A stretch of 64,000 nucleotides of DNA from Cafeteria roenbergensis (lineage: Eukaryota; Sar; Bigyra; Bicosoecida; Cafeteriaceae), in assembly GCA_008330645.1 (NCBI GenBank), contig VLTN01000081.1, positions 1-64,000 on the forward strand, in the 5' to 3' direction. Position 1 is the first letter of the stretch. Each line of letters starts with the position of its first letter. Under the pieces are notes generated by a model, which was not told the DNA's origin, did no database searches, and worked only from the letters and a program-made list of their open reading frames with translations. The position numbers and the translations under genes were made by a program. Of this stretch, positions 1-64,000 are shown piece by piece.

Positions 1-38
1 CCCGCTCGCTCACAAAGTTGCCGCACGGGCCGTCGCAG

Positions 39-1924
39 GAACGTCTTGCCCGCGTCCGCGAGGTGATCAAGCGCATGGGGCTGGCCAAGGTGGCGCACAC
101 GCGCGTCGGGACGGACATGGAGAGGGGGCTGTCGGGAGGCGAACGCAAGCGGCTCAACGTTGCGCAGGAGCTGCTCACGGATCCCGCTGTCCTTCTGGCC
201 GACGGTAAGACTCCCTGCTCGCGCCCTGCTCGACGCACCCAGGCGTGGCGGCGCTCGCTGTACAGCAACGCGCTTGCCACACACCCTCCACAAGGCAACA
301 GGAGCTCCCTCGCTGTCGGTCAACTGCCGCTCCTCCACACGCAGAGCCGACGTCTGGTCTGGACCACGTGGCGGCCCTGTCGCTCGCTGACGTGTTTGCC
401 GAACTCGCAGCAGCTGGCCGCACCGTCGTTGCTACCATCCACCAGCCCAGCTCGAGGCTGTTTCGTCGGTTCACAACATGCTGCGTGCTTGCTGAAGGCC
501 GGCTGGTGTACTGCGGGCCTGCGTCGGCGATTTCGGCGTACATGGAGTCTCCACCGATCGAACGTCCGTGCCCTCCGCACTACAACATTGCCGACCATGT
601 GCTTGAGGTGGTTCAGTCAGTGGATCCCGCGGACCTGGAAGCTGCGTGGGAAGCCGCATCGACACGCGGCAGCGGCGCGCCGATGGCTTGGAGAACCAAA
701 GCTCCCCCCCTGCAGCAGGCAAGTAGCAGGCCGGGAGCCGCCTCTCGGCGCGAGCTGCCGACGCCTGGCCCCGCTGCCGTGGCAGGTGGCAAGAAACCTG
801 CCCCAAGCGAAAGTGAAGCTGCTCCCGGGCCCGCCTCCTCCACGCGGGGAGCCACTGGGACAACGCCTGCAACCTGCCGCTCGAGCAGTCTTGCGAGTAG
901 CATGGATGTCTTGGCGTCAAAGGCGGCTCACCGAAGCCAGGCGACCCCAGACGCTCTGCAGGGAGGGAGGAGCCTTCCGCTGGCGTCGGCGGCAACACGC
1001 AAAGCAGAGGCCGCACTCGAGAGCTTGGTGCCAGCCAGCCCCGAGCCGCCAGCCTGCATCCGGTCGTGCGGGAGCGACCCGCGCTGGCCGACGAGCTGGT
1101 GCCAGCAGTTTTGTGCTCTGACGTCTAGGGCGCTGCGCACTTCCAACGGCTCCGTCCTGACGTGGTACATGTTCGTGCAGCACGTCTGCACCGTCGTTGT
1201 GGCCTCTGCGGTGTGGTGGAGGCTGCACCTCGGCGCCGGTGCGATTCAGGACAGGCTGGGCGTTCTGACCTTCTTCGTGATGTACGTGGGTTTCATCACG
1301 GCGTTTTCGGCTCTCACAACGTTTCCGGCAGAGCGGGACGTTCTGCGCAGGGAGCGCCAGTCTGGAGCGTACCGCCTTTCGGCATACTATCTCGCCCGGT
1401 GCGCCGCCGACATCCCCATCAGCTGCGTATACCCACTGCTCGTCTGCGGCACCATCTACTGGACAACGGGCTTGAGAGGTGACGCAGGCGCGTTTTTCGC
1501 CTTCCTGGGGGCGGTTCTGCTGGTTGCACAGGTGGCGCAGGCGCTGGGCACCCTGATATCGGCGGCCGTGCTGGACATATCTCGCGCAGTCACTCTGGCC
1601 ACCGCAACAATGTTCTCATTCATGCTCACGTCGGGGCTCTACAGTACCGAGGTCCCTCCAGGGTTTGACTGGATCAAGTACATCGGCTTCACGACCTACG
1701 GCTACAGCATCACTGTGTTCATCGAATTCCCGCCGGCAGCCTCCTTTGAGTGCGGGTCGCAGGACAGCGGCTTCGCGGGCCTTTCCTGCCCGGTTTCCGG
1801 TTCTGATGTCCGGGGTGCGGTGAAGCCTCTCTTCGATTCCTCGACGCCAGCCATCGTGGTGTTGGTGGTGATGTTCTTCGTCTTCCGTGTCCTCGGGTAT
1901 GTCGCGTTGCGTGCGAACGCTTGA
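39..1924 (+). CDS. ABC transporter, ABCG (WHITE/BCRP-type) half-transporter, 5' end outside window
   Basis: ATP-driven membrane exporter of the ABCG type (nucleotide-binding domain first, then six membrane helices); members move lipids, sterols, pigments or drugs. Exons 39-204 and 345-1924 are joined across a 140-bp GTAAGA...CAG intron that splits the Walker B/D-loop motif DEPTSGLD, which the join restores exactly. Also visible are the signature LSGGERKR, the H-loop TIHQPSS, a poorly conserved linker, then about six hydrophobic segments ending near the C-terminus. Walker A and the Q-loop lie left of the window. The sequence before base 39 ends GTCGCAG and looks like an acceptor, so I start the exon there, although the frame stays open to base 3. 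The substrate cannot be told from the sequence. The family call is secure. Confidence 0.93.
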
Positions 1925-2232
1925 TCCGGCTGCTTCGTTGCCAGCCAGGTCGGCGTGTTCGGCTTGCAGTAGTGTGGCGCGGCGCCGTCGGCGAGAGTGC
2001 CGACAAGCAACCAAACGAGCGATGGTACACCGTTTCGCGCCCGGCCTTGCACCACAAGGCTTGCGAGGGTGTTGCACAGCGGCGGCAGCCTGCGCCGGGC
2101 TCTGCAACTGCAGAGCAACACCCGCAGTTCAAAACTGCACGCTGCGACACCAGCGCGCCGCCCCCCCCCTCCCCGGGCGCCAGCGCGTCGGCCCAGGCGC
2201 GTGGGACCTGCACTCAAAGGGCCCAGTCGCTC
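1925..2232. other. intergenic, no gene seen
   Basis: Gap between two same-strand genes. The frame of the downstream gene happens to be open through here, but its first in-frame ATG is at 2233 and the upstream translation is basic low-complexity sequence. A short C-run lies at about 2161-2169. No promoter motif was recognised. Confidence 0.5.
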
Positions 2233-5200
2233 ATGTCCGGGGAGCCGCGCCGGCTCAACGCGTTCGACTTGGTCAGCGACGACGAGTCCGAGGACCGGCA
2301 GCCTTGGGCGAGCCTGGGCAGGGAGACTCCGACTGGGCTCTCTTCCGCGGAGGACGGGCCGTCCGAAGCCAAGCGCCCCTCTGCAAGCGACGGGAATCCC
2401 TTCGAGGGGTCCTCGGACGACGGCTCGGTTGCATCCATCGGCTTGCCAAGGCGCCCTGTGCAGCCGGCTGGTGCTAGATCTGGCCTCGGCGTCTCCGAGG
2501 TGGATTCGGTTCCCGGGTCCGCAGGGCGGCGTCCGAACTGGGCATCGGGCGGGAGGCCCTCGACCGGGCCGGCGGCCCCACGGAGGGCGGCTGTCGCGAG
2601 CGCGACCGCGACTGCTGCCGGCTCTGCAAAGGATGGCGGCAAGCCTCCCACCAGCAGCAGGCCTGCCGCCCACGCCTCGCCTGCGGCAGGGGCGGCGCGT
2701 TTGGACAACGCCTCATTCGTGGGCGCGGCTTCGGGAGGGCAGTCACCGACCCTTCGTGAGCTCGGGAGCCTGCTGCTTGCGGAGCGGCGGCAGAGCGATG
2801 CCTTGCGGGAGCGCGCGGCAAGAGACGCAGACGCCTTGGCCGAGGAGCAGCAGGCCGTCATCGAGCAGCTGGTGAGCCAGCTGGGGCAGCTGCGGCTCCG
2901 GCTGGAGCAGGCGCAGCAGCAGCGAGGGACACCAAGCAGGCGCTCAGCGGTCAGCAGCACGACGCACACACCTTCGCGCGTCGGCGCAGGCGGTGCAGGC
3001 GGTGCAGGCGGCGCTGGAGGTGGCCATGGCGGAGGCGGTGGAGGCGCCGGAGGCGGCGGCGGGTCCAGTGGCAGCAGCGACGACTTCTCTCCCGACCGGC
3101 CAGACGCCAGGGCGTGGCGTCAGCGTGCCGAAGCGGCGCGGACGGAGGCAGCCTCGTACTGGGCAGCTCTCTCCGACGTGCGCACTCGCCTGTCAGCGGT
3201 GGAGGCTGCCGCCCACGAGCTGGCTGAGGAAAAGTCGGCTCTCGAGGAGACGGTGCAGGATCTGCAGACCGCGTCGGCGGACCTGTCGGCCGCGCTGGAG
3301 AGAGAGAGAGCGAGCGCTGCAGGGGCGTCGGGGAAGCACGAGGCGTCTCAGAGGGAGCTCCGGCGGCTCGAGGCGGAGGCCAAGACCGCCAGGGAGGAGG
3401 CCGGCAGAGCCACAGCGGCAGCTCGCCGGGAGGCCCGGGACGCCGCAGCGGCGCGCGGCGAGGCAGCCAGGCTGAAGGCGCAAGCGGAGCGGGCGCAGGC
3501 GGAGGCCGACCAGCGAGTCAGAGACGCCACGGCGGCAGCGGAGTTGGCCGCTGCCCGCGCAGCGTCTGACGCGAGCGGAGCGGTTTCGCGTGAGCTGTCG
3601 CGCGCGCGAGCGGATGTGGACGCAGCCCGGCGGGACGCTGAAGAGGCGCGCGCACAGGCACGGAGCGCCAACGACGCCGCGGCCACTGCGGAGCTGGATG
3701 CCGCGGAGGCACGGGACGCCGCTGCAGCCGCAGAGACGGAGGCCGATGCAGTGCGCACGCGGCTTGAAGCGCGTCTTCAGGATGCCGCGCGGGCGCAGGC
3801 GGAGGCGGAGGCGGACTCCGTGGCTGCAGCTGCGGAGCTGGAGGCGGCTCGGAAGGAGGCGGCGACTGCTGCGGCAGAGCTGGCCGCAGCCCGGGACGCG
3901 GCGGAGCGTCGCGCGGAGGCGGCGGAGGCGGCCCAGGCAGACGCCGAGTCGCGGGTGGGGCAGTCACTGGCGGAGGCGGAGGCGGCTCGGGACGCGGCGG
4001 AGCGTCGCGCGGAGGCGGCGCGGACGGAGCTGGATGCGGCTCGGAAGGAGGCGGCGACTGCAGCGGCAGAGCTGGCCGCAGCCCGGGACGCGGCGGAGCG
4101 TCGCGCGGAGGCGGCGGAGGCGGCCCAGGCAGACGCCGAGTCGCGGGTGGGGCAGTCGCTGGCGGAGGCGGAGGCGGCTCGGGAGGCGGCGGAGCGTCGC
4201 GCGGAGGCGGCGCGGACGGAGCTGGATGCGGCTCGGAAGGAGGCGACGACTGCAGCGGCAGAGCTGGCCGCAGCCCGGGACGCGGCGGAGCGTCGCGCGG
4301 AGGCGGCGCGGACGGAGCTGGATGCGGCTCGGAAGGAGGCGGCGACTGCAGCGGCAGAGCTGGCCGCAGCCCGGGACGCGGCGGAGCGTCGCGCGGAGGC
4401 GGCGGAGGCGGCCCAGGCAGACGCCGAGTCGCGGGTGGGGCAGTCACTGGCGGAGGCGGAGGCGGCTCGGGACGCGGCGGAGCGTCGCGCGGAGGCGGCG
4501 CGGACGGAGCTGGATGCGGCTCGGAAGGAGGCGGCGACTGCAGCGGCAGAGCTGGCCGCAGCCCGGGACGCGGCGGAGCGTCGCGCGGAGGCGGCGGAGG
4601 CGGCCCAGGCAGACGCCGAGTCGCGGGTGGGGCAGTCGCTGGCGGAGGCGGAGGCGGCTCGGGACGCGGCGGAGCGTCGCGCGGAGGCGGCGCGGACGGA
4701 GCTGGATGCGGCTCGGAAGGAGGCGGCGACTGCAGCGGCAGAGCTGGCCGCAGCCCGGGACGCGGCGGAGCGTCGCGCGGAGGCGGCAGAAGCGGCCCAG
4801 GCAGACGCCGAGTCGCGGGTGGGGCAGTCACTGGCGGAAGCGGAGGCGGCTCGGGACGCGGCGGAGCGTCGTGCGGAGGCGGCGCGGACGGAGCTGGATG
4901 CGGCTCGGAAGGAGGCGGCGACTGCAGCGGCAGAGCTGGCCGCTGCCCGGGACGCGGCGGAGCGTCGCGCGGAGGCGGCGGAGGCGGCCCAGGCAGACGC
5001 CGAGTCGCGGGTGGGGCAGTCACTGGCGGAGGCGGAGGCGGCTCGGGACGCGGCGGAGCGTCGCGCGGAGGAGGCGGAGCGCGGGATCGTAGCCCTGCAG
5101 CGCACTGCCCGCAAGGCGACCGCCGCTGCGAAGCGGTGGCGTGAGGACGCCGAGACAGTGTCGACCGCTCTGACGACGGCCCGGGAGAAGGGCGCGGTCG

Positions 5201-8200
5201 CCGAGCGCCAGCTGCAGGCAGCGCGGGCAGAGCTCGCGAGGGCGCGGTCGGATGTGGAGGGCGCCGGGTCACGCGAGCAGGCCGCGGCCTTGCGCGAGCG
5301 GGAGCTGCAGGAGGAGGTGGAGGGGGTGAAAGCGGCGCTGGGCGAGGCAGAGGAGCGCGCGGCGACGGCGGAGGCGGCTCTGGCGGTGGCGCGGGAGCTT
5401 GCCGCGGCAAAGGACGCGGAGGAGAGCGACGCCGCGGCCAGCGCTGTCAGGAGGGCGGAGGCGGCGGCGGAAGCGGCATCGCAGCGTGCAGAGGCCGCGG
5501 AGGGCGAGGCGAGAGCGGCGCTTGAGGCGATGCGGAGCTTGCAGGCGGCAGTGTCCAGGGCGTCGGAGCAGCTGGTGCGGGCGAGAGCGGAGCGCGACGA
5601 GGCCAGCGGTGCTGCGGCGAGGTCTGAGAGCGAGCTGGCCGGGGCCACTGAGAGGCTGAGGCTGGCCGAGGAGGCGGCCGAGGAGGCGGCAAGGGCCAGC
5701 CAGGCAGAGCTGAGGGAGGCTGCTGAGACTGCCTCGGCGTGGGAGGCCGAGGCAACAGCTCAGCGTGAGCGCGCGGAGCAGGCCGAGGCAGAGGCGGAGG
5801 AGGCAGAACGACGAAGCGTCGCCCTCTCTGCTGCAGCCAGCACCCGCGCGCCGCCCCCGCGGACCGCGTCCTCGTCAGTCCAGACGGATCTCACGACAGC
5901 CCGCCTGCGGGCGGCTGAGAGGGACAGCTTCAGAGTGCGCGACAGACTCACCGCCGCAGAGTCCGAGGCGGACGCCTTGGCGTCCCAGCGAGACGCCGCC
6001 ACGGACGAGGCCAACGCCGCTCTCGCCCAAGCGAACTCCGCCCGCGAGCAGCTGGCCGCCGCGCGGGCAGCGGTGGAGGCGCAGGAGCTCAGGCTAGCCG
6101 CGTTCAGGACGGGCGGACGGCTGGATGCCGGCGACGGACGAGACCCTCCCGGCTTCAGCAGAGCCGTGGTGAGTGAGTCCGTTGAGCCTGCCGCGTCCAC
6201 GCCCGCGGTGCGGCGCGCAGAGGCCGGTGTGCAGACTGCAGCGGATGCCAGCCACCAGGCCGCCAGCGCAGCAACTGGGAGGGGCCCCGCGCCTGCCCCG
6301 CAGCGCGAAACCGCTGCACCCGCAGCACCGGCGGAGGCGCCCGCCGTCACCACCACGGCTGCCCGCGCATCGTCCGAGGCCGGCGCAGGCGCCGACGCGA
6401 GCGCAGTGCCAGGCGGCGACGCGCAGCGAGCCCTCGAGGCGGCAAGGGTGGCCCAGGCCGCGGCGGAGCGGTGGCTTGGGCACGCGGAGGCCGCGCAGCG
6501 TGCGGCCGCGCAGGCTGAAGCGGCAGCGGCGGCAGCCGAGGCTTTCGGCGGCGAGACTGGCCGAGAGCTCGCAGAACTGGAAGCGGCGATCAGAGGCAGG
6601 GGCCGCGATGCGGCCGCCCCCCGTGCGCCGCACCTGCGCGGTCGAGCCCGCGGTCGCGGCGACGCGGCGGGCTCGTCGGTGGCTGCGGCCACAGCGGACC
6701 CGTCAGCCGACGCGGCCGCCGATGGCTCTCCGTCCACGGGCCTTCAGAGCGCTGCCCGCTCTTTGCTGGCAGGACTCGAAGACGCCCGCATGGCCGCAGA
6801 GCTGATCCTGCCGGAGGCGGAGCGCATTGTCAGGAACAGACCCGATTCGGGCGCGGACGACCAGCGCCCGCACTCCACCGCAGCGACGGCAGTCACGCCC
6901 GCGGACGCCGCTAGGCACCTCCGCTGGGCGACCCCTGCCTCCACGGCGGACCCGAGCGCTGCCCGCTTCGCGACCCCATCCCACCTGGCGGGGTCGGGAG
7001 CGACGCCGCACTCCACGCCCGGGGACCCGCGGCCAGCAGAGCCGTCGGCAGAGCGGCGCGGTCCCGGCCGAGGCATGTCCGCCTCCGCCGCCATGGTGTG
7101 GGAGCACCCACGCTCCGCGTCGCCGATGGGCCGGTCTGAGCCACCCACAGGCCAGCGCGGCGGCCCATCAGACAGGGGTTCGGCGGCCAGGCCTCAGCGG
7201 GAGGAGCCGGGAGCGGCAGCCGCTTCGGTGCCGTGGCCACGCCCAGCCGACGCTGCGTTCGCGCACGTGCACGAGGTTGTCGAGGAGGAGAGCTGCGGCA
7301 GCGCGGAAGACGCTGGCGGCGAGCGCGGCAGCATTGCGGAGGAGGATTTGGGCGACGACGACGACGCCGTGGGGACTACCAACTCCCGGCGAGACGACGG
7401 CACTGGGCGCCTCGCGGACGGCCTGGACAGGCGCCGGAGCAGTCGAGGGCGGCATCGCCGGTCAGTCGACGCCCCGGCTGCTGCGTCGTCGGCGTTCGGC
7501 GCGAGCGGCAACGAGACCATCCGCGCGCTCGCAGGCGCGCTGGCTGCCTTTGCATCGGCTGCGGCCGCCAGCGGCGGCGGCGGGTCAGCTGGTCGCGGCC
7601 GACGAGCAACTGTCTCTCCCCAGTCCAGCCGGCATCACTCCCGCTCCCGGCGCCAGGGCAGCAGCTCGCGGCGGGAGCCGGAGGCGGAGTTCTCTGGCCA
7701 CGGCGTCGAGTACGACCCGCATGGCCGGGCGGACACAGGCGCCGCGAACGCTCGTGACGGTCCCAGGCACGCCGAGGCGCGCGTCGCTCGGGGCGGCAGC
7801 GGCAGGCAGCGGGCGTTGGACTCAGCCGACCGCCGCGCGGCCGACGCGGACCGAGACCTGGTCCGCTCTGAGAGGCGCCACAGGAGCAGGGGCGACGGGC
7901 GGATCTCGTCGCACCGAATCGTGGTGCCAGGTGGTGTCAGCGGATCCGGCGGCGCTCGCAGCGGCGGCGGCGGCGGCTTCGAGCTCACCCTGGAGGCGAC
8001 TTTCGACGTCGATCCGCGGTGGCACGCTGGTAGACACCGGTCAAGCAGGGCAGCGGGCCGCGACCGGCGCCACCGCAGCGGACGGCGCCGCTCCCCCACG
8101 GGCCGGGAACACCGTGAGAGCGCCCCGCGTGAGGTCGGGCAAGAGCAGGCGGAGCGCGCGGCTGCGTCCGCGTGGCGCAGCGGCGCAGCCAACGAGCCCC

Positions 8201-8604
8201 CAGCGCAGCCGCTGCGCCCTGGTCCGACCGACCGCGGTGTCCAGGCTTCAGCGCCGGCCTCGCGCACGCCGGGAGCGGTGCCGGTCAAGGGGCCTCGCGA
8301 CTCGACAGGGCTGCCAAAGGCGGCGGCCACCCCGCAGTGGAGCGGCTTGCTGGGCCGGACCAGCCGCGCAACTCCCGACCCGGCTCTGCCCTCCAGCGCG
8401 GTGGACATGTCCACTCCACCCATCCCCGAGGTGGGGCCTTCGTCCGCCAGTGGGTCGTCCAGGGCGCCTGCTGCAAGGCTGCGGGAGGCGGACCTGTTCG
8501 CTGCCTCAGGCACGAGTGGCCGGGTTCGCGAGCGCCAAGCTCCGGGCGGAAAGGTGCCGGCGCCCGCGAGTAAGCTAGGGTCTGGGGTGCCTCAGTGGGC
8601 GTGA
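2233..8604 (+). CDS. large coiled-coil protein with a tandem 64-residue repeat, function unknown
   Basis: Uninterrupted 2,123-residue reading frame from the first in-frame ATG (2233). Layout: an acidic/Ser-rich N-terminus; a short helix rich in Glu, Arg and Gln; a Gly-rich stretch (about residues 250-280); a very long Ala/Glu/Arg-rich coiled coil (about residues 290-1300); and a disordered, Arg/Ser/Gly-rich C-terminal third. The coiled coil contains a near-perfect tandem array (separate entry). The heptad-like spacing of Ala and charged residues supports an extended rod, as in centrosomal, basal-body or cytoskeletal linker proteins, but no named domain is visible, so the function is not assigned. 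Such composition attracts spurious database matches to bacterial and myosin-like coiled coils. Expression of the whole frame is inferred from its continuity and compositional consistency. Confidence 0.75.
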   Translation: MSGEPRRLNAFDLVSDDESEDRQPWASLGRETPTGLSSAEDGPSEAKRPSASDGNPFEGSSDDGSVASIGLPRRPVQPAGARSGLGVSEVDSVPGSAGRRPNWASGGRPSTGPAAPRRAAVASATATAAGSAKDGGKPPTSSRPAAHASPAAGAARLDNASFVGAASGGQSPTLRELGSLLLAERRQSDALRERAARDADALAEEQQAVIEQLVSQLGQLRLRLEQAQQQRGTPSRRSAVSSTTHTPSRVGAGGAGGAGGAGGGHGGGGGGAGGGGGSSGSSDDFSPDRPDARAWRQRAEAARTEAASYWAALSDVRTRLSAVEAAAHELAEEKSALEETVQDLQTASADLSAALERERASAAGASGKHEASQRELRRLEAEAKTAREEAGRATAAARREARDAAAARGEAARLKAQAERAQAEADQRVRDATAAAELAAARAASDASGAVSRELSRARADVDAARRDAEEARAQARSANDAAATAELDAAEARDAAAAAETEADAVRTRLEARLQDAARAQAEAEADSVAAAAELEAARKEAATAAAELAAARDAAERRAEAAEAAQADAESRVGQSLAEAEAARDAAERRAEAARTELDAARKEAATAAAELAAARDAAERRAEAAEAAQADAESRVGQSLAEAEAAREAAERRAEAARTELDAARKEATTAAAELAAARDAAERRAEAARTELDAARKEAATAAAELAAARDAAERRAEAAEAAQADAESRVGQSLAEAEAARDAAERRAEAARTELDAARKEAATAAAELAAARDAAERRAEAAEAAQADAESRVGQSLAEAEAARDAAERRAEAARTELDAARKEAATAAAELAAARDAAERRAEAAEAAQADAESRVGQSLAEAEAARDAAERRAEAARTELDAARKEAATAAAELAAARDAAERRAEAAEAAQADAESRVGQSLAEAEAARDAAERRAEEAERGIVALQRTARKATAAAKRWREDAETVSTALTTAREKGAVAERQLQAARAELARARSDVEGAGSREQAAALRERELQEEVEGVKAALGEAEERAATAEAALAVARELAAAKDAEESDAAASAVRRAEAAAEAASQRAEAAEGEARAALEAMRSLQAAVSRASEQLVRARAERDEASGAAARSESELAGATERLRLAEEAAEEAARASQAELREAAETASAWEAEATAQRERAEQAEAEAEEAERRSVALSAAASTRAPPPRTASSSVQTDLTTARLRAAERDSFRVRDRLTAAESEADALASQRDAATDEANAALAQANSAREQLAAARAAVEAQELRLAAFRTGGRLDAGDGRDPPGFSRAVVSESVEPAASTPAVRRAEAGVQTAADASHQAASAATGRGPAPAPQRETAAPAAPAEAPAVTTTAARASSEAGAGADASAVPGGDAQRALEAARVAQAAAERWLGHAEAAQRAAAQAEAAAAAAEAFGGETGRELAELEAAIRGRGRDAAAPRAPHLRGRARGRGDAAGSSVAAATADPSADAAADGSPSTGLQSAARSLLAGLEDARMAAELILPEAERIVRNRPDSGADDQRPHSTAATAVTPADAARHLRWATPASTADPSAARFATPSHLAGSGATPHSTPGDPRPAEPSAERRGPGRGMSASAAMVWEHPRSASPMGRSEPPTGQRGGPSDRGSAARPQREEPGAAAASVPWPRPADAAFAHVHEVVEEESCGSAEDAGGERGSIAEEDLGDDDDAVGTTNSRRDDGTGRLADGLDRRRSSRGRHRRSVDAPAAASSAFGASGNETIRALAGALAAFASAAAASGGGGSAGRGRRATVSPQSSRHHSRSRRQGSSSRREPEAEFSGHGVEYDPHGRADTGAANARDGPRHAEARVARGGSGRQRALDSADRRAADADRDLVRSERRHRSRGDGRISSHRIVVPGGVSGSGGARSGGGGGFELTLEATFDVDPRWHAGRHRSSRAAGRDRRHRSGRRRSPTGREHRESAPREVGQEQAERAAASAWRSGAANEPPAQPLRPGPTDRGVQASAPASRTPGAVPVKGPRDSTGLPKAAATPQWSGLLGRTSRATPDPALPSSAVDMSTPPIPEVGPSSASGSSRAPAARLREADLFAASGTSGRVRERQAPGGKVPAPASKLGSGVPQWA
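3841..5070 (+). repeat. in-frame tandem repeat, 192-bp unit (64 residues), six units plus one 96-bp half unit
   Basis: The marker GCTCGGAAGGAGGCG recurs at 3847, 4039, 4231, 4327, 4519, 4711 and 4903, giving spacings of 192, 192, 96, 192, 192 and 192 bp. Copies are nearly identical at the DNA level, with a few silent or single-base differences. Each unit has two 32-residue halves sharing the core AARDAAERRAEAA. The single half unit (about 4231-4326) joins the start of one half to the end of the other through that core, as unequal exchange would produce. Confidence 0.93.
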
Positions 8605-8685
8605 TGTGCACGGGGAATGTTGGCTTTCGTTGGATTGGTCACATTGGAACTTGCGTGGCACGGTCGGCGCTCTGCGCAATGCTTG

Positions 8686-8729
<44 letters not shown>

Positions 8730-8922
8730 CTGCGTCTCGCATCAAGTCGGATGCCACCAGTTTGCCGTTGGAGAGGGAGAGAGATGCACAGCGCGCGCGA
8801 CACTTGAAGTGTCGGTGGAAGGAGGGTGCGCGGCGTTTGCGCAGCAAAAGATGGGGTTCGGGAGCCAGACACAGACACACAGCTGGCCTCCGCGACGGGA
8901 TTGCTCCCCGTGCGTCACAGAG
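8605..8922. other. convergent 3' intergenic region
   Basis: Separates the 3' ends of the coiled-coil gene (+) and ALG10 (-). It holds a TGCC microsatellite and otherwise unremarkable sequence. Short frames here encode only repeated Ala-Cys-Leu-Pro and are not genes. Confidence 0.6.
8684..8730 (+). repeat. (TGCC)n microsatellite, about 11 copies
   Basis: Uninterrupted TGCC units seen directly, in the convergent intergenic region. The same tetranucleotide occurs in introns at 18813 and 22657. Confidence 0.97.
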
Positions 8923-10950
8923 TCACCACACCAAGCGCGCTGTCGAGCCATCCGCCAGTGTGTACGGGCGAGCAACGAAGACGAAGGCGACGCCGGATGA
9001 AACTCCGAGCAGCACCGCGACAACAAGCGCTCCCACGCCCCGCGCGGGCCGCGAGCCCCAGGTTGCCGCGGCTACTGGGGCGAGGAGTGCGACCAACGGG
9101 GTCCAGAATCGCGGCTCTACGAGCGGCGTGAAGCCCATGGCCAGAATTGAGGCCAGCACGATCGCGTCCGCCAGAGCCGCCGATCGAGCCACCGTGCCGC
9201 CTGCGCGCGACGACAAGACAAGCGCTGCCGTCGCGCCCGCTGCTGCGACGTACAGTGGGCCCAGCGCAAACCAGAGCCACTGCTTGTCGCCCAGCAGCCG
9301 CTTCCAAACAAGGGCCCCAATCCTCCCGCTGTTTTCCAGCAGGAATGGCTGCGACACTGTGCCACCGCCAGCCGCGAGGGATGCTGCGCCGCACAGGGCG
9401 ATGAGCAGCAGCGCCTGCGAGCCCCACGAACAGACGCGGGCGCCTCGCATCGGCGCAGCCTCGCTCTCCGCGTGGCTGTGGCCCTCGGCACCCACGCGCG
9501 CCCCGAGCTCCTCCAGCCGCTGCCCCACTTGCCGCGCAGTGCAGCCAAGGCAGCGGCCTGAGAGCCACTCCCAAGCCAGCCGCGCGCTCTGCAGCGGCGA
9601 GCGGGCACACAGGGGCAGCGCCAGCGCAGCAGCTGCGGCAGTCAGCGCATAGCCGGCATGGGCCGCATGCATCGTTGGGGTGTGATTGCTGCGTTCGCCC
9701 AGAGCGAGGCCGCCGCGGCCGGCCGCATGCGCCGCGACGCTGGCAAGCGCCGAGCCGTACGCAGCAACCTCGCGCCATACAGTGGGCAGCCCCCTCAAGG
9801 CGGCCAGTACGGCGCTCGGCAGCCCGGTCACGTCTTGCCCTGCCGCGGAGCTGGGCGGCCCAGCGCTGCACTGGGCGGCGACGTCGGTGTCGACGACACC
9901 GCTCGAGACGGGCGCCCCACGGCCACCGCGACGCTCTGAAGCCAGGGACAGCGCCACAGCTCTCTGTCTCAGCCTGCCGCTGAGGCTTGGGCTGCCGTTC
10001 GGGGCCGGACGTGAGACGCCGCCTCGGTCCTGCTCAGGCCGCCGAGCGGCGATCGAGCCCGGAGCCGAGACGGCAAGCACGCCAGGCCTGCGCGCATCAT
10101 GCAGCCGTCGAAGAACTGCCCCAGTGGCCACGGGCACCAGCCACACGGCGCTGGTCTGCCGGCAAGCAATGGCGGCCGCGCCAGCCAGGGCGGACGCCGC
10201 GACTTGCCAGCCGCGCAAGCCCGCCCTGCTCCCCACCCGCGGCAAGCTCAGCGCCAGAGACGCAAGCAAGGCTGCGTTGGCGGCGGAGTCTGCGGACCAC
10301 ACGCTCGAGCAGAAGGCGTGGACAGGCCATGCGGCAAAGAGCAGTCCCCCCCAGATGGCCGCGGAGGCCACGCCCCGGGACTCCCACCCAGACACCCTTC
10401 CGCCTGACGCATAGCTGAACAGCCTGGCCGCCGTCAGCGAGGCGAGGCCCACGGCGACGCCTCCTAGAGCAGCGGAAACGTAGCGCAAGCCTGAATTGCT
10501 GCACAGAGCACCGCCAGCCCCCAGCGCGTCCGCCGCCGCCGAGGCTGCCGCCGCTGCGAGGTAGGCCCCCGGGGGCGTCGTGATCTTCTGGTCCCATACG
10601 TCTGCGGCGCACACGGCGGCAGCCAGAGGGCCACGGGCACGCAGTCGCAAAAAGCGGGTGGCTCCTCGCTTGAGCCGCCTTTTGTTTCTGCGCCGCGCAG
10701 CTGTGCTCTCACCGAACCGGCCCTGGCAAAACGCCTGGGTCTGTGGAACATGAAACGCCTCGTCCTGCGGTGCGCCCGCGGCTGGCGATCAAGCGCCGGG
10801 TTTGCAGGCGGAGCCGGCGCTCACGCTTGAAGCCGCGATCGTTGCCTGCCTCACCATGAAAGGCTCGGGCACGGCCCTGTTGGCCGCAGCAGCAACGGCG
10901 GCGTACGCTAGGCCCGCGGCCAACGCCGCTGCTACGGGGACAAGGGCCAT
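8923..10950 (-). CDS. ALG10: dolichyl-phosphate-glucose alpha-1,2-glucosyltransferase ALG10 (DIE2)
   Basis: ER-membrane enzyme that adds the third, terminal alpha-1,2-glucose to the lipid-linked oligosaccharide Glc2Man9GlcNAc2, the last step before transfer to protein by oligosaccharyltransferase. Exons 10950-10855, 10764-10713 and 10601-8923 give 608 residues with consistent phases. The tiny second exon supplies the family motif DEAFHVPQTQAFCQ, and the third exon opens with VWDQKITTPPG, the ALG10 hallmark. Later hallmarks are GERSNHTPTMH (family form GDRSSHEAC), a degenerate FLLENSGR segment where the family has FLLADNRHY, LVEPRFW, and RPYTLADGS near the C-terminus. The protein is strongly hydrophobic with about 10-12 membrane segments. 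It is longer than the usual 420-480 residues because of a Ser/Gly-rich loop (about genomic 9800-10030). Start chosen at the ATG opening the hydrophobic MALVPVAAALAAG signal-anchor. Confidence 0.92.
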
Positions 10951-11127
10951 TGTTCCCCCGGCCCCGCTTCGCAGTGCCGAGTGACGAGCATCAGAGCTGT
11001 GGGTCACATTCGAGTTTGCTCTGCATGGTTGAGCAAATCGGCGCGCCGAGGACGCTGCCGGGGCCCCGCTTGCTCCATGCTTGTCAACAGCGCGCTCCTC
11101 AAGGACGCACGCAACCAAGAGCACCGC

Positions 11128-14100
11128 TCAAGCTCGATCGCCGGCGGCGCCGCCGCCCTTTGTGCGGTGGCGAATGACCTCAAGCACGGCGGCCTGCGCG
11201 TCACGTGCCAGCTCAGGCGTGAGGCTGCTCGCCGTGCGGCGAAGCACGGGCACGAGGCTGAGCGCCGCTTGCGACGAGACCATGCCAAGCTCGCTGACGA
11301 GCAGCACCAGCGCGCTCGCCGCAAAGCCTGGCGTCAGCCCGCTGTCGTCCTTGCGCGCTGCAAGGCAGATGACGTCATCCGCACGGTGCATGGCCTTCTC
11401 CAGCAGCACCGCCGGCGGGCTCACGAGCGTGTTGACGGCTTGCAACACCATGAGGGCGTTGACTGCCGTGCAGTCGTCGGAGTGATTCACAAAATGGCGA
11501 AGCAACGCGGTTGTCAGCTCGCTGTCGTCCGCTCGCGCCTGGGCAAGGCCGGCTAGCGCCCGCGGAACGTCCCGTTGGTCGATTGCCTGCCCCGTGGCCG
11601 CGCCTTTCAACGCCTTGAGGATCACGGGCTTGAGCGTGGCCACAAGGTCCCGTCGCTGGCTCGCCGGGAGGGGAAGGCGGCCCGCGCAGAAGAGGAGGTG
11701 GGAGGCGAAGTCCATGGTCATGGCGCCGGAGGCGGCGGCGTGCCTCGAGGCCTCGGCGATGCGGCCGCCGAGCTCTGCCGCCACAGCGTTGAACGCCTCC
11801 TGCGCGCGGGCCCGGCGGGCCCGGCGGCTCAGGAGCGCGTCAACGTCGCTGCTGTCCTCCGGCACAGCCCGCTCGACCCGCAGCAGCCGCTCGCTGGCCT
11901 CAACGCAGTGGCGGAGGTCGAGGAGGCCAGGGGCGCTCTCCAGCGCAGCGGCGACCTGGGCGACCGTCTCGGCGCGGCGCAGGCGGCGCATCAGCCGTCG
12001 GTCCTCGCTCTCGTCGCCGGCGGCCGCCTCGTCCGGTTCCATCAGCTCTGCCAGGGATGCCGCGAAGCCCTGGGCCAGGAGTGCGGCCACCGCCGGGGCC
12101 TGCAGGTAGGCGCGCGCGCGCGCGTCGGCCTGCCACTGGCGGCGCTGCGGGGTGTGGAGGAGCGCCCAGAGCGCGAACACGCAGAGCCGGTGAGCGGTTT
12201 CGGCCACAGGTGCGGCCTGGGGCGCCCCGGGGCGGGGGGCCTGCGCAAGGGCGGCGGGAGCGCAGTCGTCGAGCAAGGCGCGAGCGCGCTTGGCCAGGTC
12301 CTCAGTGGCGTTGGGGCCGAGCCTGCAGCCGAGGCGCGTGCCGGAGAAGCAGGTGGTGACGCACTGCCAGTCGTCGAACGCGTCGACGTCGTCCTCGAGC
12401 CGTTGCTCGGCGGCCGACACCACGCCCGCGGCGCGCGCCACCACGCCGAGCCTGGCGGCGTCGAGCCCAGCGAGCAGCCTCGCCACGTTGAGCGGCGCCA
12501 TGGTTCCGTTGGAGACCATGGGGGCGGCCTGCGCCGCGAGCTCTGCAAGGCAGCGCGAGAAGTCGCCGGCCTCGTCGGGGTCGGTGGCGTGCCTGGCGCG
12601 CGCGGGACCATCGTCAGCAGCCGCATCGTCCGTGTCAACGGGCGGGAAGGCCTGCTCGAGCCGGCACATGCCCCAAACCAGGTTGGCGGTGACCCCGGGG
12701 TGGAGGACGACTCCCCTAGCCATTGCCGTGCGCGCCGCAGCGCGGGCCGACCGGAGGAAGGAGCGGGCGCGGGGCCACAGCGGCGAGACCGCGACGTCGG
12801 CGACGGAGGCCGGGGAGGAGGAGGGGCGGGTCGCGGGCCCGGCGGGCGCCGCAGCGCCGGCCGACAGCGACGCCGCCGCAGACGCGGCCTCGGGCGGCGA
12901 CGAGTCAGCTCCCCGCTGGATGTGCGCGGCGATCCTGCTGGCGGCGTTGGCGAAGAGGTGGGGGTCAAACGCCGCGGGCTGGGCCTCCCACACAGCCAGC
13001 GCCTCGTCGGCGCTGGTGCTGGCGCGCAGCGCCGCCGCGATGGCTCGCTGCTCCTGCATGGCGTTCGCGCTGAGCGCGGGGCGTGCCGGGCCCGCCGACG
13101 GAGCCGCGGCGCCCGCGTCGGAGCTCGCAGCTGGCGCAGCTGGCGGGGCCGCGGCCAGCCCCTCTTCCACCGCCGAGCTCTCGGGCTGCCGGAAGCGCTG
13201 GTGCTGGGACCTGCCCTCGTCATCGCTGGTGGCGGCGTCCAGCGCATCTGCCACCGCCGCGGCTGCCGCCTCCGCATGGCCGTCGTCGCCCGACCTGGCC
13301 GACGCCGCGCGAGCCAGGATCTGCCGCGCCCGAGACAGGTGCGCCGCCGCTGCCTGCCCGTCGGCGCCGCCCACCGTACGGATCACCCAGTCGCTGCTGA
13401 GGACGGCAGAGCTGGAGAGCAAGGCCCTGGCCTCGGCAGGGCTCGGTGCGCCCAGGATGGCCCTGCCCACCACGTCAACGGCCGACACGCAGTTGGCCGC
13501 CCGGCGCCGAGGCTGCGTCGCGGGGAGGAGCAGCGGAAGGGCCTCGTCAGCCGCGGTGACAAGCCGCCACGCGGCCGCCACGTCTTCAGCCAGCGAGGGC
13601 GGGGAGCGCTGCAACACGCCGACGGCCGCCGTGCACGTGACCAGCAGCGCGAAACCGTCCATTGGCTCTGCAGGCAGGGCTGCAAGCGCAGCCTTGGCAG
13701 CAGTCGCGGCCGCCTCTTCGCTCCGCCCTGCTGCGGCTGCGGCTGCGGCTGCGGCTGGGGATGTTGGTGACCTGGGGGCGGGCGCTGCACTGGCCTCGTC
13801 GCCCTCGTCGGCGGCAGCCGGGGTGGGAGGCGATGCTCCGCGGGCCAGGAGCTGGGCTGCAGCCTCTGCCTCAACACGGGATGCCAGCGCAGCAAGGAAC
13901 GGCCCCCGGAGGTGGCCGTGCGCCGCAAGACCGGACGCCGAGCGGGATACCGACGCCGGGTGGCCCGCGGCGAGGCTCTCTGCAGCAGCCGCGGCCGCGA
14001 GCTCCAACACCTCTTCGTCGCCACCAGCCGCCGTGTGAAACGCCTCGATGACGTTGGAGAGCGCCGAGAACCGGGCCTTGGAGTGCTGCCTTGCCGAGCC

Positions 14101-14505
14101 GCCTTTGGCCGGAGCCGCGATGGCGTCGCGCAGGAGCGCTGGGAGCTGTCGTGCAGCTACCTCCATTACGCGCCGGGCATCGGTGCTGAGCTCCCCTGCT
14201 GCGCTTCCTCGGCCCCCAGCCGGAGATGCCTCCAGCTGCATGAGCTTGCTGAGGAGGAAGCCGAAATCGTTCACTCGGATGCCTGCTCCGTGCTGGTTCA
14301 GGAGCTCGAGCACGTCCTTGGACACGCGAGCGCTCCGCAGGCCGTCAAACAGCGTGCCGCCTCCCTGCTGCCGGCGGGGGCTGTCCTTGGCCGGGCGACG
14401 GGTGCTCCCCGCGGTCGTTGCGCGCCGCACAAAGGCGCGCGCTGCCGGCGCCGCGTCCAGCGGCAGCGCCGCGAGCCTCGCCGCCTGGCGGCCCCGAAGC
14501 AGCAT
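11128..14505 (-). CDS. 1,125-residue Ala-rich helical protein, probably mitochondrial, function unknown
   Basis: Single open frame from an ATG at 14505 to TGA at 11128. The first 50 residues are rich in Arg, Ala, Leu and Ser and almost lack acidic residues (MLLRGRQAARLAALPLDAA...), as in a mitochondrial or other organellar presequence. The rest is Ala/Leu-rich and likely alpha-helical, with segments such as LLNQHGAGIRVNDFGFLLSK and a C-terminal LLRHFVNHSDDCTAVNALMV that resemble the helical-repeat part of organellar RNA-binding proteins (FASTK/RAP or octotricopeptide type). No RAP or other named domain is recognisable, so this is only a structural guess. It is 177 bp upstream of ALG10 exon 1 on the same strand. 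An unrecognised in-frame intron cannot be excluded. Confidence 0.65.
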   Translation of the reverse strand: MLLRGRQAARLAALPLDAAPAARAFVRRATTAGSTRRPAKDSPRRQQGGGTLFDGLRSARVSKDVLELLNQHGAGIRVNDFGFLLSKLMQLEASPAGGRGSAAGELSTDARRVMEVAARQLPALLRDAIAAPAKGGSARQHSKARFSALSNVIEAFHTAAGGDEEVLELAAAAAAESLAAGHPASVSRSASGLAAHGHLRGPFLAALASRVEAEAAAQLLARGASPPTPAAADEGDEASAAPAPRSPTSPAAAAAAAAAGRSEEAAATAAKAALAALPAEPMDGFALLVTCTAAVGVLQRSPPSLAEDVAAAWRLVTAADEALPLLLPATQPRRRAANCVSAVDVVGRAILGAPSPAEARALLSSSAVLSSDWVIRTVGGADGQAAAAHLSRARQILARAASARSGDDGHAEAAAAAVADALDAATSDDEGRSQHQRFRQPESSAVEEGLAAAPPAAPAASSDAGAAAPSAGPARPALSANAMQEQRAIAAALRASTSADEALAVWEAQPAAFDPHLFANAASRIAAHIQRGADSSPPEAASAAASLSAGAAAPAGPATRPSSSPASVADVAVSPLWPRARSFLRSARAAARTAMARGVVLHPGVTANLVWGMCRLEQAFPPVDTDDAAADDGPARARHATDPDEAGDFSRCLAELAAQAAPMVSNGTMAPLNVARLLAGLDAARLGVVARAAGVVSAAEQRLEDDVDAFDDWQCVTTCFSGTRLGCRLGPNATEDLAKRARALLDDCAPAALAQAPRPGAPQAAPVAETAHRLCVFALWALLHTPQRRQWQADARARAYLQAPAVAALLAQGFAASLAELMEPDEAAAGDESEDRRLMRRLRRAETVAQVAAALESAPGLLDLRHCVEASERLLRVERAVPEDSSDVDALLSRRARRARAQEAFNAVAAELGGRIAEASRHAAASGAMTMDFASHLLFCAGRLPLPASQRRDLVATLKPVILKALKGAATGQAIDQRDVPRALAGLAQARADDSELTTALLRHFVNHSDDCTAVNALMVLQAVNTLVSPPAVLLEKAMHRADDVICLAARKDDSGLTPGFAASALVLLVSELGMVSSQAALSLVPVLRRTASSLTPELARDAQAAVLEVIRHRTKGGGAAGDRA

Positions 14506-14808
14506 GCCTCTCGAACTGGAAGCGAGCCAGGTCGAGCCTCAGGCACCCGACGCTGAGGTTTGGGCGGCAGTGGCACGAGGTTGCGGGGATAGTTGCGTGC
14601 CTCGTGCTCTGCTTCACCAGCGCATGACAGGCCGCAGGGCAAGCGAGGAGGTTGCGCCCGCAGACCGCACAATCGGCGGCATGCCTGCCAGTGTCGTGGG
14701 GTCGCTTGAAGAGTGGTGGGGGTGGGGCTCCAGCGTGTGGCCTCCCACGGGCATCGCGAAAAACACTCGCCCCTTGGCCTTTTCGCACGCAGCGCTCGCA
14801 AGACACGC
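14506..14808. other. intergenic, no gene seen
   Basis: 303 bp between two minus-strand genes: 5' region of the 1,125-residue protein gene and 3' region of the BTB gene. No motif recognised. Confidence 0.5.
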
Positions 14809-17208
14809 TCACAAATCCTCAAAACACACGACCGCGGGCTCCTTTTCCGAGAACTCGAACTTGAGGCGCTTCCCCGAGGCGGAGTTCTCGATGATGACGA
14901 GGCCGTGGCTGCCCCGCTTGCAGTCCCCAGGCCCGCCGCCGCCTCCTGCTGACTTGCCGGACTCGTCACAGGCAACAGCACCAGCACTGGTCGCGTTGAT
15001 CTTCGACAGCAGAACGACCCCGGCGCTCTCAAGAACGAAAGCCTCGCCGCCGTCGCCCCCGTTCGCGTTGGTGGAGCTACCGGAGAGCCCGCCAGCGCCG
15101 TGGCTGGATTCGCCCGCCGAACCGGACCCGTTCGAGTCGTCCTTGCCGCCGTTCCCGCCGCCGTCCGAGCCGATCCTGAGTGCCTCGGCGGTGCGCATCT
15201 GCCCGTGCCCCCCCTGCCCCATCTTGCCGTCCTTGCAGCCGCCGCCACCTCCGCCGCCCGAAGACCACGAGTGCGCCGCCGTGCCGCCCCCGCCCCCGCC
15301 GGCGCCCACCAGAACCTTGCCGTCGTGAAGCTCGGACGTGACCAGGCTGGAGCCGCCTCCTGAGCCCGTCTTGTAGTTGTAGCCGCCCTTGCCTCCGTTG
15401 GGCCAGGCCGCGCTGGTCATCACGCTGTCGGAGTTGTCCGCCAGGCCGCCCTCGCCCACGTACACCGACAGCCTGTCATCGGGAAGCAGCTTGTAGTGCA
15501 CGCGGATGAAACCCCCGGCTCCACCCGCGGCGCCTCCTGAGTGTTTCCCCGACGCCCCGCCCGCGCCCCACAGCGAAATCGTCAGCAACTTCGCCACGGG
15601 AGCGCGGGGCTCGTTGGAGAACCCGGCCACGGTCTTGCGGGCCCACGCCTCGCTGAAGGGCACCATCTGGTGGCAGTAGAGCTCCACGAGCTGCTCGGGG
15701 GCGAGCAGGCCGGAGGGGCCAACGTCGGCAGCGAGCCCCGCCGCGTCGATGAGGGGGAAGCGAACCGCGTCCAGCACCTCTCCCAGCACTTCGCGCAGGT
15801 CGGCGGGCTCGGCAGTCTGCACGACCGAGTGCTGCAGCGTGTCCTTGGCGCGCAGCCGCATCGCGCGCAGCTTCGGGCCCAGGCCGGCCATCTGCGCGTC
15901 GGTGAGACTCAGGAACGACGCGTCGTCCGGGACGTCGGCGGAGTGCATCTCGTGGGGCGGAATGAAGGCCTTGCCTCGGCGGCGCGCCTCGCGAGCCAGG
16001 CTGCTGCCCCGGGCGGCCGGCTCAAACTCCAGCTCCCCGCCGCCGACGCACTTCTCTTGGGCCTCGGCTCTGCCGGGGATGTCGTGCGAGAGGAAGGAGT
16101 AGGCGGCCTCCAGGTCCTCCTTGGACCGGCCGATGGGGGAGGGGCCCTTGCCCTCCGCGTGGGCAATGGCCATCTGGTTGAGGCCCCAGCGCACGACGGC
16201 GCGGAACACGTCCACCTCGTCAGTGGCGCAGCGCGGGTCGCTGACGAAGGTGAGAAGCGCGTCGCGATCCAGGCGCAGGATGCCCTCTGAGCGCAGCGCC
16301 GTGGCGGTGTTCAAGAAGGCGCTGGAGAAGGCAAGGTCGCGGATCACAGGGTTCTGCAAAGCGCGAGCGGCAGCGGGCACGGCGGCGGACGCAACAGGCA
16401 GCACGTTGTTGCGGTGGTGGCCGGCCTGGGAGCGGCGCAGAGGAGCAGCGGCGGGGCAACTGGGCCGCGCGGCCTGAGCAGCAAGGCCGCGCGGCCTGCA
16501 CAACGAGGCGAGAGAAGGCGCTGGTGGGTGGCCCGGGGCAGCGCAACTCGCTCAGCAGGCGCTTTGCCGTCAGGGCTCACAGCCATCGCCACGGCCTTGG
16601 CGGCCATGGTCATGACGTTCTCGGGCTCGCCCGAGAGCATGGCCGAGATGCGCTCGCCGCAGTCGTCGGCCAGGTCGCCGAACCCGTAGCGGTCCGCGTA
16701 GTCCTTGACGTCCAGCAGCAGAGAAGGCGCGTTGGACCATTTGCTCGTGTACGCGTGCGCGAGCAGCTCCTTCCACACCTCCGGCGAGTCCTCGGGCAGC
16801 TGCGAGGAATGCAAACGGAGGTCAGGCAGACGCTGGGGCGTGGGGCGGCAGCTCTTGCCGCGGCGGCAGCACAGGCTGGGCGCGCGAGCCGAGCAAAGCA
16901 AGCGGCCTGCTCACGGAAATCTCTCCGGCCTTGGTCTCGCGCCACTCGCCGCTCAGCATGGACCTGAGGACCGTCGACCGCGTCATCAGCACGAACTTGT
17001 GCGCGGCCATGCGCTGCTTGGTCGGGCCCACGACCAGCACCAGGTCCGCGAACTTGTCGTCGGCCATGAGGCGCTTGAACACCGCCACAGTCTTGGCATG
17101 GTTCGTCACGTGAGGCTCCGACTCGAGCGGCACCTGCTGAACGCCGTCGTCCTCATCTTCCGAGTGCTCTCCACGCACCCACTCCTCCGGCTCGGCGGTC
17201 GCGGCCAT
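14809..17208 (-). CDS. BTB-BACK domain protein with C-terminal glycine-rich domain
   Basis: Exons 17208-16915, 16799-16581 and 16353-14809, all joined in phase 0, give 685 residues. After an acidic N-terminus, residues about 35-135 form a BTB/POZ fold: FADLVLVVG, AAHKFVLMTRSTVLRSML and, across the first junction, GEISLPEDSPEVWKELLAHAYT. A BACK-like helical region follows (LRLDRDALLTFVSDPRC, EVDVFRAVVRWGLNQ). BTB-BACK proteins are usually substrate adaptors of cullin-3 ubiquitin ligases. Instead of Kelch repeats, the last 200 or so residues are a glycine-rich domain with LLTISLWGAGG, GGAGGFIRVHYKL, DRLSVYVGEGG and later GGGGGG tracts, resembling the glycine-rich domain of ALK-type receptors and some bacterial surface proteins. 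The start is the ATG giving MAATAEPEEW. Cullin-3 function is inferred only from the BTB-BACK pair. Confidence 0.85.
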
Positions 17209-17400
17209 TGCCCCGATCCCTGCGCGGTGCCGCGTCGGGTGGATCTGCCCCGTTTTCACACCGGAGCGCTGCGGGCATATTCCCGGCTCCGGCAAATATT
17301 GGCCCAGCGCCCTCGGCGATCGCTCGGCGGCAGCGCGTGCTGGACTGGCCGCCCGGCGCCGGCCGGCACTCCCTCGTCGCCCTCGCGACAGGCATCAGAC
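17209..17400. promoter_or_regulatory. bidirectional promoter region between BTB gene and cathepsin B
   Basis: 192 bp separate the two divergent ATGs, so both promoters and 5' leaders must lie here. The slightly AT-richer GGCATATTCC near 17275 and GCAAATATTGG near 17292 could be core elements. Assignment is by position, not by a recognised motif. Confidence 0.5.
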
Positions 17401-19166
17401 ATGCGCACCGCAATGCTCGCTCTGGCGGCCATCGCCTCGGTGGCCTCGGCCACCATGGTCCACAACGACGTGAGCGGCGCTGCGGCCGGCCGAGGATCTC
17501 GCGCCAGCCGGCTCGCGGCCCCGCCCCTCGCCCGGGACTGCCCGTTCCTCGGCGCGGCCCCGCCCCAGCGGCGAGAGGCGCACCGGGAATACGCAATCTG
17601 GCCCTGGCCTGGCCGAGAGGGCGCCCCGTGCCGACGCAGCGGCCGAGCCACCCGTGGTTGAACCCGGCGTTTGTTCCGTGACGCGAGCACGCGCAGGACC
17701 TTCTGCGCACCGTGCGCGCCAAGGCCACCACGTGGACGGCTGAGCACAGCCCGCACTTCTTCAACTGGACCCTGACCGAGGCCGCGCGCCTCATGGGCTC
17801 CCGCCAGGACGCCCAGGCCAAGGCAGTGTACGCCGCCCTGCCGGTGCGGTCCTACGCCGACTCCCGCATCTCCCTGCCCGCCACCTTTGACGAGCGTGAC
17901 AAGTGGCCCAAGTGCACCATCATGCAGGAGATCCGCGACCAGGCGTCGTGCGGCTCCTGCTGGGCCTTCGGGACCGTCGAGGGTGAGTCGGCGGTGGTGA
18001 CATGCGCTCTGGCCCGCGCGCGCTTGCACCGCTTCGGCGCGCTGCAGTCGCCAGCTCCACCCCCGACGCGCCCGTGCGCCCTCTGCTCCCCGGTGCTGTG
18101 CCGCCCGCAGCCTTCAACGACCGCCGCTGCGCTTCCACCAACGGCGAGGGCGCTGAGGCCAACACCATGATGAGCGCCCAGGACGTCACCTCCTGCTGCT
18201 CCGGTGAGCCCCCCCCCCCCACCCCACCCCCTTTGTGGCCAGCCGCGCGCACCACGCGCCGCGCCTTCTCCGATTGCCTCCCCCCCGAGATAGTCCGCCC
18301 CTCACTCGTGCCCCACTGCGAGACTGGCGCCTCCAGCCGAGGGTTCGCTCAGTCAATTGCGCCCTCGCCCCCAGCGCTTTCCGCCGCGCCACTTCCAACC
18401 CCGCAGGCTTCACCTGCTTCGGCTGCCAGGGCTGCAACGGCGGCATGCCCCCCACCGCGTGGCAGTTCCTCACCACCAAGGGCGTCGTGACCGGCGGCGA
18501 CTACAACACCAACGGCACCTGCCGCACCTACGAGATCCCCCCCTGCGAGCACCACGTCAAGGGCCCGCGCCCCGATTGCAAGGAGGGAGGCGCCACCCCC
18601 GCCTGCACTTCCCAGTGCGACACCGGCTACAGCGTGCCGTACGCCAAGGACAAGCACATGGCCAAGTCCGTCTACTCCCTCAACAGCGTGGCTGACATCC
18701 AGCAGGACATCTACCAGTATGGCGCCGTCACCGCGTGAGTTGGCTCGCACAGCGCCTTGCCTGATGCCTGCAGCCCGCCGCTGCTGGCCGAGGTGGCCCC
18801 TGGCGGGGCGCGTGCCTGCCTGCCTGCCTGCCTGCAGCCAGCCGGCCACGGGTCGGATCCTCCTCTGCAGCGCCCAATCCCATCCCCCCTCCCCCTCCCC
18901 TCCTCCGCGACCTGTCCCATCGCAGCGCCTTCTCCGTGTACGAGGACTTCCTGAGCTACAAGTCCGGCGTGTACAAGCACGTCACCGGCTCCATGCTCGG
19001 CGGCCACGCCATCTCCATCATCGGCTGGGGCACCGAGAGCGGCACCGACTACTGGCTCGTGCGGAACAGCTGGAACACCGACTGGGGAGCCAACGGCTAC
19101 TTCAAGATCGCCCGTGGTGTCGACGAGTGCGGCATCGAGGACGAGGTGGTCGCCGGCGACGTTTGA
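17401..19166 (+). CDS. cathepsin B (papain-family cysteine protease, C1A)
   Basis: Lysosomal or digestive-vacuole protease with endopeptidase and peptidyl-dipeptidase activity. Exons 17401-17469, 17697-17982, 18111-18203, 18407-18734 and 18926-19166 give 338 residues, the usual cathepsin B length. Order: signal peptide (about residues 1-17), propeptide with [13 protein letters not shown] (cathepsin B inhibitor region), mature N-terminus at about [11 protein letters not shown] (residue 83), and the active-site block [12 protein letters not shown] with nucleophile Cys111. The occluding-loop segment [13 protein letters not shown] carries the His198-His199 pair that confers exopeptidase activity. 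Catalytic His286 lies in [11 protein letters not shown] and Asn306 in RNSWNTDWG. All junctions fall at conserved sequence and keep phase. Intron 4 contains a TGCC microsatellite. In a phagotroph this would fit digestion of engulfed prey. Confidence 0.96.
18813..18836 (+). repeat. (TGCC)n microsatellite in cathepsin B intron 4
   Basis: About five TGCC units followed by TGCAG, inside the 18735-18925 intron but about 90 bp before the acceptor actually used. Confidence 0.9.
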
Positions 19167-19421
19167 GCGCCTCTTCTTGAGGGAACCCTGCCCCAAGGGC
19201 GCGCGTGCGCGGACCCCTTGTGTCCAGCGCCCCGCCCAGCGCGTGCAGCCCGCTGCGTGATTGCCCCTCGCAATCGTAGCTTCTCACTCGCGCCCGCCGC
19301 ACGTGCATCACCGCTCCGCTTCGGCCGCAACCACGCGTGGAAATGGGCCACGCTCACGCGCCCACATCAAAGGGATGGCCCGCGCGCCCAGCGTTTGCGA
19401 TCCGCCCCTTGCACACATGCT
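19167..19421. other. convergent 3' intergenic region
   Basis: 255 bp between the stop codons of cathepsin B (+) and the helicase (-). No feature seen. Confidence 0.5.
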
Positions 19422-21815
19422 TCACATCTCCCCCCAGGCGCGGTCACGGTCTGCCGACTGCTCGCCCACTGACGGCTCTCCCTCGCCCGCTGCGGTGCCT
19501 GCAGCCTCTTCAGCCCGCTTCGCCGCTTTCTTGAGCTTCTTTCTGAAGCTCCGGCCGCGAGAAAAGGCGCCCGACAGCCCGCCCTCCTCCTCCCCCATGG
19601 CCTGGATGGCGGCTGCGAGATCTTCGTCACTCGGCTCCAGAATGTTGGTCACCGCCCCGGCGCGGTCCAGCCGGCCAGTGCGCCCTGACCTATGGAGGTG
19701 GGCCACAGCGTCGCCAGCAAAGTCGAGTTGGATGACGTGGCGCACCGCCACCGTGTCGAGCCCCCGGGCAGCGATGTCCGTGCACACCAGCACCTGCGGA
19801 GCGCCCGCAGCCGCTGCCATCGCAGTGGCGCCTTCGTTGGAAGGGGCTTCCTCGCCGGCCACGTCGGCCTCAACGATGGCCGCTATGCGGCGGCGCCAGC
19901 GGCGCTTGGCCGAGTGCTTCCGCGGCTCTCGCCCCAGCTGCGTGATCGCCGCCCTGGCCTCAGGGGACAGGATGCTGGTGTCGGCGTCGCCAGCAGAGCG
20001 CAACACCTCCTCCCCCTCCTCCTCCTCCTCGCCATCCGTGCCCGCTGCCTCTGCTGCAGTCGATGCCGCTGCTGCCGATGCGGCGGCGTGGTCCTCTGCC
20101 GCCCTGAGCTTCTCCTGCTCATCAGCCGCCAGGCGCCTCGCGGTTGGGCTGAGCGGGTCCTGAGCGGCGAAGTCCCGTGCCGTGCGGTGGCGCGCCGCCT
20201 CGCGCATGTTGCCGTGCAGGCTTGCCACACGCAACGACGGTGCTGCGGGTGGGTGACGAGCGGGCGTGGTCGGGGCGGGGGGGGGGGGGGGGGGGGGCGG
20301 GGAAGTGGCATGGTCGAGAGTCTCATCACCGCCCCACAAGCACTCGCGCGGTGCGACAGTGGCACTAACAGGCGCGAGTGCTCGCCCCGAGCGGCAGCGA
20401 GCGCACCGGACCAGATGGCGGATCTCACCTTGGCGCTGGAAGAACTCTGCCGCCTCCTGCGCGCGCCGCGCTGACGACACGAACACAAGCGTCGGCGGCA
20501 CCAGGGACGCCAGCTCGCGCCGCAGGCCCCGCCTCTCAACACGCAGGCGAGCAGGAGTCCCGGCCTCCCCGCTCTGCCGGCCGGCCTCATCGGCCTCCTC
20601 GGCAGCGCCAGCCTCGGCCCCGCTGGGCTCGTCGCCCGCTGTGTCCCCCTCCAGCTCGGCCTCCACCAGCCCGCTGAGCCCAGGCCCGGCGGAGCCCCCC
20701 GGCCCCAGCTCCCCCTGCGCCCCCCCTGCTGGCAGCAGGCAGCGCAGCGCCGTCCACAGCTTCCGCTCCCACACTCGCTGCGAGAGCTGGTGCTGCAGCC
20801 CCGCCCTCGCCAGGGCAAGCTCTGCGGGGGAGGGGTCGCCCCCGGCCAGCGCAGCCTCCCGGCCGTGCCGCATGCCCCGCGCGCGTGCCAGCATCGCCGC
20901 CTCTACCACCTGCTCGTGGGAGGGGCTCGACGGCCCTGTGCCTCCCGCCCGCACCCAGGACACGCTGACCTGCTGCCTGGGTCGATGGAGTCGCTCGCTC
21001 GACACCAGCGTCGCGCTCGGGTACGACTTCTCGAGGAACGCGCCCACGCTGCGCTTCCCTGCCGACGGGAGCGTGGCGGCGCAGAACACCGCCTGTGGCT
21101 CAGCGGCGCCCGGGCGGTTTCGCAGCGTTGTCAGGACCCCCTCCCGGCCGCGAGTGTCGGGCGCATAGGCCGGGCCGAGCAAGAGGTCTGCCTCGTCCAC
21201 GACGACGGCCTGCACCGCTCGGAGCAGGGCGGGGTTGACGCTCTCGCGGACGGCTCGCGGAGTGGCCACAAGGAGGCAGAACTCGTCACTGCGCGGAGGC
21301 GCGACGTTGGCGTAGGCCGCCCGAGTGTGTGGCAGCGCCTCGGGGAAGACGTCCCGGATGACGTGGCAGACCTGCAGCACCAGCTCCTGGGTGGGCGCGA
21401 GGACGAGGGCGACGGGGCTCGACAGGGCCGCCGGTCCCCCGCTCTCGTAGATGCGGTTCAGCAGCGGAGTGAGGTATGCCAGCGTCTTGCCGGAGCCCGT
21501 CTCGGCCAAGCAGAGGACGTCCTTGCCCCCCAGAATCTCAGGGGCGGCGTCAGCTTGCACGGTCGTGGGGCGGTCAATGCCTGCTGCGCGAAGCTGCCGC
21601 AGCACGTCGGCGTGAAGGCCCATGTCTTCGAACCGAAGCGCCTCGTCGGCAAACACCGCAGCACGGTCAATGGCGGCCGGCTCGGCCGACGACGTCATCA
21701 ACTGGGCGGAGGGCAGCCTAGAGCCGGCCCGGTGCAGTCGAGTCGCGGCGCCGCGCGCTGCAGGCGCGGAGGCAACGCCGCGCGTTGCGACGGTCGCAAG
21801 TCGGCGCATTGCCAT
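19422..21815 (-). CDS. DEAD-box ATP-dependent RNA helicase, probably mitochondrial
   Basis: Exons 21815-20429 and 20242-19422 give 735 residues. The N-terminus (MAMRRLATVATRG...) is basic, Ala/Arg/Ser-rich and free of acidic residues for about 40 residues, as in an organellar presequence. Core motifs: Q-motif region with TTVQ (about 84-87), AETGSGKT (104-111), PTQEL (141-145), TPRA, DEAD (207-210), CAATLP in place of the usual SAT motif, LVFVSS, ARGLD and HRSGRTGR. The two RecA domains are separated by a long Ala/Gly/Glu-rich linker, and an acidic insert lies in RecA2 between SLHGNM and LVCTDIAARGLD. The intron (20428-20243) is 186 bp, a multiple of three, and free of stops, so retention would not break the frame. 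The 62 residues it would encode are unlike the family, and splicing restores FFQRQAPSLRVASLHGNM. A role in mitochondrial RNA or ribosome biogenesis is inferred. Confidence 0.92.
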   Translation of the reverse strand: MAMRRLATVATRGVASAPAARGAATRLHRAGSRLPSAQLMTSSAEPAAIDRAAVFADEALRFEDMGLHADVLRQLRAAGIDRPTTVQADAAPEILGGKDVLCLAETGSGKTLAYLTPLLNRIYESGGPAALSSPVALVLAPTQELVLQVCHVIRDVFPEALPHTRAAYANVAPPRSDEFCLLVATPRAVRESVNPALLRAVQAVVVDEADLLLGPAYAPDTRGREGVLTTLRNRPGAAEPQAVFCAATLPSAGKRSVGAFLEKSYPSATLVSSERLHRPRQQVSVSWVRAGGTGPSSPSHEQVVEAAMLARARGMRHGREAALAGGDPSPAELALARAGLQHQLSQRVWERKLWTALRCLLPAGGAQGELGPGGSAGPGLSGLVEAELEGDTAGDEPSGAEAGAAEEADEAGRQSGEAGTPARLRVERRGLRRELASLVPPTLVFVSSARRAQEAAEFFQRQGEIRHLVRCARCRSGRALAPVSATVAPRECLWGGDETLDHATSPPPPPPPPAPTTPARHPPAAPSLRVASLHGNMREAARHRTARDFAAQDPLSPTARRLAADEQEKLRAAEDHAAASAAAASTAAEAAGTDGEEEEEGEEVLRSAGDADTSILSPEARAAITQLGREPRKHSAKRRWRRRIAAIVEADVAGEEAPSNEGATAMAAAAGAPQVLVCTDIAARGLDTVAVRHVIQLDFAGDAVAHLHRSGRTGRLDRAGAVTNILEPSDEDLAAAIQAMGEEEGGLSGAFSRGRSFRKKLKKAAKRAEEAAGTAAGEGEPSVGEQSADRDRAWGEM
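20277..20297. repeat. G21 homopolymer (poly-C on the coding strand) in helicase intron
   Basis: Twenty-one consecutive G on the plus strand, inside the helicase intron. On the transcript it is a poly-C tract about 35-55 bases before the acceptor at 20243. Exact length is prone to sequencing error. Confidence 0.9.
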
Positions 21816-22100
21816 CGCCAGCACGGCGTCCAGCTACACTCTGCTGGGCCGTGATTTCCTCGGAACGAACGGGCCGCCACAGCTGCCTGCTAGCAAGCCT
21901 CGGGTGCTGGGCCCTGGCGCGAGGGGCCGGGCACCTTCGCAGGCGCAGAAATATATTTATGTTTCCACAAATATCAGGCTCTGCCCGGACTGGCTGGCGG
22001 AGCAGGCGCCGGGTCGTTTGCGCCCGGCACGGGCGACAGCCTCTTGCTGGGCGTTGCAGAGGGCCGCCGCAGCTGTCCGCCCTTCCCCGCCGCGCTCGCC
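21816..22100. promoter_or_regulatory. divergent promoter region, helicase and giant-protein genes
   Basis: 285 bp between two divergent ATGs. The AT-rich patch at 21949-21979 (core ATATATTT at 21951-21958) stands out sharply from the surrounding GC-rich DNA. On the minus strand it reads as a TATA-like AAATATAT about 136 bp upstream of the helicase ATG. Promoter function is inferred from position and composition. Confidence 0.45.
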
Positions 22101-23770
22101 ATGAGCGACGTTCAGCTCGCGGCGATCGACGCGGTGCTTTGCTTTCCTGGCCTGGTCGCTGTGAGCTCCGGCCCGTTTCCCGCTGCCCGTGGGCACAACT
22201 TGCGGCGCAGCGGCTGCCTGCCGCCATGACAGGGCCCATGGCATCGCACGGGGTGATGCTACGATGCTCTGCGCTGCGGGCCCGCCGGCGGGCCCGTGAA
22301 ACGAGGCTGCGGGTCGATCGCAGCCGTGATTCAATGCCGCCGTTTATGTCGCCGCGTCGCAGGAGGTGCTGGACGCTATCGAGGGAATCGAAAGCGGCGT
22401 CACTCCGTCGGGGTTCGCGGCCGCGCTTGAATCGTATGGTATTGTGCCCGTGAGTTCTGAGACGGGCTGCGCAGCACTGAGCGCGCGGCGGTTGCTTCGG
22501 CCGTTTGCACAGTGCCGCACGACCGCTCCTTTGCGTGTGCCCCTGCCGAGCGCATTCGTCAACCGCCGGCAGTTGGCTTCCGTTCGCTGTGCTGCGGCGG
22601 TCTGCCTCGTCCCTGACGGCTTCCCTCCTGATGCTCTGTTGTCCCCGTTGGGCACTTGCCTGCCTGCCTGCCTGCCTGCCTGCGCAGAGGCTGCTGGCGC
22701 CGGACCAAGCGGCTGCATGCGTGGTCGACAGCCGCGCAGCGGCGTCCATGGCCCTCTTTCGCATGGGAGCGTCCCGCCCGTCCGACTCGCGCGGCGTTGC
22801 CGCCGCGGCTGCTGTCGCTGCTGCGGCAGAGCGAGCCTTCAGCGCGCGGGACTGGCAAATCGTGTTCACATCCCCCGTGGCCCGAACGCGCCTCCTCCTC
22901 GCCCACATGGCGGAGCCTGCGGCCCTTCCCGGGAACCTTGCCGTCCTTGGCTCCTGCATCCCCCCGTTCGCCGAGGCTGCAGCCAGATCGGGCCCCAGCG
23001 CCGCGCCGCTCTCCCCGCGATCCGACGCGGCTCTGCACCCAACCGTGCTGGCAGCAGCAACAGCTGTCATCAGCCGGGCCCAGCACCGATTCCACCCGCC
23101 TCGCCAGGAGCGGGCGCTGGCGCCGGTCGAGTCTGCGGCGCCATCACGCCTCCCAGCAAGCGATGGCGGCTCTACCGGGGTGAACCCTCGGGGAATGGCC
23201 GGTGGCTCTGCCGCTGGAGGCTCGCCCCAGTCGGCCCGGGTCGCGATGCGCAGCCGACCCATCACTTCCCCGTCCGCAAGCCCAACCCTCGGACCCGCGG
23301 ACCCCCCCCTGCCCCAGTCTCCCCAGCATTCGGCCTCAGCGCCCTCCGCGAGGCGCGAGGGGAGTGCCCGCGGAAGCAGGGGCTCGGGAGGGGGCAGGGG
23401 CAGGCGCTCCTTGGTCGATCGCCCCTCGCCGCGGGCGGTGCGGCCGCTCTCGGGCTCGCCCCCCGGCCGCCTCCCCCTGTCGCCGTCGTGGGCGGACGGC
23501 GAGGGGGATGCGCCGAGCTCGCCGCTGGCCAGCTCGCAGCGAGGCGGCACGTCCTCTAGCGCAGAGCATGCGCACTGGAAGGTCCCTGCCGGGACGACGC
23601 CGGGCGGGCGTGGCCGGGCCGGGTCCGCGTCCGCAGGCTGGGCTGACCCGTCGGGCAGTGAGCTCGGCGACACCGCACGAAACCGAGACCCCGCTCCTAC
23701 CCGGCTTCAGCCCGATCACGAAGGTGCGCGCCACGGCACGTCCGACGGCGAGCAGGCGGAGGGCGGCAGA

Positions 23771-23804
<34 letters not shown>

Positions 23805-26800
23805 GGCTTCGGCCAGGCAGCGGATCTGGTCTGAGCAAGCACAGCCCGCTGACCTCTGGCGTCGAGCCCCGCGCCGCCCGCGAGCGGGGCGCTGACCCAG
23901 CCACTGGTTGGCGAGAGAACAGCGGCGCCGGGCCGCGCAGCGACTGGCCCGCAGCAGGCACGCCCGACCCTGCCGCTGGCACCTCCTTCGCGTCAGGGAT
24001 GCTCACGCAGACGCGCAGCGCCGCCGGGACCCGAGTCACTGGCAGCCTGACGAGCGCCGGCCTGTCGGCGGCTTCAACGCCCACCGTGGGCGGCTTCCTG
24101 CCCCGGTCCCAGCGACGAGGCAGCGGCGGGGTGCGGGCGCGCAGCCCGGTGGACAGCTCTGCCGTTGCGAGCAGCGCAGCCCAGCCGCGGCGCCTGCCAG
24201 CCCCGGCCTCGCTTGCGAGGGAGGACCTGGCGGGCTCGGCCTCGCCGTCGTCGTCATTCGCAGACTCGCCGCTGGCCTCCAGCCCCGGCTGGGCCCTCTC
24301 TGGAGGCCAGCTGGGAGCCGCCCTGGCTATGGGCCGCCAGCCGGCGCAGCCAGCGATGGGGCCGGCAGCGGCCGAGCGGTCCAGCCTGCCCCCCGAGGCT
24401 GCACCAGCCGCGTCGGCGAGCACCGCAGCCTCCCCGCTCTCGCACCCGCCCCGCTCCGTCGCTGTCGGCGTCTCTGCTTCAACGGCGGGGTCAGGGTCCC
24501 CCTCCCTGCGCGTTCGCCCGTTGGGGCGCCGCATGCCGGGCGGCGCCGACGCTGCGGCTGGCTCCGCCAGCGGCACGGCGTCGCAAATGTCTTCGCCGAG
24601 GTCGGCGCACCCGGCGTCTGACGCTGCATCTGCCGCACGGGTGTCCATGGCACGTGCGATTGACGAGGCGGCCACACGGCGTGACAGAGACCCCCACCAC
24701 AGCCATTCTTTTGCCGACGTGCAACGCGAAGCTGCCGGGCTGCTGCAGGAGCGGCAAGGGTACGGCGTGGACCCGGAGGCAGCTTGGGCAGCCGGTAGCG
24801 CTGCAGGGAGGTGGCGACAGCGCCCGACCCAAGGGCAGCTCCCGGGCGGAGCGGGTCACCTTCGCCGGGAGCATCCCGACCAGCTGCGGCCGTCGGGGGA
24901 GGACGGGCTTGCGGCCGGAGCGCGGGAGCGGTCGGGGTCAAGGAGCCGGCGGGTCCGGTTCGGGCCGGATGCGCGAGCACGCGAAAGCGCCTTGGACGCC
25001 GGCGGGCAGGCCGGCAGAGCCGGTGCTGGTGCTGGTGCTTGTGCACGCGAAACCGCTCGTCCCTCGACTGGAGCGCCATCTGTTGTCAGTCCGCAGCTCG
25101 TGCCGCCGTCGCAGCGCAGGCGCCCCAGCAGCCCCCCTGCCGGCCCGCCTGCGCCGCACTCGCAGTCTGGCGCCGGGACGGCAATTCCGGGCCCGTCGCG
25201 CTCGGCAGCGGCAGCGGCAGCGACAGCGGCAGCACGTGCAGAGTCGGCGCACCGGCCGCCTGACCAGGCGGGCCGCGCGCAAAGTTCGGACGATGAGGCC
25301 AGTGAAGGGGGCAGATTCCCCCCCAGCTCGCACTGCGGCTGGGCACTCGCAGGGGCCGATGCCGACAAGGCCCGCTCCAACGCGCTCAGGGGTCGGTCGG
25401 CGTCGCCTCCCTCCGGACGGACCCAGGGCAGGCGGTGGCAGCAGGGCCACTACGAGCGGCAGCAGCCACAAGACGACTTGCCGCCACGAACAGCGTCGTC
25501 GCTGGCGTCTGAGGAGGGCGCGCGGATGCTGAGGCGCAAGCGACGGCCTGGCCGCGACGCCGAGCAAGGGCCTCAGACAGCGCGGCCGCCGTCGCCGATG
25601 CACGCCGGCAGAGCCGGCGCCTCAAGGCAGAGCCTTCCCGAAACGCGGGCGTTCGCGCAGGAACTGGCCCCTTCCTGGGCAGGGCGCCAAGCAGCGGCAG
25701 CCGCAGCAGAAGCCGGAGCCCCAGGCGCACCTGGCGGAAGGGCGCGCCCGCCCTCGCGTGCCCGCAGGTCGAGCGCCGACAGCGGCCGCTCGAGCGACGC
25801 TGCGGAGCCGTCATACAGGGCGCTGAGGCGGCAGTCACGGAACGCAGTCTCAGGGAAGGCGGTTCCGCTCGCGAGGCGAAAGGCGGCGGAGGCGGCCTCG
25901 AAGCGAGCCGAGCGGCTGGCGGCGATCGACAGGGCCGAGCGTCGGTCGCGAGCCGCCGCAGAGGAGGAAGCGCTGCGCCGCGTGCAGCGCGCGAAAGACG
26001 CTGCGCGGCGCAGGCGGGACGCCGTGGCAGCGGTGAATGCCCGGCTGGTGGCTCGTGCGATGGAGCTGGACGGGGCCGCCGCCGAGCGGCTGCTTGTCCA
26101 GCTGGTGACCGCGTTTGCGGGGTTCGGAGACCACCACCCGTGGGACGGCGGCTCCGGCCTTCTGGACGGGGTACCCGTGCCAGGCTCCGGCGCTGGCTCC
26201 GGCGGGCCGGACGGGGAGGTGCTCATCCGCGAGGGCCAGTTCGTGAAGCTGGGGCTGGAGGCCGGCCTGACGGGCTACGGGGGGCGTGGCGGGGGCAGAG
26301 TGCAGCGAGCCGACCTGGCCGTTGCGTTCCGCAGCGCCGTTGCTGACGACATGTCTGTGAGGGACAGGGGTCCCGCCGCGATATGGAAGATGCACTCGTT
26401 CGGCGTCAAGCTGCAGCGTCGCTCCATGCTGAGGGTGCCAGGCACGTACGAGGCGGCCGTCAGAGCCCTCGTGTCGCTCGCAGCGAAGCGCTACTGCGCC
26501 CCCGCGGCTGCAGAGCGAGTGGCAGCCATGTGCCAGCAGGAAGCAGCGCGGGCGCAGGCGGACGCCGCGGCCTCCAGAGGCCAGGCCGAGGCGGAGTGGG
26601 CCTCCCGCCTGGCGAGAACGAGGAGAGGGCTCGCCGCCTGGCTGGATGGATCGGGCGACGGAGGCCCGGACCCGAGCGGGTACGCCGCGGCGGGCGGCGC
26701 GGCGCTGGCCGGCGGCGGATCGTCCGCGCCGCCGGTGGCCTCTGGGCGAGTTCAGAGCGGGCCTGGGGCCGCCACAGCGCTCCCGCACCGAGGCCCCAGC

Positions 26801-29800
26801 AGCGGGGGAGCGGCCGACTCGGACTCGGAGAGGTCCTCGGCCGACGACGTGGAGGAGCAACGCGCAGTGCCAGCCGACCTCATCACGCCGGACCTTGCTG
26901 TGCGAGTGATGGTCCTCCGGCACCTGCTCCCGCTGGGAATGAGGATGGGCCTGATTCTGTCAGAGGCCGACCTGCTGCCGCCCCTGCCGCGGCAGCAAGA
27001 GACTGGCGCGTTGCAGACGGACAGGCGCGCCGAGCAGCAAGGCGCGCTGGGGGGGCGTGGCGAGGGTTGCTCGTCCGGGGAGGGCGCCGGGTGGACGTTG
27101 CCAGGGGCGCCGGCCGGGCGGAGCGACGGAACGGGAGTCGCCGCGGCCCGAGCCACCGATGGAGCTGGCCAGGGCAATCACAGCGCCGACGTGTCGGGAG
27201 CGAGGCGCCGCAGCAGCGAGGCCGAGTCCCGCGGGCCCGGGGATGCACGTCCAGCAAGCGCCCACGCGCCGTTTGGCGGCCAGAATCTGCACCACACCGA
27301 CTCGCTGGAGCGCCAGCCCACCGCGCACATCGCGCAGCTGGTTAACCGCATAGGCGGGGACATCGACGGCATTTTGGCCGCCGCAACTGGGCGAAGCCCC
27401 AGGCGCAGCGGTGCTGGTGACGGGCAGCGGAGCCACGACGGCCAGCTGAGCGACTCTGAGGCGCCGCTGGAGGCGTGGGCCCCGGAGCATCGGTTCGACG
27501 TGCGGAGCCGCGCCCCCCTCCACCCACTGCCGTTCCACGAGGTGGCTTCGGCCCCTGCGCCCGGACCGCGCCCCCCTTCTGGGAGCAGGGTGGCCGGGGC
27601 GGCGGCGAGTTCCGGCGGAGCTGTCGGAGCTTCCGCCCTCGGTTCCCCCGCCGGACGCCCCACAGGCGCCGGCCCGTTGGACCCCACGTGCATCGCAAGC
27701 ATTGCCCGGCGCCCCGAGGCCATGGACCGCACGCTCGCCGACGCGGAGCAGCTCAGGCACGCCGGGCTGTCCGCCGTCGCAAATCTCAGGCACAACCTGA
27801 AGGCTCCTGCGCCGGCAAGCCCCGCGCGCCTGGCCGACGCGGGTGCCCTGCGCCGAGCGGACCGGGCGCGCCGGCGCCGGCCTGCTGCCACGGAGTTGCC
27901 GGCCGTGCCTGCTCCGCTCGTGCCGGCCGCGGACTCGCTTCCGGTCGCCTACCCTGCAGCTCTGCCCGCAGCGGCGTCCATTCCGAGGGTCGGGACTGCT
28001 GGAAGAGACGCTTTAGCGCCAGCTCTGGCTGGGAACAAGCTTGCCCGCGCCCCACGGGACCGGGCAGTCGCGTCGGAGCGCGGTCGTCAGGGCGGGCCCC
28101 CAGACGGAATCCGTCGGAGAGGTACGGCGACCCGGAGCGCAAGCCCCTCCACCAGCGGCAGCAGTGTTGGCGGCACCGGCGCTGGGAGCCGGCCCAGCAA
28201 TGGCAGCAGAGGCAGCGATCACGGAAGCGATGTCGGCCGGCCCCGCGCGCGCTCTTGCTCTGCCGGCGGACACGCAACGAGCAGCCGCCGCGGCCACCGC
28301 CACCGAGGCCCGGGCAAGGACAAGCACATGTCCTCGGGCCGTCGTGCGGACAAGGACGCAGCCTGCCGCCGCACGCGGACGCGGACGCGGACGCGGGCGC
28401 GGGCGCGGGCGCAGCCGGAGCGAGGGGCTGATGGCGATGGCGAGGAGAGCAGCTACGCTGCGCGCTTTCGCCGGCAACAGCGCTTGCGGAAGCATGGCTC
28501 TTCGGCCGCCATTGGGGAGCGCTCGCGCTCAGCCGGAGCAGCAGCCGGCTCGACCGCACTTGCGAGCTCTGGCGTGCCGCGTGCTTCTGGCAGCGCAACG
28601 CGGGCCGGAGAGCACGGCCGGCGACAGGGCGACGGGGGTCGCTCTCGGAGCGGCGAAGGGAGGCGCATGCTTGTGGCGCAGGCGGAGAGCCACGGCGGTG
28701 GCGGCGATGATGACGATCGTTTCGGCGACGATGAGGCGGCCGGCGGCCCCGACGAGGGAGGCGACGAGGGCAACTCGGAGAGCCAAGGCGAGAGCGGCGG
28801 CAGCGACAACGACGACGACAGCGTCAGCGACCGCGGCGAGGGTCTCGTTCCCTGGGCGCGCACGCTCCCTCGCTCGCAGATGGAGGCCATGGGCCTCGGG
28901 GCGGCGTCTCCCGCGCTCTTCTCGGCCACGAGGGAGCGGGCCCGCGCGGCACGGCGCGCTGCCGATGCGCATGCCGCAGCGACAGCGGTGACAAAGGCCG
29001 AGCTTTCCGGGCAGGGGGGCTCAGACGCCGGCGGTAGGGGAGCAGGGCCTGTGTGGCGGGCGGTCTCACCCCGTCGTGATGGCGAAACCGTTGGCACCAA
29101 GTCTGCCCCGGGCTCCGCCCGCCCGAGTCGCTCGCGCTCCGGGTCTGCCGGAAGCGGCGGCGCCGCCGCAGGCTTGCCGGGCGTCGGCTCGCCCGTCGTC
29201 GAGCTTGCAAGCTTGCTGTCTTCCCCGGCAGGCCGGCTGGCCGCGGGCAGGATGCGGGCCGTCGCGGCACGGCGGGCGCTGCTTGATGCTGGGGTGGCGA
29301 GGGCGCTGGCGGACACGACTTCCTCCGCTGCCCGCCGCGCTGCCCGGCTGTCTTCGCCGCCGCCACGGGGCTACCACCGACCTGCCTTCGACTCCTCTGC
29401 CCCGCGGTCGCAGTTCGACTCGGTGCCCAGCACGCCCAACCAGTCCAAGCCCGACGTCGGATTTCAAGTTCCTCGTCGAGGTGCGGCCCCGGGGGATCTA
29501 GCCGCCGGGTTGCCTGCGGGCGGTGCTGCTGCTGTTGTTGCTACAGCTGCTCCGGTTTCGGCAGCGGCGGCTGCCGGAGGGGCAGTGCCCTCGTCCATCC
29601 TGGATGGGAGCGTCGGCGCCTCCCCGGCGTCAAGGCAGCGGCCGCAGCCGCACAGGCAGCCGCAAACGGACTGGCTCACGGGAGCCAGCGAGGCGGAGGA
29701 GGCAGGCCCGTCCCTGCATGCGGACGCGCTCGCCTTCGACCTGGAGAGCGCGCCGGCTTCCCGCGCCGCGGAACCAAGCCTGCTGGGGAGCGCCCCAGCG

Positions 29801-32800
29801 GAATCCGCCGCCGGTCCGACAGCCCGCTCTGGGGCCGTGTCCCTCCGGTCGGAACCCCAAGCGCCTGCCGCGGCGACGCGCTTCGCAGGGGCTGAGGCCT
29901 CGCCAGCCCAGGCTGGTTGGCACGACGACCCCGCCGCTGCCGAGCCCCAGTCGACCCTCAAGCGCGACGCCGCAGGTGCCCGCGTGGCGCCGCTGCCCGT
30001 GAATGCTGCCTTCAGCTCCGTGCTTCGGCCGCAGCCTGCGTTTGGCTCCAGCGGAGGAGCGACGGGTGGCCCCAACCTTGCCTTCGGGCAAGCGGACCTA
30101 AGCATTCCGCGCCTGCCGTCCCGGGGCAGGGCCCGGCGCGGGGCCCAGCGCCGAGCAGCGCATGAGCGCCGAAGCGATTCTGCCGGCCGGCGCAGGGGCG
30201 ACACGTCGGAAGACGAGCAGGCGGCTCCGGTCGCACGGCTGGCTCTGCCGGACGAGCACCCTGTCGACGACGTTGAGGACCGAGCCGTGGAGTCGTCGCG
30301 TGCCTCAGGTGGGCCAGAAGCTCCTGCGATGGTCAGCGGGGCTGACGCGCGACCTGCGGTGGCGGCAGCGCTGTCGCCAGACTCCCGGCGGCACCGGCGC
30401 TTGGACCGGCTGCGCGAGCGAGCAGCGTCATCTCGGCGGCAGCAGCAAGGCCGCGCTGTGGACCAGACCAGGGACGAGCAGCGGGCGCCGCAGCACTCCC
30501 GAGCAGGGCCGGCCGGCAGCGGGTTCGGCGAGGGGCAAGGCCTCGGAGGCACCCTCGGCGCCAGGTCGGCCGCGGCAACGCCGGCACTAGCACCGGCTCC
30601 GGCCGTGGACCCAGCAGTGGACCCTGCATCGGTTTCGGCCCCGGCCTCCCGGCAGAGGGGGTCGGGCTCGTCCTCTCCCGTTGCGCGGCTCGCGGAAGTC
30701 GCGTATCGCGCTGGCTTGGAGCCAGCGTCCCTCGATGCGTTTGCCGCTCTGCTCGCAGACGACGCGGGTCTCACCTCAAGCTCGGAGAGCCAAGGCAGCA
30801 GCGGCTGCGGAAGCCTTAGTGACGGCCATTGCGAGGAAGACGGCTTGGGTGGCAGCGCCACAGCGCCCGGGGGGGTCGGGGCAGCACCCCAGGATGACTC
30901 GCACAGTTCGCTTCTCGACGACAGCGCAAGCGACACTGAAGGGTCGGTCGGCCCTCGCGATGGAGGGGGAAGGGTGCGCGATGCCGGAGTCAGCGCCGTG
31001 GGGATTGGCCCGGGGCTGGAGGCAGGGCGCTCGAGCGGTGCCGCTGGAGCCGCGGCCGGCTGGCCTCGCTTCAGCGGCGAGGCCACAGCCAACAGCGGGC
31101 GGGACGAGGCCGCCGAGCTGGGCGTGAGTCGCTCCCATTCGCGGCCGTCAGAGTGGGCTCGTTCGAGCACCGCCCACGCAGCAATCGCGCCCGGGGCGGA
31201 CGGGCGCGCGGCTGCTCCTCGCCGGCCGCCACCGACGCCGCCGAGCGCCGCCGTCACCCCACACCCCGCTCCGATCGCTGCTGAGTCTGACAGGGTGCGC
31301 GCCAGCCAAGGCCGCGCCACGGCAAGCCCCGCCCGCGCCCCGCCCGTGCCCCCGTCAGCCGGCAAGGACTCCTCCGGCTCTGCCGCCCAGCCGCCGCACT
31401 CCCCAGAAGCGTCGCCAGGACCCTCGCCCTCGGGATCCGCGGCCTCTCCGGTGCTTTCTGGGCCCGGCCTCGGCGATGCCTCGCCGACGGCGCTCACCCG
31501 CGCCAGGGCGGCAGACGTGGCGGTGTCTCCCTCGCCCCCCAGGCGCTCCCCTGTGGCCCCGCGGCTGGCAGCGGGCGTGTCACGGCAGCCAGACTTTGGG
31601 GCGGGAATGTCCCCAGACGCCCAGCGATCCTCCCACCGCGATCACGCCTCAGTAGCAGTGGCGGGAGAGGCGGGGTCCCCTGGCGCTCTCGACAGCACTG
31701 GCCCATCCGGCCATTCCTTGAAGAGCGTGAGGTTTGCGGCAGGGTCGTCGCCGCAGCCCACGCAGCGACGGCAGCGGCCGTTCGAGGCCCGGGCTGCCGC
31801 CGGCCAGTCCTCTGCCTCCGGCGCCGACCCCCGCAGTGCTGCCCGTCCGCCCACGCCGTACACTCGCCATGGCGACAAGACCTGCCGCCGCACCGACGCC
31901 GCCGGCTTCAGCGCGGACGGAGCGCCTGCTGGCAGCCCGGCCACCCCTGCATCTGGGCCGCGCTGCGAAGAGCCGGCGCCGCAAGCAGCAGCCGACGTCG
32001 GCTCGCCTGCCGATGAAGCGGGCAACGTGTCCGGCCTGAGCGAGACGGCGTCGTTCATGGACCCCACTCCTGGGCAGAGCAGGATGGCAGCGGGCCAGGC
32101 TGAAGCCCCCGCCGCGGCAGCAGCGCTCTCACGAGGCCTGGGCTCAGCTCCGGACCCCGCTGCCGTGCCCGCGCATGGGTGGTCCTCCCTGAGTCCCAGC
32201 GGCAGCCGTGGTGCGGAAAAGCAGTCTTCAGACAGGAGCATGCCCGTGCGAGCCATCCTCAATGACAGCGCCCTGCTGAGGCAGCATGCTTCGTCTCCGG
32301 GATCGCTGTCGCTCTCGCCGGCGGTGTCCTCCGGCCGCGGCTTTCCGTCCAGTCCGCGCAATGCCGGGCCTGCCTCGTCAGCCGCAGCCGCAGCGCTCTC
32401 GCCACTCAGCGATGCGGCGCCGGCCGTGGCCGACCAGGCGCCAGTCCGAGCCGCAAACTCGCCAATGGCGGTTCCGGAAGCCGCCTCTGCCGTGCCGCTC
32501 GGAGCCCTCCCGGCGTCGCCGTCGCTGAGTGAGCGACCCGGAGCCAAGGCACATCGCCGGCCCGCGTCGCCAATCGTGCCGTCGCCTGCGCGAGGGCCCA
32601 TGCGGCTCGCGCCCAGCTCCAGCCAGGTCACCGGCCCGTCTTCCGCAGTTTCGGCCACGTCCGCCCAAGCAGCCACGGCGCCGGTCACTGGCGTGAGCCC
32701 CGGCGTGCGCGCAGCAGCATCGGTTGCAGCAAGTCCGCCAACGAGCCAGGGCAGCGTGACCGGCCGCGCGCACGTCGGGCCGCCCCCGTCCGACGCCTCG

Positions 32801-35800
32801 CCGGACTCGCGATCAGCGGCAAGGAGCCTCCAGTTCTCGCCCGCAGCCCCGACGTCCGCCCGCACGCCCTCTTTCGCCCCAAGGGGTCGGGGCAGAACGG
32901 GGCCGGGTCAGCCGGTCGATGCCCAGGAGAACCAGCGTGAGGGGGCGGGAGCGGCTGCCGCTTCGCAGCAAGGGTCCTCCCCCTCGGCCCAGAGCGACGG
33001 CGGGCAGGAGAGCGGGAGCGGCGGCTTCGACGGAGGCCATGGCGCCCGCGTCTTCGCGTCCGCGGCCACCCCTGGGCTTCCGCGCTCGCTGTCCGACAGC
33101 AGCATGACGGCGGCCTCTCGCCGACAGCGCTTGCCCCCAGACACGGCGCGCAAGCAGGATGAGTGGATTCGGCAGGTGATGGGCGGGCGGGAGGTCACCC
33201 CCGCAATGGAGCCGGGTCAGACGGAGCCGCCAGCCACCAGCAGCCCGCTGCAGTCCGACCTACCCGCCGCCGTCGGTCGCACCAGGCAGCCGGCCGCCAG
33301 CCCAATCATCCCCAGCCCCGTTCACAGGGCGACCGCCCTTGCGCCCTCCGGCGGAGGTGCCCAGTCGCCGAGCGTGGCCCAGTCGCCTGCGTCAGAGGCG
33401 GTTCCGCCCACAAGCTCCGCGGACACGCCTTTCGCAGTTCGGGGGCGCCTCTCCGCGTCGCTTCTGGCAGACACGCCCTTTTCGCAGCGCAGTGGCAACC
33501 AGCCCCACAGCCCTGACGCCCCCCACCGCACCGCCTTTGCTGCCGGCGCGAGCCCCGGGCTGTTCGACTCGCCGGTGCGCGCCGAGGGCCGACTTCTCGA
33601 CCGCACGGACTGCGCTCCTGCCGGCGACGCCGCAGGAGCGGGCGTGCCTGGGAACGACGGGCGGGAGCCGCTGGCTCCGGCTGCCGGCGGGTCGCTTCCG
33701 GCTGGTGCTGGCGCTGCGGCGGCTAGCTTCGGCGCAGATGCCGGACGCTCTGCCGGCCACCCAGGTCTCGAGGCCTCGCCGGCGCAGCTGGAGCGGCAGT
33801 CGGCGCCCAGCCTGCCCTTCCGCATTCACATTGGCGAGACGGGGGTCACCATCGACGGGCTGGGTGGCTCGGGGCTGCCGTTCGGCGCCTCCTCGCAGCC
33901 GGCGCCTGCATCGGGCTCGGCCCCGTTCGCGGGCGCCGGCCCCGGCCCCGGCCCGGGCAGCATGAGTGTTGCGCCCTGGGAGACCACAGGGCCAATGGTC
34001 GCTGGCATCCTGGGCGGGACGCACGCTGTGTCCGCGCAGGCTGAGCTCGGGGCCGCCCGGCCGGGAAACGGCGAGTCTGGCGCGCCACCTGCCTCTTCAG
34101 TGGCTGCGGGGTCGCAGGGGCTGCTTGCGCCGGGCACTCTTGCGGGCACCCACCCGCGCAGGCGGAGTAGCGATGCCGCAACGCTTGCGGAGGGCGGTCT
34201 CGCGTCGATGGCGCCCCGGCCGTCAGACGGACTGCCGCCGCAAGCGACGGGCCCGAGGGCAGCCGCGGCCGACAGGCTCAGCCTCGAAACCGCCCCGCCG
34301 GCATTGTCCAGGCAGTGGGAGGGGAATGCTTCCGATCTTGCCTTTGGCCCGGACGCCAGCGCACCGGCGACGGCGGCGGCAACGGCTGCGCGCTCGCAGG
34401 GCGGGTCGCGCCGTCGCTGGAGCGGCCGCACGCACATCCGCTTTGGCGCCGGAGGTCTGTGCGAAATCACGACCGAGTCAGCGAGAGACGAGGGCGGTAG
34501 CAGCATGCACGACCACCCAGCAGGCGAGCCAGCCGGCGCAACTGTCACTGGGACGCAAGGAGCGACCCGGCGCGTGTCCGTCGGCTCCGAGCCGGCATCG
34601 CATGCGCCCCCCTCCGTGCCGAGCGCAGACCTGCAGCGCGGTGGCAGCTCCTCCCAGCCAGCTGCAACGGCCCAGCCTGCCCTGGCAGAGCCGGAGCCGG
34701 CCCGCTCGCCCGTGCAGCCGGCCAGGGCCCCTGCCCCACCCGCCGCGGCCGCAGAGGCAGCCCCGTCGCAGAGGCAAGCGGCGCCGAGCAGCAGTGTGAC
34801 GCCCCCGGCAGCGCAGGCGCCCGATCGCGAGAAGGTCCCTGGCCATGCGGGCGCTGGGCCTGCGGCCGTCGCGGCCCGGGCAGCCGGCGAAGCAGCTGCC
34901 GCCGCTGCGGAGGCGGCTGCCCGAGCTGCCGATGCAGTTTGCACCGGCGCACAATCCGCGTCAGTTCAGCCAAGCGGCCCGGCCGTGGGGCTTGCCGGAG
35001 CTCCGGAGCTTGGCAGGCAGGGCCGCAGGGCCGCCAGCACGGACAGCGGTGCGGGGCAGGAGCTGGATGGAGCCCGCGGCCGGGGCGGCGGCCAGCCCGC
35101 CGCTGCCAGGGCGCTGGCGGCCGAAGAGCCGCCCCGCGCGGCGTCGACGGGCCTGCGGGAGCGTGCCGGCGGCGTGGTTGCCCGGGGACCGATGCGCAGG
35201 GCGGCGGCAAGGTCGCCGCGGCGGGGAGCCCGCGGCGGCCCCAACACGGACGCGACCGGGGCGCCCCGGCCGTTTGGGGCGGCCACCGAGGAAAGGAGCG
35301 CGCCGCCTGAGGGCGGCTCGTCAGCTGGCAAGCAGGCCGCCGCGCATGGGGCGGGCTCCAGGCCCGAGAGCCCTGCGCCGCCCGCAGTGACCCGGGCAGC
35401 TCCCGTGAAGGCCATTGGCGGCATCATGATTGGAACCGAGGTGGCCCTCGCCCCCTCCCAGCCCGCTGCCTCGGCGCGCCTGCCTGGTCCGTCTGGCAGG
35501 CTGTCCAGGTCGGGACGCGACTCGCGGGTGGCCTCCGGCAATGACCGTGACAGTGACCGTGACGGACGGCGAGCCTCGCGGGGCCAGCACCACAGGCCCA
35601 GCCGGGTCGACGCGTCTGACGTCTCGCTGAGCAAGGGCCCCGCGCCGGCTGGGGGGGCTTCTGCCGTCAGCGCCTCGCGAGGCTCAGCGCTGCTGCGATC
35701 TGATGGGTGGCAGCGATCCGCGGCGCCGTCGCCATCGCCGCTTCCGTTCGGAGATGCAAGCGGGCACAGCCGCACCCCGTCGATGCCGCCTGCGCCGACC

Positions 35801-35842
35801 GTGTCTGTTGCCGTGGGGATGGGCGCCGGGCCGAGGCGCTGA
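22101..35842 (+). CDS. giant low-complexity protein of about 4,433 residues, function unknown
   Basis: Two small exons (22101-22160, 22363-22449) and one 13,155-bp exon (22688-35842) join in phase 0. The small exons encode MSDVQLAAIDAVLCFPGLVA and EVLDAIEGIESGVTPSGFAA..., continuing into RLLAPDQAAACVVDSRAAA, a compact helical N-terminus. Most of the rest is Ser/Pro/Ala/Gly/Arg-rich and predicted disordered, with a poly-Ser run near 23774. One ordered-looking island lies at about 25850-26560: a basic helix of Arg/Ala/Glu, then LLVQLVTAFAGFGDHHPW, EGQFVKLGLEAGLTGYGG, AAIWKMHSFGVKLQRRSMLR and ALVSLAAKRY, followed at about 26870 by DLAVRVMVLRHLLPLGMRMG. Later islands are FRIHIGETGVTIDGLGGSG and GRTHIRFGAGGLCEI. 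I recognise no family. The larger open frame beginning at 22505 is an artefact of reading through the second intron. Confidence 0.7.
22657..22680 (+). repeat. (TGCC)6 microsatellite immediately before a splice acceptor
   Basis: Six TGCC units followed directly by TGCGCAG, whose AG (22686-22687) is the acceptor for the 13-kb exon of the giant gene. The repeat occupies the place of the polypyrimidine tract. Confidence 0.93.
23774..23803 (+). repeat. (AGC)n trinucleotide repeat encoding poly-Ser
   Basis: About ten AGC codons in frame within the giant protein gene, flanked by Gly/Arg and Gly/Leu codons. Confidence 0.9.
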
Positions 35843-36111
35843 CAGGCTTGTGTGTGGGAGCATTTTGAGGTGCGTGTACTTGCAACGATTCTGTCTGGCC
35901 CGCAGCGAAGAGGGCGTTCGATTGTTTTACCGGGTGCGATGCAAACGAGAGGACCGTTCCATTGCTCTGGGGCGCAGCCCGCGCGACGCAATCGCCACGA
36001 GCATGCGCCGATGTTGGGCGCGGGGCATTGCAGCTTTCACGTGTCGCTCTGCCTGCCGACGGCTGCTCTCGCAGCAGCCGTACCGCCGCACTTCCGGCAA
36101 GGCTACGGACT
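35843..36111 (+). promoter_or_regulatory. intergenic and probable promoter region of argininosuccinate synthase
   Basis: 269 bp between two same-strand genes. The first 100 bases are less GC-rich than the flanks (for example GTTCGATTGTTTTACC near 35917). No defined motif is recognised. Confidence 0.35.
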
Positions 36112-38289
36112 ATGCTCGCCCGCGCCCTCGCTCGCACGTCGCGCGTCGTGCCGTCGGCCATGGCCACGGCCGTGCGTGCCGCCAGCTCCTCGGCGGTGGC
36201 GGCTCCCGCTGCGGCTGCCGCGGCAGGCGCAGTGCCCTCTTGGGCCCGCAACCTGTCCGGCCAGGGCGCCAAGGGCAAGGTCGTGCTGCTGTACAGGTGA
36301 GCAGGTCACGGTGCCGATGAGCCCTTCCGCTGGGCGCTGAAGCGACCAGGCCCGCCGTGGTCGCAGGGGCGAGAAAAGCTGCGCCCCGCCAACTGTCGCC
36401 TCGGTCGGCGATCCGAGCCCGCGCACTGGCGGCCCAAGGCCTCCGGGCGCGGCCAAGCGCGGGAAGGCCAGCACCGGCTCTGATTCGGCGCGGCGGCCAC
36501 TGGAGGGGGAGGCGCGGGGCCTTGCCCCGCCGCGAGCGGCAGCCTCTCTTTCGGTGGCAGCCTGACTGATGACCCTCCGGCCGTGCAGGCGCTGGTGACC
36601 CGCGTTGGCGACCTCGCTCCCGCCCCGCGACCCGCCCGACCCTCGCGCAGCGGCGGCCTCGACACCTCTTGCATCCTTCTGTGGCTGCTCGAGCAGGGCT
36701 ACGACGTGCACGCCTACGTGGCCAACCTCGGCCAGGAGGAGGACTTCGAGGCCGCCCGCGAGAAGGCGACCAAGGTGAGGCGAAGTTGAATTGCCTCGCT
36801 GCCCGAGTGACTGGCCCTGCTCGCGCCGCGCCGCGAGCCAAGGCCCGGAAGTGCAGCCGCCGGACGGTCCTGTTGTTGGAGGCTTGCTTTGGGGCCGGCC
36901 ACGGGCTGCAACTCGGTATCTCTGGGCCCGTGGGATGCCGTCGCACGCAGATCGGCGCGGCTGGCGTTCACATCGAGGACCTCCGCGAGGACTTCCTGAC
37001 CAACTACATCTACCCGTCCATCCAGTGCAATGCCATGTACGAGAACCTCTACCTTCTCGGCACGTCCATCGCCCGCCCCTGCATCTCCAAGCGCGCGGTC
37101 GAGATCGCCAGTGAGTGTCTCGCGGCTCGGCGCTCTCCGGCGCCCGCGCCCCTGCGTCCGCAGACTTGCTGCAACCTGGCTTCGCGCCTGCGACTCTGCG
37201 CCCCCCCCTGCCGTGAATCCGCAGAGCGCGAGGGCTGCGACTTCGTGTCCCATGGCGCCACCGGCAAGGGCAACGACCAGGTCCGCTTCGAGCTCAGCAT
37301 GTACGCGCTCGCCCCGCACCTCAAGATGATCGTGCCGTGGCGCGACCCGTGTGAGTCTTCCCCGCTGCATCCGGGTTGCGCGCGCGGGACCAGCGCAGTC
37401 GCTCGTGCACCACAGCGGTGACTCCGGGATTGTCGCAGCCGACGCGGTGCCGCCCCTCTCCCCGCCCGCCCTGCCCGTCGCCGCAGCCTTCTTCGAGCGC
37501 TTCCAGGGCCGCTCGGACCTCCTCGCCTACGCCGCCGACAACGGCCTGCCCGTGGTGCAGACCAAGGCCAAGCCGTACTCGATGGACGAGAACATGTTCC
37601 ACATCAGCTACGAGGCCGGCGTTCTCGAGGACCCGGCGAACGCCCCCTCGGACGACATGTTCCGCCTTACCACCAACCCCGAGGACGCTCCCGACACCCC
37701 CGAGTACATCGCCGTCACCTTTGACCAGGGCATCCCCGTCAAGGTGGAGAACATCGCCGAGGGCCACGAGCGCACCATCGACAACCAGCTCGAGGCCTTC
37801 CTCTACCTCAACGAGGTGGCCGGCCGCCACGGCGTCGGGCGCGTCGACGTGGTCGAGAACCGCTTCGTCGGCATGAAGTCCCGCGGCATCTACGAGACCC
37901 CCGCCGGCGAGGTGCTCCGCACCGCCCACATCGGCCTCGAGGGCCTCACCCTCGACCGCGAGGTGTTCAAGCTGCGCGACATGTACTCGGCCAAGTTCGC
38001 CGAGTACTGCTACAACGGCTTCTGGTTCAGCCCGGAGATGGACTTTGTCCTCAAGGCCGTGAAGGAGTCCCAGAAGAACGTCAGCGGCCGCGTGGTCGTC
38101 AAGCTCTTCAAGGGCAGGGCATCCATCCACACCCGCGAGAGCCCCGTCAGCCTGTACGACAAGAACATCGTCTCCATGGACGTCGCCGGCGGCTACAACC
38201 CCGCTGACGCCGAGGGCTTCATCCGCATCAACTCCCTCCGCCTCAAGGCGCACGCTGCCCGCGAGAAGTCCCTCGGCCGCACCCTCTGA
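36112..38289 (+). CDS. argininosuccinate synthase
   Basis: Joins citrulline and aspartate using ATP to form argininosuccinate, the penultimate step of arginine synthesis and part of the urea cycle. Exons 36112-36296, 36651-36774, 36951-37110, 37225-37350 and 37487-38289 give 465 residues. The ATP-binding P-loop [11 protein letters not shown] (residues 61-71) is split by the first intron and restored by splicing. Further hallmarks are [43 protein letters not shown] (citrulline/aspartate site), WSMDEN-like [34 protein letters not shown] and [17 protein letters not shown]. Unlike the typical 400-415-residue cytosolic enzyme, it has an Ala/Ser/Arg-rich N-terminal extension of about 55 residues that looks like a targeting sequence. 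An internal Met at residue 17 could be an alternative start. Identity is secure; localisation is inferred. Confidence 0.96.
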
Positions 38290-38536
38290 GCCGCCTGCGT
38301 TGCGCCCCAGTGATCATATGCCTTTTCGCTCCCCACCCCTTCAATTCTCGCGCCTTGCCGCTCTGGTCGCGGTCCGGTGTTCTCCTTTGCCTTTCACGCT
38401 CTGCCAGCGCGCACGCGCCAGCTCGCTCTCGATTGCAAGCGGCCCCACGCACGCGGACCCACGCAACAACCAAGTCAGACGAAGCGAACCACGCACCGCG
38501 GACCCCCCGCGCAAAGCCGTCGCGGACAGGCACCCC
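38290..38536. other. convergent 3' intergenic region
   Basis: 247 bp between the stop codons of argininosuccinate synthase (+) and IFT144 (-). Nothing recognised. Confidence 0.5.
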
Positions 38537-41500
38537 TCACGACAGCCCGAGCGCGCCCAATGCTGCCATGGTGGCGCCGCCCCGCGCAGGCGCTGCGGCT
38601 GCTGCCGACGCCGCGGCCGCCCGCTCCGCCCCGTCCTTTTCGTCCTCCTCCTCCTTCCCTGGCGACGGCTTGCGCGCCGTCTGGGACACCCACTTCTGCA
38701 GCTCTGCGGCGGGGTCCTTGGTCAGCTGCGGCGTGCCCAGTGCGACGGTCTGCTCGCACATTGGGCAGGACGGGTTCTCCTCCACCATCCTGCCAAGGTG
38801 CGAGAAGAGGGCTGGCCAGTTGCAGCGGGGGCAGGAGGACCAGTCGTCGAGGACCATGTGCCGGCCGGTGACCACGCAGCGCGGCAGATGGGTCTTGCAG
38901 CTGGGGCACTCGGACTCCCAGGCGCCGAGGGCGAAGGAGCACACGGGGCAGGGGGAGGTCTCCTGGTCCTTTTCAGTCTTGCCTGGGCGCCGAACGAGCG
39001 CCTCGATGTTGCGGCGCAGCTTGCCGTCGATCTTCTCCCGGTGCTCGTCGTCCATGAGCACGCGGGCAAACTCCGTGGCGCTGCGCTTCAGCCCCGCGCG
39101 GTGGCACTCCACCACCGTCATGGTCAGCACTGCGGTGGCGTTGAACGCGAAGCGGCTGAGGTCGTCCACGCAGCGCAGCAGCAGACGTGCCGCGCCCTCG
39201 TGGTCGCCCGACTTGACGAGCCGCCGCGCGAGCACGTACGAGTGGAGCAGCTCGAGCGATCCGACAAGCGCTGAGGGCACGCGGACGTCCTTGGCTGCGA
39301 GGGCAAGAGCGAGGCACTCGGAGGGGAGCTTGGATTGGCGGGCTGCGCGGACCGCAGCGTGCTGCGGAGACGACAGCGGCAGCAGCGACGCTGGCAGCTG
39401 CATTGGCAGAGCTGCCGCTCTTCTCACCCATCAGCTCGCGGTGCATCTCGAAGAGGACGCCGTGCGCCACGCGGTAGTTTCCGGCGATGCGCTGGTTGTC
39501 GGCGATGACGATGGCCGCCTTGGCCGCCTGCTCGAAGTTGTCGAGAGCCATGTAGAGCTTGAAAATGTACTGGGGGTCCTTTGGCACGCCGTCCGCATCG
39601 CCAGTGAGGTGGTCGATGAGCGAGTTGACCAGCTGCTCGTTGCGGCTGCGGCCCACGACGTCCACTGCCTCGTCGAGGCACTTGTCCTCGTTGACGGGCT
39701 GCGGTCGAGCGGGGGGATGGAGATTCGGGGAGATTCGCGAGGGGGGCGTTCGGGGGACAGCCGCAGCGCGCGTTGCCAGACCGGCGGAGCTGGCGCAGCT
39801 GGGGGGGGGGGGGGTGCTTGGTGAGGCGGGGAGGGGGGAGGGGGAAAAGAGCAATGCTGCAATTAAACTTGCGTCCGGAGGCAGCTGCGCCGGCGAGACT
39901 CACGTCCAGGAAGTGGTTGAGGGCACGGTGGTAGTGGGCAGCCTTGGCGTAGAACTTGCCGGCGGTCGCCTTGTCGCCCTGCTCCTCGAAGTAGCGCGCG
40001 ATGCGCAGGAACTCCTCATCGGGAACCTCGCCGCCCATTGCTGCGGTGGTGGTGGTGGTGGTGGTGGTTGTTGCGGTCAAGGGGTCGAAAAGGGCTGGCA
40101 ATTGCAGGCGGTGGCGCGCGGGGGTCGGATGGGGGGCAGTCTGGACGCCAAAGGACGGGCCTGGGCCGCCCATCGCGCTGGCAACAGCAAGTGCGCTGGC
40201 AGCAGCGACCACGGACAAGTGCGCAACAGGGACACGAATTGGGCACCTTTCCGACTCGCAAACGAGCCACTCTCACCTGCTGCGATGACCTCCGTGTAGA
40301 CATCCATGGCGCCGCTGGAGACGGCGATGTCAAAGGCATCGTCGGGCCTGCCCGCCAGCAGGAGGAACTCCACGGCGCCCCGGGTGTTGTCGGACTCCTG
40401 GAAGTAGGCCGCCACCATGGTGGCCGCGGCTGTGGAGCGGGTCTTCCGCGTGAGCTCGGCTGCGTCGTCCGGCCTGTCCATCTTTTCAAGGTAGATGCGG
40501 ACGACGTCGTCCAGCGAGCGAGCTCGCTTGAAGGCCTCCACGGCCTCCCCGTACCGGCCCTGCTGCTCGCGGGCCTTGGCGAAGGCGACAAGCAGCCGCG
40601 GGCTGGTGACCTTGGGCATGATCTCGGCTGCCTTGTCGAACTCGCGAGAGAGGATGAGGATGCTGGCGGCGTGCTCCCAATCGGCCGCCTTGATGTAGAG
40701 CTCCGCCGCCTCGGGGGCCTGCTTGAGGCCCTCCAGGATGGCTGCGCACTCGCGCGCAAGCGCAGCATCGCCCTCCCTGGCAAGCTCCAGGCCGCGCCGC
40801 AGGCTCCCCGTCTTGAGGAGGGTGCGGGCGAGGCCGGCCTTGACCCTGACGTGCAGCTTGCCGACGCGGCTCGTGGGCTCGGCCCCGGGAAGGGTGTCGT
40901 CGGGGGGCAGGTCCCGCTCCGCCTCCTCGTACGTGGCGAGGGCCTTGTCGGCCTCGCCCTTCACCTCGAGCTGCTTGGCGCACTCGATCGAGATGCCGCC
41001 CACCTCGGTCGGCGCAATGGCGCGAGCGAGACGCAGCGCGCTGTCCCACTGCAGGAGGTCGCGCCGCAACTGGAGGGCCTCGCCTGGCGATGACGAGCGG
41101 AGGAACTCTTCCTCCGCCCTGTCATAGTCGGCAAACATAACCGCCATGTGGCCAGCAAGGGCGTGGACGTCCTCCACGTCAGCCACCGCCTCCAGGCTCA
41201 TCACCATGCCCGCGTCGCCGAGAGCTCGGTACACCCTGATGGCGATGGCAGGCTGGAGGTCAGTCTTGGCCCGGTTGGCAAGCGCCAGCAGCAAGGGGCG
41301 GCTCCGCACCCTCGAGGCCAACTCCCACCCAGCCTGCAGGCGGCCGAGCTGGATGGCCTGCTTGCACGCCTCCGCTGTCCCCTCGATCGTCGACAGGGAC
41401 GCCTTCTCCAGCCGCGTGTGGGTGTGCACGCGAGTGCGCGTGACCGCCCCGGCGTTGCTCCGGCTGAGGAGGACACCGTCCGTGAGGGCGACTGCAGTGT

Positions 41501-44500
41501 TGCCGGGGGGGATGTCCGTGTCGACAGGCTCGATGGAGAGCTCCCCAGCTGGGACGAGCAAGCGGGCGGGAGAGAAGGAATCGGGAGCAAAGGGCGGGGG
41601 TCGGCGGAGAAGGTGCCAAGCGGCAGGGGCGGGGCCGCATGGGCAGAGCGACGCTCGAGGAGCGAGCCGCAACGCACGCTGGCGGGCGAAGGGGCCACGA
41701 GCGGGCCCGCGCAAGCGGCGGGGCGAAGGACTGAGGCGAGGCGGCTCCAGGACTCGGCAGGGCGGACACACTCACATGCGCCGACGCTCGGCTCGCCGAG
41801 GCGCTCCGTGGTGGGGCCGTAGACGGTGTGAGCGCGGTGGAGGAAGATGCGGAGGGAGGAGGCGCTGGCCATGGCGAATAGGCCCCAGTCGGCGGGGTCC
41901 CACAGCACAGCAGCGGGCGGCTCGATGGCGTCGGCGATGCGCATGGTCAGGTTGTCGACTGGGTTGAACAACCAGCTGCGGTTCGCCGCGTCGACGACGA
42001 TGACGCGGGTGCCCGCCTGGTTGGGGTAGACGCGGCGCACGGAGCAGGCACCGCCCGCTCCCCCCGCCGCTGCGCTGCCACCGGCCTGAGGGTGAACGAA
42101 GCGGGCTCCGTCGAGCCGCCGCCCAGTCTGCGAGGGCGAGAGAGACGATGCGGGTCCACCAAGCGCGCTGAGGAGGACGGCGCGGTACGGCAAGCCGAGG
42201 CGGGAGGCGAGCCTGCGCGCGCGACTGCAGCATGGACCACGCGCCTTGCAAAGCCCTGCAGAGCAAGGCGCTCGGGCTGTGCGCTCGGCGCCAGTGAGCA
42301 GCGCGCAGCGCGCGGAACAGGAGGCTGGCTCACCGGCGAGTGCCAGAAGTGCACGGACCCGTCCTCGGTGCCCCACAGCACCAGCTCTCCCACCGCGGTC
42401 ACGCAGGTCGCGGGGCTGTCTCCTTCGTTGAGAGGGTGAGGGGCGTCGGCCGCAGCGTCGCCCCCGCTGGATGGCTCGATTGCATGCGCCAGCACCGTGC
42501 CTCCGCACAGGGCGACGCAGTGGGAGGGGCCGAGAGCTGCCTCGCGGACCTCTGAGAGGTACTCTCGCTTCGCCACGGGCGGGCCGGCGGTGCCGTCGGC
42601 GGTGACCCGCAAGCGGTAAAACCAAGCCCGGTCGTTGATGGCTGCCATGATGTGGGTGGGGCCCAGTGCGAGCAACTTCGGCTCCACCTCGAGCGGGACG
42701 CGCAGGCGTGCGTCCTCTGCGGCCGTGTCCGTCACGGAGACCTCGCGGAGAGAGGAAAGCGTGGCGAAACTGCAGGCGAGGCGCGGAAACACGGCGGGGG
42801 CGGGGCAGCACGGCAGGTGAGGGCGACGTCAACGAGGAAGGACCTGCGGCCAGCTCCGAGACGGCAGACTGAGAAACGGCCTCTTTCACGAGGCGCCCGC
42901 GCTCGGAGGTTGCAAGTATGGAGTGTGCCGCAGAAGCACTGGGGGCGGGGGCAGGGCAGCTGGGAGTTGCACGCCCTGGTGCGGGCCAAAGCACCACCCG
43001 CTCACCGGTTGCCGTTGGCGACCCCGAGGGTTGGCAGGTCGCCCAACAGGGTCACGAGGTCGCCCGAGCTCGACGCCGCCGTGAGGATCTGGCCGTCGCG
43101 CGTCCACTGGAGGGCCTCCACGGTTCCCATGTGTGCCTCCAGCCTGAGGGCCACCCGGTCCTGCGGCGCAAGGTCGGAGCAAAGCGACGGGAGGGCGAGG
43201 GCGAGGGCGAGCCGGCGACTCCGGTGGGCTCTGGCCGGGAGCGACGAGGCCGTGAGTGTTGGGCGGCGAGGCGTGGCCGCGAAGCAAGCGGGCGCGCGGG
43301 GCAGCCGAGCAAAACGCGGCTAGCTCCAGCAAGCCTGAGCCGGCAGCGCGAGCGGGCCACACGCTCAGCCGCCTGCGCCGTTGCGGGCTGCCGGCCCTCC
43401 CGAAGCGGAGAGCTCAGCGAGCGACCACGCGTCGCCGACGCAGCCGCCGCCACAACCTGCAGCACGGGCTTCACTCACAGGCGGCGCCTTGCGGCTGGAC
43501 AGCGCCGAGGATAGGTCAAGAATGCGCACGGTGTTGCCCCCGGCCACGGCGAGGTGGAGGAGGCGCTCGGACACAGCCATCGCCGTGGCCGCCTCTCGCT
43601 GCAGAGGCACCGTGAAGATCTCGGTCCCCAGCTCCTTCCTGTGGGTCGAGATGACCGTGACGAATCCGCGCTGGAAGCCGACGGCGAGGTACCCGTCGCC
43701 GAACCATGCGAACCGCTCGATCTGGCCGTACTTCTCCTGGAAGGTGAGCTCGAAGGGCTTGTCGTCGTGCTCGGCGGTCTCGAGGAGCAGGAGGGATCGG
43801 CCTCCCATGTTGACCGTGAGGGTCGAGGGGCTCCGGCCGGCCGAAGGGGAATCGGTCTTCTGCCGGGCAAAGCAGATCTGCCTGGCCTCAGCCGTGAGGT
43901 CCGTTGCAACGATGGTGTCGCCCTCAGAGGTGGAGAGAGTGACGACGGCGTCGTCGCCTCCCATGGCCAGCCGGCCGGACATTGACCACGCCGCGGAGAG
44001 AATGGCGCCCGTGTGCTTGCCCACCAGCGGGATTGTGCGCCGGACCGCCATGTTGTAGAGGAGGAGGTTGCCGGCCCCGTCGCCAGCGGCCAAGATGGGG
44101 CTGTCCTGTGCCCAGGAGATGACTTGCGGCTCTCCCACGGCCGAGTTGGACACGCTACTCAGGGTTCGCGTGGCGAGCTCGAAAACGCTGATTTTGGCTA
44201 CGCCGTGCTGGCACACGGCGATGGCCTGCAGGTGACGCGCAGGGCGGAAGGGGAGACGCACCATGACAAGCACCGGCGCAACGGTGTGAGTCGCAGCCCC
44301 GCAGCAAGGACGCGGCACGCTGGGGCGGCAATGCTCGACCCGTTCGATTCGCCGCTCACCGTTCCGTCGTGGGACCACGCGACTTGTTTGCAAGCGCCGC
44401 GCATTTCCAGCGATGTCTCGTGGACGCGGGCCCCATTCCGGTCATGCACGAGGAGCTGGCCTGCGGGCGCGCGCGCTCGCCGCGAGTGTGGGCAGGCGCA

Positions 44501-44810
44501 GCAAGGAATGCAGTCAGGGAGGGCAATTGTCAGCCCCGCCCGACCACCGCATGGCAGGGCAGGCGATGCAGCCCTGGCGAGCTCGCCCGTCGAGCCAGGC
44601 CAGCTTGGCGACAACGGCGGCGAGGGAGGCGCGGGAGGGCCGCTTCGCGAGGCGGGGCTCCGCTCTCGGTTGAGCACTCGCCCGTTGCTTGCGCGGGTGC
44701 CGCTCACCATTCGCGCCACAGGACGCCAGAAACGTCCCTCGCTGGTTCCACTCGAACCGCACACGGCCTGCGCCGTGGACGCGCTCCTGGATGTGGAACA
44801 GGACCTTCAT
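38537..44810 (-). CDS. IFT144: intraflagellar transport protein IFT144 (WDR19)
   Basis: Core subunit of the IFT-A complex, which drives retrograde transport in cilia and entry of membrane cargo. Ten exons: 44810-44708, 44460-44360, 44225-43479, 43160-43006, 42769-42334, 42127-41776, 41548-40277, 40040-39904, 39698-39428 and 39342-38537, giving 1,459 residues with every phase consistent. Residues about 1-630 form two WD40 propellers; family-specific stretches include FQEKYGQIERFAWFGDGYLA, GFVTVISTHRKELGTEIF and MAAINDRAWFY. Residues about 650-1300 are TPR-like helical repeats (AIRVYRALGDAGMVMSLEAV, GKFYAKAAHYHRALNHFLD, YIFKLYMALDNFEQAAKAAI). The C-terminus holds the zinc-binding cysteine pairs CPVC, CPSC, CPRC and CPMC (about 1323-1387) with TGRHMVLDDW, diagnostic of WDR19. 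It is slightly longer than the human protein (1,342 residues). Its 5' end faces the MORN-repeat gene. Confidence 0.96.
39801..39814. repeat. G14 homopolymer (poly-C on the coding strand) in an IFT144 intron
   Basis: Fourteen consecutive G on the plus strand within the 39903-39699 intron of IFT144; C-rich on the transcript. Confidence 0.9.
40045..40068. repeat. (GGT)8 microsatellite, reads (ACC)8 upstream of an IFT144 acceptor
   Basis: Eight GGT units on the plus strand. On the coding strand these are ACC units ending in GCAG at the acceptor of exon 8 (exon begins at 40040), so the repeat doubles as the pyrimidine-rich tract. Confidence 0.93.
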
Positions 44811-45845
44811 GGCCCCTGGAGCCCCCGCGCGCCGAGCGCGCTTGTGGTTCATCGGGCGGTTGCTTTGCCCTCGGCGCATATATTTGACACCCTGCGAATA
44901 AGGAAACCCGATCGCCGGGACACTTTTGCTGGCTGAGCGTTGAGAGCGGCCTTTGGCTCACACTGCTTGATGGCACTGTGTGCATGCGCTGCTGTTCCTG
45001 CGGACCTTTTGCATCCGTCTCCACATCAGCTCCGCCGAGGGCGTGACTCTCGAGAGGACGGAGATACCAAGGGCCTGTTTGCCGAGCAGAGGGGTGTAGG
45101 AGGCTTGCGTAGAGGGACTGCCTCGAGTGCTGGCATGTTGCGCCAACAACAGCGGTTCGGCTGGGTCTTTTGTGACAGCCACTCAATGCAGCATGAGCTT
45201 TCTGGCATGGGATGCAAGCAATACCAGGAGTCGAAACTGGAGTTTCGTGTGCAGTCGCCTCCGATTGGAAGCGTGTCGAATTCGTTCGCATCCCTGCAGT
45301 GGAGGAATCTGCATGGGACCACGAGCAATTCACAAGCTCCTCACCGAGGGCCTTACTCAGCACGAGTGCAGATGCTGCCCGCTCGGCATGGGAGGCAGCA
45401 GCGCTGGCCCCCATTGGCTCTCGATGCCATTCGCTGTCGCGGCATCAAGCCCCTTGACACCGCTTTGCGCATCAATGCGCTTGCCATCACCGAGCGCTAA
45501 GCATCCTTGAATTTCGACATGTCGATGCTTTGCCGGCGCTTGCGCCACCAGAGTCAGGGGCGCACAGCACGCTCCTGTGCTCCGCCGGTCGGACAACTTC
45601 CTGAGCACCGCGCCTGCATCGCCCCAGTTCGCCGCAATGCCCGCGATTGCGAGCACGATGCTTACAGCCTCGGCGTCGTCGGAGCCCTTGGCCGTGGTCC
45701 CGGCGGCAGATTGCAACTGATCGAGGTTGCATATTGGCCGCGCCGCCCAGGATGTGGCTCTGCCGCCGGCGGTCAACGGCCCGCCGCGGCCTCAGGGCCC
45801 ATGCGCCCCCACTGCGGCCCTCAGGCGCAGGCAACGGGGCGCCTG
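44811..45845. promoter_or_regulatory. 1-kb divergent, lower-GC intergenic region between IFT144 and the MORN gene
   Basis: Both flanking genes are transcribed outward. The stretch from about 44,875 to 45,780 is visibly less GC-rich than the rest of the window (roughly 55-60% in several lines). Open frames on both strands (for example 44940-45500 and 45357-45776) have irregular composition, no recognisable motifs and no matching splice context, so I do not call them genes. ATATATTT at 44878-44885 lies 68-75 bp upstream of the IFT144 ATG and reads AAATATAT on its strand, a TATA-like element. Confidence 0.5.
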
Positions 45846-48800
45846 ATGGACCGAATCCACCCATTCGTGCGCATTCCCGGGGGTGCGCCGTATTCGGACT
45901 ACAACACCGACCGCGGCGTGGCCGAGCAGATCACTGCCGAGGCATGCCGGCTGCTCGTGGCAGACCACGACTGCGGCCTGGACGAGGAGCAGAGGTGAGG
46001 CTGTCAGGGCCTGTCGCGCGCTGTTACCATCCGTGCGCGCCGTTTGTGGCGGGGTGGGGCGAGCGAGGGGTTGTGACGTCGGAGTGTGTGCTCCGGTCAT
46101 CGAGCCAATTGCGGCGGGCTCCGCTTCTAGCCCCCGCGCCACCCAGCCTGGCCCCAAGCTCATGACCTTGGCTCGCGCAGGTTCCACGGCACCGGTCGCA
46201 TCGAGTACGAGAGCGGGCTGGTGTATGAGGGCGACCTCGCCCACGGCCGCGCCACCGGCCGAGGCAAGCTGTTTTGGCCATCCGGCGAGGCGTACGAGGG
46301 CACGGTGCGCAATGGCAGGGCCTGGGGCGAGGGGCGCATGGAGTGGCCCAACGGGACCACGTACGAGGGGTCGATGCTTGACGGCAAGCGCCACGGCTTC
46401 GGGGTCCTGGTGGCCGCGTCTGGGGTTCGCTACGAGGGCGAGTGGGCGGGAGGCAAGCGTGAGGGCCGGGGCCGGCTTGTGTACGGCGTGGCCGTGGGGC
46501 CGGATGGTCAGCGCGTGGTTAACGAGTACGTGGGCCAGTTCAGAGCGGACAGGCGGCACGGCGTCGGCACGCTTCGGTACGCGTCAGGGTCCGTGTACGA
46601 GGGGGAGTGGCGCGACGACCGCAAGGCGGGGCAGGGGGTGATGGTGTGGCCGGCGTCTGGCCAGGTGTACAAGGGGGGGTGGGCAGACGACCAGCCCGAC
46701 GGGCAGGGCGTCAGCGTGTGGGAGAGGACGCGGCCGCAGGCCGCCGACGAGCACAGCGCCGATGCTAGCCGCCGTCCAATGTGCACGCGGTACGAGGGCG
46801 GCTTCCGGGGAGGAGCGCGCCACGGCGTGGGGACCCTCTACTACGCTGACGGCGCCAAGTACACCGGCACGTGGCGGGAGGGGCTCAAGGAGGGTTTGGG
46901 CGTGATGGTGTCGGCCGACGGCGCGGTGTACGAGGGCGTGTTCGAGGCGGACAGGCCGCGTGACGGCCCGCAGCGCCGGTCGGACGCGCCGCCTTCGCCG
47001 CGCACGACGGAGCGTCAGACGGCGTACTCCCTCCACGTGGATGACGTCATCACTGGGGCCCTGCCGTCGGTCAAGGCGCGCGGGGCTGGGTCGCTGGCAG
47101 GGCCGGCAGGCGCGGCGCTAGCAGGGCTGTCTGCAGCCAGGGCAGTGGGCGGTGCAGTGCTTGCCGGCGGGGGGGTTGTCGGAGGGCGAGGGCTCGCGCT
47201 GGCCACTCGGCGCGACGCCACTGCCACGCAGAACGTGCTGTCGCGGTGGCTGCCGCTCCTGCGCCGGTGGTACGACGCGGCCTGCGTCGAGGGATCCACT
47301 GCGATGGGCGGGCCCCTTGAGATCTCAGACGGCGAGGGAAAGCCCGTAAGGGTGGTGATGGAGGCTGGATCGTCGGTCGACGCCGACGGGACGGGCGCTG
47401 CAGCGAGCGAGCAGGGCCGTGCTGACGGCCGCAGCGAGGTGCCCGGGCTCGCCCTGCGAACGCTGGCAACGCTGGGCGAGATTGACAACGAGGAGGAGGA
47501 GGAGGAGGACGAGGACGAGGAGGATGATGATGATGATGAGGAGGGCAAGGATGGCGACGATGACGACTCGGCCGCCAGCGGGCAACGCGGCCAGGACGGG
47601 CTGGTTGCCAGCAAGGGGTCCGTTGCGTCAGGCGCTGCCGCGCAGCGGTCGCGGGCAAGCCTCGAGGCCGCCGGCCATGCCGTGGAGGGCAAGGAGGCCG
47701 ACGAGCGGCAGGGCAAGGAAGGGGAGTTCGAGCAGGAGGACGGGGAGGCGGCAGGGGGGCGGAGCGGTACCAGCGGTCGCGCTGTCGGCGAGGCCGGCTC
47801 CGATGCGGGTTCTCGGCCCAGTCTGCGGATCGACGGGGCGTTGTCTCGGCAGAGCGAGGGCTCAGCGCCAGCTGGCGAGCAGGGCGACGCGCCCCGGGGC
47901 CCGGAGGACGGCGCCGGCGGACAGCCTGGCCGGCAGCCCGGCTCTGCGCGCAGCGAGGGCATGAGCCTGACCGGCCGGCAGGCTGCCATGGCGGTGGCCC
48001 CCATGCACGCGCACAGGCTGGCGGCCATGGGGGCGAGCGACGCGCTTCGCTCGGCGGGGGCGGACCCCGTGGCGGTCGCCAGTGCTGGCGTGTTCGCAAT
48101 GCCCCAGCGCGGGCTGTGGCGCGTTGCCAGGGCCATGGGGCTGCTGCGCCCCCCAGTCACCACTGCCGTCGTGGACAGGGTGCTGCTGCTCGTGAGAGCC
48201 CGCCACGTGAGGCGAGCCCTCGCCGGCTTGGAGACGACCCGAGAGCGCGAGATGCCGTCGTCGGCGTCGTCGTCGCCGCAGGCTGGGCCTCGCTCGGCGA
48301 TGGCGGGCGAGGGCGGTCTCGGGCTCGACCCAGCGCGCAAGAGCGTGTCAGTCGGCCTCCTCCCGTCCCCTGCGGCTCACTCGTCCTCCAGGTCGGGCAT
48401 GTCAGCAACCGCGGGAGCAACCGCGGCGGACGGCAGCTTCGCGGAGCCGCAATCGCCTTGCTCGCCTGCGCCTGCCATGCTGGAGCCGCTCAGCGACGCG
48501 GAGTTCGCGCAACTCCGCGCGCGCATCGCCGCTCCGCTTGCTGGCCCGAGGCACGACCCGGCTCGCCCGGTGCTGTTCCGGGAGTTTTTGGAGGTCGTGG
48601 TGCGGCTCTGCCGCATCCTTTACTCGGGAGGACGGCGCCCCCCGACGGACCCGGCAGCGCTTGAGGCGGCTGCCCAGCACAGGCAGGAGGAGGCCGCTGC
48701 GCTCACGGCCCAGCAGAGCCTGGCGACGACGTTCGTCCAAGGTGGCGGCGGGTTTGCGCCTTCGTCGGGCCCGGCGTCGCCCATGGTGTCGGGCAGCGTT

Positions 48801-51128
48801 TCGGTGGCGGGGCCGCCAGTGAGCCCGGCGGCGGGCGGGCCAGGGCCCACGGGGGCGGCCTCCGTCCGCTCGGCCAGGCAAGCTGGTCTCGCGAGCGGCC
48901 GGCGTGCTTCGGCGCGAGACGCCGGGAGGGGGACCACGACGGGGCGCGCTGCAGCCACTGCCGCTGCCAGCGGTCATGGCGCAGCGGCAGGCTCGGCGAG
49001 AGGCCAGGGGACTGCGCGGCGAGGCGGCCAGCCGAGCGCCCGGGCCCCGGGGACCAGCCGGCCGCACTCGGTGGCCGCCAGCGCCCGATCCGCTGGCGGG
49101 CGGACGGCAGGCGGGCGGCGGGCCGGCGGCGGCAGCAGCAGCTCTGCTGATGGCGATGCCGTCACGGTTGCCGCGGCGCAGCGCGTGCCGCCCCGTCCCA
49201 GCAGGGCGGTTCCCGCCTCCTCCCTCGCCTTCGCGGTCGACTGCGCCCTCTGGTACATGGCCGTGCCGGCAGCGGCGCAGCTTGGGGTGGCGGCTCTTCC
49301 CGGAGGCAGAATGCCCGGGCTCCTGGCCGCGGGCAGCCCCACCCGCCACAGCCCCTCGCAAGGCGCCGGCTCGGGAGCCCCCACCCCCTTCGGCCCCCCG
49401 TCCGTCGCCGCGTGGGGGGAGCCCACTCCGGCCGCCTCCCCTGCGGGCTCCGGCGGCATGTCGTCCCTGCAGCCGGGCAAGGGACGCGTGCCGTCGCTCA
49501 GGTCCTTCGACCAGCACCTGGCCTGGGACATGGCCTCAGGGGGCCTGCGCTCCCTCCTCTTCCGGCCGGACGCCCTCGCCGGCCTAGACGCGCTTGCGCC
49601 CGCTTTGCGCGTTCTCTTCCTCCGCTACTCGGTGCCGGACGACGGGCCTGCCATGGTGCCGACGTCCGTAGACCCGGGCGCGCTCGCGGACATGGTGGCG
49701 GGCGAGGAGGGGTCCTCCGGCGCGCTGTCTGGCACGCTCGCGGCCGCGCGCAAGAGCGTGCACGGGCGGGTGGTCAACGGACACGGCCTCCTCCGGATGG
49801 TGAGGGACGCTGGTCTCTTCGCAGACGACTTCGGGGCGGAGCAGGTGGCCGTGCTGATGCGCCGCTCGCTCTTCGACCTCTCAGGGGCGTCTGGGAGGGC
49901 CGACTTGGGGGCCACCTGCGGTGGGCTCGCGACGGGCCAGGTCACGACAGGCGTCGTTGCACCGAGGCGGGAGGTGGCCGAGGCAGAGGCGGCCGCCGAG
50001 GAGGAGGACGACAATGTGGCCATTGCCGACTGCGGGCTGGTGCTCGTTCCCGACGAGGAGGAGGACGGCGTGGAGGGGGCGGCAGCGGCGGAGGCATCAG
50101 AGGCCGGGCCGCTCGGGCGGGCCGGATCAGGGGACGAGGAAGCCGGCTTGGGTGCAGGCGCCGCAGGCAAGGGGGCGGCGAAGCAGGCAGCAGCTGCAAG
50201 CAAGCGCCCCGGTGCAGGTGCCGGCGCGGGCGTGGGTGCCGGCGCGGGTGAAGCCGCCCCTCGCGCAAAGGCGTCCGGCGCAGATGCCAAGGCCGGCCCA
50301 CGCGGCCCCGCCCCGCGAACTGATTCGGAGGGATCGTCGCGTGGCTCTGCCACGGCCCGGTCCGCGGCGTCCAGCAGCAAGGCATCGGCGGCAACGTCGG
50401 CGGCAACACGCCCTGACCAGCGCCAGCGAAAGCCTGCCAAGGCCCGAACGCCGATCGGCCCCGGCCTCCCAGACCTTGGTGCGGAGGCCACAGCCGCGGA
50501 CTGGCCGCTGATCCTGGCTCGGCTGATGCTGGCTCTGCTGCGCCTTGCTCCGCGCCGCGCCGCCAGGGCAGTGGCCCATGAGCGCAGGTGGGCCGAGGCG
50601 AAGCGCGAGCTCGAGGAGGCTGCGCAGGCCAAGGCCCAGGCCGCGGCCCAGGCTGCCGCCGAGGCCGCGGCTGCCAACAAGAAAGCTAAGAAGAAGCCTG
50701 CCAAGAAGGGCGCGCCGGCAGAGCCGGAGCCCGTCTTCGAGGCCGAGCCGGTCACGGCGGCGCAGATCGAGGCCGTGGTCGGTCCCCCGCCCAGCCCCCC
50801 GCTGCTCATGCCCGGGGCGTCGGCGCCCGCCTCTGCGCGGGAGGTGCGCGACTGCGGCGCGGCTCCGGGCCGCACACCGGTCGCTCTGGGCCGCGGCGCC
50901 CCGCTCGCGGACAAGCTTCAGGTGTTCCTTTCCACGGTGCTGCTGAGGAGGCTCGCGGTGCCCGGCTTCACAGAGGCGTTTGCTCGCGCCGACCCCTTGA
51001 GCGAGGCCGGGAGCGGGGGGAGGCTCTCTGCTCGCCGCAGCAGCCGCAGCCCACGCACTGGCCTGTCCGCCGCAGAAGCGGCAGCTGCATCCGCGGCGGC
51101 AGCAATGGAAGTCGCCAAGCTGCGGTGA
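45846..51128 (+). CDS. MORN-repeat protein, radial-spoke RSPH10B-like
   Basis: Exons 45846-45994 and 46181-51128 join as codon AG|G and give 1,698 residues; an alternative upstream ATG is at 45801. Residues about 55-300 contain some nine MORN repeats of the form YEGxxxxGxxxGxGxxxxxxG (LVYEGDLAHGRATGRGKLFW, EAYEGTVRNGRAWGEGRMEW, SVYEGEWRDDRKAGQGVMVW, AKYTGTWREGLKEGLGVMVS). MORN repeats bind membranes or scaffold proteins; in the radial spoke head this architecture is RSPH10B. The rest alternates disordered Glu/Asp-, Gly/Ser- and Ala/Lys-rich linkers with short ordered helices (VLSRWLPLLRRWYDAACVEG, LFREFLEVVVRLCRILYSGG, KLQVFLSTVLLRRLAVPGFT). The ciliary neighbourhood supports an axonemal role. 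MORN identity is certain; RSPH10B orthology is tentative because the protein is about twice as long. Confidence 0.85.
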
Positions 51129-51508
51129 GGCAGCGCGCTGCCGTCCTGGGCAGCGGCGTCCAGAGGCGCTTCGGCCGGCGCCCGGCCATGCCTCGCGTGC
51201 AGTGCGGCACAGGCCGGACACCGGGAATCTGTGCTCGAGCGACTGTGGGGCGGGGCTTTGTTCGCGCAAGCGGGTGGCCTCCCAGCATCCCGAGGGAGAG
51301 GCGCCCGATTTTGACAATGCGATGCCTGGTTGCTTCACGGGGCGCGGATGGCTCGAGGATGAACAGTCACAAACAACACGCACCGTTGGCCGCAGCTGCA
51401 CCAGAGCAGTCTCTGGCGATGCATCCACGCACAGTCGCGCACGAATCACACGCACGCCCTGCCACGCTGGCAGCTCTGCTTGCGCGCGTGGCAGAGCAGC
51501 CCGCCCGC
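51129..51508. other. convergent 3' intergenic region
   Basis: 380 bp between the MORN gene (+) and BBS5 (-). Somewhat lower GC around 51,300-51,440. No feature recognised. Confidence 0.5.
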
Positions 51509-53619
51509 TCAGGCGCTCCAAAGCTTGCCGATGTCGTAGCCGGGGGGGAGCGCTTCCACGGCCAGTCCCAACTCCGGGTCAAAGACGGGCTCCCTGTCCG
51601 CCGCCTTGGACGCGTCAGCTAGGTAGGCCGCCATTGTGTCGCTGGTCTCGGCAGAGTCGACGATCTCCACGTCGTCAGCCCGGCGCTCCAGCGGCGCGGA
51701 CTGCGTGGAGGTCGGGGCGTCCTCCACAGTGTGCTTCACGCCGAGGACGGGGTCGGCCAGGAACACCTTCCACAGCGACGAGACCTCCTTGCAAGCCGCC
51801 TCGCGCCTGCAGACAAGGCGAGGACAAGAGCAGGGCTGGGAGCGGCTCAGGCCACGCGCATGCGCCGGGGGCTGGGCGCTGGTGCTGCTGGCTGCACAGC
51901 TGCTCGCAGGCACTGCCGCTAGCACGGGCGTTGCCAGCCAGCTCACGCGGCGGCAAGGCCGGGCAGGGCTGCGGCTGCTGCCGCGGCTGCTGCCTGGACC
52001 GGCGACAACGTTGCCATGCGCTGGCCATGCGCTGGCCAGCCGCTGGCAGGCTCACCTCTCATCGGGCTCGATCTTGAAGCCCAGGACGTATCCTCCAGCG
52101 CGCGGCACCGTCTCCACGACGAGGGCTTGGCCGAACTTGGAGGCGCGCACGTGAACCTTGGAGATCTGGATCCAAGGGATCGAGACGTTGAAGTTCTCGG
52201 CCAGCGACGCGTGCCACACCTGCGCCGACGGGAGAGGCGGTGGTTGCGGGGGGCTCGCAGCGGTGGTTGCGGAGGGCTCGCAGCGGTGGTTGCGGAGGGC
52301 TCGCAGCGGTGGTTGCGGAGGGCTCGCAGCGGTGGTTGCGGAGGGCTCGCAGCGTTGGTTGCGGAGGGCTCGCAGCGGTGGTTGCGGAGGGCTCGCAGCG
52401 GTGGTTGCGGAGGGCTCGCAGCGTTGGTTGCGGAGGGCTCGCAGCGGTGGTTGCGGAGGGCTCGCAGCGGTGGTTGCGGAGGGCTCGCAGCGGTGGTTGC
52501 GGAGGGCTCGCAGCGTTGGTTGCGGAGGGCTCGCAGCGGTGGTTGCGGAGGGCTCGCAGCGGTGGTTGCGGAGGGCTCGCAGCGGTGGTTGCGGAGGGCT
52601 CGCAGCGGTGGGCGGCTCCGCGCAGGGGCGAATGCGAACGTTGGAAGGATGCACTCGCGGCCGAGCCGCCCGCCGGATATCAGGCGGCAAGCCGCGCCTG
52701 CCGGCGAAGCAGCGGCCACGGGAGCGCGTCGGCAAGGGCAGGGGCGCGGGGCGCGTCTCACCATGCGAATGTTGGTCAGGTAGAGGACCCCCAGGTTGCC
52801 CTGGTCGCTGGAGAGGTTCATCACGCCGTCGAGGCGGTTGAACACCTCCTCGTCGGGCAGCTGCCGCAGGAGGCCGTCACGGACGATGGCGCCGCGCAGC
52901 TTCAAGTCGCGGTACAGCTTTGATGTCTCGTACGCGCTGCGCAGCGGAGCAGGGTCGAGGAGAGGGGAGGGCAAGGCGTAGGGCGGGGAGCGTGCCTCGG
53001 CCTGGCCCGGCGCAGCATTGTCGCTCCATCAACGGCGCGGCCAGGAGGAGGACGAAGGGCCCGTCGGGTGCGCCGACGACACTCACCGGAACACGGCCTG
53101 CACGGTCGTGAAAAGCCTGGGGCTGCCTTCGACCAGGGACGTGAAGATGAACTCGTAGCGCGCCTCGTCGAACTTGGTCATAAGATACAGCGCCTGGGCG
53201 CGAGCCCGCAGGATGCTGGGCGCCGAGCGAATGGTGATGGTCTGGATGCACGAGTAACCCACGGAAAGGTTGGTCTTGAAGGACTTGTGGGAGATCCAGA
53301 CCATGCGCAAGTTTGTGATGAGCAGCGTGCCTCGAGTGCCGTTGTTCCCCTTAGTGTCCTCGACTGAGTTCATCCGGTCGATCACGAACTCGCCCTTTCG
53401 GCACATGACCGCTCTGCGAGCAGATGCCGGGGCGGGAGCCCGCACAAAGCGGCGGTGGTGGAGGCGCTGGGGGGGGGCGCGGGGGGAAGCCAGCAGCGGC
53501 CCGACGCCGGCCAACGCCCGCAAGCGCGCCGCTGCTCACTGCGCCGGAAGGAACAGGCGAATCTCCTTGTCTTGCCACACCTGGCCGCTGGACGGGCCAG
53601 ACGCGTCGGCAGCGGCCAT
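51509..53619 (-). CDS. BBS5: Bardet-Biedl syndrome 5 protein, BBSome subunit
   Basis: Subunit of the BBSome, the coat-like adaptor that carries membrane proteins in and out of cilia; BBS5 binds phosphoinositides through two PH-like domains. Exons 53619-53540, 53413-53087, 52936-52762, 52219-52056 and 51806-51509 give 347 residues (human protein 341). Family sequence runs throughout: DRMNSVEDTKGNNGTRGTLL, TNLRMVWISHKSFKTNLSVG, YEFIFTSLVEGSPRLFT and, across a junction, RAYETSKLYRDLKLRGAI. It continues with DGVMNLSSDQGNLGVLYLTN, then after intron 3 VWHASLAENFNVSIPWIQI, SKFGQALVVET, YVLGFKIEPDE and the C-terminal DREPVFDPELGLAVEALPPG. All introns begin GTGAG and all phases agree. Intron 3 (52761-52220) holds a 16-copy minisatellite. 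The gene is head-to-head with WDR60 at 135 bp. Confidence 0.97.
52237..52604. repeat. minisatellite of sixteen 23-bp units in BBS5 intron 3
   Basis: Sixteen contiguous 23-bp units of the form GCGGTGGTTGCGGAGGGCTC plus GCA. Units 6, 9 and 13 share one G-to-T change (GCGTTGG), and the first unit has a GGGGGG variant. There are no spacers. Because 23 is not a multiple of three and the unit lacks stops, all six frames stay open through it, producing meaningless open frames. Confidence 0.97.
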
Positions 53620-53754
53620 GGCGGCTGCGGCCTGCGACTGTGCTGCGCGTTGAGGCGGCCAGCCGCGTTCCTTGGGCGTTGTTATACATTCGCTGCTCTG
53701 GCAGCGGTTGCCGGACCCGCACCCGGCCGCCTGCCCGTCGCAGAGGCCGAGCCA
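53620..53754. promoter_or_regulatory. 135-bp bidirectional promoter of BBS5 and WDR60
   Basis: Only 135 bp separate the two start codons, so both transcripts must start within it or inside each other's leaders. GTTGTTATACATTCG near 53690 is the only AT-rich patch and lies about 65 bp before the WDR60 ATG. No X-box or other ciliary factor site could be confirmed by eye. Confidence 0.6.
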
Positions 53755-56700
53755 TGTCGGGCGCTCCCAGGCGCGTTCGGCGCGTCAAACAGGCAGCCGC
53801 GCCAGCGAGCGGCCGCACGTCGAGCCGGAGCCGTGCGCCCGTGCGGGCGTCGGCTGCAACGGCGGCTTACGGCGCTGCTCCATCCGCTGCCGCTCCCGCG
53901 GCCCGAAGGCGGCCTGTCCGCGCGACGGGCGCCGAGCGTGGCCCCAGCCCGAGCATCCCGAGTGGACAAGGCTCCGCTCCTGTGGTGACGCGGGCGGCGG
54001 CCCGCCCGGCTTCCGCTCGCAGAGACCGCCGATCAAGCTCGTGAGTCGGAGCGCCCGACGGCCACGGCCACGGCCTCCAGCACCCGCAACCGAGGCCGGG
54101 CTTGCATGCTGGGGCCGCTTCGTCCCTCCCGCCTCCCCCCCTCCCCCCCCCCCCCCCCCCCCCCCCCCCCAGCCCAGCCCCGTTGGCCGGCCGGGTTTGC
54201 GCCGGTTCCATCGGCCAGCGCGTCCGCGTCGGCGCGACCACGCCCCGCTCAGCTCGCCCGCTCGACGCACATCGCTCCCCGGCCCCATCCTCGCGCGCCG
54301 CAGGGCAATGTTCGAAGACGCCGTCAAGCCGGAGCCAGCGCCCGCCGCTGGCCCGCCCGCCGCCGCCTCCCGCCGCAGCGAGCACAACCAAGCTTCCCGC
54401 CGCCCCGCCCGCGCTCCAGCTGCCCAGCCAGCGGCTCACCGACGGGAGACGTCTTCCCACAGCTCTGCAGCCGACGACGGGTACGGCGACGACTCGTTCG
54501 AGGACTACGAGGACGAGTTCGAGGACGATCCGGACCAGGGTGGCGGCTCGCCGCAGCAGCCCACGCCAGGCCCAGCGGGTGCTTCGCCGTCCGATGCCGC
54601 TGTGGGCAGGAGCCCGGAGGAGCAGCGGGCGAGCAGGGCGGAGCTGGACGCGCTTGTGGCCTCTCGCCGGACACACGGCCGCGGCTCACCTCCCTCAATT
54701 GGCGGCAACGCGGCCGAGACGGCCGCCCCCTCCTCCTCCTCCTCCTCCTCCTCGGCAGCCGCGGCAGCCGCGGCGGCGGCATACTCTGCGCGACCTGTTC
54801 CGCAGCGAGCGATCCCCGGCGGCGCCCGCGCCTTTGACCACGCGGCTGCGATGGACGAGGCTGTGTTCGCGGACCAGGAGAGGCGACGACGTCCTCTGGT
54901 GGCCGTGGTGGCCTCCCCGGCCGCGGCAGGGCCCGGGAGCGGCGGAGATGGCGGCCCGACAGTGTCGCTCGGCCGGGACGACCCTGCGCGCGCCCGAATC
55001 GCCGGCCTTCACAGGAGGGGAGTCCGCCTGGAGTCAGAGTCAGCCACGGTGGTGTCACGGCGGAAAGTAACGCCGGAGGACCGCCACACCGAGCGGTTGC
55101 TCCGGGGACTGGTGAGGCAGCGCGGCCTGCAGACCGGGGACCCCGTGTCGGCCTCGTGTCAGACGGAGGCCGCCGACACAGCTGAGCAGGCGGCTCAGTT
55201 CCCGGAGGATCTGGCGTTTGCTGCGGCGCTCAGAGCCAAGGCCAGGCGTCTCAAGGACGAGGACGGCGGCGGCAGCGGCAGCGGCAGCGGCAGCGGCGGT
55301 CAGGCCTCGACGCCCTCGGCAGAGGACGAACCAGGGGCACAGAGCGGAGCGGGGGGGGCGGGGGGCAGAGGCACGTCTGTGGCCCGCTTGCTCGCCGACG
55401 AGTCCGAGCGGCTGTCTGCGTTTCTTGCCAGGGTCGTGGGCACCATGGAGGCGGTGCTCGACGAGGCGGCGGAGGAGCAGGCGGGCTGGGGGGCGGCAGC
55501 GCGGGGCACGGCAGGCCCTCTGGCTGAGCTGGTGGCGCCATCGTCCGAAGGCGCGGCAGCGGGAGGCGGTGGGCGCCGCGGCGGGGCGAGGGCTCCTGCG
55601 CGGGCGGTTGTCGTGTCGATGACGGAGGGGGCGCGGCTGCTGAGGGGGCGCGCGGCAGTTGCAGCGGCGTTCGCGCCAACCAACAGCCACGCGGTCGTGG
55701 CCTTCGGGCCCGCCCCCGAGGCTTGGCTCGACGGCGCGGAGGCCGCGGTGGCCGCCGCCATGGGCCGGGCGGACCCCAAGCTCCTGGCCCTGGCGACGTC
55801 AGCTGCCATGCGCCGGCTCGACGCAGCGCGGGACGGCGCCATCGCAGTCTTCTCGGCTCACGACATGCGCTCGGGTGCCCCGGCGGCGGTGCTCGCGTGC
55901 CCTGGGGAGATCACGGCGGTGAGCGCCTCTCGACCGCGCGGCTCAGTGGTCGTGGCGGGCACAGCTCACGGCAGCGTGGTAGTCTGGGATACGCGCCGGC
56001 GGGACGCGTCGCAAGCCCCTCCTGGCTGCCCGCTCGTTGCTCTGGGCGCGGCAACGGGCCTACCGTGCCCGCTGCGCCTCCCGGACGCCACCACCGACGT
56101 CACCGTGGACCCCTTCGTCGCCCCCGAGTCGTCTTGGGGGCGGAGCGACGCCGCCATCGTGGAGCGGGCGATGCGAGGCGCCGGCGCTGGCGGCGCGGCA
56201 CGGGACGCGGCCCAGGCAGCACTCGGCACCCACGCTCGCTTCCCGGGGCACCGGGCCCCTGTGGTCGAGATTGCCTGCGCCGGCCGCGACTCTGCCGGCG
56301 CCTCCGCCTCCGCGGCGGCGCCGGCCTCCTCCACGGGGTCGACAGTCCAGGTCACGAGCCTCGACGCGACTGGCGTGCTCATCGCGTGGACCCTCGTAGC
56401 GGCAGAGGGCGGCGGCCTGAGGCTGGTGTGGTCCACCGCGACGGACACGTGCTCCGCGCTGCCGCGCCCCTTGCAGCTTTACTCGGACTTTGCGGGATTG
56501 TCCGGCGGAGGCTTCCCGCTCATCGGGCCCGACGGCGCGCCGATGGGGAACAAGGCCTCGCTCGGCGACGTCGCGCTGGCGTCCTCCACCCCGCTCTCCA
56601 TGTGGGAGGTGGGGGAGCGCGTCACGGCGGTCTGTTTCGCCGAGGACGACGAGGTCCTGGTGGGCACCGTGGACGGCGCCGTGGCTCGCGCCAGCAGGTT

Positions 56701-57466
56701 CGGGCAGCAGGGGGACGCCGCCGCTGGGTCGTCGCTCAAGCAGCCGACGTCAAACGCCCTCAGCGGGGCCGCATGGCTTCAGAGGCCCACCTCGCTTGGG
56801 GGCGCCACGCCGGACGAAGAGTCCAAGGCGGCGATCGCGCCGCGGCTCTTCCCGAACGTGCCCTCGGCCGTGACGGCCCTGGCCGCATCTCCCTTCGTGC
56901 CGGGCGCTGCTGTGGTGGGCTACGCCGACGGCAGCCTGCGCCTCTTCGGGGCTGGGTCCTCCTACCCGTTGCGCGCGTGGGGCGACGCTGCGCCGGCAGG
57001 GCACGCGGTGTGCTCTGCCGTCTGGTCGCCCACAAGGGCTGCCGTGTTCTTCACGCTGGACACAGCTGGCGTGCTGCGCGGGTGGGACCTTGCAGCGCTG
57101 CCGTCGCGGCCGGCCGCCGCCGCGTCGGTGCTCCGGGAGGCGGGCATCAAGGGCAAGGGCGGGTCGGGCGTCGCGGGGCTGTTCAAGGCGGCAGGAGCCG
57201 ACGATGGCAGCTCTGGGCTGCCGAGGGGCCACGCCAGGGCGAGGCCTTGTCTGAGGGTGAACGGCGCGGCAGGCAGCCCAGCCGCGCGCCCGAGCCTGCT
57301 TGCGACCCTGCCCGACGGCCGGGGGGCAGTGGTTGTTCCGCTCGCGAGGCGGTGGTGGGACCCGGCAAGCGCCGCGGTGGATCCTTCCGCCGAGGCCCAT
57401 GCCGCGGGCGCCGCCGAGACTCGCTGGGCTGGGGACATGTTCGCGAGTGCGCCGGGGCTGGCCTGA
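53755..57466 (+). CDS. WDR60: cytoplasmic dynein-2 intermediate chain 1 (WDR60/DYNC2I1)
   Basis: Intermediate chain of the retrograde intraflagellar transport motor. Exons 53755-54041 and 54304-57466 give 1,149 residues (human 1,066); the join TC|G is in phase. The Arg/Ala/Ser-rich N-terminus is followed by the acidic motif DDSFEDYEDEFEDD (about residues 158-171) typical of WDR60. The C-terminal half is a WD40 propeller: VLACPGEITAVSA, VVVAGTAHGSVVVWDTR, VTSLDATGVLIAWTLV, EVLVGTVDGAVARAS, AAVVGYADGSLRLFG and SAVWSPTRAAVFFTLD followed by TAGVLRGWDL match the family block by block. The poly-C-bearing intron (54042-54303) is 262 bp. Other open frames in the N-terminal exon are shadows. WDR60 pairs with WDR34 and dynein-2 heavy chain, which are not in this window. 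Confidence 0.92.
54143..54170 (+). repeat. C28 homopolymer in WDR60 intron
   Basis: Preceded by C7 and a single T, inside the intron about 135 bp before its acceptor. Exact length is uncertain, as for any long homopolymer. Confidence 0.88.
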
Positions 57467-57651
57467 TGCGGGGGCGCGCTGTATGGGTGCGCGGGGGCAG
57501 CGGCTGGCTCGCTCGAGTGTTGCGGTGTCGCGGTGGTTCTGCGCCTCTGTGCCCAGACTGCGCGGCGACCTTCCGATACAAACGCACTGGTGGAGGAGCC
57601 TGCCGGCGGTGGCCAAATCAGCGCCATGCAGCCCGAGCGCGCGACGAACGC

Positions 57652-59467
57652 TCACACGCTGCGCGGAGAGGATTCGTCGCGCGAAGAACCCTCTCGCGGC
57701 GCGTGCGCCACCACCAGGTTGCCCATCTCATCAACGAACTCGCCGGGGCCCTTGGCGGCGCCGCCGCTGCCCCGCACGACGGGGGCGCCAAGGGGGCGCG
57801 CGGCAGTTGCGCCGTGGGGCAGGCGTGCCGCTGGCGCGCTCGCTGCAAAGCCTGCCGAAGCGGCCGACGTGGGGAGCAGCGAGTGCACCACAGTGGCAGA
57901 GCGGGCGCTCCAGGCCACCTCCGACCAACGCGAAACCGCCGGGCGGCCCAGCAGCCTGGCCAGCAGGAGCACCGCGGCCTTGGCCTCGGGAAGGTCGGCC
58001 GGGAAATAGAGCACGACGCCGCACTCTGCAAACGCCGCGCGGTGCTTCGCGGCTTGGGCCGCGGCCCCCACCGCGGCCGCGATGCCGGCCGCAGACGCTT
58101 CGCGGCGGAGCAGAGCTGGGAGGTCGAGCTTGGCCGCCATGTGCGCGGAGCACGCCGGGAAGGCGGCCAGAGGCAGAGGGCGCAGCCTGGCTACCTCAGC
58201 CACCAGCACCCTGAAGGCTCGGTCCCAAGCTTCAGCCGGCGGAACGCCGACTGGCTCGGCCGCTGCAGCGTCACCGGCACCAGCGCCAGCGCCAGGCGAC
58301 TGCCCCCCGGCCACCCGTTTGCCGTCCCACAGGGCAACCAGCTCGTCGACGCCGACTCCTCCTCCCGAGAGCGACGGCGAGCCGTCGCGAGCAAGCCGGG
58401 CCATGTCTGGGCGGGGGCCCGACACAGCGGCGTCCCACGGGAGCGGGAGGCCGACGAAGTACGCTGCTCCCACTCGTAGGTGGGAGGGGAACGCTGTTGG
58501 CCCGCTTCCCAGCGCCGCCCAGCTGTCGCCCGCACGGCCGCTGGCCTCTTCGGACCGCCGCGGTCCAGCAGCGCTGCTGGCAGCGTCGCCGCCTGTGTGC
58601 TGACGCCGGGGAGCCCGCCTGGCCGAAGACGCAAGGAGGTGCGCCGAGGAGCGCGTGGTCGTCAGCGTGAGCATACCAGAGGCCGGCATCGTGCCTGCTT
58701 GCATGTCCGCCTCGACCGCGCGAAGAACCCGCGCGTCAGCCGCCACGGGACGCGCGAAATCCACCACCGTGACGGAGGCGAGTCGCGCCGCTGCCTGCTC
58801 TGCGGCTTGGCCGGGCAGCAGGGGCCGGAGCAGCGGCGCCGGAAGCCTGCCCGAGTCTGCATCCTGGTCGGACGCAACTTGCCGCGCGCGGGCCAACCCT
58901 GTCACGCGCCACCAGAACGAACGCAAGGAGTCCGCCCAGGAGGCCGCCCCCGCCCCCGCCTCGCCGCCCTGCTTCCCCGGCGCGCGCGCAGCGCTTGGCG
59001 CCCTCACCACAGGGGGGGGAGGACGGTCGCCTTGGCCTGCGCCTGCGAACCCGGCCTCTCCGCCCCACACCGCCGACAGCGCTGCGAGCACCGGAGCCAC
59101 GCCAACGCTTGCAACTGCCGCCCCGACGCCAATCGCCGCCAGCGCAAACCCTGCCGCGAAGGCGAGAACCAGCAGCGGCGCTAGTGGAGGCTGCCCGAGC
59201 CGCCGCGGCTTCCGGTCGGCAGCCGCTGGGAGCGGCAGCTCGAAGCGCCGACGATGCGAGTCTTGCGAGCCTGCGCTGCCGTCCCGCGCAGCACCGTGAT
59301 CGCCGTCGGCATCATGGTCACATCCCACCGCAGAGGCAGCGTCGCTTCGCGCAGCGGCACCGTGCGCGGACTCGAGCGGAGGCGACCGCGCTGCGCGGCG
59401 CGACCTGAGTCCTGCCGCGCCGGCTGGGGCGCGCTCCTGCTGGAGGCCCGGCGACGCAGCGCCCCGG
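57652..59467 (-). CDS. probable membrane protein, 5' end unresolved
   Basis: The open frame extends upstream to 60054 but overlaps the neighbouring minus-strand gene, whose C-terminus looks genuine, so only the non-overlapping part is given. A 45-residue hydrophobic stretch (LVLAFAAGFALAAIGVGAAV, about 59,190-59,060) suggests one or two membrane segments. The downstream part looks like a soluble domain (ASVTVVDFARPVAADARVLR, HLRVGAAYFVGLPLPWD, GVVLYFPADLPEAKAAVLLL), ending DEMGNLVVAHAPREGSS. I recognise no family. No in-frame ATG lies between 59467 and the hydrophobic segment, so a start via an upstream exon, or fusion by splicing to the neighbouring frame, is likely. Confidence 0.5.
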
Positions 59468-61192
59468 CTAGTCGACGCTGTAGGTGCCGACGCTGCCGGT
59501 GACCCCGTCTCCGAACTCGTCCTCGGGGGCGATGCCGAATTCCTCCTCGACGAGAGCTGCCTCGAACTCCGATCGAGGGCGGGGAGCCCTGTCGAAGGGG
59601 ATGCGGCGGGGGACGAGGGTGGACTGAGCCTCGGGCGGGGCGGCGCGCCGCTGCGCCGAGAAGCTGACTCTGCGGGCATTTGGGGAGCCGGGGACTGCGC
59701 CTCCGCGGCCAGCTGCCTCTCCTCGGTATGCGCCGCCCCAGCTCTCGACGGGCGCAGTCCTGGCGACGGAGGGCGGCTCCGAGGGCGGACCTCGCGGGCT
59801 GTTGCTGCTGAAGCTGTTGCCGGGGTCCCGTGGCTTGTCCCTGAGCCGGGGTGCACGGCGGTCCGATGGGGAGTCGTGCTCCGAGGGGGGCTGGTCGCCG
59901 CGGCTCTGCCTGCGGAAGACCCGTGCAAGCCAGCCCCAGCGGCGCCGGGCCTGCGGGGCGGGGGTGGGGCGTCCATCCGACCGGTGGCTGTCCGCGGCGT
60001 TGGCTCCGGAGCCGGGGGCGGAGGGCTGGGCCGACCGCGTGCGGGGAGCAGCAAGGGCCTGCCCTTCGCGCGGGGCGAGCTGCGGCCTGCCTGGCGGGGG
60101 TCTCTGGGCGCGAACCGGCGACCCTAGCTCGCTTAGAGGCGGCCGGTCCCGGCGCAGCTGCGCTTGCTCCTTGGCTTGCGGCTGGAGGCGCCGAAACTGG
60201 TGGTGAGCAAGCTGGTGCGGGTGGACAAGCTCGCCTTGCAGCTCCTCCAGAGCGAGCTCCGAGTCCTCAAGCACGTGCTCAGGTCCGGGGCGGGAGAGGT
60301 GGTGCACGGCTCGGCGCCTGCCTGCTCCGACAGGGAGCTCCGACTGTGTCGAGCGCGGGGCGGTGACAGGTGGCACCGATCGGTACGGCGGCGTGTCGAG
60401 GACGCGCCTGTCGGCTAGAACCTCACCGGGGGCCTGTGCGTGCGGGTTCAGGCGCAGGTAGGCGGCAGTGTCGTCGTCCGACTCCTCCTCGCCGCCAGTT
60501 GCCTCCGGCAGGTCGCTGAGAGTCGGGCTCCTTGCTGAGAGAGAGCGGGACCCGTGGGCGCTCCGGCGGCGCTCCAAGTCAGCCTGCAGACTTTTCAAAT
60601 GCCAGTGCCCAGGGTCTGCGTCTCTGCTAGCCCAGGCAAGCACGGGGGGTGGCAGGACAGCGGCAGCAAGCGCGCCTGCGACTGCCGCAATCTCGTGCCC
60701 GCGGCGGCGCAAGCAGACGAAGGCAAGTCCTGCAGCAGCGATGGCCGCGCGGAAGGTGAAGTTTCGGGCACCCCCCGACAGGCCGACTGTCGCCAGCGTC
60801 AGCACCGCCAGTGCGAGCCAGACAGGCCAGAGGTCGAGAACTGCGCCCAAGATGCGCCACGTTGCCCAGACGACAACGAGCACCCCGAGCAGGCCGAAGC
60901 AGAACGCCGCGATGCTCGAGCGGCCGGGGCCAAGCGAGTCCTCTAGCCACGCGCGCCAGTTGTCGATGAGATTGATGCAGCCGCGAGCGGCGCTACCCAG
61001 CGGGCGGGCACTGCTGGACCCGGCGGACGCGACAGATCCCGGTCCGAGGCGAACTCGGCGACCTCCGCGCCGAGATACGCTGCTATGCGCGCTGCCGACG
61101 GACGAGTCCGACGCTATTGCAGATAGCTGGCTTGAGCCGAGAGCGCTGCGCGCAGGGGGCTCTTGGCGCCTTGCAACCGCGCTCGGGCCCAT
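59468..61192 (-). CDS. multi-pass membrane protein with long disordered tail, function unknown
   Basis: 574-residue frame from ATG 61192 to TAG 59468. A Ser/Arg-rich N-terminus (about 90 residues) is followed by three or four hydrophobic segments (AAFCFGLLGVLVVVWATWRI, LWPVWLALAVLTLATVG, FRAAIAAAGLAFVC, IAAVAGALAAAVLPPPVLAW). Then comes about 380 residues of Ser/Pro/Arg/Gln-rich disordered sequence and an acidic C-terminus (FEAALVEEEFGIAPEDEFGD) with codon third positions strongly G/C, supporting real coding. A possible donor (GTGAGG at 60424 on this strand) could instead splice this frame to the downstream one. No family recognised. Divergent from the sterol reductase. Confidence 0.6.
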   Translation of the reverse strand: MGPSAVARRQEPPARSALGSSQLSAIASDSSVGSAHSSVSRRGGRRVRLGPGSVASAGSSSARPLGSAARGCINLIDNWRAWLEDSLGPGRSSIAAFCFGLLGVLVVVWATWRILGAVLDLWPVWLALAVLTLATVGLSGGARNFTFRAAIAAAGLAFVCLRRRGHEIAAVAGALAAAVLPPPVLAWASRDADPGHWHLKSLQADLERRRSAHGSRSLSARSPTLSDLPEATGGEEESDDDTAAYLRLNPHAQAPGEVLADRRVLDTPPYRSVPPVTAPRSTQSELPVGAGRRRAVHHLSRPGPEHVLEDSELALEELQGELVHPHQLAHHQFRRLQPQAKEQAQLRRDRPPLSELGSPVRAQRPPPGRPQLAPREGQALAAPRTRSAQPSAPGSGANAADSHRSDGRPTPAPQARRRWGWLARVFRRQSRGDQPPSEHDSPSDRRAPRLRDKPRDPGNSFSSNSPRGPPSEPPSVARTAPVESWGGAYRGEAAGRGGAVPGSPNARRVSFSAQRRAAPPEAQSTLVPRRIPFDRAPRPRSEFEAALVEEEFGIAPEDEFGDGVTGSVGTYSVD

Positions 61193-61755
61193 CCAGCGGG
61201 GCGAGGCTGCCCCTGCCTTTCGGTTCCGGGTGCGCTAGCAGCGCGGGGCCTGTTCGCAAAGGCCGGAGGCGGGCCAAGGCACCGGCGCCAGCTCTCGCAG
61301 GCCTGTGGGCGCCGAGGCAGCAAGCCGCTCGCCGGCAGAGGCGCCCGCGCCCTCTGCAGCGGTTCAAAGCGGGCGCCCACTCCGCTGAGGGATGTGAGCG
61401 CGGCAGTTGCGTGGCAGGGCCTCTGAGGCTGGGGCGTTCGCGGGCTGGCGCGGCCCCTCTTCGGAGATTCGCACCCACACGCCTGCGTGCGAGGGTGGTG
61501 GGTGGTGGGTGGTGGGGGAGTGGGCGGGGGAGGGGGCTGCCGCTGCGCTTGCGTGCGTGCTTTGATCGGCTCTTCGTCAGTTCTGCTTGCCGTCCCTGCC
61601 GCGCGGCGCCGGAGCCTCGTGCGCGAGCCCCTCTGTCCCCGGCGGCCGCTGGGCCTGCATTCCTGCTGCTCGGCGCCGGTCATTGCCTTTGCCGTGCCGC
61701 CTGCGCTCGATTCCGGCCGGCTTTTGCAGAGCGGACTCGAGGCTCTCGTCGCAGC
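61193..61755. promoter_or_regulatory. divergent intergenic region with a G-rich quadruplex-like tract
   Basis: 563 bp between the ATGs of the membrane-protein gene (-) and the sterol reductase (+). At 61494-61544 the plus strand carries repeated GGTGGTGGGTGGTGGG and then GGGGG runs. CTCGTCGCAG just before the reductase ATG resembles a splice acceptor, so a 5' leader intron is possible. The frame is open upstream but lacks sterol-reductase sequence. Confidence 0.45.
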
Positions 61756-63198
61756 ATGTGGTCCTCCAAGAGCGAGTCTGCGGCCCAGGGGCTGCTCCCC
61801 TTCCGCTCGGTGGGGGCGCTCTTCCTGACCGTGGTCTGCCCCATCGTCGTCATGTTTGTTGTGCGCTGGGGAGCCCCGGGCGCGGACAGCAAGGCCTGGA
61901 GCCACCTCCGCTACAACTACGCCGGCCACGGCGGCAACCTTGCGTCTGCCGTCGAGGCCATGGTGGCCGACCCGGTGGCCGAGTTCACCGCGCTGGTGCT
62001 GCCCGTCGAGTGCGACGGCGAGCGCAAGTGGGAGGACTGCAACGACAAGGGCATGGCCGAGGCCGCGGCTGCCCTCTTCACGTTCATGGCGCTGCAGCTC
62101 GTGCTGATGCGCGTGCTCCCCGGAAGCGTGTTCGAAGGCCCCCGCTCGGCTGGCGGCCACGTGCCCAAGTACATCACCAACGGCGTGGCGTCGTACGCCA
62201 TCTCCATGCTGGCCTTTGTCTTTGCCGGCCACGAGGGCTACATCGAGGGCGACATCGTGATGCAGCTCTACCCCTTCATGGTGATCGTTCTCAACCTCTT
62301 CGCCCTCATCTTCTGCGCCTTCCTCGTGGTCAAGGGCCTGACCTGCCCGTCGCACGAGGGCCGGGACGCCTCCTCCAGCGGCAACTACGTGATGGACTTC
62401 TACTGGGGCACTGAGCTCTACCCCGAGATCTTCGGCATCGACGTCAAGACGTTCACCAACTGCCGCTTCGGCATGACCGCGTGGGCCACGGCGCTGCTCT
62501 CTTTCGCCTTCTTCAATGTGAAGCTCAACGGCGGCCACCTGCACCTGGATTCGGCCGCTGCCATGATCCTCACCGTCTTCTACCTTGGCAAGTTCTTCGT
62601 GTGGGAGCACGGCTACTGGCGCTCCATGGACATCGCGCACGACCGCGCCGGCTTCTACATCTGCTGGGGCTGCCTCGTGTGGGTCCAGACCATCTACGTC
62701 TCCGCAGGCTACTTCTACGCCTGGCAGCCCGTCGACTCCTTCGTGGCCACCTTCGGCGAGGAGCACGCGCAGCTTGCCTTCTACGCGCTGCTCGCCGTCG
62801 GCGTGGCCGCCGTGTACCTTAACTACGAGGCCGACCGCCAGCGCATGCACGCTCGCTCCTCCACCGGCATGGGCTCGGCCTGGGGCAGCCGCTACGCCTG
62901 CATCAAGGCCGACTACACCACGGATGATGGCAGCAAGCACACCAGCCTCCTCCTCGCCTCTCACCTCTGGAAGCCCGCCCGCCACTTCCACTACGTGTTC
63001 GAGATCTCCGCTGCAGTGGCCTGGTGCATCCCCTTCACCCTGGGCACAGTCTTCCCCAACATCTACTGGGGGTTCCTCACCATCCTCCTCTTCGACCGCG
63101 CCGTGCGCGACAACGCTCGCTGCAAGGCCAAGTATGGCGAGGGCTGGGACCACTACTGCAAGGCGGTGCCGTACCTTGTGGTGCCCTTCGTGTTCTGA
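61756..63198 (+). CDS. sterol reductase of the ERG4/ERG24 family, probably 7-dehydrocholesterol reductase (DHCR7-type)
   Basis: Polytopic ER enzyme that reduces a ring or side-chain double bond of sterols with NADPH. Intronless, 480 residues, close to DHCR7 (475). About eight to nine hydrophobic segments are seen. Family blocks: KYITNGVASYAISML, GNYVMDFYWGTELYPEIFGI followed by DVKTFTNCRFGMTAWATALL, then EHGYWRSMDIAHDRAGFYIC followed by WGCLVWV, the cofactor/sterol pocket region, HTSLLLASHLWKPARHFHYV, and the C-terminal CKAKYGEGWDHYCKAVPYLV. WRSMDIAHDRAGFY corresponds to the DHCR7 form of this segment more closely than to C14- or C24-reductases, but subfamily assignment by eye is tentative. 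Start chosen at ATG 61756 (MWSSKSESAAQG), just before the first membrane segment. Confidence 0.9.
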   Translation: MWSSKSESAAQGLLPFRSVGALFLTVVCPIVVMFVVRWGAPGADSKAWSHLRYNYAGHGGNLASAVEAMVADPVAEFTALVLPVECDGERKWEDCNDKGMAEAAAALFTFMALQLVLMRVLPGSVFEGPRSAGGHVPKYITNGVASYAISMLAFVFAGHEGYIEGDIVMQLYPFMVIVLNLFALIFCAFLVVKGLTCPSHEGRDASSSGNYVMDFYWGTELYPEIFGIDVKTFTNCRFGMTAWATALLSFAFFNVKLNGGHLHLDSAAAMILTVFYLGKFFVWEHGYWRSMDIAHDRAGFYICWGCLVWVQTIYVSAGYFYAWQPVDSFVATFGEEHAQLAFYALLAVGVAAVYLNYEADRQRMHARSSTGMGSAWGSRYACIKADYTTDDGSKHTSLLLASHLWKPARHFHYVFEISAAVAWCIPFTLGTVFPNIYWGFLTILLFDRAVRDNARCKAKYGEGWDHYCKAVPYLVVPFVF

Positions 63199-63414
63199 CC
63201 CGCTTGCGTGGCCCACCCCAGCACTGCCCCTCGCCCAACGGGCCGCCAACGCGCGGCTCGAGAGCCCATTCGGCCACGCGCACCGTAACTCCAAGCGGCG
63301 CGCGCTGCACTCAGCGAACCTGCGGCAGATCCGCCACTGGATTGCCGAAAAGTGCAGAGCTGCCACGGTTCGGCGGAACAGCGCACACCCCACGCTAACA
63401 GGCCGGATTCCGCC

Positions 63415-63909
63415 ATGGCAGCCGCAGGAGCCGTCCCCGTCGCCGTCCTCCGCCGCATCGTGAAGGTGAGTGTCGCCGGAGTCGCCCCGCTGTGGCACAC
63501 GACAGCCGCGCGTTGGCTCCGTCATCGGGGCTGAATAGTCGTTGCCCCACCCCGCGGACGGGTCGCCCCTCGCCCGGCCACGCGCACAGCCGCGTGGGGG
63601 CGTGCTGGCGCTCGAGTGCGACGGGTTTCCCGGCCGGGCAGGGCCGCCGGGAGGGGGCGGGGTCACCTTCCTTGCAACGGAATGGCGAATCGACCCGAAA
63701 TTTTCCCAGTGCTGGAGCCACCTGCGCCGCTCTCCGCCCCCCCGTCGCCTCCCCACTGTCAATCGCAGGAGCTCAAGAGCGACTCTGAGCCGCTTGGCCT
63801 CTCCAAGGCCGCGGAGGCTCTTGGCGGCCCCAGCAAGGCCTGGTGGAGCATCGAGACCGGCCTGGATGGCGCCGATTACAGCAGCTTCGCTGTCGAGATT
63901 GAGGGACCG
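63415..63909 (+). CDS. probable ubiquitin-conjugating enzyme E2, first two exons only
   Basis: Exons 63415-63465 (MAAAGAVPVAVLRRIVK) and 63769-63909 join in phase 0 to give 64 residues, ending ...FAVEIEGP before a GTGAGC donor at 63910; the remainder lies beyond the window. VLRRIVKELK fits the first helix of the E2 UBC fold, and FAVEIEGP fits the strand ending in the conserved Gly-Pro that precedes SPYEGG in E2s. The active-site cysteine would be in missing exons, so this rests on the N-terminal fold signature alone. A non-E2 protein is possible. Confidence 0.5.
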
Positions 63910-64000
63910 GTGAGCCCTTCGGCTGCCGCGGCCCCGCTGCCACCGCCACCAGCCCCGGGCCTCCCGGGCCAGGTTCGCGTCGCACGGTTGAAGTGGCTGC

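Follow-up and report, generated by a model that had tools for sequence, protein, structure and literature searches.

A run of three certain and one probable cilium genes, and an X-box half-site modestly enriched upstream of ciliary genes, in the compact genome of the flagellate Cafeteria roenbergensis

The X-box half-site GGCAAC is bound by RFX factors in animals and choanoflagellates. In choanoflagellate ciliary promoters the RFX monomer motif GTTGYCA is enriched, as described for S. rosetta cRFXa, and the same account gives a chytrid that possesses RFX as having no enriched ciliary motif, and RFX and FoxJ1 as missing from many other ciliated eukaryotes (PMC10530576). A different route is cited for Chlamydomonas, where XAP5 controls ciliogenesis, while in brown algae XAP5 was the only candidate ciliary regulator that the authors could name (PMC12629598). 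With regard to gene order, head-to-head gene pairs are described in the compact protist genomes of Chromera and Vitrella (PMC4501334). In the titles and abstract openings of the open-licence PMC literature, we found no report of such ciliary clusters or motifs in stramenopiles.

The window, that is, the whole stretch of 64,000 nucleotides analysed here, contains four genes in two divergent pairs between positions 38537 and 57466, which are the stop codons of the IFT144 and WDR60 genes, respectively (Table 1). The gene names, order and divergent layout given in the preliminary description proved correct in spliced models and in PDB and Pfam searches, and no further gene, related or unrelated, was found inside the run among the best-scoring coding pieces. 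Beyond the right end, neither of two pieces of the next gene compared with Pfam matched a family, and the part compared with PDB (57655-59439) gave no match to E 0.1. Of 30 pieces scanned elsewhere on the contig (C81), 20 matched Pfam, none of them in a ciliary family, and 10 had no match. The cilium gene run, with three certain members and a probable fourth, is real in this compact flagellate genome.

Table 1. Features of the ciliary gene run and its flanks (positions in the window)
Feature	Position	Strand	Details and evidence
Left flank: argininosuccinate synthase, non-ciliary	36112..38289	+	last exon PDB E 3e-91; model approximate at introns
IFT144/WDR19, IFT-A subunit	38537..44810	-	10 exons, 1447 aa; gene model, PDB, Pfam
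IFT144 exons	44810-44708, 44460-44360, 44225-43479, 43160-43006, 42769-42334, 42085-41776, 41548-40277, 40094-39904, 39698-39428, 39294-38537	-	gene model
Divergent spacer, IFT144 ATG to MORN ATG	44811..45845		1035 bp; gene models
RGCAACSG site AGCAACCG	44857..44864	-	54 bp upstream of IFT144 ATG
RGCAACSG site GGCAACGG	45830..45837	+	16 bp upstream of MORN ATG; could be 5' UTR
MORN-repeat protein, FAP266/RSPH10B-like	45846..51128	+	2 exons (45846-45994, 46181-51128), 1698 aa; gene model, Pfam, PDB
BBS5, BBSome subunit	51509..53619	-	5 exons, 347 aa; gene model, PDB, Pfam
BBS5 exons	53619-53540, 53413-53087, 52936-52762, 52219-52056, 51806-51509	-	gene model
Divergent spacer, BBS5 ATG to WDR60 ATG	53620..53753		134 bp; gene models
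RGCAACSG site GGCAACCG	53705..53712	-	within BBS5/WDR60 spacer
WDR60/DYNC2I1, dynein-2 intermediate chain	53754..57466	+	2 exons (53754-54040, 54304-57466), 1149 aa; gene model, PDB
Right flank: protein without family assignment, possibly more than one gene	57652..61192	-	gene model

Three of the genes had been called secure, and IFT144, BBS5 and WDR60 are indeed so by their PDB matches, the first two also by Pfam. Judged by its two propellers and its colinearity with WDR19, the first gene is IFT144/WDR19: human WDR19 is the PDB match (E 4.4e-255, colinear over query residues 1-1379), and both Pfam WDR19 propellers lie above the cut-off (E 1.2e-95 and 6.8e-39), with the Zf_IFT144 match below it. 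BBS5 matches its PDB counterpart (E 1.1e-116) and the Pfam family BBL5 at full length (E 1.8e-132, spanning 1-333 of 334). For the fourth gene, dynein-2 WDR60 is the best of 15 PDB matches (E 1.5e-16) and dynein-1 intermediate chain 2 the next (0.0016), so that by these alignments its C-terminal propeller resembles WDR60 more than it does the remaining dynein intermediate chains; an acidic FEDYED stretch also aligned, weakly, to PDB WDR60.

The MORN gene, described earlier as RSPH10B-like, is best called so from its N-terminal repeat region, Chlamydomonas FAP266 being the best of 28 PDB matches (E 8.9e-49, MORN repeats only, over ~273 residues) and MORN1 the second (E 6.3e-28); Pfam MORN is matched in 7 stretches (E 3.9e-44). 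It differs from FAP266/RSPH10B in ~1,400 extra residues outside the repeats, which gave no significant PDB match and include a long, low-complexity C-terminal part, and ten other contigs also contained MORN matches in the genome search. FAP266/RSPH10B has been placed in the C2c-d part of the central apparatus (PMC7999657), and the Cafeteria protein is probably a central-apparatus component too. Consequently, the earlier statement that all four proteins work in the same retrograde transport machine was too strong, holding for three genes at most.

The word RGCAACSG, which contains the RFX half-site GGCAAC, occurs in both divergent spacers; 15 sites lie in the whole window, several within coding sequence. 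First spotted by eye, the pattern was present at most 300 bp upstream of the ATG in 8/8 discovery promoters, 5/12 held-out ciliary promoters and 4/56 controls (held-out Fisher p=0.0065), BBS8 being excluded from the count as its fetched piece starts inside exon 1. Of the eight promoters retrieved last, when the pattern was already settled, three had it within 300 bp (p=0.036) and five within 400 bp, against 7/56 controls (p=0.0042). Control ATGs were set by an automated model, which had got several of the later curated ciliary starts wrong; with 31 controls of better definition, 3 of which have the motif, the held-out value was p=0.028. Held-out upstream DNA carried 6 sites in 3.6 kb, where the non-coding rate elsewhere predicts 1.41 (p=0.0033), and the density was 3.45 sites per kb upstream of ciliary genes (discovery set included), compared with 0.39 for the remaining non-coding DNA and 0.19 for coding DNA. 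In unbiased word lists, GTTGCC/GGCAAC ranked second of 1,263 6-mers (13/20 vs 13/56, p=0.0011), behind the different word CAGACC, and GCAACGG first of 2,604 7-mers (9/20 vs 3/56, p=1.6e-4), neither being Bonferroni-significant, and no motif word took first place among 5-mers. The IFT52 promoter is motif-positive; upstream of IFT56, beyond the 300-bp limit at -336, lies the perfect palindromic X-box GTTGCCTCGGCAAC, and perfect X-boxes number 27 genome-wide, versus 14 for the reversed control. GGCAACCG alone was weaker than RGCAACSG and was rejected as the motif (2/12 held-out vs 1/56, p=0.078, with an earlier start set). Overall, the X-box half-site is modestly enriched upstream of ciliary genes.

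We tentatively favour, at a little less than even confidence, a dispersed ciliary regulon read by one factor via RGCAACSG, with adjacency mostly secondary. The two back-to-back pairs would each probably fire from one shared intergenic region, the 134-bp BBS5/WDR60 spacer likely being a single shared promoter, and the four genes are probably co-expressed because each spacer carries RGCAACSG. Since the word also stands upstream of several ciliary genes elsewhere, co-regulation would act through dispersed promoter sites read by the same factor, and the adjacency itself would be due mostly to chance, with a mild clustering tendency among ciliary genes added. Co-regulation gains some support, from a motif common to unclustered ciliary genes and not from clustering. 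However, 7/12 held-out promoters, including that of IFT20 in the second cluster, had no RGCAACSG within 300 bp, and the discovery by eye, the p value against better-defined controls and the chytrid mentioned above also count against this regulon, as does the result for RFX. In a genome profile search the RFX domain (PF02257) reached at best 26.1 bits, below the cut-off of 27, and a recognisable RFX was rejected as the motif reader, all seven matches being sub-threshold, though a strongly diverged RFX may be present. Two of them, the ones covered by sequence inspection, are near-identical and, by composition, presumably mobile or viral replication-gene sequence; the five others form two sets of equal scores. 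We infer that the motif is bound, that it drives ciliary expression and that no recognisable RFX protein is the factor involved. A single XAP5 match occurs in the genome (C40:272900, E 1.9e-43), a likeness to the non-RFX ciliary route of Chlamydomonas; the XAP5 target motif differs from RGCAACSG.

Chance adjacency of genes that are not specially co-regulated is quite conceivable, if somewhat doubtful: if ciliary genes number several hundred out of ~8,500, four in a row at some place would not be very rare. For 8,483 genes and assumed ciliary fractions of 4.1%, 5% and 7%, the expected runs of at least four are 0.023, 0.050 and 0.19 per genome, and the adjacency may still be chance; since the locus was chosen by a reader, these figures make no correction for a choice among many windows and pathways, in a scan of which such a run would be noticed. 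Windows with three of four genes from the transport core are expected 0.0036 times, a core of 40 genes being assumed. Strong genome-wide clustering was not supported: the 25 placed transport genes, a count that excludes a second IFT56-like copy (C56), are mostly scattered, those outside the locus mostly on separate contigs, and close neighbours among them are the three at the locus, IFT20/IFT81 and BBS2/DYNC2LI1 (22 kb). Against pure chance, IFT20 and IFT81 lie only 5 kb apart, with MORN matches between them, and among the 16 immediate neighbours of eight IFT/BBS genes, which were located regardless of position, three are ciliary (p 0.011-0.097 if 3-7% of genes are ciliary), a lower bound because the search covered 10/16. 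The motif also occurs in both divergent spacers, though both belonged to the discovery set. IFT172 and SSNA1 are divergent (198 bp ATG to ATG), IFT122 adjoins CCDC40 and IFT121 adjoins CFAP65, and non-ciliary neighbours stand at IFT140 (EBP-like), IFT80 (enoyl-CoA hydratase) and BBS1a (NPC1). Without this locus, 22 IFT/BBS/dynein-2 genes gave one gap of at most 6 kb (p=0.073), one of at most 11 kb (p=0.13) and two of at most 25 kb (p=0.038), in a simulation that treated the genome as a single line and ignored contig ends. Closeness is weak in these 22 genes outside the locus. Dynein heavy chains were found at 19 places, two of them on contig C5 with matches ~18 kb apart, which might adjoin.

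Less probable, and in our view rather unlikely, is a reading of the motif as an element of general promoters or of MYB type, its enrichment coming from a different factor or promoter composition and not from an X-box-like code. We take CAACSG to fit an R2R3-MYB site; no RFX domain above threshold was found in the genome, the shorter CAAC[CG]G is also raised (16/20 vs 16/56, p=8.2e-5), as is RHCAACSG, without the X-box G (6/20 vs 4/56, p=0.017), and GGCAAC alone is present in 13/56 control promoters. Nevertheless, RGCAACSG is the best separator (13/20 vs 4/56), neither YGCAACSG (2/20 vs 4/56) nor YNCAACSG (3/20 vs 11/56) is raised, so that the bases preceding CAAC matter, and a perfect palindromic X-box stands at IFT56.

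A selected co-expression domain, in which adjacency would matter through shared chromatin or bidirectional promoters balancing subunit dosage, is improbable: the BBS5/WDR60 and SSNA1/IFT172 spacers are short enough for a single shared promoter, but placed IFT/BBS genes are mostly unclustered, the neighbours of IFT140, IFT80 and BBS1a are not ciliary, and head-to-head pairs, frequent in compact genomes, have been interpreted as stabilising and not co-regulating (PMC4501334). The Cafeteria pairs resemble those described in Chromera and Vitrella in the close spacing of divergent genes, and differ in that both partners are ciliary in three pairs, the MORN gene probably so.

Compared with the animal and choanoflagellate RFX regulon, Cafeteria shares the half-site GTTGCC/GGCAAC in the upstream DNA of ciliary genes, most sites being single, and has one perfect palindrome at IFT56. 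In contrast, the host probably belongs to the stramenopiles, its genome yielded no above-threshold RFX DNA-binding domain, and the flanking preference is RGCAACSG instead of the GTTGYCA reported for choanoflagellates. It is unlikely, at perhaps a low but appreciable probability, that a stramenopile without recognisable RFX runs its ciliary genes via an X-box-like half-site, the reader being either a strongly diverged RFX-like factor or a convergent, unrelated one. If this were true and the reader RFX-like, the X-box ciliary code would long predate the line of animals and choanoflagellates; if the reader were unrelated to RFX, there would be convergence on the same DNA word. The finding touches on the origin of X-box control, which may have arisen a single time with choanozoans, earlier, or by convergence, and bears on how ciliary genes are coordinated in protists beyond opisthokonts, a question of ciliary control that a defined 8-base element and a set of listed promoters make testable.

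The run of four ciliary genes proposed in the preliminary description was confirmed by gene models and identity searches. The window covers 64 kb of contig C81 (133 kb long), and the genome comprises 167 contigs with 36,303,456 bases in total; strain BVI of Cafeteria roenbergensis is summarized as 170 contigs, 36,327,047 bp, 70.1% GC and 8,483 proteins (PMC6972860). Genes were modelled with a purpose-written small splice-aware gene finder (two splice junctions hand-corrected), and PDB and Pfam searches confirmed the identities, in the order IFT144 (-), MORN protein (+), BBS5 (-) and WDR60 (+). The ATG-to-ATG spacers measure 1035 bp (IFT144 to MORN gene) and 134 bp (BBS5 to WDR60); the MORN gene and BBS5 converge with 380 bp between them, and the gaps to the flanking genes are 247 and 185 bp. 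Most of the 542-bp intron 3 of BBS5 is taken up by a G-rich 23-base unit repeated 16.3 times in tandem with 98% matching. Elsewhere in the window, a stop-free frame of 4,453 codons encoding a low-complexity protein may be one giant gene; the 2,116 codons searched (22652-29000) matched no Pfam family. A coiled-coil-like protein of 2,097 codons, which contains internal repeats, likewise had no Pfam match.

The MORN protein had been described as probably axonemal and as working in the same retrograde transport machine as the products of the other three genes. Its top PDB match was Chlamydomonas FAP266 (E 8.9e-49), the RSPH10B counterpart, which the sections consulted of PMC7999657 place in central apparatus C2c-d. 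From this match its product is probably axonemal, and membership of retrograde transport was withdrawn because FAP266 belongs to the central apparatus.

Leaving aside that the window was picked post hoc, the expected number per genome of runs of at least four ciliary genes is 0.023, 0.050 or 0.19 if 4.1, 5 or 7% of 8,483 genes are ciliary; for stretches of four genes that include three from a transport core assumed to have 40 genes, it is 0.0036. For comparison, one phylogenetic profiling study, as excerpted, counts 386 human cilium genes (PMC10425847).

Transport genes were placed genome-wide regardless of position. Six WD40-TPR IFT proteins, IFT144 included, were placed (IFT122 fell below the family cut-off), together with two BBS1-like genes and BBS9, and chimeric queries placed IFT20, 38, 46, 52, 54, 56, 57, 70 and 81, BBS2, 4, 7 and 8, and DYNC2LI1. 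Names within the IFT families and of chimeric-query matches are presumed from the query part matched and from human sequences. Most of these genes lie on separate contigs; IFT20 and IFT81 are 5 kb apart with MORN hits between them, and 22 kb separate BBS2 from DYNC2LI1. In simulations with 25 genes, three gaps of <=11 kb were observed vs 0.18 expected (p=0.0006); minus the three genes that prompted the question, one was observed vs 0.14 (p=0.13). Among the 16 immediate neighbors read within 20 kb around eight placed transport genes, three were ciliary (10 searched, six judged by eye only; p=0.011-0.097 at 3-7% ciliary genes). The cluster is real but may have arisen by chance, against the background of a slight preference of ciliary genes for one another's neighborhood. 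On contig C5, two matches to dynein heavy chains, about 18 kb apart and facing each other, are possibly adjacent genes.

Positions and matches of the features discussed (window coordinates, or contig of the same genome)
Feature	Position	Detail
Four-gene run	window 38537-57466	
Left flank		argininosuccinate synthase
Right flank		gene without assigned identity, then ERG4/ERG24-type sterol reductase, then ubiquitin-conjugating enzyme
BBS5 intron 3 array	window 52237-52611	
Low-complexity frame	window 22481-35842 (+)	
Coiled-coil-like protein	window 2221-8511 (+)	
Second cluster	C59:135.8-142.0k	IFT20, MORN hits (at least one gene), IFT81; all +
BBS1-like genes	C72:16.6-18.6k; C37:98.6-100.8k	both above Pfam cut-off
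SSNA1		divergent from IFT172, 198 bp ATG to ATG; PDB E 1.1e-4
CCDC40		IFT122 neighbor, convergent; PDB E 7.1e-103
CFAP65		IFT121 neighbor, on its upstream side; Pfam E 8.4e-22, PDB E 5.5e-11
IFT56-like matches	C32:15.9-18.2k; C56:236.2-237.6k	second near contig end
Dynein heavy chain matches	C5:466k (+); C5:486k (-)	
Sub-threshold RFX hits	C69:161.0k; C94:61.8k; five others	

GGCAAC-type words were seen by eye, repeated in eight upstream regions; two part-patterns, [AG]GCAACCG and GGCAACGG, came first, and their union RGCAACSG was used later. With corrected start codons and within 300 bp upstream, RGCAACSG occurred in all eight discovery promoters (IFT144, MORN gene, BBS5/WDR60, IFT172/SSNA1, IFT121, CCDC40 and two BBS1-like), in BBS9 and IFT140 but not IFT80 or IFT122 of the first held-out set, and in IFT81, IFT52 and IFT70 but not IFT20, IFT57, IFT38, IFT56 or IFT54 of the strict eight, fetched last, vs 4/56 control promoters, whose automated start codons are probably wrong in several cases (for all 12 held-out promoters p=0.0065, for the strict eight alone p=0.036). 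The first held-out set had already been scanned with the part-patterns when the union was drawn up, which leaves the strict eight as the cleanest test; they gave 3/8 vs 3/57 within 200 bp (p=0.021) and 5/8 vs 7/56 within 400 bp (p=0.0042). Against 31 better-defined controls (three with the motif), the held-out p was 0.028. Density was 3.45 per kb in ciliary upstream sequence (13 sites in 3.8 kb, discovery included), 0.39 in other non-coding and 0.19 in coding sequence. With corrected starts, CAGACC topped the 1,263 6-mers, with GTTGCC/GGCAAC in second place, and GCAACGG topped the 2,604 7-mers; no word stayed significant after Bonferroni correction. Near IFT70 (C18, ~183k), the motif lies in the spacer shared with a divergent open frame, by eye a possible membrane protein.

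Perfect X-boxes (spacer 0-3) numbered 27 genome-wide vs 14 for the reversed control. One lies at -336 of IFT56; its 14 bases recur near the C56 copy, some 1.2 kb away from the part that matched, and once on C17.

Clustered and unclustered genes share a candidate ciliary promoter element, with modest statistics from 20 promoters. A dispersed ciliary regulon read through RGCAACSG is our best explanation, with a chance a little short of even. That the motif is instead a MYB-type or general element is rather unlikely, although RHCAACSG, with CAACSG after other bases, was also raised (6/20 ciliary vs 4/56 controls). The weaker 6-mer rank and better-defined-control p slightly lowered our confidence in the regulon and in X-box-like control, and slightly raised that in the MYB-type or general element.

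As for the factor reading RGCAACSG, the portions consulted of two papers describe RFX factors as not found outside opisthokonts, nor in brown algae (PMC12629598), and as missing from most ciliated unicellular eukaryotes (PMC2873420). Here, a profile search of the genome for the RFX DNA-binding domain (PF02257) gave nothing above cut-off; of the seven sub-threshold hits, two were read, being near-identical and resembling mobile or viral replication genes. XAP5 had one match. Single RFX half-sites mark choanoflagellate ciliary promoters, and a chytrid with RFX is reported, in the part consulted, to have no such motif (PMC10530576). In Cafeteria the element would work like an X-box regulon but is not classed as an RFX regulon, since the search for that factor gave no hit above cut-off. 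X-box-like ciliary control in a stramenopile without recognizable RFX would be a new case, one that we consider unlikely.
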